In this document: positions 1 through 64,000 of the stretch, in pieces | Position numbering within the stretch: the stretch's first letter is position 1 | Layout: each line of letters begins with the position of its first letter | Assembly (NCBI RefSeq): GCF_005222785.1 | Contig: NZ_STGH01000001.1 | Location: 682,001 to 746,000 of the forward strand | Reading direction: 5' to 3' | Origin: Rhodobacter sp. SY28-1 | GTDB taxonomy: Bacteria > Pseudomonadota > Alphaproteobacteria > Rhodobacterales > Rhodobacteraceae | DNA: 64,000 bases | The notes under the pieces: generated by a model | Databases searched by the model: none | Told to the model about the DNA's origin: nothing | The model's input: the letters and a program-made list of their open reading frames with translations, nothing else | Program-made: the position numbers and the translations under genes

Positions 1-44
1 AGCACGTTGCCGCGCGCGATGAAAGTCTTGAATTCGTTAAACAT
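1..44 (-). CDS. mscL: Large-conductance mechanosensitive channel MscL, N-terminus only (cut by window edge)
   Basis: Reading leftwards from the ATG at 44, the 14 complete codons give MFNEFKTFIARGNV, which matches the very conserved N-terminal helix of MscL, the pentameric inner-membrane channel that opens under hypo-osmotic membrane tension. An AAGGGA ribosome site lies upstream of the start on the minus strand. Only the N-terminal amphipathic helix is inside the window; the two membrane helices lie beyond the left edge. The identification rests on a short but characteristic motif. Confidence 0.8.
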   Translation of the reverse strand, partial: MFNEFKTFIARGNV

Positions 45-217
45 TTCACGGTTCCCTTCTGTCCGCCTGCCCCTTGGCGGCAGGTATCTGATGACGAGGG
101 CTCTTTGGCCCGCGGGGACTATGACACAACTCTGCCACATTCTTAACGGGGAAAATTTGGAAGCCTGCGACTATCCTGGGTTGCCGGCGCAACGGGTGAC
201 AGGTGCGGCTGTTGGCG

Positions 218-1162
218 TCAGTCCCGCGGGGCTGCGGCGCGGCGCAATCGGTCGTTGATCGCGCGGCCAAGGCCGGTTTCGGGGATCGGGGCAAAGGCGA
301 TTCGGCCACCCGGTCCAGCCAGCCGGTCGGCATCGCGCAGGGTCTGGAACAGCCGCGCGGCGGCCTCGACCAGATCGCCGGTTTCGGAAAGGGTCAGTGC
401 GCCCTTGACCGGGCCGAAGCCGACCAGAACCTCGTCACCCTGCGCGTGGGTTGCGTTCAGCCGCACCCCGGCCTCGGGGGCGTAGTGCGAGGCAAGCTGC
501 CCGGGCGCATTGGGCCTGTCGGCTGCGCCACCGATGGCCAGGCTTGCGCCAAGCGCAGCCTCCAGCGCCTCGACTGGCAAGCCGCCGGGGCGCAGAAGGA
601 TCGGATCCGGGTCGGCCAGGATAATCGTCGATTCCAACCCCACGGCGCAGGGCCCGCCGTCGAGGACCGCCGCAATCCTGCCGGACAGGCCGTCCAGGAC
701 ATGCTCGGCCCGCGTCGGGGACACCCGGCCCGAGGGATTGGCCGAGGGCGCGGCAACCGGGCCACCAAAGGCGCGCAGCAGTCTTTGGGCCAAGGGATGG
801 GTAGGCACCCGGATTGCGACTGTGGGCAGGCCAGCGGACACCAAAGGGGAAATCCCGGCATCGGCGCGTAGCGGCAGGACAAGGGTCAGCGGGCCGGGCC
901 AGAAGGCGGCGGCAAGGTCGCGCGCCTGGGGGCCGATCTGGGCAATCGCCTCGGCGGCGGCAAGGTCGGGCAGATGTACGATCAGGGGGTTGAAGCTGGG
1001 GCGTCCCTTGGCCGCGAAGATGCCCGCGACAGCCCGGTCCGACCGCGCGTCGCCGCCAAGGCCGTAGACCGTTTCGGTCGGGAAGGCGACCAGTTCGCCC
1101 TGGCGCAGCAGGTCCGCGGCACGCGCGATGCCCGCATCATCCGGGGAAAGCAGAAGGGTCAT
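218..1162 (-). CDS. tsaC: L-threonylcarbamoyladenylate synthase, Sua5 type
   Basis: This 314-residue protein makes threonylcarbamoyl-AMP from threonine, bicarbonate and ATP, the first step of the t6A37 modification of ANN-decoding tRNAs in the cytoplasm. The YrdC fold covers about residues 1-205, with FPTETVYGLGGDA near the N-terminus, the KGRPSFNPLIVH nucleotide/threonine motif and SANPSGRVSPT. A linker and a C-terminal Sua5 domain follow (SHYAPEAGVRLN around residue 230), so it is the long two-domain form rather than the short E. coli TsaC. It is transcribed divergently from the acyl-CoA dehydrogenase at 1276. Confidence 0.95.
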   Translation of the reverse strand: MTLLLSPDDAGIARAADLLRQGELVAFPTETVYGLGGDARSDRAVAGIFAAKGRPSFNPLIVHLPDLAAAEAIAQIGPQARDLAAAFWPGPLTLVLPLRADAGISPLVSAGLPTVAIRVPTHPLAQRLLRAFGGPVAAPSANPSGRVSPTRAEHVLDGLSGRIAAVLDGGPCAVGLESTIILADPDPILLRPGGLPVEALEAALGASLAIGGAADRPNAPGQLASHYAPEAGVRLNATHAQGDEVLVGFGPVKGALTLSETGDLVEAAARLFQTLRDADRLAGPGGRIAFAPIPETGLGRAINDRLRRAAAPRD

Positions 1163-1275
1163 GGGCTTCTGACGCAGCGTCCAGCTTGAAGGGCTATGCG
1201 AAACGAATAGCGTTGGTCCGGGCCTCCCTTACGGCAGGGCCCCGGTTTTGCCAAGGCTTACCACGGGAGAGGTCC

Positions 1276-2979
1276 ATGCCCTATCGCGCTCCGGTCAAGG
1301 ATATCAGGTTCATCCTGGATCACGTCGTGGGCTTTGCGGATGTCTTGGCCACGCCGCGCTTTACCGGAACAACGCCGGACCTTGCCGAGGCGATCCTTTC
1401 GGAAGCGGGACGGATTTCAACGGATGTGCTGGCCCCGCTGAACCGGGCGGGCGATCTATCCCCGGCGCGGCTGGAGAACGGGGCGGTGGTTTCTTCGCCC
1501 GGCTTTGCCGAGGGCTACCGCGCGATTGCCGAGGGCGGCTGGGTCGGCATGGCGGCCAGCCCCGACCATGGCGGGATGGGGCTGCCGATTGCGCTGGCAC
1601 TGTCCGTGGACGAAATGATGTCGGGGGCCTGCCTGGGGTTGCAGCTGAAGCCGCTGTTGTCCAAAGGGCAGATCGAGGCGCTGGAGCATCATGGGTCGGA
1701 GGAGCTTAAGGCGCTGTATCTGCCGAAGCTGACCTCGGGCGAGTGGTCGGGGACGATGAACCTGACCGAGCCGCATGCCGGGACGGATGTTGGCGCTCTG
1801 CGGTCGAAGGCGGTGCCGAACGGCGACGGGACCTATGCGGTTTCGGGTCAGAAGATATTCATCACCTGGGGGGACAGTGACCTGACGTCGAACGTCTGCC
1901 ATCTGGTGCTGGCGCGGCTGCCGGACGGGGTGCCGGGGACCAAGGGGATCAGCCTGTTCATGGTGCCAAAGTTCATCCCCGACGCGGCGGGCAATCCCGG
2001 GAAGCGGAACACGCTGCGGGTCGTCAGTCTGGAGCACAAGCTGGGCATCCACGGCAGCCCGACCTGCGTGATGCAGTTCGACGATGCGACGGGCTGGCTG
2101 GTCGGCGCCCCGCACAACGGGATGGCGGCGATGTTCACGATGATGAACAACGCCCGGCTGTCGGTTGCGGCGCAGGGGGTGGGCGTGGCCGAGGCGGCAC
2201 TGCAGCACGCGCTGGCCTATGCGGAAGGTCGGCGGCAGGGGGCGACTCCTCTGTCGAAGGAGGGGACGATCATCGAGCACGCCGATGTCCGCCGGATGCT
2301 GGCCGCGATGCGGGCCGAGGTCTTCGCGGCGCGGTCCATAGGTCTGTCCTGCGCGGTGGCGATCGACATGGCGACGGCCACGGGTGCGGCGGACTGGAAA
2401 GCCCGGGCGGCGTTCCTGACCCCGATTGCCAAGGCCTACTGCACCGACATCGCCTGCGAGGTGGCGCATCAGGGGGTGCAGGTGCACGGGGGGATGGGCT
2501 TCATCGAAGAGACCGGAGCGGCGCAGTATCTGCGGGATGCCCGGATCCTGCCGATCTATGAGGGGACGAACGGGATCCAGGCGATGGACCTGGTGGGGCG
2601 GAAGATGGCGGACGGGGGCGAGGTCGCGTTCCGGCTGATCGACGAGGTCCAGCGTGGGGCCGAGGCGGCGAGGGGGAAGCTGCCGGATCTGGCGGGAGAT
2701 GTCTGGGCGACGGCCGAGGCGCTGCGGGAGGCGACCGAGGCTCTGGTCGCCATGGGTCTGAACGACCGCTTTGCCGGGGCGGTGGCCTATCTGCGCGCCT
2801 TTGCGCGGGTCTTGGGCGGGCAGGCGCATCTGAAGGCTGCGCTGGCCGACGGGGGCCGCGAGGCGCTGGCCCGGGTGATGATCCGGCGGCTTTTGCCGGA
2901 GAATCTGGGTCTGCTGGCCGAGGTCAGGGAAGGCGCGGCTGGGCTGTATGCGGTGGGGGGCGACGATCTGGCGGCGTAA
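1276..2979 (+). CDS. Acyl-CoA dehydrogenase, DmdC-like subfamily
   Basis: A 567-residue FAD enzyme that introduces an alpha-beta double bond into an acyl-CoA and passes electrons to ETF. The start at 1276 is chosen because a GGGAGAGG ribosome site precedes it and MPYRAPVKDIRFILDHVVGF is the usual opening of the roughly 590-residue group that includes methylmercaptopropionyl-CoA dehydrogenase. LTEPHAGTDVG is the FAD/substrate motif, and ILPIYEGTNGIQAMDL carries the expected catalytic glutamate near residue 430. The region after it is the extra C-terminal acyl-CoA-dehydrogenase domain. The exact substrate cannot be read from sequence: DMSP-derived acyl-CoA and medium/long-chain acyl-CoAs are both possible. 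Confidence 0.92.
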   Translation: MPYRAPVKDIRFILDHVVGFADVLATPRFTGTTPDLAEAILSEAGRISTDVLAPLNRAGDLSPARLENGAVVSSPGFAEGYRAIAEGGWVGMAASPDHGGMGLPIALALSVDEMMSGACLGLQLKPLLSKGQIEALEHHGSEELKALYLPKLTSGEWSGTMNLTEPHAGTDVGALRSKAVPNGDGTYAVSGQKIFITWGDSDLTSNVCHLVLARLPDGVPGTKGISLFMVPKFIPDAAGNPGKRNTLRVVSLEHKLGIHGSPTCVMQFDDATGWLVGAPHNGMAAMFTMMNNARLSVAAQGVGVAEAALQHALAYAEGRRQGATPLSKEGTIIEHADVRRMLAAMRAEVFAARSIGLSCAVAIDMATATGAADWKARAAFLTPIAKAYCTDIACEVAHQGVQVHGGMGFIEETGAAQYLRDARILPIYEGTNGIQAMDLVGRKMADGGEVAFRLIDEVQRGAEAARGKLPDLAGDVWATAEALREATEALVAMGLNDRFAGAVAYLRAFARVLGGQAHLKAALADGGREALARVMIRRLLPENLGLLAEVREGAAGLYAVGGDDLAA

Positions 2980-3050
2980 TTTGTCCACGGTGGACAAAGC
3001 CTGGAATGCATCTGATTTCAATGGCTTGGTTGTGGGCGTTAGGGATTTGG
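2980..3050. repeat. Dispersed intergenic repeat, copy A (palindrome plus box)
   Basis: Directly after the dehydrogenase stop codon lies a perfect odd palindrome TTTGTCCACGGTGGACAAA (2980-2998). It is followed at 3013-3050 by a box of about 38 bases whose core is TCAATGGCTTGGTTG. The palindrome recurs at 34447-34461, also just after a stop codon, and the box recurs at 29241-29280 and 34479-34516. The palindrome could act as a transcript end, but no T-run follows it. Confidence 0.7.
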
Positions 3051-3148
3051 AAAGGTTTGCCTTCAGGTCCGCTCGTCGTTGACTTCGTCCCTCCTCGCTT
3101 GGGTGCGCGTTCCGACGAGAAGCCGAAGGCGAACGAGGAGGCGGCCTG

Positions 3149-3790
3149 TCAGTCGGCGGTGAACCCTGCGGCTTTGTGGCTGCCGTCGCAGTAGGGCTTG
3201 TTCTTCGACTGGCCGCAGCGGCAGAGGAAGGTCTTGGTGACCTTGTCGGTCGTGCGTCCGGTGCCCGAGACCAGTTCCAGGTTTCCCGTCACCATCAGCG
3301 GCCCATCCTTCAGCGGCTGCACGTTCAGGGGGCCGTTGCGGACCTCAAGCGCGGCAAACTCCTTGGCGGCGGGTTCCCCCGTCGCGGTGAAGCCTGCGGC
3401 AGAATGGGCGCCGTCGCAGAAGGGCTTGTTCGCCGACTGGCCGCAGCGGCACAGGGTCGCGCGAGGGGTGGCTTGGGGTTCGCCCTTGATCTGCAACTCG
3501 GCCTCAACCGCAAGCGGGCCGTTTTCGCGGACCCGGACGGTGTTCACCACCGGCGGCGTGTCCGAGGTCGCGGAGCCGTCATTGTGCGCGACGCGGATCG
3601 CGCCCGAGGGGCAGGCGAGCGCGGTGTGCATCACCACCTCGGCACTCGCGGCGTCGGGGTGAATCCATTCGCCCTTGACGTTCGGGACATAGACCTCGGG
3701 GTGGCCGAGGACGCAGGTGCGGGAATGGATGCAGCGGCGGGCGTCGAAGCGGATGGTGACGTCGCGGCCTGTGACGATTTCCTCGGTCAT
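3149..3790 (-). CDS. Fe-S protein: Fer4_19 domain plus two CDGSH domains
   Basis: A 213-residue cytosolic iron-sulfur protein. Residues 1-70 form a YjdI-type (Fer4_19) domain with RCIHSRTCV and LACPSGAI cysteines. Two mitoNEET-type CDGSH domains follow, CRCGQSANKPFCDGAH near residue 115 and CRCGQSKNKPYCDGSH near residue 190. Each has the three-Cys one-His ligand set for a redox-active 2Fe-2S cluster. The family is thought to store or transfer electrons or clusters; the bacterial role is unsettled. It is the last gene of a minus-strand run, 169 bases after the Trm112-like gene. Confidence 0.9.
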   Translation of the reverse strand: MTEEIVTGRDVTIRFDARRCIHSRTCVLGHPEVYVPNVKGEWIHPDAASAEVVMHTALACPSGAIRVAHNDGSATSDTPPVVNTVRVRENGPLAVEAELQIKGEPQATPRATLCRCGQSANKPFCDGAHSAAGFTATGEPAAKEFAALEVRNGPLNVQPLKDGPLMVTGNLELVSGTGRTTDKVTKTFLCRCGQSKNKPYCDGSHKAAGFTAD

Positions 3791-3861
3791 GGGGGCTCCG
3801 TGCGGGTGGATGTCCAGAGGAAAGCCGGGAATTGGCTTCAGGGCAAGCTCTTGCTGATCGG

Positions 3862-3906
3862 AGGGACCCCCTTCCCGGCCGTCCCCCTTGCAGGGAGAGG
3901 GGGCGC
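3862..3906. repeat. GC-rich palindromic intergenic repeat
   Basis: A C-run arm (around GGACCCCCTTCCCGG) is followed by a G-run arm (GCAGGGAGAGGGGGC). The same layout recurs at 34605-34662 and in related form at 29299-29345 and 34541-34588. It sits in the gap between the CDGSH gene and the Trm112-like gene. This matches the REP-like hairpins common between proteobacterial genes; no function is visible. Confidence 0.55.
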
Positions 3907-3959
3907 TGATTGGCAGCGGCGGAGAGAGGCGAACCCGGATGGACGCCCGAGGGGCAGGG

Positions 3960-4136
3960 CTAATCCAGTTCGCGCGCCTCGCTGAGGAGCATCACCGGGA
4001 TGCCGTCGCGGATCGGGAAGGCGAGATGGGCGGCCTTGGAGATCAGTTCCTGGCGGTCGGCATCGTAGGTCAGGACGGCGTGGGTCACCGGACAGACCAA
4101 AGCCTCAAGCATGCGGCGGTCGGCAGGTTCGCTCAT
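3960..4136 (-). CDS. Trm112 family protein (UPF0434/YcaR-like)
   Basis: A 58-residue protein, [20 protein letters not shown]… ending in SEAREL D. It fits the small Trm112-like/YcaR fold: an N-terminal LEALVCPVT strand and a C-terminal IRDGIPVML strand. Many members bind zinc with four cysteines and activate methyltransferases; here only one cysteine is present, so a zinc site is unlikely. The ATG overlaps the stop of the Lon-domain gene (ATGA), so the two are almost certainly translated together. Confidence 0.85.
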
Positions 4137-4789
4137 TGCAAAATCTCCTCGCCCGCACCGCCCCGCAGGGCAAATTCGATCAGCGTGACCATGGTTTCGC
4201 GCCGGGTGACGAGGGTCGGCGCTTCCAGAAGGGCCTGCTTGTCCTCAGGCGAGAAGGGGCAGAGCATGGAGAGCGAGTTGATCAGCAGCTCGGGCTCGGC
4301 CTCCTTGAGGCTGTTCCAGTCGGTCGAAAGCTCCAGCTTGGTGAAATAGCGACCGAGGAGCGCCATGAACGCCTCACGCCGGAAGCCGGGATCGTCCTCG
4401 GTGGTACCAAGGTCGCGGGCGAAGGGGGCCCAGTCCACCAGACAGCGCCGATAGGGGGTGAAGCCCTGGACTTCCTCTTTCACCCGAAAGCGCGACACCC
4501 CGGCGAGCGTGATCATGTAGCGGCCGTCTTCGGTTTCGGAAAATCCGGTGAGACGCCCGGCGCAGCCGATGGCTTGCAGCCGCTTTTCCCCGGCCCGCTT
4601 TTCCGAAGAGGGCGTCTCGCGCGGCTGGATCATGCCGATCAGCCGGTGCTTGGTCTTCAGGCAATCCTCGATCATCGCAAGGTAGCGCGGTTCGAAGATG
4701 TGCAGGGGAAGGCGCGCCCGGGGCAACATCAGCGCCCCGGGAAGTGGAAAGACCGGAATGGTGTCCGGCAGGTCGGCCAGTTTGAACAT
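4133..4789 (-). CDS. Lon N-terminal substrate-binding domain protein
   Basis: A 218-residue protein consisting only of the Lon substrate-binding (LAN/PUA-like) domain, recognisable from [26 protein letters not shown] near the N-terminus. It lacks the AAA+ and protease domains, so it is not a Lon protease. Stand-alone forms are widespread in alphaproteobacteria with unknown role; substrate binding or adaptor activity is inferred from the domain. It lies 27 bases after the CnoX/YbbN-like gene and overlaps the Trm112-like gene, so a proteostasis theme for this block is plausible. Confidence 0.9.
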
Positions 4790-4816
4790 GGATACCTAGC
4801 TAGCCCGCGAACGGGG

Positions 4817-5719
4817 TCAGGCAAATATCATCGACGACAGTTTGCGCCGTCCGGCGAGGACGATCGGGTCCTGCGGCTTCAGCGCCTCGAAGATGGTGAA
4901 GAGCTGGGCCTTGGCCGCGCCGTCGTTCCATTCGCGGTCGCGACGGAAGAGTTCGAGAAGCTGGTCGACGGCTTCCTTCGGGTTTCCGGCGGCGAGGAGT
5001 GCGGCGGCAAGGTCATAGCGGGCCTGATGGTCGTTCGGGTCCGCTTCGACGGCGGCGCGCAGTTCGGCCTCGGGTCCGGCATTGGCGGCCTGTTTGGCGA
5101 GTTCCAGCTGCGCGCGGGCGGCGTCGAGTTCCTTGGACTTGGCGACTTTGTCGGGTGCTGCCGAAATCAGCCCTTCGGCCTGGTCGAGGTTGTTCAAGGC
5201 GAGGTGCGCGCGGATCAGGCCACCGTAGGCGGCGGCGTTCTCGGGTTCCTCGCCAAGGATGGCGGCGAAGGTTTCGGCGGCGTCGACGGCGGCGCCTTCG
5301 GTCAGCATGTCCTCGGCCGCCTGGATGGCTTCGGCCAGGCCGCCGTCACCGGCCAGGGCCGAGACGCGGTCGATGAAGGCCTTGAGTTCCGAGGCCGGGA
5401 CGGCGCCCTGGAAACCGTCGACGGGCTGGCCCTGCCAGAAGGCATAGACCGTGGGGATCGACTGGATGCGGAGTTGCCCGGCGATGCGCTGGTTCTGGTC
5501 GACATCGACCTTGACCATCCTGACCTTGCCGCCTGCCGCCTTGACGGCGGCTTCCAGCATCGGGCCCAGCGTCTTGCAGGGGCCGCACCAGGTGGCCCAG
5601 AAGTCGACGATGACCGGAACCTCGCGGCTGGCCTCGATCACGTCGGCCATGAATGTGGCCTCGGTCGTGTCCTTGATCAGATCGGTTGCAGCTTGCGGCT
5701 TTTCGCCCAGACCCAGCAT
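4817..5719 (-). CDS. cnoX: Thioredoxin-TPR co-chaperone (CnoX/YbbN)
   Basis: A 300-residue cytosolic protein with an N-terminal thioredoxin domain (about 15-125) and C-terminal tetratricopeptide-like helices (about 130-290). The active site is WATWCGPCK, an intact CXXC, unlike E. coli YbbN, which has lost the first cysteine; Caulobacter CnoX keeps CXXC. The family protects substrates from over-oxidation and hands them to GroEL or DnaK. It heads the run with the Lon-domain gene, and dnaK-dnaJ are elsewhere in this window. Confidence 0.92.
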   Translation of the reverse strand: MLGLGEKPQAATDLIKDTTEATFMADVIEASREVPVIVDFWATWCGPCKTLGPMLEAAVKAAGGKVRMVKVDVDQNQRIAGQLRIQSIPTVYAFWQGQPVDGFQGAVPASELKAFIDRVSALAGDGGLAEAIQAAEDMLTEGAAVDAAETFAAILGEEPENAAAYGGLIRAHLALNNLDQAEGLISAAPDKVAKSKELDAARAQLELAKQAANAGPEAELRAAVEADPNDHQARYDLAAALLAAGNPKEAVDQLLELFRRDREWNDGAAKAQLFTIFEALKPQDPIVLAGRRKLSSMIFA

Positions 5720-5782
5720 GGCGGACTCCTGTAGACTGTTTGCCCATATATGGCGAGCGGGCGCGCAAAGGCCAAGGGGCGA

Positions 5783-6358
5783 TCAGGTGGGCGGGTTGCG
5801 CCAGTCGCAGGTGGCGAGGTGGTCGTTGACCATGCCGGCGGCCTGCATGAAGGCGTAGGTGATGGTGGGGCCGACGAAGTTGAACCCTTCAGCCTTCAGC
5901 GCCTTGGACATCGCCTGGGATTGGGTTGTCTGGCCGGGGACCTGGGCGAGCGTCTTCGGGTGGTTCACGAGGGGCTGCCCGCCGGTGAAGGACCACAGGA
6001 AGGATGAGAAGCCCTGGGTGGATTCGATCCGCAGGAAGGCCTGCGCGCCGCGGATCGTACCTTCGATCTTGCCGCGGTGGCGGACGATGCCGGGGTCCTG
6101 CAAAAGGCGGGTGACCTCGGGTTCGCCCCAGGTGGCGATGACATCGGGGTCAAAGCACTGGAAGGCCGCGCGAAAGCCGTCACGTTTGCGCAGGATGGTG
6201 ATCCAGGACAGCCCGGCCTGGAAGCTTTCGAGGATCAGAAGTTCGAACAGGCGTTTGGGGTCGCGCTCGGGGCGGCCCCATTCGTCGTCGTGGTAGGCCT
6301 GATACAGCGGATCGGTCCCGCACCAGGGGCAACGCGTCGAATTGTCGGCATTTTCCAT
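5783..6358 (-). CDS. tag: DNA-3-methyladenine glycosylase I
   Basis: A 191-residue base-excision enzyme that removes 3-methyladenine from alkylated DNA. The start at 6358 gives MENADNSTRCPWCGTDPLYQ, in line with Tag proteins of about 187 residues; the open frame upstream has no homology. YHDDEWGRP contains the conserved catalytic-region glutamate, and the N-terminal Cys plus the C-terminal NDHLATC His/Cys provide the structural zinc site. It is divergent from the EAL gene at 6475. Confidence 0.95.
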   Translation of the reverse strand: MENADNSTRCPWCGTDPLYQAYHDDEWGRPERDPKRLFELLILESFQAGLSWITILRKRDGFRAAFQCFDPDVIATWGEPEVTRLLQDPGIVRHRGKIEGTIRGAQAFLRIESTQGFSSFLWSFTGGQPLVNHPKTLAQVPGQTTQSQAMSKALKAEGFNFVGPTITYAFMQAAGMVNDHLATCDWRNPPT

Positions 6359-6408
6359 CGGCGGACTTTCGGGTTTCGGGCGGGAAGAATTAGAACAAAA
6401 TGCGAATA

Positions 6409-6437
6409 TTGACGATCCGTTTACCCGACCGTTGCTA
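6409..6437 (+). promoter_or_regulatory. Possible sigma70-type promoter of the EAL gene
   Basis: TTGACG (6409-6414) and TTGCTA (6432-6437) are separated by 17 bases, and the EAL gene ATG lies 38 bases downstream. The region is also AT-rich compared with its surroundings. The -10 is not close to consensus. Confidence 0.4.
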
Positions 6438-6474
6438 GGCTGTCGACAGGGATCTGACCGGCCGGGGGTTGCGC

Positions 6475-7329
6475 ATGAGCTATATGAAGGAACCGAAGTC
6501 GTCGAAGTTCGACCGCGACCCGGCATTGGCAAGCCCACTGAGCGCGGCGATCTCGGCGCAGGATCGCGATACGCTGGCGATGGTCGCCTCGGCGCTGAAG
6601 GACCGGCGGATGCGGTTGGCGTTCCAGCCGGTGGTCTATGCGGCGGATCCGTCGGTGATCGGGTTCTTCGAAGGCTTCATCCGGCTTCTGAACCTGCGCG
6701 ACCAGGTCATTCCGGCGCGGGATTTCATGGCGGCGGTGGAACAGCGGCAGTTGGGGCGGGACATCGACTGCGCGGCGCTGCAGCTGGGGCTCATGGCGAT
6801 GCAGCGCAATCCGCAGATCCGGGTGTCGATCAACATGTCCGCCCGGTCGGTCGGCTATCGCCCCTGGATGGAGATCCTGAACCGCGCCTTGCAGGACAAC
6901 CCGCGGCTGGGGCCGAACCTGATCCTGGAGATCAACGAGGATTCGGCGCTGCAGGTGCCGGATGTCCTGAAACCCTTCATGGCCGAGATGCGCGAGAAGG
7001 GCATCGTCTTCGCGCTGGACGATTTCGGGGCGGGGATGACGTCGCTTCAGCTTCTGGAGGAGATGGACTTCGAGATCGCCAAGATCGACGGCAGTCTGGT
7101 GAAGAACGTTGACCGGGCGAGCGCGACAAAATCGGCCGCGCGGGCGGCGATCGCCATGGCGCAGGAACTGGGCATGTATGTCGTGGCCGAGGCGGTGGAA
7201 ACCGAAGGCGAAGCGAACTGGCTGCGCGATGCCGGGGTGGGCTGCCTGCAGGGCTACCTGTTCGGCGCACCGACCGTGACCCCGGACTTCCGCGCCTTCC
7301 GGCATGGGCGGCCGAACATCGCGGTGTAA
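6475..7329 (+). CDS. EAL-domain protein (putative c-di-GMP phosphodiesterase)
   Basis: A 284-residue stand-alone EAL domain with no membrane segment or sensor domain, probably cytosolic. The signature EAL is EGF here (FFEGFIRLL), but the other catalytic positions look kept: INMSARS, LEINEDS, FALDDFGAGMTSLQ, AKIDGSL, AEAVETEGE and LQGYLFGAP. The Mg-binding Glu, Asn, Glu, Asp-Asp, Lys and Glu are therefore present, and hydrolysis of c-di-GMP to pGpG is possible. The motif change could instead mark a c-di-GMP sensor. ATG 6475 is chosen over a TTG two codons upstream. Confidence 0.88.
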   Translation: MSYMKEPKSSKFDRDPALASPLSAAISAQDRDTLAMVASALKDRRMRLAFQPVVYAADPSVIGFFEGFIRLLNLRDQVIPARDFMAAVEQRQLGRDIDCAALQLGLMAMQRNPQIRVSINMSARSVGYRPWMEILNRALQDNPRLGPNLILEINEDSALQVPDVLKPFMAEMREKGIVFALDDFGAGMTSLQLLEEMDFEIAKIDGSLVKNVDRASATKSAARAAIAMAQELGMYVVAEAVETEGEANWLRDAGVGCLQGYLFGAPTVTPDFRAFRHGRPNIAV

Positions 7330-7339
7330 GGGCGGGTGG

Positions 7340-7361
7340 CCCGTCGGTGCGGCGCGACGGG
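7340..7361 (+). terminator. Hairpin after the EAL gene
   Basis: CCCGTCG (7340-7346) pairs with CGACGGG (7355-7361) around an 8-base loop, starting 11 bases after the stop codon. No T-run follows, so this may be a weak or factor-aided terminator. Confidence 0.4.
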
Positions 7362-7605
7362 GCGGCACAATGGTGGAAGCGTGCGGCAGGGGCGCCAGGC
7401 GGTGACGAAGTGGCATGGTGGAGGGCACGCCCGGACCAGCCTGGCGTGACGTATGCTGGCCGTGTCATCGTCCCTCCATCGAAAACAGCAGAGCCGAACC
7501 ACCGGGGCGCTCGGCTGGATCGGGGTCAGTTTCAGGGGCCGGTCCACCGTCGTGCAATGACCGGGGGGCCTGCGGCACCTTGCCCAAGCCCACCATCTGT
7601 CTTGC

Positions 7606-7618
7606 ACTTGCAGCAAGT
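7606..7618. promoter_or_regulatory. Palindrome upstream of phaA, possible PhaR operator
   Basis: ACTTGCAGCAAGT is a perfect 13-base odd palindrome 78 bases before the phaA start. PhaR, the polyhydroxybutyrate-responsive repressor, binds TGC/GCA-type repeats in Paracoccus and Rhodobacter. The assignment is inference from motif type and position. Confidence 0.35.
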
Positions 7619-7695
7619 TGACCTTAGGCCATGAAGACAGCGACGGCCCTTCGGGCGCGGTGGCACAGCTTGGCGCTTAGGGAGAGGATCCGGAA

Positions 7696-8871
7696 ATGAC
7701 CAATGTCGTAATCGTGTCGGCGGGCCGCACCGCCGTGGGCAGCTTCAACGGCGCGTTCGCCAATACCCCTGCGCACGATCTGGGTGCGGCGGTGATCGAG
7801 GCGGTGGTGGCCCGTGTCGGCATCGACAAGGCCGAGGTCGAGGAGACGATCCTGGGCCAGGTGCTGACCGCCGGCCAGGGCCAGAACCCGGCCCGTCAGG
7901 CGCATATCAAGGCGGGTCTGCCGAAAGAGTCGAGCGCCTGGTCGCTGAACCAGGTTTGCGGCTCGGGCCTGCGGGCGGTGGCGCTGGGCGCCCAGCATGT
8001 GCAACTGGGCGATGCGAAGATCGTCGTTGCGGGTGGGCAGGAATCGATGTCCCTTTCCCCCCATGTTGCGCATCTGCGGGCGGGCCAGAAGATGGGCGAT
8101 CTGAACTTCATCGACTCGATGATCAAGGACGGCCTCTGGGACGCCTTCAACGGCTATCACATGGGCCAGACCGCCGAAAACGTCGCCAACCAGTGGCAGA
8201 TCAGCCGCGACATGCAGGACGAATTCGCGCTGGCCAGCCAGAACAAGGCCGAGGCCGCGCAGAAGGCGGGCAAGTTCAAGGACGAGATCGTCGGCTTCAC
8301 CGTCAAGACCCGCAAGGGCGACATCGTGGTCGATGCGGACGAATACATCCGCCACGGCGCGACCATCGAAGCGATGCAAAAGCTGCGCCCGGCCTTCACC
8401 AAGGACGGCTCGGTCACGGCGGCGAATGCGAGCGGTTTGAACGATGGCGCGGCGGCGGTCGTGCTGATGACGGCCGAGGAGGCCGCGAAGCGCGGGCTGA
8501 AGCCGCTGGCGCGGATCGCATCCTATGCGACCGCCGGGCTTGACCCGTCGATCATGGGCGTCGGCCCGATTCATGCGTCGCGCAAGGCGCTGGCCAAGGC
8601 GGGCTGGAAGGTCGGCGACCTGGACCTGGTCGAAGCAAACGAGGCGTTTGCGGCCCAGGCCTGCGCGGTGAACAAGGACATGGGCTGGGACCCGTCCATC
8701 GTGAACGTGAACGGCGGCGCGATTGCCATCGGCCACCCGATCGGGGCGAGCGGTGCGCGCATCCTGAACACGCTGCTGTTCGAGATGGGCCGTCGCGGCG
8801 CCAAGAAGGGTCTGGCAACCCTGTGCATCGGGGGCGGCATGGGTGTCGCCATGTGCCTGGAACAGGCCTGA
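7696..8871 (+). CDS. phaA: Acetyl-CoA C-acetyltransferase (beta-ketothiolase)
   Basis: A 391-residue cytosolic thiolase that condenses two acetyl-CoA to acetoacetyl-CoA, the first step of polyhydroxybutyrate synthesis (reversible in degradation). It has the acyl-enzyme cysteine in [11 protein letters not shown] (about residue 88), the NEAFAAQA and [16 protein letters not shown] His motif, and the C-terminal [13 protein letters not shown] cysteine. Its length is exactly family-typical. It is followed after a hairpin by phaB; no phaC, phaR or phasin gene is in the window. Confidence 0.97.
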
Positions 8872-8915
8872 TCCCCGCATGTCGCTGCGTCGCGGCAATT
8901 CGCCGCAATAGCGAA

Positions 8916-8942
8916 CGGGCGCGCAATAATGTTGCGCGCCCG
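8916..8942 (+). terminator. Hairpin between phaA and phaB
   Basis: CGGGCGCGCAA (8916-8926) pairs perfectly with TTGCGCGCCCG (8932-8942) around a 5-base loop, followed by a T-rich stretch (ATTTCGTTTCGG). It looks like an intrinsic terminator or attenuator, implying that phaB can be expressed separately from phaA. Confidence 0.75.
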
Positions 8943-9005
8943 ATTTCGTTTCGGTAACAGGATTTCAATGGCATACGGTAGCATACCCAAGGGAGGAGAA
9001 TCACG

Positions 9006-9731
9006 ATGGCACGGGTTGCATTGGTCACGGGCGGGTCGCGGGGCATTGGCGCGGCGATCTCGGTCGCGCTGAAGGCGGCGGGCTACACGGTCGCGGCAAA
9101 CTACGCCGGCAACGACGAGGCGGCGGCGGCCTTCACCAAGGAGACCGGCATCCCGACCTACAAGTGGTCGGTCGCGGAGTATGACGCCTGTGCGGCGGGG
9201 ATCGCGAAGGTCGAGGCGGATCTGGGTCCCGTCGAAGTGCTGGTGAACAACGCCGGGATCACACGGGATGCGATGTTCCACAAGATGACTCCGGGCCAGT
9301 GGAAAGAGGTGATCGACACCAACCTGACGGGTCTGTTCAACATGACCCATCCGCTGTGGTCCGGGATGCGCGACCGCAAGTTTGGCCGGGTGATCAACAT
9401 TTCGTCGATCAACGGCCAGAAGGGTCAGGCCGGGCAGGCGAACTATTCGGCGGCCAAGTCGGGTGACCTTGGCTTCACCAAGGCGCTGGCGCAGGAAGGT
9501 GCGCGGGCCGGGATCACGGTGAACGCGATCTGTCCGGGCTATATCGGCACGGAAATGGTGCGCGCCATCGACGAGAAGGTGCTGAACGAGCGGATCATCC
9601 CGCAGATCCCGGTCGGTCGCCTGGGCGAGCCCGACGAGATTGCACGGATCGTGGTGTTCCTGGCATCGGATGATGCAGGGTTCATCACCGGGTCCACGAT
9701 CAGCGCGAACGGCGGGCAGTTCTTCGTCTGA
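9006..9731 (+). CDS. phaB: Acetoacetyl-CoA reductase
   Basis: A 241-residue short-chain dehydrogenase that reduces acetoacetyl-CoA to (R)-3-hydroxybutyryl-CoA with NADPH, the second step of polyhydroxybutyrate synthesis. GGSRGIGAA is the nucleotide-binding motif, NNAGITRDAMF follows, and the catalytic set Ser (NISSINGQKGQAGQ), Tyr and Lys (YSAAKSG) is intact. QKGQAGQANYSAAKSG is characteristic of PhaB. A strong GGAGGAGA ribosome site precedes the ATG. Confidence 0.96.
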   Translation: MARVALVTGGSRGIGAAISVALKAAGYTVAANYAGNDEAAAAFTKETGIPTYKWSVAEYDACAAGIAKVEADLGPVEVLVNNAGITRDAMFHKMTPGQWKEVIDTNLTGLFNMTHPLWSGMRDRKFGRVINISSINGQKGQAGQANYSAAKSGDLGFTKALAQEGARAGITVNAICPGYIGTEMVRAIDEKVLNERIIPQIPVGRLGEPDEIARIVVFLASDDAGFITGSTISANGGQFFV

Positions 9732-9738
9732 CCTCTTG

Positions 9739-9783
9739 CCAGGGACGGGTGGGGGCGGCTAGCTCTACCCCTCCCGTCCCTGG
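9739..9783 (+). terminator. Terminator hairpin after phaB
   Basis: Arms 9739-9754 and 9768-9783 pair over 16 positions with one mismatch (CCAGGGACGGG against CCCGTCCCTGG at the base), with a 13-base loop. It begins 8 bases after the phaB stop. Its presence argues against the GTG at 9749 as start of the next gene. Confidence 0.7.
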
Positions 9784-9799
9784 CCTGCAGGATCATCGA

Positions 9800-10942
9800 G
9801 TGTCGGATAGCCGCGCTATTCTGGTCGCGCAACGACCGAAGCCCCGCTTTGACGTGGCTGGGGCGCTGACCCGGGCCTCTCGCGAAACCGGTCGGTCGGC
9901 GGTGAAGGTCGGCATGGACATGATCTGCCGGATGTGCGGCGCGCAGCGGCTGCGCCCGGATGAATACTTTGTTCAAGGGGCCTGGGTGGGCGACACGACC
10001 GCGCGGGCGGCCTTTGTCGGATCGTCGTCGAATTTTCGATTGAATCGGTCGCTGATCGCCAAGGGGGCGGATGACCAGACCCAGCTGATGGCGGACAAGT
10101 TTCTGTCGGGGCTGGTGTTGCAGGCCAACGGGTTCCCGGTGCCAGAGCTGAAGGCGGTCTTTGCGGCGGCCAGGATGTTCGGGCCGACACGGACATTGAT
10201 TTCGGCCGAGGAGCTGGCCGGTTGGATGGGGGAGCCGGGGCAGCTGCCCGCCTTTGCCAAGCCGGTGGACGGGACGATGGCGCTGGGCTCGATTCCTTTG
10301 GCGGCGGCGGGGCCGGGGCAGGTGGATATCGGTTCTCGCGTGGTCGAGAGGGTTGCACTGGCGGGCGAGGTGGCTCGGCTGTACCCGCGGGGCTGGCTGA
10401 TCCAGGAACAGTTGCGCCAGCCGGTCGAGATCGAGGCGTTGATCGGGCCGGGGATCGGGACGGTGCGGGTGGTGACCCTGTGGGAGGCGGGGGGGCCGCA
10501 GGTGCTGTACGCGGTCTGGCGGCATCCGGCGCCGGGGACCTGGGTGGACGCGGCGATTTTCGGCAAGCCGAACGTCGGGTGCGCGCTGGACGCCGAGGGG
10601 GTGGTGACGGACGCCCAGATGGGCGATCTGTTCACCGGGCGCGCGGTTACGCACAGTCTGGTCAACCCGGAGCTGCCGCTGGTGGGCTACCAGCTGCCGC
10701 ATTGGCCCGAGATCGTGGAGATCTGCCGCTCGGCCCACCGGCTGTTCCCGGGCCATGCGCTGATCGGCTGGGACATCGCGATCACCGGGCGCGGGCCGGT
10801 CATCAGCGAGGTGAACTCGAATCCGTTGCACATGTCCTATCAGCGGGCCTATCGGCGCGGGTTTCTGCATGCCGAGCATCGTGCCCGGCTGGACGAGGCC
10901 CGGCGTCTGTTGCAGAAGCGGTGCACGGGTAGCAAGGGCTGA
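9800..10942 (+). CDS. ATP-grasp protein, sugar-transfer-associated type
   Basis: About 380 residues. The second half has ATP-grasp features: FAKPVDGTMALGS, LIQEQLRQPVEIEAL and the metal-binding C-terminal ISEVNSNPLHMS. It resembles the ATP-grasp family found beside sugar-transfer and polysaccharide genes, whose reactions (probably carboxylate-amine ligation) are mostly uncharacterised. The N-terminal quarter contains ICRMCG. The start is uncertain: GTG 9800 is preferred because an in-frame GTG at 9749 lies inside the phaB terminator, and ATG 9914 is a further option. The exporter gene follows after 2 bases, suggesting co-expression. Confidence 0.7.
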   Translation: MSDSRAILVAQRPKPRFDVAGALTRASRETGRSAVKVGMDMICRMCGAQRLRPDEYFVQGAWVGDTTARAAFVGSSSNFRLNRSLIAKGADDQTQLMADKFLSGLVLQANGFPVPELKAVFAAARMFGPTRTLISAEELAGWMGEPGQLPAFAKPVDGTMALGSIPLAAAGPGQVDIGSRVVERVALAGEVARLYPRGWLIQEQLRQPVEIEALIGPGIGTVRVVTLWEAGGPQVLYAVWRHPAPGTWVDAAIFGKPNVGCALDAEGVVTDAQMGDLFTGRAVTHSLVNPELPLVGYQLPHWPEIVEICRSAHRLFPGHALIGWDIAITGRGPVISEVNSNPLHMSYQRAYRRGFLHAEHRARLDEARRLLQKRCTGSKG

Positions 10943-10944
10943 AG

Positions 10945-11805
10945 ATGACACGACCACGCGCGACGGCCATCGGCTTTACGGCCGTCCTGATGTGGTCCCT
11001 GCTGGCGCTGTTCACCATCGGCAGCGCGCCGGTGCCGCCGCTGCTCTTGAACGCGATCTGCTTTGGCATCGGGGGGGTGATCGGGCTGGTCTGGACCGCG
11101 CGGGCCGGGTTCGGCGTGCTGCGGGGTGTCGGCTGGAAGGTCTATGCCTTTGGCACGATTGGGCTTTTCGGCTATCACTTTCTGTATTTCACCGCGTTCC
11201 GCCTGTCGCCCACGGCGGAGACCGGGCTGATCGCCTATCTTTGGCCGCTGTTCATCGTGCTTCTGTCCGGCCTTCTGCCTGGGGAACGCTTGCGCGCGCC
11301 ACATGTGGTGGGCGCGCTGATTGCCTTTGCCGGGGCAGCGGTGATCGTGCTTGGGCGCGGGGGTGACGGCGAGGGGTCGACCCTGGGGCTGGTGCTGGCC
11401 TTTGCCTGCGCGCTGACCTGGGCGGGCTATTCGGTGCTGTCGCGGCGGTTGGGCGAGGTGCCGACCGAAAGCGTGACGGTGTTCTGCCTGGCGACGGCGG
11501 TGCTGTCGGTCGTGGCGCATCTGGCGCTGGAAGAGACGGTCTGGCCCGCGGATGCCATGGGATGGGCAGCGGTGCTGGCGCTGGGGATCGGCCCAGTTGG
11601 GGCGGCGTTCTTCACCTGGGACATCGGGATGAAGCGCGGCGATATCCAGCTTTTGGGCGTAGGAAGCTACGCATCACCCTTGCTGTCAACGCTCGCGCTG
11701 GTGCTGGCGGGGATCGCCGAGCCGAGTTGGACAATCGCCGTTGCGGCGGTGCTGATTACGGCGGGTGCGGCGCTGGCCGCCCGGGCCAGCGCCGGAAGGG
11801 ATTAG
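10945..11805 (+). CDS. EamA-family (DMT) exporter, YddG-like
   Basis: A 286-residue inner-membrane protein with ten predicted hydrophobic helices in two EamA repeats. It resembles the YddG aromatic amino-acid exporter (YHFLYFTAFRLSPTAETGLIAYLWPLFIVLL in the first repeat, WDIGMKRGDIQLLG near the end). The substrate is not proven by sequence. It begins 2 bases after the ATP-grasp gene, so the ligase product might be its cargo, but that is conjecture. It overlaps convergently by 4 bases with the YdcH-like gene. Confidence 0.85.
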   Translation: MTRPRATAIGFTAVLMWSLLALFTIGSAPVPPLLLNAICFGIGGVIGLVWTARAGFGVLRGVGWKVYAFGTIGLFGYHFLYFTAFRLSPTAETGLIAYLWPLFIVLLSGLLPGERLRAPHVVGALIAFAGAAVIVLGRGGDGEGSTLGLVLAFACALTWAGYSVLSRRLGEVPTESVTVFCLATAVLSVVAHLALEETVWPADAMGWAAVLALGIGPVGAAFFTWDIGMKRGDIQLLGVGSYASPLLSTLALVLAGIAEPSWTIAVAAVLITAGAALAARASAGRD

Positions 11806-11966
11806 TGGCTCAGCCGCTCAATTTCCTCTTTCAGGCGCAGCTTCTGCTTCTTCAGATCCGCGATCTTCAGGGCATCCGTTGCGGGGCTGCGCTGGGCCTG
11901 CTCGACCATTTCGGACAAGGTCTCGTGCTTCCTGCGCAGTTCCACCAGATGCGATGCGATCGTCAT
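11802..11966 (-). CDS. YdcH/DUF465 family small protein
   Basis: A 54-residue, highly charged, helical protein. ATG 11966 has a strong AGGAGGAC ribosome site and gives MTIASHLVELRRKHETLSE; an upstream in-frame start lacks one. Heptad-like LRRKHETLSEMVEQ and LKKQKLRLKEEIERL segments indicate an antiparallel helical hairpin. The family is widespread in proteobacteria with unknown function. Confidence 0.88.
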   Translation of the reverse strand: MTIASHLVELRRKHETLSEMVEQAQRSPATDALKIADLKKQKLRLKEEIERLSH

Positions 11967-12067
11967 GGTCGTCCTCCTGTAAAAGCTACCCACGAGGAGA
12001 AGTGCACCACGAAACCCGAGTCGTGTCATCCCCTGTTACAGGGATGTGACAGAATGATGCGGAGAAT

Positions 12068-12829
12068 TCAGCCGAACGCCGCTGACAGGTCGGCACCATC
12101 CCGCAGGACGGCATTCGCGGCAGGCGTATAGCTTTCGCGGTCGCCGTCATGGGCGGCGCCCTGGTGGATGACGAAGGGGGAAAGCAGCCGGAATGGCGCG
12201 CGGCCACCCTTGCGCGCGCGAAGAAGGATACGCAGGGCCGGGCGACCCTCTCGCGCGGCGAGAGGCAGGACCGAACAGGAGCCGAGCTTTGGCGCCAAGG
12301 CGGCAAGGACGCCGGGCAATCCATCCGCGCCGCAGATCAGCGTCAGCCAGCCTCCCGGACGCAGGCGGCGGGTTGCGGCGGCGACCCAGGCGGACAGGGG
12401 CGTGTCGACCTGCATCGCCCGTGCCCGGGCCGCGACAGGCGAGGGGCTGCCTCCGGCGGGGTAGTAGGGCGGATTGGCGATGACATGGTCGAAGTCGCGG
12501 CGGAGGGCGGCGGGGATGCGGTTCAGGTCACCCTCATGCACCTCGACCGGGATTCCGTTGCGGTCGGCATTGCGGCGGGCAAGGTCGGCGTAGGCGGGCT
12601 GCAGCTCCAAGCCGGCAAGCGCCAGACCGGGCACCCGCAAACCGAGGCACAGGCCGGCGGCTCCGGCGCCGCAGCCAAGATCAAGCACGCTTTGCCCGGA
12701 TTCGGCCGGACAGGCGGCGGCCAGCAGCACGGGGTCGGTCGCGGCGCGATAGCCCTTCACGGGTTGCAGAAGGCGCAGGCGGCCACAGAGGAACTTGTCG
12801 TCGGACAGTGCGTCGTCTGCGAACAGCAT
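12068..12829 (-). CDS. tRNA1(Val) A37 N6-methyltransferase-like protein
   Basis: A 253-residue class I SAM-dependent methyltransferase. VLDLGCGAGAAGLCL is the SAM-binding motif I and VIANPPYYPAGG is the NPPY motif typical of N6-adenine methylation. The overall match is to TrmN6/YfiC, which methylates A37 of tRNA-Val. Alternatively it may act on another adenine in RNA. It lies 11 bases after the DUF2007 gene and is read in the same direction. Confidence 0.82.
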   Translation of the reverse strand: MLFADDALSDDKFLCGRLRLLQPVKGYRAATDPVLLAAACPAESGQSVLDLGCGAGAAGLCLGLRVPGLALAGLELQPAYADLARRNADRNGIPVEVHEGDLNRIPAALRRDFDHVIANPPYYPAGGSPSPVAARARAMQVDTPLSAWVAAATRRLRPGGWLTLICGADGLPGVLAALAPKLGSCSVLPLAAREGRPALRILLRARKGGRAPFRLLSPFVIHQGAAHDGDRESYTPAANAVLRDGADLSAAFG

Positions 12830-12840
12830 GGGGGCGACCC

Positions 12841-13056
12841 TCAGGGGACGGTTTCGATGTCGTTGTCCCTGAGGATCGCCTTGGCGCGGAAGTGATCCTG
12901 ATCCGCAACCATCAGGCGCCGCGGCAAGATGCCAAGGCTGCCGTCAAGGACGCTCATGTGGACGTCCAGCGGAAACGCCGCTATACCCTCGCCCTCAAGA
13001 AGGACGGTGGCGAATGCGATCACGGTGGGGTCGTTCGTGCGCAGAAGTTCCTTCAT
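12841..13056 (-). CDS. DUF2007 (putative signal-transducing) protein
   Basis: A 71-residue protein with the compact ferredoxin-like DUF2007 pattern: MKELLRTNDPTVIAFATVLLEGEGI followed by LGILPRRLMVADQDHFRAKAIL. Function is unknown. It is transcribed divergently from the polyprenyl synthase with 46 bases between starts, and forms a two-gene unit with the methyltransferase. Confidence 0.85.
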   Translation of the reverse strand: MKELLRTNDPTVIAFATVLLEGEGIAAFPLDVHMSVLDGSLGILPRRLMVADQDHFRAKAILRDNDIETVP

Positions 13057-13102
13057 CAGATCGGGTTACAACCGCAGGTCGGGCGGGGCAAGGGCAGCAG
13101 GA

Positions 13103-14119
13103 ATGGACGGGGCAGGCGAACGCGCGGTGAAGACAGATGGAACCCCGCAGGACAAGCTGAGCGCTTCACTTGCCGAGGATATGGCCGCGGTGAATGTGCT
13201 GATCCGCGAGCGGATGGCCAGCGAACATGCGCCGCGGATTCCCGAGGTCACGGCGCATCTGGTCGAGGCCGGGGGCAAGCGGCTGCGTCCGCTGCTGACG
13301 CTGGCCGCGGCGCGGATGCTGGGCTATGCGGGTGGGGATCACGTCAAGCTGGCCGCGACGGTGGAGTTCATCCACACCGCGACGCTGTTGCATGACGACG
13401 TGGTCGACGAAAGCCAGCGGCGGCGCGGGCGGCCGACGGCGAACCTGTTGTGGGACAACAAGTCCAGCGTGCTGGTCGGCGACTACCTGTTTTCGCGCAG
13501 TTTCCAGTTGATGGTCGAGACCGGCAACCTGCGGGTGCTGGATATCCTCGCCAATGCCTCGGCCACGATTGCCGAGGGGGAGGTGCTGCAGCTGACTGCA
13601 GCGCAGGACCTGCGGACGGATGAGCGGATTTATCTGCAGGTGGTCCGCGGCAAGACGGCGGCGCTGTTCTCGGCTGCGACCGAAGTCGGCGGGGTCATCG
13701 CGGGGGCGCCCGAGGCGCAGGTCCGCGCGCTGTTCGATTATGGCGATGCGCTTGGGATCGCCTTCCAGATCGTCGACGACATTCTGGATTACGGCGGTTC
13801 GGACGCGGTGATCGGCAAGAACACCGGCGACGATTTCCGCGAACGCAAGCTCACGCTGCCAGTGATAAAGGCCGTGGCCAAGGCCGACGCCGAGGAGCGG
13901 GCCTTCTGGGTCCGGGTGATCGAAAAGGGCGACCAGCGCGACGGGGACCTGGCGCAGGCCATGACGATTCTGCGCCATCACGATTCGATTTCGGCCAGCC
14001 GGAGCGATGCTCTGGCTTGGGCCGCGCGGGCCAAGGCGGCGCTTGACAACCTGCCCGTGCATCCCCTGCGGGACATTCTGTCTGAGCTTGCAGATTTCGT
14101 CGTGCGTCGCCTATTCTGA
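13103..14119 (+). CDS. ispB: Long-chain polyprenyl diphosphate synthase (octa/decaprenyl)
   Basis: A 338-residue trans-isoprenyl synthase that extends FPP/GGPP with IPP to the C40-C50 chain of ubiquinone. The first aspartate-rich motif is LLHDDVVDES with the downstream RRRGRPTANLLWDN, and the second is QIVDDILDYGG. ATG 13103 follows GCAGGA; GTG 13127 is an alternative. The small residues upstream of the first DDxxD fit a long-chain product. Rhodobacteraceae make Q-10, so decaprenyl is likely, though chain length cannot be read from sequence. Confidence 0.92.
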   Translation: MDGAGERAVKTDGTPQDKLSASLAEDMAAVNVLIRERMASEHAPRIPEVTAHLVEAGGKRLRPLLTLAAARMLGYAGGDHVKLAATVEFIHTATLLHDDVVDESQRRRGRPTANLLWDNKSSVLVGDYLFSRSFQLMVETGNLRVLDILANASATIAEGEVLQLTAAQDLRTDERIYLQVVRGKTAALFSAATEVGGVIAGAPEAQVRALFDYGDALGIAFQIVDDILDYGGSDAVIGKNTGDDFRERKLTLPVIKAVAKADAEERAFWVRVIEKGDQRDGDLAQAMTILRHHDSISASRSDALAWAARAKAALDNLPVHPLRDILSELADFVVRRLF

Positions 14120-14346
14120 TCCGAATGCAGGCTTCGATCCGTGAAATGACCGGATTCGCATCATTTTTTGGACAAAGTTTCTGCATAGCAATTGTGACAA
14201 GTGGGTGAAGGTCTCGGTGATCGGTGACCAGGGTCGGGCGAAGCGGAAGGCCGGGAAGCTGGCCAAAGCGTGCCCGTTGAGACCTTGGTAACACTGCCAA
14301 GAGAAGATGGATGAACCCGGGACTTTCCCGGGGTGGAGTGCGGAAA

Positions 14347-15180
14347 ATGAAGTTTTTCGATTGGCTGTTTCGTCGGAAGGCCAAGGCATCGCGCGCCGCC
14401 CGGTTTGACGGCAGCGAAGCAGAGCAGATTCAGGCCACCAAGGCCGCAATCGAGTCTGTCGCCCGGGGCAATGGCCCGGCGGCGGGCCGGTTCCCCAAGC
14501 TGTCCGATGGCGCCCCGGAAGTTCTGACCCAGACTGCGAACAGCGCGGTGGTGGCCAAGGAAGGCCCGACGCCCGCTATGAACATCTGGGAGATGGAGGA
14601 AGAGCCTGCGGCGCCCGCCGCTCCGCCGATGCCGACCCCGGCGCGCGAGATCGCTGCCGATGCGGGGGCACGTCGGCGCGCGACGCGGACCAAGACCCGC
14701 GTTCTGGGGTTCGAGCCGCAACCGGCTTCGGTCGTGCCGCTGTTCGACGAAGGCCGGATGGAGGAATCGATCGAGCCGGGCGACAAGTCGGGTGTGGTGA
14801 TGTATCCGACCGGCTGGCTGGTGATCAAATCCGGCCCCGGTCGCGGCGCGGCCTTCCCGGTCATGCGTGGCGTTTCGCAGATCGGCCGCGGGTCGGACCA
14901 GACCATCGCGCTCGATTTCGGCGACATGGCGATCTCGCGGCAGCATCATGCTGCGATCGCCTATGATCCGATGTCGCACCAGTTCCACCTTGGCCATGGC
15001 GGCAAGTCGAACCTGGTGCGGTTGAATGGCAAACCCCTTCTGTCCACAAGCGTCGTCGGTGACGGCGACGAAATCCAGATCGGTGAGACGACTTTGGTGC
15101 TGAAAGTGTTGTGTAACGCTGACTTCAATTGGTCGGCAGTCGACTCCGAGGGGGATGCGGATGATATGGCGATCGCGTGA
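14347..15180 (+). CDS. FHA-domain protein
   Basis: A 277-residue cytosolic protein. Residues 1-150 are low in conserved features (basic MKFFDWLFRRKAKASRAAR start, then Ala/Pro/Glu-rich). The C-terminal part (about 155-262) is a forkhead-associated domain with GRGSDQ, SRQHHAAI, RLNGKPL and DGDEIQIG, so the phosphothreonine-binding Arg, Ser, His and Asn appear kept. ATG 14347 is preferred over ATG 14311. Its last 26 bases overlap the PP2C gene, so reader and eraser of threonine phosphorylation are translationally coupled. No Ser/Thr kinase gene is nearby. First gene of the seven-gene set. Confidence 0.88.
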   Translation: MKFFDWLFRRKAKASRAARFDGSEAEQIQATKAAIESVARGNGPAAGRFPKLSDGAPEVLTQTANSAVVAKEGPTPAMNIWEMEEEPAAPAAPPMPTPAREIAADAGARRRATRTKTRVLGFEPQPASVVPLFDEGRMEESIEPGDKSGVVMYPTGWLVIKSGPGRGAAFPVMRGVSQIGRGSDQTIALDFGDMAISRQHHAAIAYDPMSHQFHLGHGGKSNLVRLNGKPLLSTSVVGDGDEIQIGETTLVLKVLCNADFNWSAVDSEGDADDMAIA

Positions 15181-16267
15181 GCCGCGTTACGACGTAGCGT
15201 CCGGGATCAGCCAGGGCGCGCGGGATTATCAGGAAGACGCGATCACTGCGGACTTTCCGGTCGGGGCCGAAGCGGGCTTTGTGGTGCTGGCGGATGGCAT
15301 GGGTGGCCATGCTGCTGGTGACGTCGCGTCGAAGATCGTCCTGACGGAAGTCTTCAGCGAGCTGAAGTTTCATTTCGCTGATGTGCAGGCGTTCGAGGCA
15401 CGGGCCCCGGAAATCCTGCGCAATGTGGCGGATTTCGCGAACGACACCCTGCGCCAGCACACCCGCAGCCATCCCGAGACCGAGGGGATGGGCGCGACAC
15501 TGGTCGTCCCGGCTCTGGTCGAGAACCGGCTGTGGTGGATTTCGGTCGGCGATTCGCCGCTGTTCCTGTTCCGGGGCGGCAAGCTGAGCCAGCTGAACGA
15601 AGACCATTCGATGGCGCCGCAGATCGACTTCATGGTCAAGTCGGGCCTGATGGACCCGCAGGTTGCGGCCAACCATCCCGACCGCAACTGCCTGATCTCG
15701 GTGCTGATGGGCACCCGGATCCCGAAGATCGACTGCCCGACCCGGCCGTATGAGCTGCAGGCCGGCGACATCGTGCTCTGCGCCTCGGACGGGGTGCAGT
15801 TCCTGACCAACGCCCAGATCGAGAAGGTGCTGAACAGGTATCGCAAGTCCCGGTCGACCGAGATCGCCGAACGGCTGCTGGAAGAGCTTACCAAGCTGGA
15901 CGATCCCGACCAGGACAACATCAGCTTTACCCTGATCAAGGTGAACGACGCCTCGGTCCGGCCGAAGCAGGCGCGCCCGAGCGGCCCCTCGGCAGCGGTC
16001 GCGCGCCCGCGTCGTCTGACCACCGTCGCCACGCCCGAGCATCTGGGGCTGCCGATGCCGAAGCCTGCCGTCCTCGCCCCGCAACCAGCCCCGGCGGTGA
16101 CGCCGCTGCCGAAGCTTGCGGTGACGCCGATGCCTTCGCCCGAGCCGAAGGTGGGACGCACGCCGCGCCCGGTTGTCCAGGCGGTGCAAGAAAGCAACCC
16201 TGAGCCGTCGGTTGAGGATTTGTCTGCAGTCCGGTTGCGGCCAAGGCGAGTCACCGTCATAAAGTAA
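15155..16267 (+). CDS. PP2C-family Ser/Thr protein phosphatase
   Basis: A 370-residue protein. The PP2C catalytic domain spans about 1-260 with the metal-ligand motifs ARDYQEDA, LADGMGGHAAGD, GMGATLVV, VGDSPLFLF, LCASDGVQ and QDNISFTL. It is soluble. The C-terminal 110 residues are a Pro/Ala-rich basic tail (for example PKPAVLAPQPAPAVTPLPK), probably disordered. ATG 15161 is an alternative start with better spacing from GAGGGGG. It overlaps the FHA gene and sits 3 bases before the GTPase gene. The expected role is removal of Ser/Thr phosphate from partners recognised by the FHA protein. Confidence 0.92.
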   Translation: MRMIWRSREPRYDVASGISQGARDYQEDAITADFPVGAEAGFVVLADGMGGHAAGDVASKIVLTEVFSELKFHFADVQAFEARAPEILRNVADFANDTLRQHTRSHPETEGMGATLVVPALVENRLWWISVGDSPLFLFRGGKLSQLNEDHSMAPQIDFMVKSGLMDPQVAANHPDRNCLISVLMGTRIPKIDCPTRPYELQAGDIVLCASDGVQFLTNAQIEKVLNRYRKSRSTEIAERLLEELTKLDDPDQDNISFTLIKVNDASVRPKQARPSGPSAAVARPRRLTTVATPEHLGLPMPKPAVLAPQPAPAVTPLPKLAVTPMPSPEPKVGRTPRPVVQAVQESNPEPSVEDLSAVRLRPRRVTVIK

Positions 16268-16270
16268 GAT

Positions 16271-18784
<2,514 letters not shown>

Positions 18785-18917
18785 CGCCATTGTGAGCGTA
18801 GAATCGTCAAGAATGTGCCCAATTGGGACCACTTTCCAAACTTATGACATGATTGCGGGGACTTGTGTCGATTGGTGCTCGAACTAGGCGATTCAGCCCT
18901 GCAAGTGTGAGGTGAAC

Positions 18918-20981
18918 ATGGGACTCGGTGCGGTTGCAGAGAACGAGGACGCGCTGGACGGCATGGCCGCCCCGGAACCGGAAGTTGCCCTGAAGCGCAA
19001 TTTTCCCGGGCTGGGCCGCATTGCCGATTCCATCAAGCAGTTCGAGGATGTGCTGCGCGATTTCGTGACCATGGCCGACCCGGACACGGCCAAGAAGGTC
19101 ACCCGGATCATGGGCCAGGTGCGCGAGGTCGAACCCTCGGTCACCGTGATCGGCCAGATCAAGGCCGGCAAGACCTCGCTTTTGAACGCGATGATCGGCG
19201 CGCCGGGGCTGTTGCCGACGGACGTGAACCCCTGGACCTCGGTCGTCACCTCGCTGCACATCAACACGCCCTCGCCGGAAGTGAACGTGCGGGCGAAGTT
19301 CAAGTTCTTCGACAACGCGGAATGGGAAAAGCTGGTGTCGAACGGCGGCCGGATCGGCCAGCTGGCGGCGCGGGCCGGCGCGGACGAAGAGCTTGAGAAG
19401 CTGCGCCTGCAGGTCGTGCAGATGCGCGAAAAGGCGCAGGCGCGCCTGGGCCGCAAGTTCGAGATGCTTCTGGGCACCGAGCACCGCTATGGCACGGTCG
19501 ATGATTCGCTGCTGCGCCGTTATGTCTGCGTCGGCGATGAGGAGTCGGGCGGGGCAGAGGCGGGTCGGTTCACCGACATCACCAAGTCCGCCGACCTGTA
19601 TATCGACCGCGAAGACTTCCCGATCCAGATGTGCATCCGGGACACCCCCGGCGTGAACGACACGTTCATGATGCGCGAGCAGATCACGATCAACGCGGTC
19701 CGTGACAGCCGGTCCTGTATCGTCGTCCTGTCGGCCCACCAGGCGCTGACGACGATGGACATGGCGCTGATCCGCCTGATCGCGCATCGTCAGTCGCGCG
19801 AGATCATCATCTTCGTCAACCGGATCGACGAACTGCCCGACCCGGCAAGCCAGGTGCCCGAGATCCATCGCTCGATCCTGGAGACGCTGGAGAAGAACAA
19901 CGCGCCGCCGGACATCGACATCATCTACGGCTCGGCCCATTGGGCGAACGCGGTGCTGGAAGGCAAGATCGACGAGATGACCGACGACTCGACCGAGTCG
20001 GCGATCAACTGGACCCGCGCGGCCTTTGCCGACAAGATGGCCGAATGGTCGGCCGAGCAGCTGGTCTGGCATGCCTCGGGCGTCCCGGCGCTGCTGGATG
20101 CGCTGGGGCAGCGGATGTACGAAGGCCCGGTGCGTGAGGCGCTGCAGAAGTCGTCGCGCCAGGCGCTGAACCTGGCGCAGTCGCTGGACGTGGTGGACCA
20201 GGTCCGCATCCTGGAATCGGACGGGCAGCTGAACCGGACGATGACGCCGCAGCAGCTGGACGCGGAACTGCGCAAGATCGAACTGGGCGCGGTCGAAAAG
20301 CTGACGCACCTGACGAACAACGTCTGCAAGGATTTCACCAACCGCATCGACCAGAGCTATGAGCGGTTTCTGGACCGCGCGACGAACAGCCTGATCGAGC
20401 ATCTGCAGACCAATGGCGAAGACGCGACCTGGCACTACAGCCCGCTGGGGCTGCGGATGCTGCTGTCGTCCAGCTATCAGGTCGTGCTGAAGAAGATGCA
20501 TGCCATCGCGGCCGAGGTGAACAACGAGACGGCGGTCCAGATTGCCGACCTGTACGGCAGGACCTTCTCGATCACGGTCGAAGGCTTCAAGATCGAGACG
20601 CCCGTGGTGTCCTACATCCCGCCGCCGATCAACCTGGGCCAGACCATCGCGCTGGACCTGCAGGTCGGCTGGTGGAAAGGCTGGTGGCAGCGCCGCCGGG
20701 GCTACAAGGCCTTTGCGCAGGACTTCAACAAGCTGATCCGGGCCGAGACTGACCCGATCATCAACGACCTGAAGACGATCCAGATCGGCCTCTTCCGCGA
20801 ACGGACCCAGACCACCCTGCGGGACTTCCTGCAGGAACAGCGCGAGCTTCTGATGAGCGCGCTGGCAAGTTCCGAAATTTCGATGGAAGAGATGAAGGAA
20901 CTGTTCGGCGTGAACGCCTGGGAAGACCGGCAGGAGTGCCTGGCTTCGATCATGGACGAACTGGCGATTTATGCTGACTGA
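18918..20981 (+). CDS. Dynamin-like large GTPase
   Basis: A 687-residue protein. GQIKAGKTS (79-87) is the P-loop, NPWTSVVT supplies the switch I threonine, RDTPGV (242-245 DTPG) is G3 and FVNRIDEL (NRID 301-304) is G4, so all GTPase motifs are present. About 350 residues of helical stalk follow. Near 580-600, GWWKGWWQRRRGYKAF is an aromatic/basic patch that could insert into lipid, like a dynamin paddle. No true transmembrane helix is evident. Bacterial dynamin-like proteins often work in pairs, and the next gene is a second one. ATG 18918 follows AGGTGA; GTG 18912 is an alternative. Confidence 0.88.
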   Translation: MGLGAVAENEDALDGMAAPEPEVALKRNFPGLGRIADSIKQFEDVLRDFVTMADPDTAKKVTRIMGQVREVEPSVTVIGQIKAGKTSLLNAMIGAPGLLPTDVNPWTSVVTSLHINTPSPEVNVRAKFKFFDNAEWEKLVSNGGRIGQLAARAGADEELEKLRLQVVQMREKAQARLGRKFEMLLGTEHRYGTVDDSLLRRYVCVGDEESGGAEAGRFTDITKSADLYIDREDFPIQMCIRDTPGVNDTFMMREQITINAVRDSRSCIVVLSAHQALTTMDMALIRLIAHRQSREIIIFVNRIDELPDPASQVPEIHRSILETLEKNNAPPDIDIIYGSAHWANAVLEGKIDEMTDDSTESAINWTRAAFADKMAEWSAEQLVWHASGVPALLDALGQRMYEGPVREALQKSSRQALNLAQSLDVVDQVRILESDGQLNRTMTPQQLDAELRKIELGAVEKLTHLTNNVCKDFTNRIDQSYERFLDRATNSLIEHLQTNGEDATWHYSPLGLRMLLSSSYQVVLKKMHAIAAEVNNETAVQIADLYGRTFSITVEGFKIETPVVSYIPPPINLGQTIALDLQVGWWKGWWQRRRGYKAFAQDFNKLIRAETDPIINDLKTIQIGLFRERTQTTLRDFLQEQRELLMSALASSEISMEEMKELFGVNAWEDRQECLASIMDELAIYAD

Positions 20982-21012
20982 GTAGCGTAAAGGGTACGAA
21001 AGGACCTGAGGA

Positions 21013-21969
21013 ATGCCGCTGACCCGCAAACCCCGCATCGCCATCATGGGCGAATTCAGCTCGGGCAAAAGCACGCTCTGCAACGTGTTGATGGGGGCAA
21101 GACCGCTACTGGAGAAGGTGACGGCGACGCAGCTGCCGCCGGTCTGGCTGTCCTATGGCCCGGATGATGCCTACACGATGGGCCTGGACGGTCACGCCTA
21201 TGATCTGGATCTGGCCGAGCTGGAAGACGTCAGCCTTGAGACGACCGAGCATGTCCGCATCTTCATGAAAAGCGACATCCTGCGGTATTGCGACCTGATC
21301 GACATGCCCGGGATTTCCGACCCCTCGATGTCCTCGGAAGTGTGGGAGCGGATGACGCACCTGGCAGATGGCGTCTTGTGGTGTACCCATGCGACCCAGG
21401 CGTGGCGGCAGTCGGAGTCGGGCGTCTGGTCGACCTTCCCGCAGGAAATGCGGCGGAACAGCCTGCTGCTGGTCACCCGGTTCGACAAGATCGTCGGCGA
21501 GAAGGACCGCGCCAAGGTCATCAAGCGGGTCGAGCAGGAAACCGAGGATCTGTTCGCCAAGGTCTTCCCGGTCTCGCTGTTGCAGGCGATGCGCGCGGGC
21601 GGGGACGAGGAGAAGTGGATCGAAAGCGGCGCGGACGATTTCACCAAGGCGCTGTTCGAGGTCATCCACCGGATCGTCGACGAGGGTGACCCAGAGCCGG
21701 GCGATGCGGGCAAGCCTGCCATCACTCCGGACCCCGCCGAGGAAACCGAGGTCGGGCAAAGCCTGATCGCCCGGACCTTCGAGCGGCTGATGGCAATCCG
21801 CAACACGCCGGTCATCAAGATCCAGCCGCGCCGGGTCGAGGCGAAGACCGAACGGCTGCTGCGCACCGAACGGCCGACGGCCGAGTCCGGCCCCACGCTG
21901 GTGACCTTTGCAGATCATATCGTCGGGACGGGCGATGCGATGCCGCTTGGCCGTCTGAAGACGTCGTAA
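21013..21969 (+). CDS. Second, short dynamin-like GTPase
   Basis: A 318-residue protein that is nearly all GTPase domain: IMGEFSSGKST (P-loop, dynamin type GxFSSGKS, 11-21), LIDMPGISD (G3, about 96-100) and LVTRFDKIVG (G4, TRFD 155-158). It lacks the long helical stalk of its neighbour, so it may act as the nucleotide-sensing partner of a heteromeric pair. It starts 31 bases after the larger dynamin-like gene, with an AAAGGACCTGAGGA ribosome site. Its C-terminal 80 residues are basic with no recognised fold. Confidence 0.88.
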   Translation: MPLTRKPRIAIMGEFSSGKSTLCNVLMGARPLLEKVTATQLPPVWLSYGPDDAYTMGLDGHAYDLDLAELEDVSLETTEHVRIFMKSDILRYCDLIDMPGISDPSMSSEVWERMTHLADGVLWCTHATQAWRQSESGVWSTFPQEMRRNSLLLVTRFDKIVGEKDRAKVIKRVEQETEDLFAKVFPVSLLQAMRAGGDEEKWIESGADDFTKALFEVIHRIVDEGDPEPGDAGKPAITPDPAEETEVGQSLIARTFERLMAIRNTPVIKIQPRRVEAKTERLLRTERPTAESGPTLVTFADHIVGTGDAMPLGRLKTS

Positions 21970-21987
21970 CGCGGAAAGGACGAAAGG

Positions 21988-22359
21988 GTGGGTGTGGCGG
22001 AAAGCCTTGGGGCGGTTGTGAAGGCCTTTCCGCAGGCGCGGCTTGTGGCCTTTGCCGATCTGTCCTCGCGCATGATCCTGACCAGTGCCGGGCCGATGGT
22101 CACGACGCAGGAACACCTGGACCGGCTGTGCAACCAGGCCCGCACCTGCTTTGACGACCCCCTGTTCGCCCTCTCGGTTGAGGCCTTTGGCGAACCGCAT
22201 GCTGCGGTGGTGATGGGGCCGTCTGGCCTGCGCCTGTTCCTGCGGTCCGAGGCTGAGCCTGCCGACGCCCTGTGCTGCATCTGCGATCCCGGCATTGACC
22301 TTCCCGCGTTTGTGGCGAAAATCCGCGAAACGCTGGAAGGCATCACTGATGGCGGGTGA
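21988..22359 (+). CDS. Small roadblock/LC7-like protein
   Basis: A 123-residue protein, GTG start with AAAGGA upstream. The order helix (AESLGAVVKAFP), strands (RLVAFADLSSRMILTSAG), helix (EHLDRLCNQARTCF), strands (AAVVMGPSGLRLFLRSE, DALCCICD) and helix (DLPAFVAKIRETLEGI) matches the roadblock/LC7 fold used by MglB-type regulators of small GTPases. The sequence is not clearly similar, so this is inference from layout and from its position 18 bases after a GTPase gene. It could act as GTPase regulator or dimerisation platform. Confidence 0.55.
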   Translation: MGVAESLGAVVKAFPQARLVAFADLSSRMILTSAGPMVTTQEHLDRLCNQARTCFDDPLFALSVEAFGEPHAAVVMGPSGLRLFLRSEAEPADALCCICDPGIDLPAFVAKIRETLEGITDGG

Positions 22360-22390
22360 TGCGCGTGCGTGACGGGGGCCGAAGAAGCCG

Positions 22391-23248
22391 TTGAACAAGG
22401 GAAGCGTTCCAATCCTCGCCCGTCTGCGCAGTCTGCAGGCGGATGTACGGGTGCTTTCGGGCGGGTCCCGCGTCATTGCACAGCCTGATGACCGCAACCC
22501 GGTGGCGCAGGTGTTGCGGGCGGCCAACGAAACCATGCTGGCCCGGTCGCTGGAGTTTCGCTCCTCCACCGGGGCGTCGTTGACGCTGGATGTCGCGGGG
22601 CGCCGGGTGTTGCGGCTGACGTCATGCATCGGCCTGCCGGGGGCGGAATCCTGCCTTGGCGCGGAAGTGCTTGAGGATGAGCACAAGGACGACCTCATCA
22701 AGCTGTTGCAGGCCGTGGCCGCCCCCCGGCAAGAGCTTCGGGTGATTTCCGGCCCAGTCGGCCGCGGTGGCGAGGAGGTCAGCGTCGGCCTGCCGGTCGC
22801 GCTTCTGGCAGACCTGCTGCTGGTCGAACTGAACGAGACCGACGCCGACGAGCCCCTGCCCGAGGAAGCGCCTGCCGAGCCCGAGGTCTTCGAGGAGCCG
22901 TCGTTCCAGCTGTCCGGCAAGGGCATCCGCGACTTTGCCGAAGGCGTGGGCCCGACCCTGATCGCCTGGCTGGTTCGGGGGGGCGATGCGGATGGCAGCA
23001 CATTTGGCCCGGAAGAGATGGTCTCGCACCTGCAGGGGTTCCTGGACGATGAAACCGAGTCCGTGGTGCACCAGCTTGACCTGTTGTCAGCCCGGCCGGG
23101 CGATCCGATCTGCCTGATGCTGGGGGCCACGCTGATCGAGGGCCACAGCATCGTTTGTGCCCGGATGCAGGACTCTCTGCTTCTGGGCGTGATCGAGGGC
23201 GATGGCGCGCCCGCGGCCCTGGCCGCCTGGAACGCCCTTCTGCACTGA
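22391..23248 (+). CDS. Unrecognised protein of the FHA/PP2C/GTPase set
   Basis: A 285-residue soluble protein of no family I recognise. A TGA at 22370 closes the frame, so the start must be TTG 22391 or further inside. The N-terminal half (RSLQADVRVLSGG, RAANETMLARSLEF) and the C-terminal part (DETESVVHQLDLL, CLMLGATLIEGHSIVCARMQDSLLLGVI) each resemble an alternating helix-strand module, split by an acidic linker around 155-170 (ETDADEPLPEEAP). Two roadblock-like modules are possible but unproven. It is the last gene before motB on the same strand, 141 bases away. Confidence 0.7.
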   Translation: MNKGSVPILARLRSLQADVRVLSGGSRVIAQPDDRNPVAQVLRAANETMLARSLEFRSSTGASLTLDVAGRRVLRLTSCIGLPGAESCLGAEVLEDEHKDDLIKLLQAVAAPRQELRVISGPVGRGGEEVSVGLPVALLADLLLVELNETDADEPLPEEAPAEPEVFEEPSFQLSGKGIRDFAEGVGPTLIAWLVRGGDADGSTFGPEEMVSHLQGFLDDETESVVHQLDLLSARPGDPICLMLGATLIEGHSIVCARMQDSLLLGVIEGDGAPAALAAWNALLH

Positions 23249-23389
23249 ACCTGCCTGGTTCGCCCAGGCCTTGCGGGTCAGGCCCGGATCCACTGGTGCG
23301 CGAATTGTGACAGCGGCGTGGAAATTCCCTAAAACCCAATCGGTTAACAGGGTGTAAGGTCTGTTCCTGCTAGGAATGATCCCGGGTAA

Positions 23390-24253
23390 ATGACTTGGGT
23401 GATGTGGATGGCTGCGCAAAGCAATGCGGCGCCGGTCATCATCAAACGGAAGAAAGTCGTTGGTGGCGGGGGCCACCATGGCGGGGCCTGGAAAGTGGCC
23501 TACGCCGACTTCGTGACCGCCATGATGGCGTTCTTCCTCTTGATGTGGCTGCTGAACGCGACGACGGAAAAGCAACGGAAGGGGATCTCGGATTACTTCA
23601 ATCGGACGATCCCGGTGAACCGCATCTCGGGCGGCGGCGATGGCGCCTTTGGCGGCGACAGCGTCTTTGCCGAAGAAACGATGGCCCATACCGGCACGGG
23701 TGCGATGGACCGCAAGACATCCTCGGCCGCGTCGGACCAGACGGGCGATGAGGCGGGCAGGGGGGCTGCGGGCGAGGGTCGCGCCCAGTCCGAGCTTGAG
23801 GATGTCGAGAAGGCGCTTCTTGCCCGGGGTGGGGAAAGCAACACGATGGAGCAGCTACTGCGCCATGTCGTGACGAAGATCACCGACGAGGGGCTGGTGA
23901 TCGAACTGTTCGACCAGCCCGGCGCGCCCCTGTTCATCGCCGAGACGGCGGAGCCTTCGCCGGTCATGCTGGCGCTGACCGATCTGATCGCCGAGGTCCT
24001 GAACCTGACCACGAACGAGATCGCGGTCAGCGGGCATCTGCGCGCGCATCCGGTGACCCTGATCGACAACCCGGTCTGGGACCTGTCCGCGCTGCGGGCG
24101 CAGGAAACGCGCAAGATGCTGGAGGCGGCGGGGCTTGACCCGGACCGGATGCAGCGCATCTCGGGCTTTGCCGACCGCAAGCCTGCGGTGGCCGATCCCG
24201 CCGCCGAACGCAACAACCGGATGGAGGTCATCCTGCTGCGCCGCGACCGATAA
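23390..24253 (+). CDS. motB: Flagellar motor stator protein MotB
   Basis: An approximately 287-residue inner-membrane protein. A basic Gly-rich N-terminus (KRKKVVGGGGHHGG) leads to one membrane helix, AWKVAYADFVTAMMAFFLLMWLL, whose Asp in YADF is the proton-binding residue. A Gly/Ser/Glu linker and a C-terminal OmpA-type peptidoglycan-binding domain follow (about 140-285, ending RNNRMEVILLRRDR). With MotA it couples proton flow to flagellar torque. The start is ambiguous: 23390, 23402 or 23408. motA is not in the window. It heads the flagellar genes. Confidence 0.9.
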   Translation: MTWVMWMAAQSNAAPVIIKRKKVVGGGGHHGGAWKVAYADFVTAMMAFFLLMWLLNATTEKQRKGISDYFNRTIPVNRISGGGDGAFGGDSVFAEETMAHTGTGAMDRKTSSAASDQTGDEAGRGAAGEGRAQSELEDVEKALLARGGESNTMEQLLRHVVTKITDEGLVIELFDQPGAPLFIAETAEPSPVMLALTDLIAEVLNLTTNEIAVSGHLRAHPVTLIDNPVWDLSALRAQETRKMLEAAGLDPDRMQRISGFADRKPAVADPAAERNNRMEVILLRRDR

Positions 24254-24271
24254 TCGTTCGACTTTTAGCCG

Positions 24272-24286
24272 TTAGGGCGGTGTTAA
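24272..24286. promoter_or_regulatory. Candidate CtrA site upstream of flgE
   Basis: TTAG-N7-TTAA fits the CtrA consensus TTAA-N7-TTAA with one mismatch. It lies 58 bases before the flgE start, in the motB-flgE gap. CtrA controls flagellar genes in Rhodobacterales. The short motif could occur by chance, though TTAA is rare in such GC-rich DNA. Confidence 0.45.
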
Positions 24287-24343
24287 GCGATCCGGGTGCA
24301 GCTTTGCCGGAACGAAGGGCGAAGCAGCAGAAAGGCGCTTTCC

Positions 24344-25651
24344 ATGACGATTTCCTCCTCGCTAAGCGCGGGTGTGGCCGGGCTGAATGCCAATGCCACC
24401 CGTCTCGCTTCGATTTCCGACAACATCGCGAACTCGGGCACCTATGGCTACAAGCGCGCCTCGACCGATTTCACCAGCATGGTCATCACCTCCTCTCGCG
24501 GGGCGGGGACCTATTCTGCGGGGGGTGTCCGGGCCTCGACCGTCCGTCTGATCGACGAACGCGGCGATCTCGTGGGCACGGGCAATCCGCTGGACCTGGC
24601 AATCGCCGGTCGGGGCATGCTGCCGGTGATCAACCAGGTGTCGCTGGGCAACGCTCTGTCGGACACGCCCTTGCTGATGACGCGCACAGGCAGCTTCCGC
24701 ACCGATGCCGACGGGGTGTTGAAAACCGATTCCGGTCTGGTGCTGCTGGGCTGGCCGGCGGATGCCGATGGCACGATCCCGTCGAACCCGCGCGACACGA
24801 TTTCCGGGCTGGTGCCGATCGTGATCAACACCAACCAGACGGCGGGCGACCCGACGACAACGATGAACCTCGGGGTCAACCTGCCCGCGACCTATACCGT
24901 CGCCGGGTCCACCGCCGTTCCGCCGCCCTTGTCGGTCGAATATTTCGGCAACCTCGGCACGTCTGAATCGCTGGAAGTCACCTTCGTGCCGGTGGTCCCA
25001 GCCACCGGCTCGTCGAACCAGTGGACGATGCAGATCCGCGACAGCGCCGGGGGCGGCAACCTGATCGGCGAATACAACCTGACCTTCGACGACAGCCGCG
25101 GCGCGGGTGGCACGCTGGCCTCGGTCACCGTGGTTTCAGGCGGCGCCTACAACCCGGCGGACGGTACGCTGGCGCTGACCGTGGCGGGCGGACCGATGAC
25201 GGTGGGCATCGGCCGGCTGGGCGACCCGAACGGGCTGACGCAGCTGTCCGACAACTTCGCCCCGGTCTCGATCACCAAGAACGGCTCGCCCGTCGGCAAC
25301 CTGACCACGATCGAGGTCGACGAAAAGGGTTATGTCAACGCGACCTACGACACAGGCTTTACCCGGCGGCTCTACCAGATCCCGCTGGTCGACGTGCCGA
25401 ACCCCAACGGCCTTCTGTCGCTGTCGAACCAGACCTACCAGGTCTCGCCCGACTCGGGGTCGTTCTTCCTGTGGGACGCAGGGTCCGGCCCGACCGGCTC
25501 GATCCAGGGCTATTCGCGCGAGGGGTCGAAGACCGACGTTGCGGCCGAGTTGACCAGCCTGATCCAGACCCAGCGCGCCTATTCGTCGAACGCCAAGGTG
25601 ATCCAGACGGTGGACGAGATGCTGCAGGAAACCACCAACATCAAGCGGTGA
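24344..25651 (+). CDS. flgE: Flagellar hook protein FlgE
   Basis: A 435-residue axial protein that polymerises into the hook. The N-terminus MTISSSLSAGVAGLNANATRLASISDN-IAN-type rod/hook motif (ISDNIANSGTYGYKRA) and the C-terminal SLIQTQRAYSSNAKVIQTVDEML coiled region are diagnostic of the FlgE/FlgG group. The central FlgE-type domains and the order flgE-flgK-flgL favour FlgE. Exported by the flagellar type III system without a cleaved signal. The start at 24344 has AAAGGC upstream. Followed by flgK after 6 bases. Confidence 0.93.
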   Translation: MTISSSLSAGVAGLNANATRLASISDNIANSGTYGYKRASTDFTSMVITSSRGAGTYSAGGVRASTVRLIDERGDLVGTGNPLDLAIAGRGMLPVINQVSLGNALSDTPLLMTRTGSFRTDADGVLKTDSGLVLLGWPADADGTIPSNPRDTISGLVPIVINTNQTAGDPTTTMNLGVNLPATYTVAGSTAVPPPLSVEYFGNLGTSESLEVTFVPVVPATGSSNQWTMQIRDSAGGGNLIGEYNLTFDDSRGAGGTLASVTVVSGGAYNPADGTLALTVAGGPMTVGIGRLGDPNGLTQLSDNFAPVSITKNGSPVGNLTTIEVDEKGYVNATYDTGFTRRLYQIPLVDVPNPNGLLSLSNQTYQVSPDSGSFFLWDAGSGPTGSIQGYSREGSKTDVAAELTSLIQTQRAYSSNAKVIQTVDEMLQETTNIKR

Positions 25652-25657
25652 TAGGCG

Positions 25658-27121
25658 ATGAGCATCACCTCTGCCCTGGCCGGGGCCCTGTCGGGCCTGT
25701 CGGCCACCTCGCGGCAGGCGGAAATCCTGTCGTCGAACGTGGCCAATGCCACGACGCCCGGCTACGCCCGGCGGCAGGTGGGGCTTGGGTCGGCCGTGCT
25801 GGCGGGCACCGGGCAGGGGGTGCAGGTGCTGGGCGTCACGCGCGACGTGGACCGTCATCTTCTGGGGGAACGCCGGATCGCGCAGGCCGGTGGGGGCGAC
25901 CGTGATGTGCGGGCCGGGTTCCTGGCGCGGATGGAGCAGGCCCTCGGCACGCCCGATAGCGCCGGGTCGCTTGCCGCGCGGCTTGCAGCCTTTGACCAGG
26001 CCCTGGTCGAGGCCACCGGACGCCCCGAATCGCAGGCGCGGCTGGGCACCATCGCAGCCACCGCGCGCTCGCTGATCGACGGGCTGGCCTCGGTCTCGGG
26101 CGAAATCCAGTCGGCCCGCGCCACCGCCGACCGTCGTATCGGCGAGGAGGTGGGCAAGCTGAACGCGACGCTGGGCCAGCTGCACGAGCTGAACGTCGAG
26201 CTGCGGTCCTTCACCGGAGCGGGGCGCGATGTCTCGGCGCTGTTGGATGAACGGCAACGGCTGATCGACCAGGTCGCAGCCATCGTCCCGGTGCGCGAGA
26301 TCCCGCGCGACCTAAACCAGATCGCGCTGTTCACCGTGGGCGGTGCGCCGCTGCTCGAAGGCTCTGCCTCGGTCATCGGCTTTTCCGCAACCCATACCAT
26401 CACGCCCGACATGACCCAGGCGCTGGGCGGGCTGTCGGGGATCACGATCAACGGGCGGCCCTATGACACGGAAGGCTCGGCCAGCCCCATCCTGGGCGGC
26501 AAGCTGGGCGCGCTGTTTGCGGTCCGCGATGACCTGGCTGTCACGGCGCAAGGTAAACTGGACGCCGTCGCGCGGGATCTGGTCGAACGGTTCTCGGCCG
26601 CCGGGGTCGATCCGACGCTGGTGCCGGGAGACCCGGGACTGTTCACCGATGCGGGCCTGGCCTTCGACCCGCTGAACGAGGTCGGCCTTTCGTCGCGCCT
26701 GCGCCTGAATGCGCTGGCCGATCCTGCGCAGGGCGGGGCGCTGTACCGATTGCGCGATGGGCTGGGTGCGGCGACCGAGGGCCCACCCGGAAACGGAACG
26801 ATTCTGCAGGCCTTGCACGGCGCGCTGTCCGGCGCGCGCGCCCTGTCCTCGACCGCCTTTACCGCCGGGAACCGCAGCTTTGCCGCGCTGACCGGCGATC
26901 TGATCTCCGACGCCTCGGCCCGCCGGCTTTCGGCGCAGTCGGACCAGACCTTTGCCGCCGCCAAGCTGACGGCGCTGACGGATCTTGAGGCGCAGAACGG
27001 CATCGATACCGACCGCGAGATGCAGGAGCTTCTGGTGATCGAGAAGAACTATGCCGCCAATGCCAAGGTCATCCAGGCCGTGGCCGACATGATCGACACC
27101 CTGATCAGGCTGGATGGATGA
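25658..27121 (+). CDS. flgK: Hook-filament junction protein FlgK (HAP1)
   Basis: A 487-residue protein joining hook to filament. N-terminal SSNVANATTPGYARRQVGLG and the C-terminal LLVIEKNYAANAKVIQAVADMIDTLI are the paired axial coiled-coil motifs, and the middle has ILGGKLGALFAVRDDL, typical for FlgK. Its stop overlaps the flgL start (ATGATG), so translation is coupled. Confidence 0.94.
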   Translation: MSITSALAGALSGLSATSRQAEILSSNVANATTPGYARRQVGLGSAVLAGTGQGVQVLGVTRDVDRHLLGERRIAQAGGGDRDVRAGFLARMEQALGTPDSAGSLAARLAAFDQALVEATGRPESQARLGTIAATARSLIDGLASVSGEIQSARATADRRIGEEVGKLNATLGQLHELNVELRSFTGAGRDVSALLDERQRLIDQVAAIVPVREIPRDLNQIALFTVGGAPLLEGSASVIGFSATHTITPDMTQALGGLSGITINGRPYDTEGSASPILGGKLGALFAVRDDLAVTAQGKLDAVARDLVERFSAAGVDPTLVPGDPGLFTDAGLAFDPLNEVGLSSRLRLNALADPAQGGALYRLRDGLGAATEGPPGNGTILQALHGALSGARALSSTAFTAGNRSFAALTGDLISDASARRLSAQSDQTFAAAKLTALTDLEAQNGIDTDREMQELLVIEKNYAANAKVIQAVADMIDTLIRLDG

Positions 27122-28119
27122 TGCGCATTTCAGTTGGTGACGCCAGCCTGACGAACATCCTGGCCCGCCAGGGGGCAGACCTGCGCGGGCAGGTGCAACG
27201 CGCCTCGCAAGAGGTGGCAAGCGGCAAGCATGCCGATATCGGGCTGGCCCTGCGCGGGGATTACTCGCCGCTTCTGGCTGTGGATGCCAGTCTGTCGCGC
27301 CTTGCGGCCTTCAAGGCAACGGCCACCGATGCGGCCTTTCAGACCGCCGCGCAGCAATCGGCGATCACTGGGCTGTCGCAGCTGGCAAGCGGGATCTCGA
27401 CCCAACTGATGGGCGCACGCGATGTCTCGACCCCCGCCCAGATCAGCACCCTTGCTTCGGACGCCCGGGGGCGGCTCGGCTCGGCCATCGGGCTGTTGAA
27501 CACCCAGGTCTCGGGGCGCGCGATCTTTGCGGGGCAGGCGACCGACACCGTGCCCCTCGAGACAGCCGATGACCTGCTGGCCGCGCTGGAGACGGCGGCG
27601 GTTGGAGCAACGACGGCGGGGCAGGTGGCTGCGGCGGTGGTGACCTGGTTTGATGACCCGTTGGGCTATGGTGCTTTCTATCAGGGCGGCGCGGCGCTGA
27701 CCGGGGCTCCGGTCGCCCCGGGTGAGGTGGCGGACCTGTCGACGACCGCCATGGACCCGGCGATCCGCGACACGCTGGCCGGGCTGGCGATGGCCGCCCT
27801 TCTCGATCGTGGCATCCTGGCGGGCAATCCGGAGGAACGGGCCCGCCTTGCGGCGACGGCCGGGCAAAGCCTGACCCGCAGCGAAGAGGATCGCATCACC
27901 CTCTCCGCCCGGATCGGCACGGTCGAGGCGCAGATCGAGGCCGCCCGCACCCGCAATTCCTCCGAGGAAACCTCGCTTGGCATCCTGCGGTCGGACATCG
28001 GCTCGGTCGATCCTTACGAGGCCGCAACCCGGCTGGAAACGATCCGGGCGCAGCTTGAATCGCTCTACCTCGTCACCGCCCGCGTCTCGCGCCTGAGCCT
28101 TACGGAGTACATCCGATGA
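27118..28119 (+). CDS. flgL: Hook-filament junction protein FlgL (HAP3)
   Basis: A 333-residue flagellin-related protein that adapts the hook to the filament. The N-terminus (ILARQGADLRGQVQRASQEVASGKHADI) and the C-terminus (DPYEAATRLETIRAQLESLYLVTARVSRLSL) carry the D0/D1 flagellin-like helices, while the centre is short. It overlaps flgK at its start and flgI at its end by 4 bases each. Confidence 0.93.
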   Translation: MMRISVGDASLTNILARQGADLRGQVQRASQEVASGKHADIGLALRGDYSPLLAVDASLSRLAAFKATATDAAFQTAAQQSAITGLSQLASGISTQLMGARDVSTPAQISTLASDARGRLGSAIGLLNTQVSGRAIFAGQATDTVPLETADDLLAALETAAVGATTAGQVAAAVVTWFDDPLGYGAFYQGGAALTGAPVAPGEVADLSTTAMDPAIRDTLAGLAMAALLDRGILAGNPEERARLAATAGQSLTRSEEDRITLSARIGTVEAQIEAARTRNSSEETSLGILRSDIGSVDPYEAATRLETIRAQLESLYLVTARVSRLSLTEYIR

Positions 28120-29207
28120 TCCGCCTGTTCCTTGTGCTTCTGTTCCTTGCGACTTCGACCGCGGCCGAGCCGATCCGCATCAAGGATCTGGTCGAATTCG
28201 ACGGCGTCCGCGGCAACGACCTGGTGGGCTATGGCCTGGTGGTGGGCCTGAACGGCACCGGCGACGGGTTGCGCAACGCGCCTTTCACCGAAGAGATCAT
28301 GGCCAACCTCCTGGAGCGGCTGGGGGCCAATGTCACGGGTGAAGAGTTCCGGCCGAAGAACGTCGCGGCCGTCTTCGTGACCGCGCAACTGCCGCCCTTT
28401 GCGCGGGCGGGGGGGCGGATCGATGTCACGGTCTCGGCCATCGGCGATGCGAAAAGCCTGCTGGGAGGCACGCTGGTGATGACGCCCTTGAACGGGGCGG
28501 ACGGGCAGATCTATGCGGTCGCGCAAGGCTCGATTCTCGCTGGCGGGGTTTCGGCTGGTGGCGAGGCGGCCGGCGTGACGCAAGGGGTGCCGACGGCGGG
28601 GGTGATCCCTTCGGGCGCGCGGGTGGAGCGGGAGGTGGAGTTCGATTTCGCAGGCCTGCCGGTGCTGCGGCTGGCGCTGAAGGCGGCGGATTTCACTACG
28701 GCCGAACGGATCGAGCGGGCGGTGAACGCTGAATTCGGCGGGCGGGTGGCCGAGATGCAGGATGCGGGCACGGTTGCGGTCGACATCGGGGCGACTGGCA
28801 TGCGGTCGCCCGCGCATGTGCTGGCGCGGCTGGAAGGCATTCTGGTGGAGCCCGAGACGCGGGCACGGGTGGTGGTGGACCAGCGGTCGGGGACCATCGT
28901 GATGGGGGCCGATGTGCGGATCAGCCGGGTCGCGGTGGCGCAGGGCAACCTTACATTGCGGGTCGAGGAGAGCCCGCTGGTCATCCAGCCCAACCCGTTC
29001 TCGGAAGGTGAGACGGTGGTGGTCCCCCGGTCGAATGCCGAGATTGCCAAGGACGGGACCGGGCTGGCCGAGATCCGGGGCGGGACCGATCTGGCCGAGG
29101 TGGTCGCCGGGCTGAACGCGCTGGGGGTGGCCCCGCACGACATGATCGACATCCTGAAAAGCATCAATGCGGCGGGGGCCCTGCACGCCGAGTTTGTGGT
29201 CAACTGA
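28116..29207 (+). CDS. flgI: Flagellar P-ring protein FlgI
   Basis: A 363-residue periplasmic protein forming the peptidoglycan-level bushing of the basal body. It begins with a Sec signal (MIRLFLVLLFLATSTAAE), then IRIKDLVEFDGVRGNDLVGYGLVVGLNGTGD, the near-invariant FlgI start. LGVAPHDMIDILKSINAAGALHAE closes it, as in the family. It is the last gene of the flagellar run; 486 non-coding bases follow. Confidence 0.96.
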   Translation: MIRLFLVLLFLATSTAAEPIRIKDLVEFDGVRGNDLVGYGLVVGLNGTGDGLRNAPFTEEIMANLLERLGANVTGEEFRPKNVAAVFVTAQLPPFARAGGRIDVTVSAIGDAKSLLGGTLVMTPLNGADGQIYAVAQGSILAGGVSAGGEAAGVTQGVPTAGVIPSGARVEREVEFDFAGLPVLRLALKAADFTTAERIERAVNAEFGGRVAEMQDAGTVAVDIGATGMRSPAHVLARLEGILVEPETRARVVVDQRSGTIVMGADVRISRVAVAQGNLTLRVEESPLVIQPNPFSEGETVVVPRSNAEIAKDGTGLAEIRGGTDLAEVVAGLNALGVAPHDMIDILKSINAAGALHAEFVVN

Positions 29208-29693
29208 CCCGCGGTCCTGCGTGGGCAGAATCTGTTCGCTATTGGAATCAATGGCTTGCTTGTTGGTGTTTGGGTTTCGTTAACCCTGACGCGGCAGGCC
29301 CCTCACGCTGGCCCTCTCCCCCAGGGATAGAGGGGACGCGGGGTGGCGGCGGTGGTTTCTGGTCCTTTTGCCGGGGCGGCACATCGGGACGGACTCCCGG
29401 AACGGGCGGGCGTGAGGGTAAGGTCAAGAGCTCAAAGGAGCCGACAGGAAGGCCGCACCCGCGATACCGCGACGGGTGGACTCGGTTGTCGGCGGTGCGA
29501 GACGGGCGATCGTGGGCCAGGGATACAGGCCTGTCGCCAGGTAGACATAGCCCACTCCCAGGCCACGAGCGCCTTTGCAGCGCGGAGGCTCGACGTGCAC
29601 CGACAAGCGGCCCCGCGCAGCGGCGAGAGGGCCGCAGTTGACCCTTCCGGGCGGGGGGCGTAATCCGGGGATAACCCAAGAAAGAGCACCGAA
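29208..29693. other. Intergenic region between flgI and rnd
   Basis: The first third holds composite repeat copy B. The rest (about 29400-29660) has no convincing gene: open frames on both strands lack ribosome sites and family features. It contains several short complementary GC segments, so a structured transcript cannot be excluded, but no known RNA family was recognised. The rnd ribosome site lies at the right end. Confidence 0.5.
29241..29345. repeat. Dispersed intergenic repeat, copy B (box plus GC hairpin)
   Basis: The box at 29241-29280 matches those at 3013-3050 and 34479-34516 (core ATCAATGGCTTG). About 20 bases later, 29299-29345 gives a hairpin (CCCTCT…AGAGGGG) ending in GGGGACGCGGGGTGG, the same ending as copy C. 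Copy B follows the flgI stop but lacks the clean TGTCCAC palindrome of copies A and C. Confidence 0.65.
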
Positions 29694-30308
29694 TTGACCA
29701 TTCACCTGTACCAGAACGACCTTCCCGACGGGCTGACCCTTGGCCCCGTCGTTGCCATCGACACCGAGACCATGGGCCTTGACCCGCGCCGGGACCGGCT
29801 GTGTGTCGTGCAGCTGTCGGATGGCAATGGGGATGCGCATCTGGTACAGATCGCCAAGCGCCAGACCCGCGCGCCCAATCTTGAACGGCTGCTGACCGAC
29901 CCCGCCACGCTGAAACTGTTCCATTTCGGGCGCTTTGACATCGCGGTGATGAAGAAGGCTTTCGGCGTCACCACCTCTCCGGTCTGGTGCACCAAGATCG
30001 CGTCAAAGCTGATCCGCACCTTCACCGACCGGCACGGGCTGAAGTACCTGCTGGCCGACCTTGTTGGCGTCGACGTGTCGAAACAGCAACAGACGAGCGA
30101 CTGGGGCTCGGTCACTCTGACCGAGGCGCAGAAGGAATATGCCGCGTCGGACGTCTTGTACCTCCACCAGCTGAAGGCTGAGCTTGAGGCCCGCCTGATC
30201 CGCGAGGACCGGCTCGACCTGGCGCAAAGGCTGTTTGCCTTCCTGCCGACTCGGGCCGAGCTGGATCTTCTCGGCTGGGAAGACGCCAATGACATCTACC
30301 TCCACTGA
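29694..30308 (+). CDS. rnd: Ribonuclease D (short form)
   Basis: A 204-residue DEDDy 3'-5' exonuclease for tRNA and other RNA trimming. The motifs are AIDTETMGLD (Exo I), LFHFGRFDIAVM (Exo II) and EYAASDVLYLHQL (Exo III with Tyr and Asp). It ends after the nuclease fold and lacks the HRDC domains of E. coli RNase D, as is usual for the short alphaproteobacterial form. The start is TTG 29694: an in-frame stop at 29661 leaves no ATG or GTG, and AAAGAG sits upstream. It overlaps kdsD by 20 bases. Confidence 0.9.
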   Translation: MTIHLYQNDLPDGLTLGPVVAIDTETMGLDPRRDRLCVVQLSDGNGDAHLVQIAKRQTRAPNLERLLTDPATLKLFHFGRFDIAVMKKAFGVTTSPVWCTKIASKLIRTFTDRHGLKYLLADLVGVDVSKQQQTSDWGSVTLTEAQKEYAASDVLYLHQLKAELEARLIREDRLDLAQRLFAFLPTRAELDLLGWEDANDIYLH

Positions 30309-31251
30309 CCTTCTCGCCACCGGCCGCCGGGTGATCCGCCGCGAGGCGGGGGCGCTTGACGTGCTGGCCGGGGCGCTGGACGACAGCTTTGCCCGGGCGG
30401 TCAGCCTGTTGATGGCGGCCAAGGGGCGGGTGATCGTGTCGGGGATGGGCAAGTCGGGCCATGTCGCGCGGAAAATCGCGGCGACCTTTGCCAGCACGGG
30501 CACGCCTGCGCATTTCGTCCACCCGGCCGAGGCGAGCCATGGCGATCTGGGCATGGTGGCCGAGGGCGATGTGCTTCTGGTCCTGTCGAACTCGGGCGAG
30601 ACGCCGGAGCTTGCAGACATGCTGGCCCATGCCAAGCGCTTTGCCATTCCGCTGATCGCGATCACCAGTCGCAAGGGTTCGACGCTGATGCGGCAGGCGA
30701 CGGTGGGGCTTTTGCTTCCAGACGTGCCCGAGGCCTGCGAAAAGGGGATCGTCCCCACCACCTCGACCACGATGACTCTGGCCCTGGGCGATGCGCTGGC
30801 CGTCGCGCTGATGGAACACCGCGCCTTCACGCCAGACCATTTCCGCATGTTCCACCCCGGCGGCAAACTGGGGGCGCGACTGCTGAAAGTACGCGACCTG
30901 ATGCACGACAACCCGCCGCTGGTGGCCGAGGGACTGGCGATGGGTGAGGTGCTGGTCGAGATAACGAAGCGCGGCTTTGGTGTCGTCGGCGTCGCGGATG
31001 ACCAAGGTGATCTGGTGGGCATCATTACCGACGGCGACCTGCGGCGGCATCTGGAAGGGCTGATGCTGCACAAGGCGGGTGAAGTGATGACGGCGAACCC
31101 CCGCACGATCGGCCCGGATGCGCTGGCGGGTGAGGCACTGGCCTTGATGAACGACCGCAAGATCACCTGTCTTCTGGTCACCGCCCCGGACAGCCGCAAG
31201 GCGATCGGCATCCTGCATGTGCATGATTGCCTGCGCGCGGGCGTCGCGTGA
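30289..31251 (+). CDS. kdsD: D-arabinose-5-phosphate isomerase (KdsD/KpsF)
   Basis: A 320-residue enzyme converting ribulose-5-phosphate to arabinose-5-phosphate, the first step to Kdo for lipopolysaccharide. An SIS domain (about 35-170; SGMGKSGHVARKIAATFAST, HPAEASHGDLGM, VLSNSGETPE, PTTSTTM) precedes two CBS domains (about 200-315). ATG 30289 has GGGAAGA upstream. The order rnd-kdsD-lptC-lptA-lptB is conserved in alphaproteobacteria. Confidence 0.95.
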   Translation: MTSTSTDLLATGRRVIRREAGALDVLAGALDDSFARAVSLLMAAKGRVIVSGMGKSGHVARKIAATFASTGTPAHFVHPAEASHGDLGMVAEGDVLLVLSNSGETPELADMLAHAKRFAIPLIAITSRKGSTLMRQATVGLLLPDVPEACEKGIVPTTSTTMTLALGDALAVALMEHRAFTPDHFRMFHPGGKLGARLLKVRDLMHDNPPLVAEGLAMGEVLVEITKRGFGVVGVADDQGDLVGIITDGDLRRHLEGLMLHKAGEVMTANPRTIGPDALAGEALALMNDRKITCLLVTAPDSRKAIGILHVHDCLRAGVA

Positions 31252-31253
31252 CG

Positions 31254-31856
31254 ATGGCACGGGCCGACACGCACACGCGGGTGGTGGGCTGGCTGAAGGT
31301 TGCTCTGCCGCTGGCGGCGCTGGCGATCCTGTCGACGCTGTTCCTGGTTGCGCGCCGCATAGACCCCGAGGCGGCGCTGCCCTATGCCGAGGTCGATGTC
31401 GAGGACCTGGCGCGTGAGCCGCGCATGACGGCGCCGACCTATGCGGGCACGACCTCGGACGGGTCGGCCCTGACCCTGTCGGCGGACGAGGCGCGTCCGG
31501 CGGCCGAGGGCACTCCAGCAGCGGCAGCGGGGCTGCTGCTGGAACTTGCCACGCCGGATGGGTCGCGCACCGATCTGACCGCGGTGACGGCCCGGATGGA
31601 CCCGGCGGCGCGCGAGGTGGTGCTTTCGGGGGGCGTGGTGGTCACGACCTCCTCCGGCTACCGGCTTGAGACGGCGGAAATGGCGGCCAAGCTGGACCGG
31701 ACTGGGCTGGAAAGCCGGGCGCCGGTCACCGCGACAGGCCCTGCCGGGGACATCCGCGCGGACCGGATGGTGCTAAGTCAGGATCCCCGGACCCCGGGTG
31801 CCTATGTTCTGGTTTTCAATGGCGGCGTACGGCTGGTATACCAGCCCGGCGGCTAG
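31254..31856 (+). CDS. lptC: LPS export protein LptC
   Basis: A 200-residue bitopic inner-membrane protein that receives LPS from LptB2FG and passes it to LptA. One N-terminal helix (VALPLAALAILSTLFLVAR, about 16-34) is followed by a periplasmic beta-jellyroll with repeated short strands (VVLSGGVVVTTSSGYRLETAE, AYVLVFNGGVRLVY). It starts 2 bases after kdsD; the call rests on fold pattern plus context. Confidence 0.88.
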   Translation: MARADTHTRVVGWLKVALPLAALAILSTLFLVARRIDPEAALPYAEVDVEDLAREPRMTAPTYAGTTSDGSALTLSADEARPAAEGTPAAAAGLLLELATPDGSRTDLTAVTARMDPAAREVVLSGGVVVTTSSGYRLETAEMAAKLDRTGLESRAPVTATGPAGDIRADRMVLSQDPRTPGAYVLVFNGGVRLVYQPGG

Positions 31857-31879
31857 ACAGGCTCGCAGAGGTTTTTCGC

Positions 31880-32371
31880 ATGGCATTCACGCTTCGGTCT
31901 TTCGGTCTGGCTGTCGGACTTGCCCTTCTGGCGACGGGCGCACCCGCGCAGCAGAAGATCGCCTTTGGCGATCTGAACCAGGACACGACCCTGCCGGTGC
32001 AGGTGACGGCGGATCAGTTGGCGGTGAACAATGCCGATGGCTCGGCGGTGTTCAGCGGCAATGTCGTGGTCACCCAGGGTGAGATGAAGCTGGCGGCAGC
32101 CGAGGTGATGGTGACCTACGGGACCGAGCAGAACGACATCGAGAAACTCGTCGCCTCGGGCGGGGTGACGGTGACCAACCTTGGCGATGCGGCCGAGGCG
32201 CGGGAGGCGGTCTATACCATCGACAGCGGAGTGATCGTGCTGTCGGGCGATGTGCTGTTGACGCAGGGGCCGTCTGCGATGGCTGGGCAAAAGCTGACGA
32301 TCAACCTCAAGGATGGGACCGGGATCATGGAGGGTCGGGTGACGACGACCTTCGTGCCGGGGGGTAACTGA
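31880..32371 (+). CDS. lptA: LPS transport periplasmic protein LptA
   Basis: A 163-residue OstA-like protein bridging LptC and LptD across the periplasm. The signal peptide is MAFTLRSFGLAVGLALLATGAPAQ, then LPVQVTADQLAVNNADGSAVFSGNVVVTQGEMKLAAAEVMVTY, the typical OstA strand pattern. Its TGA shares a base with the lptB ATG. Confidence 0.93.
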   Translation: MAFTLRSFGLAVGLALLATGAPAQQKIAFGDLNQDTTLPVQVTADQLAVNNADGSAVFSGNVVVTQGEMKLAAAEVMVTYGTEQNDIEKLVASGGVTVTNLGDAAEAREAVYTIDSGVIVLSGDVLLTQGPSAMAGQKLTINLKDGTGIMEGRVTTTFVPGGN

Positions 32372-33144
32372 TGGTGGTGGCAGCGTCCCAGCGGCCTGAA
32401 CTGACGGTGACCGATGGCAGTGCCGGGCTGCAGGTCCGGTCCTTGCGCAAAAGCTACAAGAAGCGGCCGGTGATCCGGGATGTCAGTCTGGACCTGCGCC
32501 GGGGCGAGGTCGTGGCGCTGCTTGGGCCGAACGGGTCGGGGAAGACGACCTGCTTCTACTCCATCGCCGGGTTGGTGATGCCGGAAGGCGGGCAGGTCCT
32601 GATCGACGGCAAGGACGTGACCGCGCTGCCGATGTACCGCCGCGCCCGGCTGGGGATCGGCTATTTGCCGCAGGAGGTCTCGATCTTCCGGGGCCTGTCG
32701 GCGGAAGACAACATCCTGGCCGTGCTGGAGATCGTGCAGCCGGACCGCCACAAGCGGCGGGAACGGCTGGAGGAGCTTCTGTCGGAATTTTCGATCACCC
32801 ACCTGCGGCGGACCCCGGCGCTGGCCCTGTCGGGCGGGGAGCGGCGGCGGGTGGAGATCGCGCGCTGCCTGGCGGCGGATCCGAAATACCTGCTGCTGGA
32901 CGAACCCTTTGCCGGCGTGGACCCGATCGCAGTGGGGGAAATCCGCCACCTGGTCCACGATCTGAAGGCGCGGGGGATCGGGGTGCTGATCACCGACCAC
33001 AACGTCCGGGAAACGCTGGAAATCGTGGATCGGGCCTACATCCTGCACGACGGCAAGGTGCTGATGTCGGGCACCACGGACGAGGTCGTGCGGGACGAAA
33101 CCGTGCGCCGGGTCTATCTGGGCGAGAACTTCCGCATCGTCTAG
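32371..33144 (+). CDS. lptB: LPS export ABC transporter ATPase LptB
   Basis: A 257-residue cytosolic ATPase that powers LPS extraction with LptFG. Walker A is LLGPNGSGKTT, the signature is LSGGERRRVEIARCLA, Walker B is YLLLDEPFAGVDP and the switch His is in LITDHNVRETL; VYLGENFRI closes it as in LptB. In many alphaproteobacteria rpoN follows directly; here 225 bases lead to hpf and no rpoN is present. Confidence 0.96.
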   Translation: MVVAASQRPELTVTDGSAGLQVRSLRKSYKKRPVIRDVSLDLRRGEVVALLGPNGSGKTTCFYSIAGLVMPEGGQVLIDGKDVTALPMYRRARLGIGYLPQEVSIFRGLSAEDNILAVLEIVQPDRHKRRERLEELLSEFSITHLRRTPALALSGGERRRVEIARCLAADPKYLLLDEPFAGVDPIAVGEIRHLVHDLKARGIGVLITDHNVRETLEIVDRAYILHDGKVLMSGTTDEVVRDETVRRVYLGENFRIV

Positions 33145-33369
33145 GCGGCCCCCCGAACTGCGGCAATCGATTCGGTTGACAACTCGGGCAAGGGTAGCGC
33201 CAAATGACGTCAATGAGCGCGTTACATGACCATGTCTCCGGTCGGCATTCTGCGGTGGCTCCACCCGGCAGAGACGGTGTGACGCGACGTTTTTTCTGCC
33301 CATTACCGGAAGGACGGTCGCACCGGGCGTAACCCGGAGGCGGTCGTCGGCATGCGAAAAGGAGAGATC

Positions 33370-33945
33370 ATGCGTTACCAGATCAGCGGGAAACAGATCG
33401 ACGTTGGTGAGGCTCTTCAGACCCATGTGAAGGCGGAACTGGGTGAGGTCGTTGAGAAGTATGCGCAACGGCCGACCGAATGTGTCGTGGTTTTCTCGCG
33501 GGTTGCGCATGAGTTCGTCTGCGAGACGGTGATCCACCTGTCGACCGGGCTGACCGCGCAGGCCAAGGGGCATGCGTCCGAGATCTATGCGGCCTTCGAA
33601 TCCTGCCGCGAGAAGATGGACAAGCAGCTGCGCCGCTACAAGCGGCGGATCCGGAACCACCACAACCACCGTGCGGGGCCTGTTGAATTCGGCGGGGCGT
33701 CCTCGTATATCCTCGCCGCAACCGAGGATGCCGAGGAAACTGAGCCCGAAAGCCTGCAGCCCGTGGTCATCGCCGAGATGGAGACGAAGATCCCTTCGAT
33801 CACCGTGGGCGAAGCCGTGATGCAGATGGAGCTGGCGGGTCAGAAGATGCTGGTGTTCCGGAACGAAGGCCATGGGGGCGTGAATGTGGTGTATCGTCGG
33901 GATGACGGGAACATCGGCTGGATCGACCCTCGCAACAGCAAGTAA
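33370..33945 (+). CDS. hpf: Ribosome hibernation promoting factor, long form
   Basis: A 191-residue protein that inactivates ribosomes as 100S dimers in slow growth. The N-terminal domain (1-100) starts MRYQISGKQIDVGEALQTHV, a basic linker follows (KRRIRNHHNHRAG), and the C-terminal dimerisation domain (about 130-190) has MQMELAGQKMLVFRNE and NVVYRRDDGNIGWI. ATG 33370 is chosen for its AAAAGGAGAG ribosome site. A TTGACA at 33176-33181 is a candidate -35, but no good -10 was found. Confidence 0.94.
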   Translation: MRYQISGKQIDVGEALQTHVKAELGEVVEKYAQRPTECVVVFSRVAHEFVCETVIHLSTGLTAQAKGHASEIYAAFESCREKMDKQLRRYKRRIRNHHNHRAGPVEFGGASSYILAATEDAEETEPESLQPVVIAEMETKIPSITVGEAVMQMELAGQKMLVFRNEGHGGVNVVYRRDDGNIGWIDPRNSK

Positions 33946-33978
33946 CGCGTCCCAGTGACGCAGGAAAATCGCCGACCC

Positions 33979-34443
33979 ATGGAACTTTCCAAGCTAGTGG
34001 TGCCAGGTGCTGTCCGCGTGGTCGGCCAGTTCACGTCGAAGAAGCGGCTGTTTCAGGAGCTGGGCGAGATCGCGGCGCAGGCCTATGGGCTGAATGGGGC
34101 GGCGGCAATCGACGGGTTGCAGGAACGGGAAACCCTGGGGCCGACCGGCGTGGGGCATGGCATCGCACTGCCCCATGCCCGGCTGGAGGACCTGAAGGGG
34201 ATCATCGGGGTCTTCGTGCGGCTGGAAAAGCCGCTGGACTATGACAGCGTCGACCGCCAGCCGGTGGACCTGGTCTTCGGCCTCTTCGCGCCCAAGGATT
34301 CCGGGGTCGACCATCTGAAGGCGCTGGCGCTGGTCAGCCGGACGATGCGGGACCAGGGTGTGGTGGCAAAGCTGCGGGCGAATTCGGACCCGGCCAAGCT
34401 GTACGCGATCCTGACCGAGGCGCGGGCGCCGCAGGCGGCCTGA
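33979..34443 (+). CDS. ptsN: Nitrogen-PTS enzyme IIA (EIIA-Ntr)
   Basis: A 154-residue phosphocarrier of the regulatory nitrogen PTS, phosphorylated on the His in GHGIALPHARLEDLKG by NPr. IGVFVRLEKPLDYDSVD and LVFGLFAPKDS complete the fold. ATG 33979 follows AGGAAA at 33962 by 11 bases; GTG 33955 is an alternative. It lies 33 bases after hpf, the common hpf-ptsN pair. Confidence 0.95.
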   Translation: MELSKLVVPGAVRVVGQFTSKKRLFQELGEIAAQAYGLNGAAAIDGLQERETLGPTGVGHGIALPHARLEDLKGIIGVFVRLEKPLDYDSVDRQPVDLVFGLFAPKDSGVDHLKALALVSRTMRDQGVVAKLRANSDPAKLYAILTEARAPQAA

Positions 34444-34446
34444 GCC

Positions 34447-34588
34447 TGTCCACGGTGGACAAGCTATAGGTTCCTTTTCAAATCAAAGGCTTGGTCGCGG
34501 GCTTTAGGTGTTTCTTAGTCCCTGACCGCGGGCGGATTCCCCCTCACCCTGACCCTCTCCCCCCTGGGGGAGAGGGGACGCGGGGTGG
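34447..34588. repeat. Dispersed intergenic repeat, copy C (complete)
   Basis: The most complete copy. The palindrome TGTCCACGGTGGACA is at 34447-34461, the box at 34479-34516 (core AAATCAAAGGCTTGG), and the GC hairpin at 34553-34576 has arms CCCTCTCCCC and GGGGAGAGGG paired perfectly, ending in GACGCGGGGTGG. The palindrome starts 3 bases after the ptsN stop, as copy A does behind the dehydrogenase. Confidence 0.75.
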
Positions 34589-34604
34589 CATCGTTGCGCT
34601 TTCT

Positions 34605-34662
34605 GATTTGGCAGGGACCCCCTCCCTGGCCCTGCCCCTGAAGGAGAGAGAGGGGACGCGAA
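34605..34662. repeat. GC-rich palindromic repeat, second element
   Basis: GGGACCCCCTCCCTGGCC is followed by GAAGGAGAGAGAGGGGACG, the same design as 3862-3906. It directly follows copy C, giving a tandem of two REP-like hairpins. Confidence 0.55.
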
Positions 34663-34782
34663 TGGCGATGTTGGTCAGCCTGGAGCGGCGGCGTGCCAAG
34701 TCGAGCTGTCGTGGCCTCCGGCGGGAGTATTTGGAAGAGGGCAAATCAGCTTGGAGGACTTTCGGGGTGAGGACCGGTCGCT

Positions 34783-36171
34783 TCAGGCTTTCCAGCGGGT
34801 GAAGCCGAAGCCCATGTAATCGCGGGCGTAGGCCTCGGCTGCGGCGGATTCCAGAGATTCGTCCCAGATCGACAGGAGCGCGGTTTCGGCGGGATCGGCA
34901 GTGAGGGCGGGCGGGGCGACGCCAGCCTCGGCCGCAAGGGCGGCGAGGCCTTCGGCAAGGCGGTCTTCGCGCAGAAGGTGGTCGAGCGGTTGGAAGCCCG
35001 CCATCCCCTGCACCAGCGCGGTCTGGCTGGCAAGGCTGGGGTCGACGCGGGCGCCGGTCTGGCCGCCGATGGCAAGACGGCAGTAGTTGAGGAAGATCAG
35101 GAACGCGGCGCGTTCGGCTTCCGGGGTCGCAAAGGGCTCACCCGGGGGCTGCAATTCGGCGAGGAAGCCGTTGATCAGGATGCGACGGAGGTCCTGCGCT
35201 TCGGCCAGGACGATCTTGCGGCGGAAGGCGACATGGGCGCGCAGCAGGGGATGGCGCAGGACGGTGAAGCTGCGGTGGCCGGAATGCTTGCGCTTCCACT
35301 GGCGGAGCGACTTTTGTTCGAAGCCTTCGGTCACCTCCCCAAGCGCGGCAAACCAGTCGCGGATCGCGGTCGCGGGGCCGGATCGGATCGGGAAGAACAG
35401 AAGGCCGGTTTCGGAGGCGATCGCGGTCGGCACGCCTGCGGCCCGGCGCGGCTCGAAACTGGGGGTGCGGCCAAGGTTGAAGACGTCGATCAAGGCGATG
35501 GCCTCGGCGATGGCTTCGGGGTTCTCCAGCTTGTCTTCCAAGGGCCCGGGGTTCTGCTTTTTCAGCGTGTCGTCCAGCTGTTTCACCCGCCCTTCGACCC
35601 CAAGGAAGGCCGCAAGGCCGTTCAGCACCTCAAGCGAGCCGAGGTCTTCGTAATCGAGGTAAAAGGCGGTCTGCCCGGTGGTTTGCAGCGACTGCACCAA
35701 AAGGAGCTGGAAGGCCTGAAACTCGCGCAGAAGTCCGATGAATTCCGGCACATCAAAGCGGACCTTCGCGGTCTTCAGGCGGCGGGCATTGGTCAGCTTC
35801 CACTGGTCGGTCGCCTGGGCAATCTTCCAGCTGATATAGCTTTCCAGCGGGTTGCGGGTCAGGATGATCTTGGCGCAGGCCGGATCGGGCAGCACGTCAT
35901 CCAGGATGCGCAGGTCGTGGTCGTGGAAGAAGCGGAAGCCGGGCAGGCCTTCGGTTTCCTCGCGCAGTTTCCTAAGCAGGGAGCGGGGGTCGCGGTCGCG
36001 CTCCTCCATCGTGATGCCGAACAGCTCGGTCCGGTCCTTCTTGCCCAGGATGTAGCGGTTGAAGACCTCGCCATGGCTGTGGACGCCGGGGAGCGCGTTC
36101 AGGTTCGCCTCCAAGAGGTTCGACCCGGTGCGCATTTCGGCGAAGACGACGAAGGAGGTGAAGCGGGGCAT
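34783..36171 (-). CDS. Tandem-domain sulfotransferase
   Basis: A 462-residue cytosolic protein, start ATG 36171 (MPRFTSFVVFAEMRTGSNLLE). The first half is Stf0-like: MRTGSNLLE is the PAPS phosphate-binding loop and KIILTRNPLESYISWKIAQ the 3'-phosphate site. The second half repeats the logic with FFPIRSGPATAIRDWFAALG and SFTVLRHPLLRAHVAF, then the LDHLLREDRL end typical of sulfotransferase family 2. It therefore seems to hold two sulfotransferase-type domains, the second possibly degenerate. It starts 2 bases after the stop of the GT14-like gene, so it probably sulfates the glycan made there. Confidence 0.75.
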   Translation of the reverse strand: MPRFTSFVVFAEMRTGSNLLEANLNALPGVHSHGEVFNRYILGKKDRTELFGITMEERDRDPRSLLRKLREETEGLPGFRFFHDHDLRILDDVLPDPACAKIILTRNPLESYISWKIAQATDQWKLTNARRLKTAKVRFDVPEFIGLLREFQAFQLLLVQSLQTTGQTAFYLDYEDLGSLEVLNGLAAFLGVEGRVKQLDDTLKKQNPGPLEDKLENPEAIAEAIALIDVFNLGRTPSFEPRRAAGVPTAIASETGLLFFPIRSGPATAIRDWFAALGEVTEGFEQKSLRQWKRKHSGHRSFTVLRHPLLRAHVAFRRKIVLAEAQDLRRILINGFLAELQPPGEPFATPEAERAAFLIFLNYCRLAIGGQTGARVDPSLASQTALVQGMAGFQPLDHLLREDRLAEGLAALAAEAGVAPPALTADPAETALLSIWDESLESAAAEAYARDYMGFGFTRWKA

Positions 36172-36172
36172 C

Positions 36173-37882
36173 TCAGCGCACGATCCGGGGGCGGGCGAAG
36201 GTCTGTTCCGGCTGGGCAAGGTCGGCGTCCGAGGGGAAGTCGCCCATCAGGACCGGCGCCATGCCCTGATTGCGCAGGTCCTGCAGGAAGCTGCCGAAAC
36301 CGTTGAGGGGCAGAAGCTGCGGAAGATCGGTGGCGCGATGCGCGGCGCGGGGGTTCAACAGGTCGACCAACTGCTCCAGCGGTTCGGCGGGGTTCTCGAT
36401 GAAGTCGGTCAGCGACCAGATCCGGGTGCGGGCCTTGGTCTCGGGGCCGTTCAACTGATGCAGGAAATCGGATTCCACCTTTTGCAGGCGGGCGGCTTCG
36501 CCCCGGACTTGGGCGGCGGATTGGCCGGAGCGCCAGAGGGGCACTGCAAAGGCGCCGGTGATGGCGAAGATGGTGGCGTTGGGGTCCGAGGCGATGAAGG
36601 GGACGATGGCCTGTTCGTCGGCGGGGCCGAACTGGAAGCACTGGGTTTCGCCGCGGGTGGTCCAGATCAGGTTGGTCAGGAAGCTTTTCGGGTTGTAGTC
36701 GCGCAAGGTCGGGCTGTCGGAGAGGCCGCCCTTGAACACGCTTTCGCCGTCCGCGAATTCGACCCGGTCGAAGGCGAAGAGATGGCCGTGGACCCGGGCG
36801 TCCAGGGCGCGGGCGAGCCAGGGCTGGAAGTCGTGGAAAAGTTCCGCAAAGCCGGAGAAGATGCCGTAGGGGGCGGCGGATTGCGTGCCGCCGCGGGCGC
36901 GGGTCGGGAAGCGGCTTTGCATGTAAAGCCCGGGGCGGCCCTTGACGCGGCGTTCGACGGCCTTGGCAAAGAGGCGGTTGATTTTGCCGGGATTGGGTTC
37001 GGAGGCGAGCGCGCGGTCGCCGTCGGGGGTCAGGAAGGTGCGGTAGAGGAGGTCTGCCTGCGGCCAGATCTTGCGGGCGATGAAGGCATCGGTCTGGCGC
37101 AGAAGGTGCAGGTGATCGTCGTAGAAGGTGTAGGGCCGGCCCTGGTAGTCGAACTTGGACAGGGTGAGGGACCGGCTTTCGATCCGGGTGGAGACCTGGC
37201 GGACGAGGCTTTGGAAATAGCTTTCGTCGGGGATCCAGACGCGGCGGAAATAGCGGTCGAGGAGCGGGCGGTCGGGGTGGTGCAGGATCGCTTCCAGCGT
37301 GGGGCGGGTCAGGCACCACCATTGGCTGCCGAGGTGGGGGACAAGCCCGGTTGTAAGGCGGCGGCGAAAGCGTAAGATGCGTTGCAGGGTGACGTAGCCG
37401 TCGAAAAGCCTCCGCTGGCGTTTCCAGGCGAAGGGGAAGCGCAGGGTGAAGCGTTCCTCGTTCAACCCGCCGACGGTCCAGCCGACATCGGCGGTGGTCA
37501 CGCTTTCGATGAAGTCGGTGTGCGGGTGCCGGGCCAGGTGGGCCTGGAGCGCGCGGACGGGGCGGATCGGCAGGCAGGAGCCGGAGGCGAGGAGGATGTG
37601 GGAGACGGCGGGGAAGTCGGCCAGCATCTGCGTGCTGGCGTCGATCGTCGCCTGGACGATGCCGAAGGTGCCCCATTCGCAGGGGGTGCGGCGGGAAAAG
37701 CGGATGTCGGGCAGGTCCTTCAGGGCGGCCTGCAGCGCGTCGAACTGGTCCTGCGACGTGCGGGCGTCGACGTGGATGACGACGGGGCAGCCGTGCGAGG
37801 CCCAGTGCCGCGCAAGTTGCGCCGCGCGGTCCAGCGCCGCGTGGCACAACATCACGACGCCAAGGGCCGCGCAGTCCGTCAC
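36173..37882 (-). CDS. GT14-like (Core-2/I-branching type) glycosyltransferase with extra C-terminal domain
   Basis: A 569-residue protein. The start is GTG 37882, which overlaps the preceding stop (GTGA); the longer open frame upstream is antisense-like noise inside the neighbour. Residues 1-290 match the branching beta-1,6-N-acetylglucosaminyltransferase fold (VMLCHAALDRAAQLARHW, VVIHVDART, HILLASGSCLPIRP, GSQWWCLTR, IPDESYFQSLV). The remaining 270 residues form a second domain (from about SRFPTRARG) without a named function, seen in similar Rhodobacteraceae proteins. It likely adds branch sugars to a surface glycan. Confidence 0.8.
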   Translation of the reverse strand: MTDCAALGVVMLCHAALDRAAQLARHWASHGCPVVIHVDARTSQDQFDALQAALKDLPDIRFSRRTPCEWGTFGIVQATIDASTQMLADFPAVSHILLASGSCLPIRPVRALQAHLARHPHTDFIESVTTADVGWTVGGLNEERFTLRFPFAWKRQRRLFDGYVTLQRILRFRRRLTTGLVPHLGSQWWCLTRPTLEAILHHPDRPLLDRYFRRVWIPDESYFQSLVRQVSTRIESRSLTLSKFDYQGRPYTFYDDHLHLLRQTDAFIARKIWPQADLLYRTFLTPDGDRALASEPNPGKINRLFAKAVERRVKGRPGLYMQSRFPTRARGGTQSAAPYGIFSGFAELFHDFQPWLARALDARVHGHLFAFDRVEFADGESVFKGGLSDSPTLRDYNPKSFLTNLIWTTRGETQCFQFGPADEQAIVPFIASDPNATIFAITGAFAVPLWRSGQSAAQVRGEAARLQKVESDFLHQLNGPETKARTRIWSLTDFIENPAEPLEQLVDLLNPRAAHRATDLPQLLPLNGFGSFLQDLRNQGMAPVLMGDFPSDADLAQPEQTFARPRIVR

Positions 37883-38889
37883 GCCCAGTTTCCTTTCGAC
37901 ATCAGGCCCAGAACCTCCAGCTGACGCCAGTTGACATATTTCTCGCTCCAATTGCACCAGAGATCGCGTTCGCGGGCGATGCCTTCGCGATAGGCGCGGT
38001 ATTCGTGGCTTTCGGCATAGTGCTGGCCGCGGGCCAGTTCCTCGGCGGCCTTGGCGGCAAAGGTGTCGAGGAACTTGGCGTGGAGGAGGACTCCGGAGGG
38101 ACGCTCGCCGCCCTGGTCGTCGTAGGTCAGGTTCAGTGCGCGGGGCAGCATCATGTGGGTCGATGAGACATAGGCGTAGGAGCGGTGCCATTTCACCAAG
38201 GGCGTCTTGTTCATCGCCGGGGCGTGTTTCGGGCGATCCGAGAAGAACAGGCGGGCGCGGGGGCCGCCCTGGATCCAGAGGTTGCGATACAGGGGATTGC
38301 GGTTGATGACGTAGTTGCCGCTGTCGAAATACTGGGCGATCTCGAACGGGTTCTGACCTTCGCGGTAGGGCTGTTCGTGCATCGCGCCCTTGGGATACAT
38401 GTCCAGCATCATCGCGGAAAAGCTGGGGGTTTCGGCGCTGTCCAGCCAGTCGGTCAGGGCACGCAGAGGGCGGGTTTCGCAGAACGGGTAGACGAGGAAT
38501 TCGTCCACGTCGACGGTCAGGCACCAGCGCCCGTGGCCGTGGCGGCGGAGGAGGTGCATCAGCCAGTCCATCCCGAAGCGCGAGCGTTTGTAGCTGTGCT
38601 GCGTGGTCCAGACCGAGACGTCGGGCTGTTCGGCGAGGTATTCGCGGGTGCCGTCGTCCGAGCCGTTGTCGACGATCAGGAAGTGGTCGATCCCGAGGCG
38701 GCGGTAGTAGGACAGGAAATAGGGCAGACGGATGCGTTCGTTGCGCATCGTGGAGAACAGGAGGATCGGCTGGGCGGCCAGCGTGGCGGTGCGGTCGGCG
38801 ACCGGGGACAGCTGACGGCGGCGGCGAAACGCGCGGGCCAGAAGATAGCGGCGACGTGTCCGTAGTCGGATCAGCGAGATCAGGCCCAT
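37879..38889 (-). CDS. Glycosyltransferase family 2-type protein (paralogue 1)
   Basis: A 336-residue protein. A basic N-terminus (LRTRRRYLLARAFRRRRQL) precedes a GT-A-like domain: FSTMRNERIRLPYFLSYYRRLGIDHFLIVDNGSDDGT, then CLTVDVDEFLVYPF with the DxD-type metal motif. This is the Glyco_tranf_2_4 pattern. No membrane helix. It is a clear paralogue of the gene at 38927 (shared RFGMDWL, NLWxQGGxRAR, WRQLEVxGLMS). Its stop overlaps the GT14-like start. Confidence 0.87.
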   Translation of the reverse strand: MGLISLIRLRTRRRYLLARAFRRRRQLSPVADRTATLAAQPILLFSTMRNERIRLPYFLSYYRRLGIDHFLIVDNGSDDGTREYLAEQPDVSVWTTQHSYKRSRFGMDWLMHLLRRHGHGRWCLTVDVDEFLVYPFCETRPLRALTDWLDSAETPSFSAMMLDMYPKGAMHEQPYREGQNPFEIAQYFDSGNYVINRNPLYRNLWIQGGPRARLFFSDRPKHAPAMNKTPLVKWHRSYAYVSSTHMMLPRALNLTYDDQGGERPSGVLLHAKFLDTFAAKAAEELARGQHYAESHEYRAYREGIARERDLWCNWSEKYVNWRQLEVLGLMSKGNWA

Positions 38890-38926
38890 GGTTCACCCAA
38901 GGGGCCGGGATGTCGGCCATTTCGTG

Positions 38927-40027
38927 TCATATCCAGCCGCCCCGCGACATCAGGCCCATGGCCTCCAGCTGTCGCCAGCCGGTGTAGCGAGTTGACCTCG
39001 ACGTATGCAACACCGGGTCTTGGATCAGCCGGTTGTAATACGCGGTGTACTGCGAACCGTTGCCGAAATGCTCGCCTCTGGCCTTTTCTTCAGACGAGCG
39101 GCGGGTGATCTCGGGCAGGAATTTCGTGTGCAGGATGATGCCGGAGGTCAGCTCTCCTCCATCGGTTGAGTAGACCTCATTGAGGTTCGGCGGCAGCAGG
39201 GAGTGAGTCGAATTCACATAGACCTGTCGCCAGTGCCAGCGAACCAGCGGGATCTTGTTCAGGGTCGGCGCAAGGCGGGGCTGGTCGGCAAAGAACGCCC
39301 GTGCCCGGGCGCCCCCCTGCACCCAGAGGTTCCGCATCCGGGGCTGGACCTGAACCTGGTAGTTCCCCGCGTCGAACCATGAGAGATGGTCCAGCGGATC
39401 GTCATCGGGTGCGACCTGACCCTGCGACACCGGGCCTTCGGGATACATGTCCACTGTCAGCGCGCCAAAGGAATGACGGCCCTGGCCTTCCAGCCAGCCG
39501 GTCAGGGCAGGCAGGGGGCGGGTCTGCCAGTAGGGGTAGATGAGGAGTTCATCCGCATCCAGTGTCAGGCACCAATGCCCCGACCCGTGCCGCAGCATCA
39601 GCCAGGTCAGCCAGTCCATCCCGAAGCGCGAGGCCTTGTAGCTGGCATCGGTCCGCCAGAGCGAGACGTCCGGCTGACTGGCCAGAAGCGCGCCCGATCC
39701 GTCGGTGCTGGCATTGTCGACGGCCAGAAAGTGGCGCACACCCAAGGCGCGGTGATGCGCCAGGAAATGCGGCAGGCGCTGGGCCTCGTTGCGCAGGCAG
39801 ATAAAGCAGAGGATGTCGCCGGGGGCGATCTGGGCCAGGCGGTCCGTCACGGCGGCCAGTTGGCGGCGTTTGCGCCAGGCACGCAGCAACAGCTTTTGGC
39901 GGCGGCGGCGGTTCTTCATCGCCAGAAGCACGGCGGTCAGGCCGGTCGGGGGCTGGTCAAGTTCACCTATGGCGCAGGCATGGGGCAGGCCCCGGGGAAA
40001 GCTGGTGTTCTCGCCCCGGGTCGCCAA
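38927..40027 (-). CDS. Glycosyltransferase family 2-type protein (paralogue 2)
   Basis: Up to 366 residues. FICLRNEAQRLPHFLAHHRALGVRHFLAVDNASTDGSG and CLTLDADELLIYPY give the same GT-A layout and DxD motif as the neighbour. The start is unsettled: TTG 40027 directly follows galU, but alignment to the paralogue suggests GTG 39931 or ATG 39919 (MKNRRRRQKLL). The acceptor is unknown. It sits 3 bases from galU, which supplies UDP-glucose, so UDP-sugars are likely donors. Confidence 0.82.
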   Translation of the reverse strand: MATRGENTSFPRGLPHACAIGELDQPPTGLTAVLLAMKNRRRRQKLLLRAWRKRRQLAAVTDRLAQIAPGDILCFICLRNEAQRLPHFLAHHRALGVRHFLAVDNASTDGSGALLASQPDVSLWRTDASYKASRFGMDWLTWLMLRHGSGHWCLTLDADELLIYPYWQTRPLPALTGWLEGQGRHSFGALTVDMYPEGPVSQGQVAPDDDPLDHLSWFDAGNYQVQVQPRMRNLWVQGGARARAFFADQPRLAPTLNKIPLVRWHWRQVYVNSTHSLLPPNLNEVYSTDGGELTSGIILHTKFLPEITRRSSEEKARGEHFGNGSQYTAYYNRLIQDPVLHTSRSTRYTGWRQLEAMGLMSRGGWI

Positions 40028-40030
40028 AGC

Positions 40031-40927
40031 CTATTGCGCAGCCTTTTGCATGGCGGTCAGATCGTTCAGGAAATCCGCAAACTCCTGCCCGAATTCGGGC
40101 CGCGACAGGCCGAAGGCGACGGTGGCCTGCAGGAAGCCGATCTTGGACCCGCAGTCATAGCGCTGGCCGCGGAAGCGCAGGCCGAAGACGCCGTCCTTCT
40201 TCTTCGTCTCTTGCGCGATGGCGTCGGTCAGCTGAATCTCCCCGCCCGCGCCCTGTTTGATCTTGTTCAGGTTGGTCAACACCTTGGGCGTCAGGATATA
40301 GCGTCCGATGACGGCCAGGTTCGACGGTGCGTCGCCTGCTTTCGGCTTTTCCACCATGCCCTTGACCTTGACGATCTGGCCGTTGTCCTCGGCGATGTCG
40401 AGGATGCCGTAGCTGGAGGTCTTCTTCGGCGCGACTTCCATCGCGGCAACCATGCAGCCGCCGGTTTCGGCATGGGCCTCGACCATCTGCTGCAGGCAGG
40501 GGGTTTCGGCGGCGATCACGTCATCGGGCAAGAGGACGGCAAAGGGTTCGTTCCCGATCAGGCGGCGGGCGCACCAGACCGCGTGGCCCAGACCCATCGG
40601 GCGGTTCTGGCGGACATAGGCGATGGCGCCCGAATCCATGTTCGTGTCCTTCAGGATGTCCAGAAGGTCGGTCTTGTTCTTCTTCTTCAGCTCGGATTCC
40701 AGTTCCGGGGCGTGGTCGAAGTAGTCCTCCAGCGCGGATTTCCCGCGCGAGGTCACGAAGATGAATTCCTTGATCCCGGCAGCCCGGGCTTCGTCGATGG
40801 CATACTGGATCAGCGGCCGGTCGACGAGAGTCATGATCTCTTTCGGGATCGACTTGGTTGCAGGCAGGAATCGGGTGCCGAGGCCCGCCACCGGGAATAC
40901 TGCCTTGGTGATCTTTCTGGTCTTCAT
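40031..40927 (-). CDS. galU: UTP-glucose-1-phosphate uridylyltransferase
   Basis: A 298-residue enzyme making UDP-glucose for polysaccharides and glycolipids. VAGLGTRFLPATKSIPKEIMT is the nucleotide-binding N-terminus, then LLPDDVI, GMVEKPKAGDAPSNLAVIGRYIL and GQRYDCGSKIGFLQA. ATG 40927 has AGGACGA upstream. It heads the minus-strand glycosyltransferase run. Confidence 0.96.
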   Translation of the reverse strand: MKTRKITKAVFPVAGLGTRFLPATKSIPKEIMTLVDRPLIQYAIDEARAAGIKEFIFVTSRGKSALEDYFDHAPELESELKKKNKTDLLDILKDTNMDSGAIAYVRQNRPMGLGHAVWCARRLIGNEPFAVLLPDDVIAAETPCLQQMVEAHAETGGCMVAAMEVAPKKTSSYGILDIAEDNGQIVKVKGMVEKPKAGDAPSNLAVIGRYILTPKVLTNLNKIKQGAGGEIQLTDAIAQETKKKDGVFGLRFRGQRYDCGSKIGFLQATVAFGLSRPEFGQEFADFLNDLTAMQKAAQ

Positions 40928-41103
40928 CTGACTCGTCCTAACCCTGTCCGGCCTAAAGCAATCTATCCAACGCAATGCGTTTCGCAGTCGAATCTGACCT
41001 TAAACGGGCAGCGCCGCGGCAATATTCGTAAACTGCACCAGTCAGGCCGATTTCGCACCAAAAAACGACAGCCTGACGACAATCCATGCCTGAAGCAGCG
41101 CCT

Positions 41104-41895
41104 TTATGCGGACATCTCGGCCAGCATCGCCTCGATGATCGGCACGTCGGAGGGGTTGTTCAACTCCCAGAACTGGCGGCCGCGAGACTGGACCTCGACA
41201 CAGAGGACGTTGCGGCCGCTTTCCAGGAAACGAAGCTGCTCCAGCCCTTCCAGGGTTTCCAGCGGGCCGATGGGCCAGGACGGGTAAGCGGCCAGTGCAG
41301 CGGGGCGATAGGCGTAGACGCCGACATGGTGGAAGACCGGGGTGGGTTCGTCCCGGGCGTAGTCGCGCCCGAGATAAGGGATGACTTCCTTGGAGAAATA
41401 GAGCCCCCGTCCCCCGGCACCGAAGACGGCAGTGGTGCCGCCGACACGACCGGCGCGGCGGTCGGCCAGAAAGCCCGCGACCGCGCGCCCGTCGCAGCGC
41501 AGGACCGGGGTGGCGATGTCGGCTTGCGGGTCGCTGGTCAGGCCCTTGACCAGATCCTCGACAAACCAGGCGGGGATCAGGGGGGCGTCGCCCTGCAGGT
41601 TCACGATGACATCGAAGCCGGGCAGCTTGGCGGCAACCTCGGCGCAGCGTTCGGTGCCGTTGCGGGCGTCCGACGAGGTCATCACCACTTCGGCCCCGAA
41701 GGCGCTGGCGTGATCGGCGATGCGGTCATCATCGGTGGCGACAACGACGCGGTCGATGCCCTGCACGGAGGTCGCGGCCTCCCAGCTGCGGCGGATCAGG
41801 GTCTTTTCCCCATCGGGACCGCGCAGGGTGACCAGCGGCTTGCCGGGATAGCGGGTGGAGGCGAAGCGGGCCGGAATGGCGATGAGGGTTTTCAT
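41104..41895 (-). CDS. kdsB: 3-deoxy-manno-octulosonate cytidylyltransferase
   Basis: A 263-residue enzyme coupling Kdo (or an analogue) to CMP for LPS or capsule. IPARFASTRYPGKPLVTL is the CTP-binding start, and DARNGTERCAEVA and ETLEGLEQLRFLESG are family motifs. The usual QGDEP loop reads NLQGDAPLIP, with Ala for Glu, and the middle (VGGTTAVFGAGGRGLYFSK) differs from E. coli KdsB, so a variant nonulosonate or 8-amino-Kdo substrate is possible. It overlaps cysQ by 4 bases. Confidence 0.87.
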   Translation of the reverse strand: MKTLIAIPARFASTRYPGKPLVTLRGPDGEKTLIRRSWEAATSVQGIDRVVVATDDDRIADHASAFGAEVVMTSSDARNGTERCAEVAAKLPGFDVIVNLQGDAPLIPAWFVEDLVKGLTSDPQADIATPVLRCDGRAVAGFLADRRAGRVGGTTAVFGAGGRGLYFSKEVIPYLGRDYARDEPTPVFHHVGVYAYRPAALAAYPSWPIGPLETLEGLEQLRFLESGRNVLCVEVQSRGRQFWELNNPSDVPIIEAMLAEMSA

Positions 41896-42698
41896 TTGAG
41901 CGTAACCCCGGGGGCATAGGCGATGAAGAACGGGTTGTCCCAGCCGGGCTTGCCATAGGCCAGCGGCTGGTGGTCGTCGAACCTTACGACATGGCCGCCC
42001 GCACCGCGCAGGACGGCGTCTCCGGCGGCGGTGTCCCATTCCATGGTGCGGCCAAGACGGGGGTAAAGGTCGGCCTCTCCGGTCGCCACAAGGCAGAACT
42101 TCAGGCTGGAGCCCGCAGAGGTCATGTCGCGGACGGCATAGCGAGAGATGTAGTCGTCGGTCGCCTGGTCGCGGTGGGACTTCGAGGCGACCACCATCAG
42201 GGCGGCGTTGTCGGGGGTCGAGACGTGCAGTTCGTTCAGCAATCCAACATGCTCAACCGAGTGCTTGTCCAGACCTAGATAGGGGATTTCCTCTACGGCT
42301 TGGCCGACCGGCAAGTTATAGAACAGGCGCCCCTTGGCGGGGGCGTAGACGATGCCGTGCAGGGGCACGCCGTCCTGCACATAGGCGATGTTGACGGTGA
42401 AATCGCCGCGGCGCTGGACGAATTCCTTTGTGCCGTCCAAGGGATCGACGATGAAGAAGGTGCTGGCGGTTTGGGCGTGGCTGGCCGCCTGTTCCTCGGT
42501 GATCAAGGTCACATCAGGAAAAGCCGCGCGCAGACCGGCAGAGATCACGGCATCGGCGGCCTCGTCGGCCTCGGTCACCGGCGAGGCGTCACCCTTGGCG
42601 CGGACCTCGAAATCGGGGCGGGCGTAGATCTCCATGATCTTGTCGCCCGCCTGCAGCGCCAATTGGCGGAAAAGCGGCATCAGTTCAGCAAAATCCAT
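41892..42698 (-). CDS. cysQ: 3'(2'),5'-bisphosphate nucleotidase CysQ
   Basis: A 268-residue inositol-monophosphatase-fold enzyme that converts PAP to AMP. FFIVDPLDGTKEFVQRRGDFTVNIA and WDTAAGDAVLRGAGG are the metal-binding motifs. PAP is the by-product of PAPS-dependent sulfotransferases, which fits the sulfotransferase in this cluster. It is translationally coupled to kdsB and divergent from the ABC permease. Confidence 0.93.
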   Translation of the reverse strand: MDFAELMPLFRQLALQAGDKIMEIYARPDFEVRAKGDASPVTEADEAADAVISAGLRAAFPDVTLITEEQAASHAQTASTFFIVDPLDGTKEFVQRRGDFTVNIAYVQDGVPLHGIVYAPAKGRLFYNLPVGQAVEEIPYLGLDKHSVEHVGLLNELHVSTPDNAALMVVASKSHRDQATDDYISRYAVRDMTSAGSSLKFCLVATGEADLYPRLGRTMEWDTAAGDAVLRGAGGHVVRFDDHQPLAYGKPGWDNPFFIAYAPGVTLK

Positions 42699-42808
42699 GT
42701 CCGCTCCCGTGGTGATTGAACAACGCGTTGGGCGCCCTTATCCTTCGGCGTCAACGGAACGGCAAGATTTCCTGTTGCAGGATGCCGCACCGGAGGAAAG
42801 CAGGCCGC

Positions 42809-43633
42809 ATGTTCCGACACAAGAAGTACGAGCGATCCTGGTTCAGCCTGGGGTTTGAGACCCTGGAGCTGATCTACCATGCCGGCGTGCGGAAGATGCG
42901 CAAGACGCATCACAATGCCGTCCTCGGGCTGGTCATGGCGATCGTGCAGGCGCTGCTGATGCTGATGATCATGTATTTCATGATGAGCCTGTTCGGCCTG
43001 CGCCGCATCGCGGTGCGCGGCGATTTCATGCTGTATGTGATGTCGGGCGTCTTCATGTTCATGACGCATATCAAGGCGATCGGTGCGGTGGCGCAGGCCG
43101 AAGGTCCGACCTCTGCCATGATGATGCATGCGCCGATGAACCCGATCATCTCGATCATGGGGGCGGCGCTGGGGTCGTTGTACCAGCAGACGCTGGCGGC
43201 GGGCGTCATCCTGTTCGTCTATCACGCGATGTGGAACCCGATCACCATCGACGAGCCGGTGGGGATGATGGGGATGTACCTTCTGTCCTGGTTCACCGGG
43301 GTCGGGATCGGCATGATCTTCCTGTCGGCGATGCCCTGGCAGCCCGAGACGGTGGGCATCCTGAAGACGCTGTATCAGCGGGCGAATGTCATCGCTTCGG
43401 GCAAGATGGTGCTGGCGAACAACCTGTCGCCCAGCCGACGCGACTGGTTCGACTGGAACCCGCTGTTCCACACCATCGACCAGGCGCGGGGGTTCATCTT
43501 CCTGAACTACACGCCGCGCTACACCAGCTATGACTATGCGATCTACTGTGCGCTGGTCTGCGTGATGATCGGCCTGATGGCGGAATTCTTCACCCGGCAG
43601 CATGCCTCGGCCAGCTGGAACAAGCGGAACTGA
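42809..43633 (+). CDS. ABC-2 type polysaccharide export permease (KpsM-like)
   Basis: A 274-residue inner-membrane protein with about six hydrophobic helices, MFRHKKYERSWFSLGFETLELIYH at the cytosolic N-terminus and NPLFHTIDQARGFIFLNYTPRYTSYDYAI in the last loop, as in KpsM/RkpT-type capsule permeases. ATG 42809 has a strong GGAGGAAAG ribosome site. No cognate ATPase (KpsT) or periplasmic KpsD/E is adjacent, so its partner lies elsewhere. Confidence 0.85.
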   Translation: MFRHKKYERSWFSLGFETLELIYHAGVRKMRKTHHNAVLGLVMAIVQALLMLMIMYFMMSLFGLRRIAVRGDFMLYVMSGVFMFMTHIKAIGAVAQAEGPTSAMMMHAPMNPIISIMGAALGSLYQQTLAAGVILFVYHAMWNPITIDEPVGMMGMYLLSWFTGVGIGMIFLSAMPWQPETVGILKTLYQRANVIASGKMVLANNLSPSRRDWFDWNPLFHTIDQARGFIFLNYTPRYTSYDYAIYCALVCVMIGLMAEFFTRQHASASWNKRN

Positions 43634-43662
43634 TCGGTCGGGCAGGGACCTGAGCCCCGCGA

Positions 43663-44385
43663 TCACGGGGCCAGAAGCTCGGCCATCCTGGCGGCGGCAA
43701 GGTCCTGATCGCCGCGTTCGACAGCGGCAACCAGCGCCTCGTAGAGCGGGGTCTTCTCGGTCCCCAGACCGCCCGGCGGGGCAAGCAGGTCCTGGGTCAA
43801 CCGGCCTTGCACCGCATGGGCTATGCCGAACTCCAGGAGCGCGGTCGCGGCGCGCAGGAACGGGTTGCCTGACGCCTCGGCGATGACGCGGTGGATCTCG
43901 AACTCGGCCAGGGCAAAGGGTTCGGGCTGGTGCGCCATCACGCTGCGCTGGTTCAGCCAGTAGTAGAGGAGCCGGACATGTTCCGCCTCGCGGTGCAGCG
44001 CGGCCTGGCGGGCGGCCTGGATTTCCAGGCCTTCGCGCACCAGCCGGAAGGCGTCCAGAAACGCAGGCGAGGGGCCGCTTTCCAGCTTCCAGGTCAGGAT
44101 CTGCCGGTCGAACAGGTTCCAGCGCGATTGCGGCAACACGCGGGTCCCGACCTTGGCGCGCGCCTCGACCAGACCCTTCGCCTCCAGCGTCTTCAAGGCC
44201 TCGCGCAGCACGGTGCGCGATACGCCAAAGCGGTCCATCATCTCGGCATCGCCCGGGAGGCTGGAGCCAACCGGCATGCCGCCCGAGACGATGGCGCGGC
44301 CGACCTCGTTGATGACGTAGGAATGGAAGTTCCGCGCCGATTGTCGCCCGGAGAGCGTTCGGATTAGGCTCCCGGGTTCGCTCAT
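43663..44385 (-). CDS. GntR/FadR-family transcriptional regulator
   Basis: A 240-residue regulator. The winged helix-turn-helix (about 20-85) contains GDAEMMDRFGVSRTVLREALKTLEAKGLVEARAKVGTRV, and the C-terminal FCD domain (about 105-235) has FEIHRVIAEASGNPFL with the metal-binding Asp/His set. It lies at the downstream end of, and in the same direction as, the ytf sugar importer, 18 bases after yjfF. Repression of that operon by its sugar or a derivative is inferred. Confidence 0.9.
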   Translation of the reverse strand: MSEPGSLIRTLSGRQSARNFHSYVINEVGRAIVSGGMPVGSSLPGDAEMMDRFGVSRTVLREALKTLEAKGLVEARAKVGTRVLPQSRWNLFDRQILTWKLESGPSPAFLDAFRLVREGLEIQAARQAALHREAEHVRLLYYWLNQRSVMAHQPEPFALAEFEIHRVIAEASGNPFLRAATALLEFGIAHAVQGRLTQDLLAPPGGLGTEKTPLYEALVAAVERGDQDLAAARMAELLAP

Positions 44386-44403
44386 GTCACCTGGCCCAAA
44401 AGG

Positions 44404-45363
44404 TTACGTTCGGCGCGGCCCGGCCCGGAAGACCAGCCGTTGCAGCACGATGAACATAAACAAAAGCACACCGACCACAATCTTGGTCCACCAGCTGGAC
44501 AGCGTTCCATCGAAGACGATGTAGGTTTGCACCAATCCCTGCAGCATGACGCCGATGAAGGTGCCCGCGACAAAGCCGTAGCCGCCGGTCAGAAGCGTGC
44601 CGCCGATGACGACAGCGGCGATGGCGTCAAGCTCGACCCCGAGGGCGTTCAGCGAATAGCCAGCCGAGGTATAGAGCGAGAAGACCACCCCGGCGAGACC
44701 GGCGAGGAAACCCGACAGCGCGTAGATCGAGATGGTGGTGCGGGCGACAGGGACACCCATCAGGGCAGCCGAGGTCTCGGACCCGCCCAAGGCATAGACG
44801 TTGGAGCCAAAGCGGGTGCGGTGGGCCAGGAGGATCGCGACCGCAAAGACGACCAGCATGATGATGCCGACCACTGTCAGGCGGCCTCCGCCGGGCAGGA
44901 GGATGTAGCTTTTCTGCACGGCGGTGAAAAACGGGTGCTCGATCCCTATGGAGTCAGGGGAAAGGACCGAAGCACCCCCCCTTGCAAGGAACATGCCCGC
45001 AAGGGTGACGATGAAACTTGGGACCCGAAGATAGTGGATCGCGGCCCCCATGATCGCGCCGAAGGCGGTGGCGACGATCAGGGCAATGGCGAAGGCCAGG
45101 ATCGGGTGCAGGTTCAGCCACATGATCAGGACGGCGACGAGGACAGTGGTGAAACCGATGACGGCCCCCACGGACAGGTCGATCCCGCCCGACAGGATCA
45201 CGAAGGTCATGCCGACAGCTGCAATGCCAAGGAAGGCATTGTCGGTCAGGAAGTTCCCCAGAACCCGGGTCGACAGCATGTTCGGGTGCTGCAGGACGGC
45301 CAGCAAGTAGGCGAACAGGAAGATCAGGGCGGTCGCCAGCAAGGGGCGCAGGCTACGGTTCAT
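44404..45363 (-). CDS. yjfF: Sugar ABC transporter permease YjfF
   Basis: A 319-residue inner-membrane protein of the ribose/galactofuranose permease family with about ten helices. VGMTFVILSGGIDLSVGAVIGF is the family signature and VVIGGTLLTGGYGFVAGTFIG the coupling-loop region. ATG 45363 overlaps the ytfT stop (ATGA). It forms the heteromeric permease with YtfT. Confidence 0.92.
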   Translation of the reverse strand: MNRSLRPLLATALIFLFAYLLAVLQHPNMLSTRVLGNFLTDNAFLGIAAVGMTFVILSGGIDLSVGAVIGFTTVLVAVLIMWLNLHPILAFAIALIVATAFGAIMGAAIHYLRVPSFIVTLAGMFLARGGASVLSPDSIGIEHPFFTAVQKSYILLPGGGRLTVVGIIMLVVFAVAILLAHRTRFGSNVYALGGSETSAALMGVPVARTTISIYALSGFLAGLAGVVFSLYTSAGYSLNALGVELDAIAAVVIGGTLLTGGYGFVAGTFIGVMLQGLVQTYIVFDGTLSSWWTKIVVGVLLFMFIVLQRLVFRAGPRRT

Positions 45364-46406
45364 TTCGACGCTCCGGGAGGCGTGCGGCGGCGGAAAAGCT
45401 GCGCCGACAGGGGCGATTGCATGACAAGGATCACGATGATGACGGCGGATTTGACCACAAGATTGAACTGTGGGCTGAAGCCCGAGATCAGGATGCCGGT
45501 GTTCATCGCCTGGATGATCATCGCGCCAAGGACGGCCATCGGGATCGAGAAGCGCCCGCCCATCAGCGAGGTGCCGCCAATGACGACGGCGAGGATGGCG
45601 TCGAGTTCCAGCCAGAGGCCCGCGTTGTTGGCGTCGGCGCCCCGGATGTCCCCGGCGACGATCAGGCCCGAGATCGCGGCGCACAGGCCCGCGAAGGTGT
45701 AGACGATGAGAAGAAGCGCCCCGGCCGACAGGCCCGCAAAGCGCGCGGCGGACCGGTTGACGCCCACCGCCTCGATCAGAAGGCCAAGGGCGGTGCGGCG
45801 GACGATCAGGGTGGCGGCGATCATCATGACGGCGGCGATGACCACTGGCATCGGGAAGCCCAGGAACGACCCGGTGCCGATGAAGATCAGGACGGGGTCG
45901 CTGAAGGTGACGATGTAGCCTTCGGTCACCAACTGGGCGAGACCCCGGCCCGCGACCATCAGGACCAGCGTCGCGATGATCGGCTGGATTTCCAGCACGG
46001 TGACAAGGATCCCGTTCCACAGCCCGCAGATCAACCCCGTGCCAAGGGCCGCCAGCACGGCTATCCAGGCGGGATAGCCCGACGAGACCATGACGGCGGC
46101 AACGGCTCCACTGATCGCCATGACCGCGCCGACCGACAGGTCAACGCCCTTGGTCGCGATCACCATGGTCATGCCGATGGCGAGGATCGCAACGGGCGCG
46201 CCACGGTTCAGCACATCGATCAGGCTGCCGAAAAAGCGGCCGTCCTGCCAGGTGATGGTGAAGAAGCCGGGGAACAGGATCCAGTTGACCAGCAGGACGG
46301 CGGCCAGCGCGATGACCTGCGGCCGGGTGAAGAAATGGGTCAGGGGCCGCGAGGGCGGCAGGGGCGGCTGGGTGGTCGGTCGGATGTCGACGGTCGGGCG
46401 GGTCAC
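45360..46406 (-). CDS. ytfT: Sugar ABC transporter permease YtfT
   Basis: A 348-residue inner-membrane permease, the second subunit of the galactofuranose-type importer. AIGMTMVIATKGVDLSVGAVMAISGAVAAV is the signature, and VVIGGTSLMGGRFSIPMAVLGAMII the C-terminal motif. It overlaps both ytfR and yjfF by 4 bases, indicating a tightly coupled operon. Confidence 0.92.
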   Translation of the reverse strand: MTRPTVDIRPTTQPPLPPSRPLTHFFTRPQVIALAAVLLVNWILFPGFFTITWQDGRFFGSLIDVLNRGAPVAILAIGMTMVIATKGVDLSVGAVMAISGAVAAVMVSSGYPAWIAVLAALGTGLICGLWNGILVTVLEIQPIIATLVLMVAGRGLAQLVTEGYIVTFSDPVLIFIGTGSFLGFPMPVVIAAVMMIAATLIVRRTALGLLIEAVGVNRSAARFAGLSAGALLLIVYTFAGLCAAISGLIVAGDIRGADANNAGLWLELDAILAVVIGGTSLMGGRFSIPMAVLGAMIIQAMNTGILISGFSPQFNLVVKSAVIIVILVMQSPLSAQLFRRRTPPGASK

Positions 46407-47923
46407 GAGCGGGCCTCTTGTGGTGTTCCGGCGATGGCTTGCACGATTGCGTCGGGGGCGATGGCGTCGCCGTCAAGCTCGGCCACCATCTCGCGGTCGC
46501 GCATCACGACGACGCGGTTGGAATAGGCGACGACTTCGTCCAGTTCGGACGAGATGACGAAGAGGGCGAGGCCTTCTTCGCGCAGGCGGTTGATGGTGCG
46601 GACGATTTCGGCATGGGCGCCCACGTCGATGCCGCGCGTGGGCTCATCGAGGATCAGGAAGGTCGGGTCGATGGCCAGCCAGCGGGCGAGGATGACCTTC
46701 TGCTGGTTGCCCCCGGACAGGAGTTTCACCGGCATGTCATGGTTGGCGGCGCGGATGTCCAGGGCCTCGGCATAGCGGCCGGCAAGTTCGACCTGGTCCT
46801 CGCGGTTCAGGGCCTTGAACCAGCCCAGCTTGGCCTGCAGCGCGATGATGATGTTTTCGCGCACCGAAAGGTCGCCGAAGATGCCGTCGATCTTGCGGTC
46901 CTCGGGGCAGAAGCCGAAGCCCGCGGCCACGGCCTGCGCGGGGTTGCGGATGGTGACGGGCTGGCCGTCGACCAGGATCTGCCCGCCGTCCGAGCCATCG
47001 ACGCCGAACATCAGCCGCGCGACCTCGGTCCGGCCTGAGCCGAGGAGGCCCGCGACGCCCACGACCTCGCCTTCGTGGACGGTCAGGTCGAAGGGCAACA
47101 GGCCCTTGCGGTTTAACCCCTTGAAGGCGACGCGGACCTGGCCGCGGGTCGCCCCGGCCAGTGCGGTCGGGTGGTGTTCGAAGGCCACGTCCTTGCCCAG
47201 CATCATGCGGACGACATCAGTGGTGTTCAGCGTGTCCAGCGCCTGCGAGGCGACCTTCCTGCCGTTGCGCAGGATGGTGACGCGGTCGGCAAGGTCGAAG
47301 ACCTGATCCAGGAAATGGGTGATGAAGATGATCGCGAGGCCGTTGGCCTTCAGCCCGCGCACCACCTCGAACAGGCGCTGCACCTCGTTGCGGTCAAGGC
47401 TGGCGGTGGGTTCGTCAAGGACCAGGACCTTGCCCGACAGTTCCACCGCGCGGGCGATGGCGACGATCTGCTGGACGGCAACGGAGTATTCCGAAAGCTC
47501 GGCCCGGACGTCGATGTCGAGGCCGTAGCGCGACAGAAGCTCACGCGCCTGTGCGTCGATCTTCTTGCGGTCGACAAGGCCGAAGCGGGTCGGCTGCCGG
47601 CCGAGAAAAAGGTTTTCGGCGACTGAGCGGTTGGGCAGGAGGTTCACTTCCTGGTACACGGTGCCGATGCCGTAGCCCTGCCCGTGCAACGGGTCGCGCA
47701 GCGAAATGGGCTGGCCGTCGAGAAGCAGTTCGCCGCCGTCTGGCTGGTAGGCCCCGGTCAGGATCTTGATCAGGGTCGACTTGCCCGCACCGTTCTCGCC
47801 CAGAAGCGCATGCACTTCGCCGGCGTTGGCGGTGAAATCCACGGTGTCCAATGCGCGGTGCTGGCCGAAGATCTTGACGATCCCCCGCGCCTCCAGCACC
47901 GGCCTTGCGGCTGGCTCAGACAT
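46403..47923 (-). CDS. ytfR: Sugar ABC transporter ATP-binding protein YtfR
   Basis: A 506-residue protein with two fused ABC domains. In the first, LLGENGAGKSTLIK is Walker A, YSVAVQQIVAIARAV the signature region and VLVLDEPTASLD Walker B. In the second, the Walker A is degenerate (GLLGSGRTEVARL) and LLSGGNQQKVILARWLA and LILDEPTRGIDVG are intact, as is usual for sugar importers. ATG 47923 is chosen for the GGGAGGCGGGA ribosome site. Confidence 0.94.
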   Translation of the reverse strand: MSEPAARPVLEARGIVKIFGQHRALDTVDFTANAGEVHALLGENGAGKSTLIKILTGAYQPDGGELLLDGQPISLRDPLHGQGYGIGTVYQEVNLLPNRSVAENLFLGRQPTRFGLVDRKKIDAQARELLSRYGLDIDVRAELSEYSVAVQQIVAIARAVELSGKVLVLDEPTASLDRNEVQRLFEVVRGLKANGLAIIFITHFLDQVFDLADRVTILRNGRKVASQALDTLNTTDVVRMMLGKDVAFEHHPTALAGATRGQVRVAFKGLNRKGLLPFDLTVHEGEVVGVAGLLGSGRTEVARLMFGVDGSDGGQILVDGQPVTIRNPAQAVAAGFGFCPEDRKIDGIFGDLSVRENIIIALQAKLGWFKALNREDQVELAGRYAEALDIRAANHDMPVKLLSGGNQQKVILARWLAIDPTFLILDEPTRGIDVGAHAEIVRTINRLREEGLALFVISSELDEVVAYSNRVVVMRDREMVAELDGDAIAPDAIVQAIAGTPQEARS

Positions 47924-47979
47924 TCCCGCCTCCCTCATCTTTCAGGCAACTGTCCGCTTATCCTGCGGATAATGCAATT

Positions 47980-48013
47980 CCGCCGGGCAAAGCCCCTCAG
48001 CTTTGCCCGGCGG
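47980..48013 (-). terminator. Long stem-loop between ytfQ and ytfR
   Basis: A perfect 14-bp stem, CCGCCGGGCAAAGC (47980-47993) and GCTTTGCCCGGCGG (48000-48013), with a 6-base loop. It lies 18 bases after the ytfQ stop in the sense of transcription. No T-run follows, so it fits a 3'-end-stabilising element or partial terminator that raises binding-protein levels over the rest of the operon. Confidence 0.8.
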
Positions 48014-48030
48014 CACCTCGGGGAGGAAAC

Positions 48031-49002
48031 CTAGTATCCGAGGCCTTTGCGGCGGTCGTATTCGCCCTGCGGATCGTCAGCCGGGGTGTACAACTTCGAT
48101 TCCGTGATGATGAACTTCTCGGGCACGGTGCCGTTGTTCAGATAGGCGTCCAGCGCCGCGAAGGCTGGGCCCGCCATGTTCGGCGTCAGTTCGACCGTGG
48201 CGTTGGCTTCACCGGCGACCATCGCGGCGAAGATATCGGGGACCGCGTCGATCGAGACGACGAGGATATCCGTGCCCGGCTTCAGGCCTGCGTCCTTGAT
48301 CGCCTGGATCGCGCCCACGGCCATGTCGTCGTTGTGGGCGTAGACCGCGCAGATGTTCTTGCCGCCGTCTTCGGCCTTGATGAAGCCTTCCATGACTTCC
48401 TTGCCCTTGGAACGGGTGAAGTCGCCGGTCTGGCTGCGGGTGATCGTCAGGTTGGCCTTGCCCGCCAGCGCCTCTTCAAAGCCCTGCTTGCGGTTGATCG
48501 CGGGCGAGGAGCCCACGGTGCCCTGCAGTTCGACCACGTTGCACTGCTTGTCGCCGACAGCGCCGACCAGCCATTCACCGGCGACGCGGCCTTCCTTGAC
48601 CTGGTCAGAGGCGACCGAGGTCAGATACAGGTCTTCCGGGCCTTCGATGCCGCGGTCCAGAAGGACGACGGGGATGTTGGCCTCTTTGGCTTCGGTCAGA
48701 ACCTCTTCCCAGCCGGTGGCCACGACCGGGGCAACCAGGATCGCGTCGACGCCCTGGGCGATGAAGCCGCGGATCGCCTTGATCTGGTTTTCCTGCTTTT
48801 GCTGGGCGTCGGCAAACTTGAGGTCGATCCCCAGTTCAGCGGCGACCTGCTTGGTCACCGAGGTCTCGGCGGCACGCCAGCCTGACTCCGACCCGATCTG
48901 CGAGAAGCCGATGACCTTGCCCTGCAGGCCTTCGGCGTAGGCGGCCGAAAGCAACAGCCCGCTCAGTCCCGCGCCAAGCGCGAGAGTCTTGAAAACGTTC
49001 AT
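48031..49002 (-). CDS. ytfQ: Sugar ABC transporter substrate-binding protein YtfQ
   Basis: A 323-residue periplasmic protein. The signal peptide MNVFKTLALGAGLSGLLLSAAYAE precedes GKVIGFSQIGSESGWRAAETSV, typical of YtfQ, which binds galactofuranose in E. coli. LLDRGIEGPEDLYLTSVASD and VYAHNDDMAVGAIQAIKDAG continue the type-I fold. GGGAGGAAAA precedes ATG 49002. First gene of ytfQRT-yjfF-gntR. Confidence 0.93.
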   Translation of the reverse strand: MNVFKTLALGAGLSGLLLSAAYAEGLQGKVIGFSQIGSESGWRAAETSVTKQVAAELGIDLKFADAQQKQENQIKAIRGFIAQGVDAILVAPVVATGWEEVLTEAKEANIPVVLLDRGIEGPEDLYLTSVASDQVKEGRVAGEWLVGAVGDKQCNVVELQGTVGSSPAINRKQGFEEALAGKANLTITRSQTGDFTRSKGKEVMEGFIKAEDGGKNICAVYAHNDDMAVGAIQAIKDAGLKPGTDILVVSIDAVPDIFAAMVAGEANATVELTPNMAGPAFAALDAYLNNGTVPEKFIITESKLYTPADDPQGEYDRRKGLGY

Positions 49003-49065
49003 GATTTTCCTCCCGATGGAAACTTTGGCCACTCTCCTCAGGGTGGCTGCAAGGACGTTAGCAAA

Positions 49066-49074
49066 AGTATTACT
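49066..49074. promoter_or_regulatory. AT-rich palindrome upstream of ytfQ, possible GntR operator
   Basis: AGTATTACT is a short perfect palindrome in the only AT-rich tract ahead of ytfQ, 64 bases from its start. FadR-type GntR regulators bind short imperfect palindromes near promoters. Weak evidence. Confidence 0.3.
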
Positions 49075-49345
49075 ATATGCAACAGATTTGTTCCGAGGCC
49101 CTTTGGCACGGTCCGCGGCCCAAGGGCCTGCGCAACGATGGTGTGTAGTCTGCATGCAAAATCCGTAGCTTGACCGCTGAGTCCGTAGGGTGGTTCCGGC
49201 AGACACGACCGACCGGCAATCCGCAGCCCTGCCAGACGGGGGACGCCGCATCTTATGGCGCGGTCCCGAAAAGCCACCCCTGCAGATTTGTGCCACAGTC
49301 TCCCGCGATTGCAGAAGATTCGCGACACTGCCCCTGTGGCAAGAG

Positions 49346-49374
49346 TTGCAGGCCGGAAAGCGCCCTCCTATATA
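49346..49374 (+). promoter_or_regulatory. Promoter of dnaK
   Basis: TTGCAG (49346-49351) and TATATA (49369-49374) are separated by 17 bases, about 110 bases before the dnaK ATG. The elements fit sigma70; the preceding context was not close enough to a heat-shock sigma32 consensus (CTTGAA…CCCATNTA) to claim it. Confidence 0.6.
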
Positions 49375-49484
49375 CGCCACACACGGGCGTCAGGCCGCCA
49401 GACCTGACGTCTTTTCTCAAGGTGGGGATGCCTGCTTCTCAAGGGTCCTTGCCGGAACATCGCCTGAAGTAAAGGGATACACAC

Positions 49485-51392
<1,908 letters not shown>

Positions 51393-51410
51393 CACCGCGC
51401 GAATCGGAGG

Positions 51411-51438
51411 AAGGGCGGTCTGGCAACGGACCGCCCTT
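51411..51438 (+). terminator. Hairpin between dnaK and dnaJ
   Basis: AAGGGCGGTC (51411-51420) pairs with GACCGCCCTT (51429-51438) around an 8-base loop, in the 72-base dnaK-dnaJ gap. It likely reduces readthrough, setting DnaJ below DnaK. Confidence 0.7.
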
Positions 51439-51464
51439 CGCCGGTTCCACTTGGGGATTTTGCC

Positions 51465-52613
51465 GTGGCAAAGCGTGACTATTACGAGGTGCTTGGCGTC
51501 AAGAAGGGGGCTTCGGCTGAAGAGCTGAAGAAGGCTTATCGCACCAAGGCGAAAGAGCTGCATCCCGACCGCAACGCCGACAATCCGCAGGCCGAGGCCC
51601 AGTTCAAGGAAGTGAACGAGGCCTACGACTGCCTGAAGGACGACCAGAAGAAGGCGGCCTATGACCGCTTCGGCCATGCCGCGTTCGAGAACGGCATGGG
51701 CGGCGGCCCGCGATCCGGGGCCTATGGCCAGCAGGGCGATTTCGCTTCGGCGTTTTCCGACGTGTTCGAGGACCTGTTCGGCGATTTCATGGGCCGGGGT
51801 GGCGGCGGCGGTGGTCGGTCGCGGGCGCAGCGCGGCTCGGACCTGCGCTACAACCTGCGTGTTTCCCTGGAGGAGGCCTATACCGGCGTCCAGAAGACGA
51901 TCCAGGTCCCGACCTCGGTCACCTGCGATACCTGTCATGGGTCCGGGGCGGAAGGCGGGGCAGAGCCCGTCACCTGCCCGACCTGCAACGGCATGGGCAA
52001 GGTCCGGGCGCAGCAGGGCTTCTTCACCATCGAACGCACCTGCCATCAGTGCAACGGCATGGGCCAGATCATCAAGAACCCTTGCCGCACCTGCGGTGGC
52101 CAGGGCCGGATGCAGAAGGAAAAGCAGCTGTCGGTGAACATCCCGCAGGGGGTGGAAACCGGCACGCGGATCCGGCTGGCGGGCGAGGGCGAGGCGGGCC
52201 TGCGCGGCGGGCCGAATGGCGATCTGTACATCTTCATCGAGGTGAAGGAACACGCGCTGTTCCAGCGGGACGGCGTGCATCTCTTCTGCCGGGTGCCGGT
52301 TTCGATGCCCACGGCGGCGCTGGGCGGTGAGATCGAGGTGCCCACGATCGACGGCGGCAAGGCGCGGGTCAAGGTCCCAGCCGGGGCGCAGTCGGGCAAG
52401 CAGATGCGGCTTCGGATGAAGGGGATGCCGGCGCTGCGGTCGTCGAACACCGGGGACATGGTGATCGAGCTGGCGGTGGAGACTCCGGTGAACCTGACTT
52501 CACGGCAGCGGGAACTCTTGCGCGAGTTCGAGAAGCTGAGCGAGGAGAACAACCCCGAAAGCTCCAGCTTTTTCAGCAAGGTCAAGGGCTTCTGGGACGG
52601 GATGAAGGGCTGA
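51465..52613 (+). CDS. dnaJ: Chaperone protein DnaJ
   Basis: A 382-residue Hsp40 co-chaperone. The J domain (1-70) has [15 protein letters not shown] with the HPD triad, then a Gly/Phe-rich segment ([10 protein letters not shown]), four zinc-binding CxxCxGxG repeats ([32 protein letters not shown]) and the C-terminal substrate domains. The start is GTG 51465. Downstream of dnaK. Confidence 0.97.
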
Positions 52614-52620
52614 CCCGTTC

Positions 52621-52647
52621 GTAGGGTGGGCAAATTGTCCACCTTAC
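52621..52647. repeat. Palindromic repeat after dnaJ
   Basis: GTAGGGTGGGCAA and TTGTCCACCTTAC form an imperfect inverted repeat (11 of 13 matches) 7 bases after the dnaJ stop. Its TTGTCCACC core is shared with the palindromes at 2980 and 34447, so it may be another member of that family. It could also end dnaJ transcription, though no T-run follows. Confidence 0.5.
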
Positions 52648-52693
52648 TGGCGGACCTCTGCCGTTAACCGTTTCTCAACCATGTGGCGGCAGG

Positions 52694-53467
52694 ATGGCCC
52701 GCATGGTCGCGTCGTTCAACGAACCCTTTCTACCCCTTGTCGTTTCCCCAGGCGACGAGGACGAGGCGCAGCCGTCCGTGCTCACCGGGCGGCTGCCATC
52801 CTACATTTCCGACCACCGCCTACGCCTGCGGGATCGCTTCACGCAAGGCGGCGGGGCGGCGCTGCCGGATTATGAGCTACTGGAACTGATCCTTTTCCGC
52901 GCTATCCCCCGACAGGACGTGAAGCCCCTCGCACGGCTCCTCCTCGACACGTTTGGCGACTTCAACCGGGTCATCACCGCCTCTCCCGCCCGCTTGCAGA
53001 TGGTCAAGGGTGCCGGTCCCGCCGTGGTTTTGGAACTGAAGCTGGTCGAGGCCGCCGCGCAACGGATGATGCGGGCGCGGGTGATCCAGAAGCCCCTTCT
53101 GTCGTCGTGGGACGCCCTCCTTGACTACTGCCACACCACGATGGCGCATCGTGAGACGGAGCAGTTCCGCGTTCTCTTCCTTGACCGCAAGAACGTGCTG
53201 ATCGCGGATGAGGAACAGGCCAAGGGCACCGTCGACCACGTCCCCGTCTACCCGCGCGAAATCGTCAAGCGGGCGCTGGAGCTGAACGCCAGCGCGCTCA
53301 TCCTCGTCCACAACCACCCCTCGGGCGACCCCACGCCTTCGGACGCTGATCTGTCGATGACCCACCAGGTCAAGGACGCCTGCGAGGCGCTGGGCCTTAC
53401 CCTCCACGACCATCTCATCATCGGCAAATCGCGCGAATTGAGCTTCCGCTCACAGGGCTACCTTTAG
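52694..53467 (+). CDS. radC: RadC family (JAB1/MPN domain) protein
   Basis: A 257-residue protein. Helix-hairpin-helix (about 50-115: YELLELILFRAIPRQDVKPLARLLLDTFG, MVKGAGPAVVLELK) followed by a JAMM metalloenzyme-like domain with HNHPSGDPTPSDAD. Historically named for DNA repair, its real role is unclear. ATG 52694; the N-terminal 30 residues are unconserved. Confidence 0.93.
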   Translation: MARMVASFNEPFLPLVVSPGDEDEAQPSVLTGRLPSYISDHRLRLRDRFTQGGGAALPDYELLELILFRAIPRQDVKPLARLLLDTFGDFNRVITASPARLQMVKGAGPAVVLELKLVEAAAQRMMRARVIQKPLLSSWDALLDYCHTTMAHRETEQFRVLFLDRKNVLIADEEQAKGTVDHVPVYPREIVKRALELNASALILVHNHPSGDPTPSDADLSMTHQVKDACEALGLTLHDHLIIGKSRELSFRSQGYL

Positions 53468-53493
53468 CTCACGGGTTGCGCTACCGATAGCGC

Positions 53494-54177
53494 ATGAGCG
53501 AGTTCGACCTAGTCATCTTCGACTGCGACGGTGTGCTGATCGACAGCGAGATCATCAGTGCGCGGATGCTGGTGGCCGAACTCTTGCGGCTCGGCCTTGC
53601 CATCGACCTGGCTTACGTCGAACGGCACTTCCTTGGCCGTAGCTATCCCGTGGTCATGGAAACGATCCGCCGCGAGTTCGGCCTCGACCTGCCGCCGGAG
53701 TTCGAGGCGCAGTACCGGGAATCGCTCCTCGCCGCCTTCCGGACCGAGTTGAAGGTCGTTCCGCATGTTCATGATGTGCTGACGGGTATCGGCGCTCCGT
53801 TCTGCGTCGCCACCTCCTCCAGTCCCCGGAGGGTTGAGATGTCGCTGAAGCTCGTCGGCCTCAGCGATCTGGTCGGCGACCGGGTATTCACCTCCACCAT
53901 GGTCGCGCGCGGCAAGCCTGCGCCCGACCTGTTCCTTTTCGCCGCCGAGCAGATGGGGGCCGCGCCGGGCCGAACGCTGGTGATCGAAGACAGCCTGACC
54001 GGCATCCGTGCCGGGCTGGCGGCCGGGATGACAGTCTGGCGCTTCACCGGCGGAAGTCACCTTGGCCCTGATGCCCCTGCAGAGCCAGAGGACGCGCGCC
54101 CGCACCGCAGGCTTGCGAGCTTTGCCGAGTTCTTCCAGATTGCCCCCGGTCTGAAATCCGCGAGACTTAAGGCATGA
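53494..54177 (+). CDS. HAD-family phosphatase/phosphoglucomutase-like protein
   Basis: A 227-residue cytosolic hydrolase: FDCDGVLIDSE (nucleophile Asp), ATSSSPRR, GKPAPDLFL and IEDSLTGIRAG are HAD motifs I-IV, with a helical cap between. It resembles beta-phosphoglucomutase-type sugar phosphatases. Its stop overlaps the start of the SorC-family regulator (ATGA), so it belongs to the polyol locus; a HAD gene also accompanies the R. sphaeroides smo operon as far as I recall. The substrate is unknown, probably a sugar or polyol phosphate. Confidence 0.87.
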   Translation: MSEFDLVIFDCDGVLIDSEIISARMLVAELLRLGLAIDLAYVERHFLGRSYPVVMETIRREFGLDLPPEFEAQYRESLLAAFRTELKVVPHVHDVLTGIGAPFCVATSSSPRRVEMSLKLVGLSDLVGDRVFTSTMVARGKPAPDLFLFAAEQMGAAPGRTLVIEDSLTGIRAGLAAGMTVWRFTGGSHLGPDAPAEPEDARPHRRLASFAEFFQIAPGLKSARLKA

Positions 54178-55121
54178 GCGTCGAGCCAACCTTGCAGGAC
54201 GAAGCCGCCCGGGCGGGGTGGCTGTACTATGTTGCGGGCATGACCCAGGATCAGATCGCCACCGAGCTGGGGGTCAGCCGCCAGCGGGCGCAGCGACTGG
54301 TCAGCCGGGCGATGGCCGAGGGGCTGATCCATGTCCGGCTGAACCACCGGATCGGGGCCTGCCTGGACCTGGAGGCCGCGCTTCGTGACCGGTTCGTGCT
54401 GGACCGGGTCCGCGTGGCCCCAGGGCTTGGGCCGGGGGCCGACCCCGTGCGCGCGATTGCCCCGGCGGCGGCGGCGGAACTGGAGCGCTTTCTGCGGATG
54501 CCCGAACCGCTGGTGATCGCGCTGGGGACGGGGCGCGCGATGCGAGGCATGGTCGACGCGATGGTTGAGATCGAGGCGCCACAGCACCGCCTGGTCTCCC
54601 TCATTGGCAACATCGCGCCGGATGGCTCGGCCAGCTTCTTCGACGTGGTGATGCGCATCGCCGACAAGGTGCGCGCGCCGCATTACCCGATGCCGGTCCC
54701 GGTTATCAGCCCGACGGCCGAGGAGAACGCTGCCTTCCACCGCTTGCCGCCGGTGCAGAAGGTGGTGGCCCTTGCCGAGGCGGCGGATGTGGTCTTCGTG
54801 GGCGTCGGACAGATGTCGAACGATGCGCCTTTGCTGGCCGATGGTTTCGTCAGCCGCGACGAACTGGATGAGATGCAGGCCGCAGGGGCGGCGGGCGAAG
54901 TGGCGGGCTGGGTCTTCGATTCGGAGGGGCGTTACCTGGATCTGGGCACCAACCGGCGGACCGGAGGAGTGCGGGTGTCGCAGGGCCTGGACCGCCCCTC
55001 GATCGGGATTGCTGCAGGTGCATCCAAGGTTCCGGCGATCCATGCGGCGATAAAATCCAAGATCATCAATGGGCTGGTGACCGACGAGCCCAGCGCTCGG
55101 GCACTTCTGTCCCGTATCTGA
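54174..55121 (+). CDS. smoC: SorC-family sugar-binding transcriptional regulator (polyol operon)
   Basis: A 315-residue regulator with an N-terminal HTH (GMTQDQIATELGVSRQRAQRLVSRAM, about 23-48) and a C-terminal sugar-binding domain (about 70-313) of the DeoR/SorC effector fold, with LIALGTGRAMRGM-like loop (VIALGTGRAM) and AADVVFVGVGQM. It precedes the smoE promoter region and probably senses sorbitol, mannitol or a phosphate derivative. The gene name follows its place in the polyol operon. Confidence 0.88.
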   Translation: MSVEPTLQDEAARAGWLYYVAGMTQDQIATELGVSRQRAQRLVSRAMAEGLIHVRLNHRIGACLDLEAALRDRFVLDRVRVAPGLGPGADPVRAIAPAAAAELERFLRMPEPLVIALGTGRAMRGMVDAMVEIEAPQHRLVSLIGNIAPDGSASFFDVVMRIADKVRAPHYPMPVPVISPTAEENAAFHRLPPVQKVVALAEAADVVFVGVGQMSNDAPLLADGFVSRDELDEMQAAGAAGEVAGWVFDSEGRYLDLGTNRRTGGVRVSQGLDRPSIGIAAGASKVPAIHAAIKSKIINGLVTDEPSARALLSRI

Positions 55122-55149
55122 CCTTCGCAGCTGCGGCGGAAGAGGGGGC

Positions 55150-55203
55150 TTGACGACTCCGGGTCAGTTGTGAGCATTTACCCATCAGGCGATGATTTGC
55201 TCA
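55150..55203 (+). promoter_or_regulatory. smoE promoter/operator region
   Basis: TTGACG at 55150-55155 is a candidate -35. An inverted pair, TGAGCA (55171-55176) and TGCTCA (55198-55203), lies in the last 60 bases before smoE and overlaps where the -10 would be. That spacing fits a SorC-type regulator bound across the promoter. Inference from position and symmetry. Confidence 0.5.
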
Positions 55204-55226
55204 TACGCTGATCCAGGGAGGATTAC

Positions 55227-56537
55227 ATGACCAAGACGCTTCGCGCCCTTATGGGTGCAACGGCCCTTGTCGCGCTTGCGGGCGTGGCCAGTGCCGAGAC
55301 CACCATTACTGTCGCTACCGTGAACAATGGCGACATGGTCCGGATGCAGGGCCTGATGGATGACTTCAACGCCAAGCACCCCGACATCAAGGTCGAGTGG
55401 GTGACGCTGGAAGAGAACGTCCTGCGCCAGAACGTGACGACCGACATCGCCACCGGCGGTGGCCAGTATGACGTCATCACCATCGGCACCTACGAGGTTC
55501 CGATCTGGGGCAAGCAAGGCTGGCTGGAAAGCCTGAACGACCTGCCCGCCGAATACGACGTCGACGACCTGCTGCCGGCAATCCGTGGCGGTCTGACCGT
55601 GGACGGCAACCTTTTCGCCGCGCCGTTCTATGGCGAATCCTCGATGGTGATGTACCGCAAGGACCTGATGGAAGCCGCCGGGATGACCATGCCCGACGCG
55701 CCGACCTGGGCTGACATCGAAGCCGCCGCCAAGGCGATGACCAACCGCGACGCCGACATCAACGGCATCTGCCTGCGCGGCAAGGCTGGCTGGGGCGAGA
55801 ACATGGCCTTCCTGACCGCCATGTCGAACTCGTTCGGCGCGCGCTGGTTCGATGAGGCCTGGGTGCCCCAGTTCGACCAGCCCGAGTGGAAGGCGACCTT
55901 GGACTTCTATCTGAACCTGATGAACAACTACGGCCCCGCAGGCGCGTCGAACAACGGGTTCAACGAAAACCTGACGCTGTTCAACCAGGGCAAGTGCGGC
56001 ATGTGGATCGACGCCACTGTTGCTGCGTCCTTCGTGACCGGCAAGGATTCGACCGTGGCCGACAAGGTCGGTTTCGCTCTGGCCCCCGACAATGGTCTGG
56101 GCAAGCGCGGCAACTGGCTTTGGGCGTGGTCGCTGGCGGTTCCGGCATCGTCGGATGCCAAGGCCGAAGCCAAGATCTTCATCGACTGGGCGACCAACAA
56201 GGACTACCTGGCGCTCGTCGCCTCGAAAGAAGGCTGGGCCAACGTTCCTCCGGGAACCCGGACCTCGCTCTACTCGAACGAGGAATACGCCAAGGTTCCG
56301 TTCGCCAAGATGACGATCGACAGCATCAACTCGGCTGACCCGACTGCGCCGACCGTGAAGCCGGTCCCGTATGTGGGCGTCCAGTTCGTGGCCATCCCGG
56401 AATTCCAAGGACTGGGCACCACGGTGGGCGAAATCTTCTCGGCGGCACTGGCCGGGTCGAAGACTGCTGACGAAGCTCTGGCCGAGGCGCAGGCCGTGGT
56501 CACCGACGAGATGAAGGCCGCAGGCTACATCCAGTAA
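55227..56537 (+). CDS. smoE: Polyol (sorbitol/mannitol) ABC transporter substrate-binding protein
   Basis: A 436-residue periplasmic protein. The signal peptide MTKTLRALMGATALVALAGVASAE is followed by a class-I sugar-binding fold (extracellular solute-binding family 1): TITVATVNNGDMVRMQGLMDDFNAKHPDIKVEWV, then LFAAPFYGESSMVMYRKDL. The arrangement smoE-F-G-K-S-mtlK fits the sorbitol/mannitol transporter of R. sphaeroides. GGGAGGA ribosome site. Confidence 0.92.
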   Translation: MTKTLRALMGATALVALAGVASAETTITVATVNNGDMVRMQGLMDDFNAKHPDIKVEWVTLEENVLRQNVTTDIATGGGQYDVITIGTYEVPIWGKQGWLESLNDLPAEYDVDDLLPAIRGGLTVDGNLFAAPFYGESSMVMYRKDLMEAAGMTMPDAPTWADIEAAAKAMTNRDADINGICLRGKAGWGENMAFLTAMSNSFGARWFDEAWVPQFDQPEWKATLDFYLNLMNNYGPAGASNNGFNENLTLFNQGKCGMWIDATVAASFVTGKDSTVADKVGFALAPDNGLGKRGNWLWAWSLAVPASSDAKAEAKIFIDWATNKDYLALVASKEGWANVPPGTRTSLYSNEEYAKVPFAKMTIDSINSADPTAPTVKPVPYVGVQFVAIPEFQGLGTTVGEIFSAALAGSKTADEALAEAQAVVTDEMKAAGYIQ

Positions 56538-56544
56538 CACCGAC

Positions 56545-56573
56545 CCCGGGGGATACCTCCCAAGACCCCCGGG
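56545..56573 (+). terminator. Stem-loop after smoE (first)
   Basis: CCCGGGGG (56545-56552) pairs with CCCCCGGG (56566-56573), loop 13 bases, starting 8 bases after the smoE stop. No T-run. Probably stabilises smoE mRNA or attenuates transcription. Confidence 0.65.
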
Positions 56574-56582
56574 ATCACCTTC

Positions 56583-56610
56583 GGCTTGCGGGCCGCGTTG
56601 TCCGCAAGCC
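56583..56610 (+). terminator. Stem-loop after smoE (second)
   Basis: GGCTTGCGG (56583-56591) pairs with CCGCAAGCC (56602-56610), loop 10 bases, followed by a C/T-rich ACCCTTCCTTCTG. With the first stem-loop it fills the 160-base gap between the binding protein and the permeases. Confidence 0.6.
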
Positions 56611-56697
56611 GACCCTTCCTTCTGCAATGGTACGAGTCGCTTGCGTGGCCCCCGTGGTGGCCGCACCCTTTCGTCATCTGCTTCGGGAGATCGCCCA

Positions 56698-57570
56698 ATG
56701 TCCACACAATCCAGCCGTCTTGCTGCCCGAGCGATGGTCGCGCCGTCGGTGGTGTTGCTGCTGATCTGGATGATCGTGCCGCTGGCGATGACGCTGTACT
56801 ATTCCTTCCGGTTCTATCGGCTTCTGTCGCCGGATCGGACGGGCTGGGTCGGGTTCACCAACTACCTGTGGTTCTTCAACTCACCCGACTTCTGGCTGGC
56901 CCTGTTCAACACGCTGGCGCTGGTGGGCGGGGTCCTCATCATCACCGTGGTACTTGGCATCCTGATTGCGCTCCTGATCGACCAGCCGGTGAAGGGCCAA
57001 GGCTACCTGCGTATCCTGGTCATCGCACCCTTCTTCGTCATGCCCCCCGTCGCCGCCTCGATCTGGGAGAACCTGTTCATGCACCCGCAGAACGGCTTGT
57101 TCTCGGCAATCGCCCGGGGGTTCGGGGCGCAGCCGATCCTGTTCCTGGAGCAGTACCCGATGTGGTCGGTGATCGGCATCGTCAGCTGGGAATGGCTGCC
57201 CTTCGCCACGCTGATCCTGCTGACCGCGCTTCAATCGCTGTCGTCCGAACAGCTTGAGGCGGCCGAGATGGACGGGGCCAGTGCCTTCTCCCGTTTCCGC
57301 TACATCATCCTGCCGCACATGACGCGGGCGATCACCGTGGTGATCCTGATCCAGACGATCTTCCTGCTGGGTATCTTCGGCGAGATCTTCACGACCACCC
57401 AGGGCGGGCCGGGGTCGGCGTCCACCACGCTGCCCTACATGATCTTCAAGCAGGCCATTGCCGCCAAGGACATCGGGCGCGCGGCTGCGGGCGGGATCAT
57501 CGCGGTGATCCTTGCAAACATCGTGGCCTATTTCCTGATGCGCGGCCTTGGCCGGAACCTGGAGAACTGA
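56698..57570 (+). CDS. smoF: Polyol ABC transporter permease SmoF
   Basis: A 290-residue inner-membrane MalF-type permease with six helices and the EAA loop EAAEMDGASAFSRFRYIILPHM facing the ATPase. ATG 56698 has GGGAGAT upstream; a longer frame from 56641 lacks a ribosome site. It forms the channel with SmoG. Confidence 0.93.
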   Translation: MSTQSSRLAARAMVAPSVVLLLIWMIVPLAMTLYYSFRFYRLLSPDRTGWVGFTNYLWFFNSPDFWLALFNTLALVGGVLIITVVLGILIALLIDQPVKGQGYLRILVIAPFFVMPPVAASIWENLFMHPQNGLFSAIARGFGAQPILFLEQYPMWSVIGIVSWEWLPFATLILLTALQSLSSEQLEAAEMDGASAFSRFRYIILPHMTRAITVVILIQTIFLLGIFGEIFTTTQGGPGSASTTLPYMIFKQAIAAKDIGRAAAGGIIAVILANIVAYFLMRGLGRNLEN

Positions 57571-57571
57571 C

Positions 57572-58402
57572 ATGGCCCGCGCGCTTTCCCCCCGCCGCCT
57601 GTGGCTCACCACCGCCGCCGCCTGGTTCGTGGCGCTGCTGATCTTCTTCCCGGTCCTCTGGATGATCCTCACGAGCTTCAAGACCGAACCCAGCGCCGTC
57701 GCCATGCCGCCCCAGTTCCTGTCCGCCGACTGGACCCTGGAGAACTATGCCGAGGTCTGGGCCCGGTCGGACTATCCGCGGTTCTTCTGGAACTCGGTCG
57801 TCATTTCGGTCGGCTCCACCCTGCTGGGCCTGCTGATCGCGATTCCCGCCGCCTGGGCGATGGCCTTCGTGCCGGGAAAGAAGACCAAGGACCTTCTGAT
57901 GTGGATGCTGTCCACCAAGATGATGCCCGCCGTGGCCGTCATGATCCCGCTGTATCTTCTGTTCCAGCGGATGGGTCTGATCGACACCAAGATCGGCCTC
58001 GTCGTGGCGCTGATGCTGATGAACCTGCCGATCATCATCTGGATGCTTTACACCTACTTCAAGGAAATCCCTGGGGAAATCCTCGAAGCCAGCCGGATGG
58101 ACGGGGCCACCCTTTGGGGCGAGATCATCTATGTCCTGACCCCGATGGCGCTGCCCGGGATCGCGTCCACGATGCTTCTGAACATCATCCTCGCCTGGAA
58201 TGAGGCGTTCTGGACCATCGTCCTGACGACCACCAAGGCGGCGCCCCTTTCGGCCTTCATCGCGAGCTTCTCGGCTCCGCAGGGCCTGTTCTACGCGAAA
58301 CTCTCGGCGGCATCGGCGATGGCCATCCTGCCGATCCTGATCCTTGGCTGGTTCAGCCAGAAGCAACTCGTCCGCGGCCTGACCTTTGGCGCGGTGAAGT
58401 GA
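57572..58402 (+). CDS. smoG: Polyol ABC transporter permease SmoG
   Basis: A 276-residue MalG-type permease. Six helices, with the EAA loop EILEASRMDGATLWGEIIYVLTPMALPG. It starts 1 base after smoF with ATG 57572 (MARALSPRRLWLTT). C-terminal LVRGLTFGAVK is typical. Confidence 0.93.
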   Translation: MARALSPRRLWLTTAAAWFVALLIFFPVLWMILTSFKTEPSAVAMPPQFLSADWTLENYAEVWARSDYPRFFWNSVVISVGSTLLGLLIAIPAAWAMAFVPGKKTKDLLMWMLSTKMMPAVAVMIPLYLLFQRMGLIDTKIGLVVALMLMNLPIIIWMLYTYFKEIPGEILEASRMDGATLWGEIIYVLTPMALPGIASTMLLNIILAWNEAFWTIVLTTTKAAPLSAFIASFSAPQGLFYAKLSAASAMAILPILILGWFSQKQLVRGLTFGAVK

Positions 58403-58408
58403 GGTAAC

Positions 58409-59398
58409 ATGGGCAAGATCCAACTGACCAAGGTTCGGAAGTCGTTCGGCGAGGTCGATGTCATTCCCGGAATCGACCTGACCATCGAGAACGGCGAGTT
58501 CGTTGTCTTCGTCGGGCCGTCCGGCTGCGGGAAATCCACGCTCCTCCGCCTGATCGCGGGGCTGGAGGACACGACCTCGGGCGTGATCGACATCGACGGC
58601 AAGGACGCGACGAACCTGCCGCCGGCCAAGCGCGGCCTGGCGATGGTGTTCCAGAGCTATGCGCTTTACCCGCACATGACGGTGCGGAAGAACATCGCCT
58701 TTCCGCTGAAGATGGCGGGGATGGATCAGGCCGAACAGGACAAGCGCGTCGAACGCGCCGCCAAGGTGCTGAACCTGTCGAACTACCTTGACCGCCGTCC
58801 GGGGCAGCTTTCGGGCGGCCAGCGTCAGCGGGTGGCCATCGGGCGGGCCATCGTGCGGGAACCGGCGGCGTTCCTGTTCGATGAGCCGTTGTCCAACCTT
58901 GACGCAGCACTTCGGGTGGGGATGCGGCAGGAAATTTCGGAACTGCATCAGTCATTGAAGACCACGATGATCTATGTGACGCACGATCAGGTCGAAGCCA
59001 TGACCATGGCCGACAAGATCGTCGTCCTGAACGCAGGCCGCATCGAACAGGTCGGCGCTCCGCTTGAACTCTACAACCACCCGAAGAACCTGTTCGTCGC
59101 GGGCTTCATCGGCAGCCCGAAGATGAACCTGATCGAGGGGGCCGAGGCCGCCAAACACAACGCCCACTCCATCGGCGTGCGGCCCGAGCATATCAGCGTG
59201 GGCGACGGGCCTTGGGAGGGTGTCGTGGGCCTGTCGGAACATCTGGGGTCCGACAGCTTCCTCAAGGTTTCGGTGGAAGGGATCGGCACCCTGACCGTCC
59301 GCGCGCCAGGTGAGGTCAACGCCCACCACGGCGACCGTATCCGGCTGGCTCCGGCCGGAAAAATTCACCGCTTTGACGCAAATGGACTGGCGATATGA
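58409..59398 (+). CDS. smoK: Polyol ABC transporter ATP-binding protein SmoK
   Basis: A 329-residue MalK/UgpC-type ATPase: [19 protein letters not shown] (Walker A), [16 protein letters not shown] (signature), [12 protein letters not shown] (Walker B), [13 protein letters not shown] (switch His) and a C-terminal OB-type regulatory domain with GVRPEHI. Its stop overlaps smoS by 4 bases. Confidence 0.95.
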
Positions 59399-60159
59399 GA
59401 CTTGAAGGCAAGACGGCGCTTGTGACGGGCGGGGCGCGGGGCATCGGGTTGGCCTTCGTGGAGGCCTATCTGCGAGAGGGCGCGCGCGTGGTGATCGCCG
59501 ATCTGGGCGGGGCTAAGGAAGCTGCGGCGAAGCTGGGCGACAAGGCGATGGGGGTCACGATGGACGTGACCGATCAGGCCTCGATCGACGCTGGCGTGAA
59601 GGCGGCGGCGGAGTGGGGCGGGGGGATCGACATCCTTCTGAACAACGCGGCGATCTTCGATCTGGCCCCCATCGTGGACATCACCCGGGCGAGCTACGAC
59701 AAGATCTTTGCGGTGAACGTGGCCGGGACGCTGTTTCCCTTGCAGGCGGTGGCAAAGGTCATGATCGCGCAGGGGCGCGGCGGCAAGATCATCAACATGG
59801 CCAGCCAGGCCGGGCGGCGGGGCGAGGCGCTGGTTGGGGTCTATTGCGCCTCGAAGGCCGCGGTCATAAGCCTGACGCAGTCGGCGGGGCTGAACCTCAT
59901 CAAGCACGGGATCAACGTGAACGGCATCGCCCCCGGGGTCGTCGATACCCCGATGTGGGATGCAGTGGATGCCCTGTTCGCGAAGTATGAGGGCAAACCT
60001 TTGGGACAGAAGAAGCGCGAGGTTGGCGAGGCCGTCCCCTTTGGCCGCATGGGTCGCCCCGAAGACATGACCGGCGCGGCGGTGTTCCTCGCCTCGTCGG
60101 ATGCGGATTACATCGTCGCCCAGACGTTGAACGTCGACGGCGGCAACTGGATGAGTTGA
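59395..60159 (+). CDS. smoS: Sorbitol dehydrogenase (L-iditol 2-dehydrogenase type, SDR)
   Basis: A 254-residue NAD-dependent short-chain dehydrogenase oxidising D-sorbitol to fructose. GGARGIGLA nucleotide motif, [31 protein letters not shown] with Ser-Tyr-Lys catalytic set. Position between smoK and mtlK supports the sorbitol assignment. Cytosolic. Confidence 0.92.
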
Positions 60160-60162
60160 GCC

Positions 60163-61587
60163 ATGACTGTGCAAATGCCTGCCTATGACCGTTCAAGCCT
60201 GACGCCCGGAATCGTCCACATCGGTCTGGGGAACTTTCACCGGGCGCATATGGCTGTCTATCTGGACGACCTTTTCGGCATGGGGATGGACCACGACTGG
60301 GCGATCCTCGGGGCTGGCGTGCGTGAGGGCGACGCCCGGATGCGCGACGCGCTGAAGGCGCAGGATTGTCTGTCGACGGTGATCGAACTGGACCCGAAGG
60401 GGAAGAGTGCGCGGCGGGTGGGGTCGATGATCGACTTCCTGCCGGTTCAGGCGGACAATGCGGCGCTGATCGCGGCGATGGCGCGGCCGGAAATCCGCAT
60501 CGTCAGCCTGACGGTGACAGAGGGTGGCTACTTCATCAATCCGGCGACGGGAGAGTTCGATCCGTCGCATCCCGAGATCGTGGCCGACAGTGCGGACCCG
60601 CACCGGACGGCCTTCGGCGCGATCATCGCGGCCCTGAAGGCGCGGCGGGCGGCGGGGGAGCAACCCTTCACGGTGATGTCCTGCGACAACCTGCCGGGAA
60701 ACGGGCTTGTGACGAAGGCGGCAGTTGTCGGACTGGCACGGATCAATGACTCGGCGCTTGCGGACTGGATCGCGGCGAACGTGGCTTTCCCGAACGGGAT
60801 GGTGGACCGGATCACCCCCGCCACCGGCCCGCGCGAACGGGCGATGGCGGCGGCCTTCGGCCTTGGCGACGACCCGGTGCCGGTGACCTGCGAGCCGTTT
60901 CGGCAGTGGGTGCTGGAGGACAACTTTCCGGCGGGCCGCCCGGCCTTTGAAAAGGTGGGGGTGACGCTGACCCCGCATGTCCACAATTTCGAGATGATGA
61001 AGATCCGCATCCTGAACGGCGGGCACGCGACCATCGCCTATCCGGGCGGGCTGATGGACATCGAATACGTCCACGAGGCGATGGCGAACCCGCTGATCCG
61101 GGGGCTGTTGGACAAGGTGGAGATGGGCGAGATCATCCCCTACATTCCGCCGGTGCCGGACACCAACCTGGGCGATTACTATCGCAAGATCGTCGAGCGT
61201 TTCAGTAACCCCGAGGTCGCGGATACTGAACGCCGGTTGTGCCTCGACGGGTCGAACCGTCAGCCGAAGTTCATCGTGCCAGGGGTCCGCGACGCGCTGG
61301 CGGCGGGCGGATCGGTTGAGGGTCTGGCGCTCGTCAGTGCGATGTGGTGCCGGTATTGCTATGGCGAGACGGACAGCGGCACGCCGATCCCGCCGAACGA
61401 CCCGGACTGGGATGCGCTGGTCGCCCGGTCGAAAGCGGCGAAGGCTCGGCCCGGGGCATGGCTCGAGATGACGGCGGTCTATGGCGAGATCGGTCTGGAC
61501 GCCCGCTTTGCCGCAGCCTTCGAGCGGCATCTGAACCGGCTTTGGGGAGTCGGCACGAAGCAGACGCTGACCGAATACCTGGCCTAG
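60163..61587 (+). CDS. mtlK: Mannitol 2-dehydrogenase
   Basis: A 474-residue polyol-specific long-chain dehydrogenase converting mannitol to fructose with NAD. IVHIGLGNFHRAHMAVYLDDLF is the nucleotide-binding start; the catalytic Lys lies in NFEMMKIRILNGGHATIAY. It starts 3 bases after smoS. Its last 4 bases overlap the convergent PBP-OmpA gene. xylB and the fructokinase mtlZ found next in R. sphaeroides are absent here. Confidence 0.95.
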   Translation: MTVQMPAYDRSSLTPGIVHIGLGNFHRAHMAVYLDDLFGMGMDHDWAILGAGVREGDARMRDALKAQDCLSTVIELDPKGKSARRVGSMIDFLPVQADNAALIAAMARPEIRIVSLTVTEGGYFINPATGEFDPSHPEIVADSADPHRTAFGAIIAALKARRAAGEQPFTVMSCDNLPGNGLVTKAAVVGLARINDSALADWIAANVAFPNGMVDRITPATGPRERAMAAAFGLGDDPVPVTCEPFRQWVLEDNFPAGRPAFEKVGVTLTPHVHNFEMMKIRILNGGHATIAYPGGLMDIEYVHEAMANPLIRGLLDKVEMGEIIPYIPPVPDTNLGDYYRKIVERFSNPEVADTERRLCLDGSNRQPKFIVPGVRDALAAGGSVEGLALVSAMWCRYCYGETDSGTPIPPNDPDWDALVARSKAAKARPGAWLEMTAVYGEIGLDARFAAAFERHLNRLWGVGTKQTLTEYLA

Positions 61588-63107
61588 GGCGCCGGAGCGA
61601 GAGGTGGGGTTCCGGGCGGCGCAAAGTCCGGGACCACCCACAGTTCGACGCGCCGGTTCAGCTGGCGGCCGATGGCGGTTTCGTCGCAGGCCATCGGCAG
61701 CGCCTCGCCAAAGCCTTCCACCACCGGCATCTGCGCGGGCGACAGGTCGGGCGCAACGACGGCCAGTTCCTGCGCCACCTTCGCCGCACGGTCGACCGAC
61801 AGCGCCAGGTTCGCCTCGGCCGCGCCCGAGCCATCGGAGAACCCGGCCAGCACCAGTTTCTGGTCGCGGAACTGCCCCGCCGCGATGAGCTGTGCCAGGT
61901 CGGCCAGGTTGTCCTGCGAGACGGAGTCCAGCGTCGAGGAGCCGTCCTCGAACCGGAAGGTGAACGACACCCGGTCCGCCCCGTCCATGATCCCGACCAG
62001 CCGCTTCAGGTCGTCCAGCGTCACATCCTCGCCCGCGCCCTGAATCGCGTTGATGAGCCGCAGCCCGTCCGCTGTCATCGGCTGCCGCGTCACCGACCGG
62101 TCGATGAAGCCGGCCGAAGCCACCGCCTCGCCCGAGGCCGGTGTCCGCAGGAAAGCGATGAACTCGCGCGTCAGCAGCGGCAGGCGGCGCTTGGCCGCCA
62201 GAAGGGTTACCGGCAGCGCCAGTGGGTAATCGCCCGCCTTGATCGCCAATGTCGTCGGCAGAAGCGGGAAGCCGCAGCTGTCGGTCAGCGGCAGGCGTCG
62301 GGCCGGAACGATGGCCGACCGCCCGCTGATCGCGATGGCCCAGGGATCCTTGGCCACCGCCTCGGCCAGGGCGGCCAGATCGGGGTGCAGGACATCGGCC
62401 GCCGCGACTGCGCCCAGACGGTCCGACAGGGCCTGCTGCAGGTCGGTGTCGGGGGCCAGCGCATGCACGACCAAGGGCACGTCGGGACCGCCGATTTCGG
62501 ACCAGTTCCCGATCTCTCCGCCCAGCACACGGGCCAGATCGGTGGTGGAGATTTCCGGCATCGGGTTGTCCTGGGCCACGATGACGACCATCGCATCCAT
62601 CGCCACGGAATGCGCGCCAAGGCCCGGCTCGGTGCGGAAGGACAGTTTCAGATCGGCAGCCCCCGCCTCGACCGCCGCCGTCGCCGCCTCGGGGCCCATC
62701 GGCTGGAACGAGACATCGGCAAGCTCTTTGCGGGTGGCCGGGTCCAGGATCCGCGCCGCGTAGTCGGCCCCCGCGGCCGGTTCATAGATCAGGCCGCGCG
62801 CTGTAGCGAAGGCCTCGACCAGCGGCGGAACCAGGGCGGCGGCATCCGGTGCGCCGACCACGCGGATCACCGCCCTTGGGGCGACGAGTTCAGGGCAGGC
62901 CGGGCCTTCGCAGATCACGCCCTGGCCGTCGACGGTCAACAGGCCGTAACTCGTGTCGATCCGGTAGAATTCCCCGTCGTAACCCTGCAGCGTTCCGGTC
63001 AGCACGATGCCACCCTCACGCGCCACCAGAGTCACATCCTGGGCCGCAGCGGAGTCACATACGAATGCCGCAACGCACAGCGCCGCCAGCCCTGCCTTCA
63101 CACCCAT
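61584..63107 (-). CDS. Exported fusion: PstS-like periplasmic binding domain plus OmpA domain
   Basis: A 507-residue protein. A signal peptide (MGVKAGLAALCVAAFVCDSAAAQ) precedes a short beta-rich domain (about 25-75), a phosphate-binding-protein-like domain (about 80-345; VVIVAQDNPMPEISTTDLARVLGGEIGNWSEIG) and a C-terminal OmpA-type peptidoglycan-binding domain (about 375-495; VLAGFSDGSGAAEANLALSVDRAAKVAQEL, QLNRRVELWV). It probably sits in the periplasm anchored to peptidoglycan; the ligand is unknown. It lies 18 bases after the next gene and is read with it. Confidence 0.88.
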   Translation of the reverse strand: MGVKAGLAALCVAAFVCDSAAAQDVTLVAREGGIVLTGTLQGYDGEFYRIDTSYGLLTVDGQGVICEGPACPELVAPRAVIRVVGAPDAAALVPPLVEAFATARGLIYEPAAGADYAARILDPATRKELADVSFQPMGPEAATAAVEAGAADLKLSFRTEPGLGAHSVAMDAMVVIVAQDNPMPEISTTDLARVLGGEIGNWSEIGGPDVPLVVHALAPDTDLQQALSDRLGAVAAADVLHPDLAALAEAVAKDPWAIAISGRSAIVPARRLPLTDSCGFPLLPTTLAIKAGDYPLALPVTLLAAKRRLPLLTREFIAFLRTPASGEAVASAGFIDRSVTRQPMTADGLRLINAIQGAGEDVTLDDLKRLVGIMDGADRVSFTFRFEDGSSTLDSVSQDNLADLAQLIAAGQFRDQKLVLAGFSDGSGAAEANLALSVDRAAKVAQELAVVAPDLSPAQMPVVEGFGEALPMACDETAIGRQLNRRVELWVVPDFAPPGTPPLAPAP

Positions 63108-63125
63108 CTACTGCCAATCCGGAGC

Positions 63126-64000
63126 TTACTTCGGGGTGGCGAGTTTCGGGGCAGCGCCAAGATTCTTCAACAGCAGAATGTCACCCGCCGTGCCGCAGAG
63201 CGGAACCGCGACATCCTGTTCCTGCACCGTGACCTCGCCATGGGCGGAAAAGACAGTGTCGAGCCGCAGGGTCCGGCCACAGGAGGCCGGGGTGATCCGC
63301 ACCTCGCCGGTCAGATCGACCGTGCCAAGGTCGCTGCCCCTGGTGGAATAGACATTGGCCCTGATGGGGGACTGCACATCGGCTGCGCCCAGTGACAGGA
63401 TGCGCTGCGGTTCGTCCGCGAAGGTGGGCACGGTGCCGACCAGCACCTTTTCGCCGTCCGTGGCGCGAAGCTCCAGTTCGGCAGGCCATTCCCACGCGAC
63501 CGCGTAGCGCGTGTAGGACGCCATATCCGGCACGGCGACGTTGCCCAGAACCAGATGCGCGTCGGACAGGTAGACGGCGACCATGGCATCCGCCTTCATC
63601 GCCGGAATGAGGACTCTGGCGCCGCCGCTGTTTTCGGTGCGGGCGGTGAAGGACAGGCCGGAATGGCGGACGATGATCCGTTCGTTCCGGTTGCAGGGCG
63701 CGGAAAGCGACATCAGGATCATCGCACCGGGGGCGGCGGAGAGTTCCATCCGCGGGCTGCAATGGTCTGCACCAGAAGCGGGGGAGGACGCGGCCACTGG
63801 CGTGATGCTGACCAGTTCGCCCAGGCCTCTGGCCGAGGGTCCAGTCAGCGAAGCGGATTTCGGCACGGTGCCGCTGCCCCCCAGCACGACCGTCGACCCG
63901 GTTTCGGCGCGTTCGGTTGCGGCGACCATCAAAGGTTGCGGGGTGGACTGCCCCTTCTGGCTTTCAGCCGTGTGCGCGGCCGCAAAAGCGACAGCAACAG
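63126..64000 (-). CDS. Secreted protein of unknown function, N-terminus beyond window
   Basis: The frame stays open to the right edge (no stop from 63126 to 64000), so at least 290 residues are visible and the start is outside. The edge-proximal residues AVAFAAAHTAES look like the end of a signal peptide. The rest is beta-rich (ILMSLSAPCNRNERIIVRH, YAVAWEWPAELELRATDG, EVRITPASCGRTLRLD) with two C-terminal Cys that could form a disulfide. No family is recognised. It forms an operon with the PBP-OmpA gene. Confidence 0.75.
   Translation of the reverse strand, partial: VAVAFAAAHTAESQKGQSTPQPLMVAATERAETGSTVVLGGSGTVPKSASLTGPSARGLGELVSITPVAASSPASGADHCSPRMELSAAPGAMILMSLSAPCNRNERIIVRHSGLSFTARTENSGGARVLIPAMKADAMVAVYLSDAHLVLGNVAVPDMASYTRYAVAWEWPAELELRATDGEKVLVGTVPTFADEPQRILSLGAADVQSPIRANVYSTRGSDLGTVDLTGEVRITPASCGRTLRLDTVFSAHGEVTVQEQDVAVPLCGTAGDILLLKNLGAAPKLATPK

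What the first reader, a model, noticed from the sequence alone, without database searches (positions are those of the whole stretch)
14347..23248. FHA-PP2C-GTPase-dynamin pair-roadblock-like gene set next to flagellar genes
Seven consecutive same-strand genes encode a phosphothreonine reader (FHA), a phosphothreonine eraser (PP2C, overlapping the FHA gene), three P-loop GTPases of which two are dynamin-like, a small roadblock-like protein and an unrecognised protein. Motifs are seen directly; grouping them as one system is inference. FHA plus PP2C recalls the threonine phosphorylation control of type VI secretion, but no secretion gene is present and no kinase is in the window. Dynamin-like pairs remodel membranes in other bacteria. 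A GTP- and phosphorylation-controlled membrane module with MglB-like regulation is a plausible and, to my knowledge, undescribed combination.
Basis: partly seen in the sequence, partly recalled or inferred. Interest (0 to 1): 0.9.

Follow-up and report, generated by a model that had tools for sequence, protein, structure and literature searches.

The report
Kinase-controlled bacterial dynamin operon
The seven genes belong to a conserved set, found in many bacteria of one aquatic order, that appears to put membrane-reshaping dynamin-like proteins under the control of a protein kinase, a phosphate-reading protein and a phosphatase.

Summary
In detail: seven same-strand genes at 14347-23248 encode FHA, PP2C, a degenerate GTPase, a large dynamin, a stalkless dynamin-like GTPase, a roadblock protein (by structure model) and an unnamed protein. 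In 80 relatives examined (of 442 found), the order kinase-FHA-PP2C-P3-dynamin-P5-roadblock-P7 is kept as far as contigs reach, with few exceptions; 44 of 46 loci outside the window's genus with upstream sequence start with a Ser/Thr kinase. In the window's genus (Tabrizicola) the operon lacks it, but the window's genome carries a kinase-FHA-PP2C trio elsewhere. In 390 genomes of the order, 122 of 131 roadblock hits lie 0.5-2.5 kb downstream of a dynamin hit. The FHA protein has an invariant Thr (56 of 56) ahead of a GarA/OdhI-like FHA domain, suggesting a phospho-switch. Flagellar linkage looks incidental (FlgH in 97 of 122 carriers, 227 of 268 non-carriers); TssC of type VI secretion is absent in 20 of 30 carriers tested. 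Best reading: a phosphorylation-switched inner-membrane remodelling or repair machine. My five paper searches found no description of the combination. Function is inferred, not shown.

The parts
14347..15180 (+). FHA protein (reader). N-terminus MKFFDWLFRRKA, possibly an amphipathic membrane anchor (judged by eye and by hydrophobic moment of the window protein only); variable linker; FHA domain at the C-terminus. The open frame reaches back to 14311
   Evidence: PF00498 31.4 bits, cut-off 20.7; closest solved relatives GarA/OdhI; R193, S209, H213, N234, N239 (numbering from 14311) in 56 of 56 aligned sequences
14686..14712 (+). candidate phospho-switch motif RTKTRVLGF in the FHA protein; the Thr at 14695-14697 (T129 counted from 14311) is invariant
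   Evidence: Thr in 56 of 56 aligned sequences; KTRxLGF also kept in the four trio FHA proteins looked at (L163, L166, L167, L169)
15155..16267 (+). PP2C phosphatase (eraser)
   Evidence: PF13672 38.6 bits, cut-off 24; NF033484 (Stp1) 138.7 bits, below its equivalog cut-off of 230; DGMGGH, D133, D212, D254 at 90% or more in 60 sequences
16271..18784 (+). P3: atypical GTPase, P-loop and G4 kept, G3 not; very long Pro/Glu-rich linker; conserved C-terminal domain
   Evidence: its C-terminal domain also sits on the partner of a second dynamin in Ruegeria and in G034, and on 0 of 70 P5 proteins
18912..20981 (+). DYN: large dynamin-like GTPase with a long region after the G domain and a conserved Trp-rich stretch
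   Evidence: Dynamin_N 45 bits, cut-off 27; PDB best hit 5owv chain A, E 1.6e-7 over residues 220-309; 190 columns at 90% or more in 76 sequences
20670..20687 (+). WWxxWW stretch of DYN, candidate membrane-inserting tip
   Evidence: W587, W588, W591, W592 at 90% or more in 76 sequences; role inferred
21013..21969 (+). P5: dynamin-like G domain too short for a stalk, likely partner of DYN
   Evidence: Dynamin_N 35.8 bits, cut-off 27; PDB best hit 5owv chain C over residues 3-206, E 2.1e-7
21988..22359 (+). P6: roadblock/LC7-fold protein
   Evidence: AlphaFold pLDDT 89.7; Foldseek 84 hits at E up to 0.001, top hits roadblock and MglB
22391..23248 (+). P7: unnamed protein, C-terminal half with roadblock/longin-like order of helices and strands (tentative)
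   Evidence: AlphaFold pLDDT 89.7, pTM 0.59; weak Foldseek hits

Best explanation
The cluster is the effector half plus part of the control half of an eight-gene membrane-remodelling system of Rhodobacterales. A Ser/Thr kinase (with a transmembrane-like segment in 16 of 44 operon copies, and in two plasmid loci next to LysM or solute-binding-like proteins) senses an envelope condition. It phosphorylates the invariant Thr of the KTRxLGF motif in the FHA protein, which its own or a neighbouring FHA domain then binds (a GarA/OdhI-like switch); PP2C resets it. The switched FHA protein, perhaps held at the inner membrane by its N-terminal helix, recruits or releases the dynamin machine: DYN supplies stalk and membrane contact, P5 the partner G domain for assembly-stimulated GTP hydrolysis, P3 is a GTP-binding but probably hydrolysis-deficient partner, and the roadblock protein P6, perhaps with P7, is a platform or GAP-like regulator for these G domains. 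The likely job is remodelling or repair of the inner membrane under envelope stress. In Tabrizicola the kinase acts in trans from a duplicated kinase-FHA-PP2C trio. Shown here: gene identities, order, linkage, conservation, duplicate trio. Inferred: all interactions, the switch, the sensing, the membrane role.
For: Labels follow the order K-FHA-PP2C-P3-DYN-P5-P6-P7 on one strand in 72 of 80 loci as far as contigs reach; kinase first in 44 of 46 non-Tabrizicola loci with upstream sequence. 122 of 131 P6 hits in 390 genomes sit downstream of a DYN hit. The blocks K-FHA-PP2C and DYN-P5-P6-P7 rearrange but stay together on one Leisingera and one Ruegeria plasmid. Own genome: K-FHA-PP2C trio at C2 about 921 kb. 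Kinase, phosphatase and FHA residues conserved; Thr 56 of 56; FHA closest to GarA/OdhI, where phosphorylation makes the N-terminus bind its own FHA domain (PMC2784874, passages). DYN and P5 each match a different chain of 5owv, a dynamin pair whose tetramerisation triggers GTPase activity and lipid binding (PMC6104087, passages).
Against: No interaction, phosphorylation or membrane activity was tested; no complex was modelled. The 80 loci were chosen by dynamin similarity. 36 of 80 show no kinase: 23 because the contig ends within about 0.4 kb of the first operon gene seen; 10 Tabrizicola loci and L067 truly without it; and two MAG contigs (L073, L058) with 1.2 and 3 kb of upstream sequence that lack the control half. 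G026, one of six Tabrizicola genomes examined, showed no trio at the two of three kinase places fetched. The 5owv matches are short (DYN 90 residues) and P5 is only 318 residues long. P7's fold is weakly matched. The extra periplasmic-type proteins mostly fall below Pfam cut-offs.
Confidence: 0.55

Rival explanations
1. An anti-phage defence system: kinase-phosphatase sensing of infection releases a dynamin that acts on the membrane, comparable with Eleos (LeoABC) or the prophage KKP module.
For: DYN gives a weak PADLOC LeoA hit (E 9.1e-8) and P5 LeoBC and LeoA hits (2.7e-6, 5.6e-6); copies on plasmids: 19 records, 17 of them Leisingera or Ruegeria; a kinase-phosphatase-FHA defence module is published (PMC11341870, passages); several genera in the order sample are mixed for presence (for example g31, g37, g39, g42, g44, g53, g55).
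Against: The PADLOC matches cover partial, mainly G-domain stretches (DYN 51-98 only); DYN matches none of 50,697 phage records; DYN found in 30 of 32 genomes of the window's genus; the two largest carrier genera are uniform in what searches list (22 g33 and 24 g51 carriers, no listed non-carrier), while 25 listed g36 genomes have none. The recurrent flanks looked at by their sequence starts were flagellar, mreB-type, two-component, transporter or metabolic genes; I ran no systematic search for defence genes in the flanks.
Confidence: 0.15
2. A motility or polarity module serving the flagellum, with MglB-like roadblock control.
For: MotB lies 141 bases downstream in the window and MotB follows in 10 Tabrizicola loci; the roadblock model resembles MglB.
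Against: MotB found in 10 of 21 Tabrizicola loci with room and in none of 54 other loci within the fetched sequence; FlgH in 97 of 122 carriers and 227 of 268 non-carriers, Fisher p 0.24; no MglA-type small GTPase in the set.
Confidence: 0.07
3. A threonine-phosphorylation pathway that serves the type VI secretion system, displaced from its locus.
For: Kinase and FHA control T6SS assembly elsewhere (PMC12607579, abstract; search listings); the own genome has a T6SS, and TssC is more common among the carriers tested (10 of 30) than the non-carriers (2 of 20) (genomes taken from the head of the lists, not at random).
Against: TssC is absent from 20 of 30 carriers tested; the own T6SS has a distant kinase of its own about 3.4 kb from TssC; dynamins and roadblock have no place in that pathway (recalled).
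Confidence: 0.05
4. Two independent neighbours: a phospho-signalling block and a dynamin block that are merely adjacent.
For: A 127-base gap between P3 and DYN and separate rearrangement of blocks; dynamin pairs without FHA or PP2C hits in the stretch fetched (L032); K-FHA-PP2C without dynamins in five Tabrizicola genomes.
Against: Adjacency in 44 of 44 kinase-bearing loci although flanks change, and adjacency in different orders on plasmids.
Confidence: 0.1

Closest known systems
Campylobacter jejuni Cj-DLP1/Cj-DLP2 heterotypic dynamin pair (PDB 5owv)
   Same: Adjacent genes for two different dynamin-like GTPases; DYN best matches chain A and P5 chain C, though over 90 and 204 residues only
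   Different: P5 is too short for a stalk; kinase, FHA, PP2C, a third degenerate GTPase, roadblock and P7 are added; the Campylobacter operon is said to include a beta-lactamase-like gene (PMC6104087, passages)
GarA / OdhI FHA switch with PknG and Ppp of actinobacteria
   Same: FHA domain closest in PDB; conserved Thr in the N-terminal extension; kinase and phosphatase partner; in C. glutamicum the kinase appears governed by a periplasmic binding protein (PMC9769921, search listing), as LysM/SBP-like proteins sit by the kinase in Leisingera and Ruegeria
   Different: Those act on 2-oxoglutarate metabolism; here a single Thr in KTRxLGF, a possible membrane anchor, and dynamins as neighbours
T6SS threonine phosphorylation pathway (PpkA-Fha-PppA)
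   Same: Kinase, FHA, PP2C together
   Different: Not seen beside T6SS genes; dynamin neighbours; found in genomes without TssC
MglA/MglB and other roadblock-GTPase systems
   Same: Roadblock fold of P6 next to GTPase genes
   Different: GTPases are dynamin-type, not MglA-type; no recognisable sequence similarity of P6
Eleos / LeoABC
   Same: Operon of dynamin-like GTPases; weak PADLOC hits
   Different: No kinase, FHA, PP2C or roadblock known there (recalled); matches here are partial

Membership tests
Heterotypic bacterial dynamin-like protein pair | Two adjacent genes with dynamin G domains | tested here: met
   Dynamin_N above cut-off in P0004 and P0005; pair kept in the loci
Heterotypic bacterial dynamin-like protein pair | The two match different partners of a solved pair | tested here: met
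   5owv_A for DYN (residues 220-309), 5owv_C for P5 (3-206)
Heterotypic bacterial dynamin-like protein pair | Both partners carry a helical trunk with membrane-binding tip | tested here: inconclusive
   DYN has some 340 residues after the G domain with a conserved WWxxWW, not modelled; P5 at 318 residues looks too short
Heterotypic bacterial dynamin-like protein pair | GTP-dependent membrane remodelling | not testable with these tools
   needs protein
GarA/OdhI-type FHA switch | FHA domain of that subtype | tested here: met
   all 8 PDB hits at E up to 0.01 are GarA (also listed as Rv1827 or Mb1858) or OdhI; OdhI model E 1.2e-9, 38.1 bits, far below its equivalog cut-off of 200
GarA/OdhI-type FHA switch | Phosphorylatable Thr in the N-terminal extension | tested here: inconclusive
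   one Thr invariant 56 of 56 in KTRxLGF; phosphorylation unknown; the double-Thr motif of GarA/OdhI is not the same motif (recalled)
GarA/OdhI-type FHA switch | Binds 2-oxoglutarate dehydrogenase | not tested
   -
T6SS threonine phosphorylation pathway | Linked to T6SS genes | tested here: not met
   own TssC lies about 0.36 Mb away; TssC absent in 20 of 30 carriers
MglA/MglB module | Roadblock fold | tested here: met
MglA/MglB module | MglA-type small GTPase partner | tested here: not met
   the three GTPases of the set are dynamin-type or degenerate
Eleos (LeoABC) defence | Full-length LeoA and LeoBC matches | tested here: not met
   only partial stretches
KKP defence module | PP2C followed by two kinases, in prophages | tested here: not met
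   one kinase, order K-FHA-PP2C; no phage-record hits of DYN

The most novel reading that the evidence does not exclude
This is the first bacterial dynamin machine wired to a complete eukaryote-like phospho-signalling circuit (writer, reader, eraser) and to a roadblock platform: an envelope-sensing kinase switches a membrane-anchored FHA protein that gates assembly of a three-GTPase dynamin complex. It is carried by about 30% of the sampled genomes of its order and would be a bacterial counterpart, by analogy, to the kinase- and roadblock-regulated GTPases of eukaryotic membrane traffic.
Probability: 0.4. Interest if true: 0.9.

Novelty: new variant of a known kind. Interest (0 to 1): 0.74.

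Why it matters
What switches bacterial dynamins on and off is, to my knowledge, largely open. Here the genes for a phosphorylation switch travel with the dynamins across tens of genera, with an invariant candidate phosphosite, so the question becomes testable with single-residue mutants in cultivable aquatic bacteria. It would also add roadblock proteins, and a dynamin partner reduced to little more than a G domain, to the bacterial membrane-remodelling toolkit.

Tried and rejected
Flagellar role: rejected as a general explanation. T6SS link: rejected as a general explanation, though the own genome has a T6SS. Defence: PADLOC and phage records gave little support; flanks were only read by eye. 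A second KTRxL motif in P3 as a trans ligand: 22 of 71 sequences have [KR]TR[LIVM] against a shuffle mean of 3.4 and maximum of 10, but in 17 of the 22 it includes one G-domain position specific to Tabrizicola, so dropped. P6 outside the order: 2 of 289 class genomes, both of the window's family; DYN: the 19 matches outside that family are at E 8e-6 or weaker over short stretches. Sequence search of P6 against PDB gave phospholipase A2 at E 0.028 first, taken as chance; P7 gave EspG5 at E 0.068 first, likewise. Literature: searches for dynamin with FHA, PP2C, roadblock or Rhodobacterales found nothing on this combination; the library is open-access only. I did not test the kinase's adjacency in the 390-genome sample, only in 80 of 442 relatives found. 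P3 and P5 profiles cross-match, so those slots were judged by position.
Full report
Observation. The window is G000:C1:682001-746000. Seven genes run on the + strand from 14347 to 23248 with gaps of -26, 3, 127, 31, 18 and 31 bases, MotB following after 141.

Conservation. One scan of a collection of 84,980 species genomes with the dynamin profile found 442 relatives; the best 80 were kept and examined. Those with an order-level or lower name are Rhodobacterales; a few are labelled only Pseudomonadota or Alphaproteobacteria. Profile searches over their open frames gave hits on one strand only, in the order K-FHA-PP2C-P3-DYN-P5-P6-P7. By label, 72 of 80 follow this order as far as the contig reaches; in five of the other eight the P3 and P5 profiles swap labels in the right slot, L069 has P3 and DYN in one frame, L072 a broken dynamin frame, and L110 an extra P5/DYN frame upstream and no P7 hit. 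Twenty-six of the 80 are Tabrizicola, 54 are others. Of the 54, 44 begin with a Ser/Thr kinase, 41 of these also showing FHA, PP2C, DYN, P6 and P7; 8 of the rest are cut by the contig end, one (L067, near Tabrizicola in the PP2C tree) has a polyprenyl synthase upstream instead, and one (L073, a MAG) has 1.2 kb upstream of P3 without a PP2C hit. None of the 10 Tabrizicola loci with FHA and upstream sequence has the kinase; all 10 have the polyprenyl synthase.

An independent check used the roadblock profile on 390 genomes of the order: 122 genomes and 45 of 139 genera have it; 122 of its 131 hits lie 0.5-2.5 kb downstream of a dynamin hit on the same strand. Conversely, 11 genomes with a listed dynamin have no P6. 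In the class sample, 2 of 289 genomes have P6, both in the window's family.

Where is the kinase in this genome? Relatives of the operon kinase occur at five strong places in G000, none in the window. At one, C2 about 921.1-924.9 kb, the kinase (599 aa, one transmembrane-like segment) is followed by a second FHA protein (68% over 160 aa) and a second PP2C (77%). The same trio stands in G001, G024, G007 and G016; in G026 two of its three kinase places were fetched and neither has it. Trio kinases form one clade, support 1.0. Trio PP2Cs fall among Tabrizicola operon PP2Cs (clade support 0.936; 0.999 with L067) without forming a clade of their own under midpoint rooting. The simplest reading is that the control trio was duplicated in the Tabrizicola lineage, perhaps with later gene conversion, and the operon copy lost its kinase (inference).

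Two blocks. Of 19 plasmid records with a dynamin match I opened five. On Leisingera sp. S132 plasmid unnamed5 the block DYN-P5-P6-P7 faces a reversed block kinase, two annotated substrate-binding proteins, FHA, PP2C, P3. On a Ruegeria plasmid the order is DYN-P5-P6-P7-DYN'-partner'-kinase-FHA-PP2C-two substrate-binding proteins. Two other Leisingera plasmids have the standard eight-gene order. One of the extra proteins has LysM above the Pfam cut-off; the other LysM and SBP_bac_3 matches are below it. A kinase elsewhere in G000 also has a weak LysM match two genes away. The C-terminal domain of P3 occurs on the partner of the second dynamin in Ruegeria and in G034, and on 0 of 70 P5 proteins: P3 looks like the orphaned partner of a lost second dynamin (inference).

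Residues. Kinase catalytic Lys, HRD and DFG (43 sequences), the PP2C acidic residues (60) and the P5 and DYN nucleotide motifs (70, 76) are at 90% or more (motif roles recalled). In 56 of 56 FHA proteins R193, S209, H213, N234, N239 and T129 are invariant; T129 sits in R-x-K-T-R-x-L-G-F some 30-60 residues before the FHA domain, in an otherwise variable stretch. All 8 PDB hits of the FHA protein are GarA or OdhI, one entry being Rv1827 with pThr22. In that family the phosphorylated N-terminus is bound by the protein's own FHA domain (PMC2784874, passages). DYN and P5 match two different chains of the Campylobacter pair, whose single proteins show negligible GTP hydrolysis while the tetramer hydrolyses GTP and binds lipid (PMC6104087, passages).

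Context. Recurrent flanks change by lineage: polyprenyl synthase upstream and MotB or other genes downstream in Tabrizicola; mreB about 200 bases downstream in six loci, mostly Silicimonas, with mreC and PBP2-like genes after it; response regulator and histidine kinase genes in the Seohaeicola group (names given by me from sequence starts). FlgH: 97 of 122 carriers, 227 of 268 non-carriers, p 0.24; FlgH itself was not found in G000. TssC: 10 of 30 carriers, 2 of 20 non-carriers, taken from the head of the lists. Presence is uniform in the largest genera listed (22 g33 and 24 g51 carriers, 25 g36 non-carriers) and mixed in others such as g31, g37, g39, g42, g53 and g55.

Reading. A kinase-FHA-PP2C switch that governs a three-GTPase dynamin complex with a roadblock platform at the inner membrane explains linkage, residues and variants best. 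The neighbours MotB, MreB-MreC-PBP2 and LysM proteins all concern the cell wall, which hints at envelope maintenance, but each is lineage-specific. Which G domain the roadblock serves, and what the kinase senses, is open. The nearest published kinds are heterotypic dynamin pairs and the GarA/OdhI switch; I found no paper joining them, within an open-access library.

Noticed in passing
L031 (G000:C2:265000-284900), 8373-11894: A second, degenerate dynamin locus in the window's genome: dynamin frame broken by a stop, then a small dynamin-like GTPase and a 160-aa protein with a weak Robl_LC7 match (E 0.037); possibly another roadblock beside a dynamin pair.
   Followed up: partly
L095, L100, L101, L107, L113, L116: In these loci, mostly Silicimonas, the operon sits about 200 bases upstream of an mreB-like gene on the same strand, with mreC- and PBP2-like genes after it in most.
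   Followed up: partly
L156 19529-21873; L175 15503-17915; L161 3955-5049: LysM or weak SBP_bac_3 proteins next to the system's kinase, FHA or PP2C, or near a related kinase; possible periplasmic sensors.
   Followed up: partly
window 16271-18784: P3 carries a huge Pro/Glu-rich linker in Tabrizicola (about 740-920 aa in most uncut copies) but is about 400-570 aa in most other genera.
   Followed up: no
L159 (Rhodobacter sp. CZR27 plasmid) 817-7665: Two tandem dynamin pairs with no kinase, FHA or PP2C hit in the stretch read, next to a histidine kinase and an AarF/UbiB-family gene; what lies upstream across the record's start was not seen.
   Followed up: no
L052-L054, L057, L059-L062, L068, L070: Many draft Tabrizicola contigs end inside or within about 0.4 kb of PP2C, as expected if a duplicated PP2C breaks assemblies.
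   Followed up: no
G000:C1:1059862-1064811: A T6SS (TssC) with a distant Ser/Thr kinase about 3.4 kb from it in the window's genome.
   Followed up: no
G000 whole genome: No FlgH match although MotB and further flagellar-type genes lie in or near the window; may be an assembly gap.
   Followed up: no
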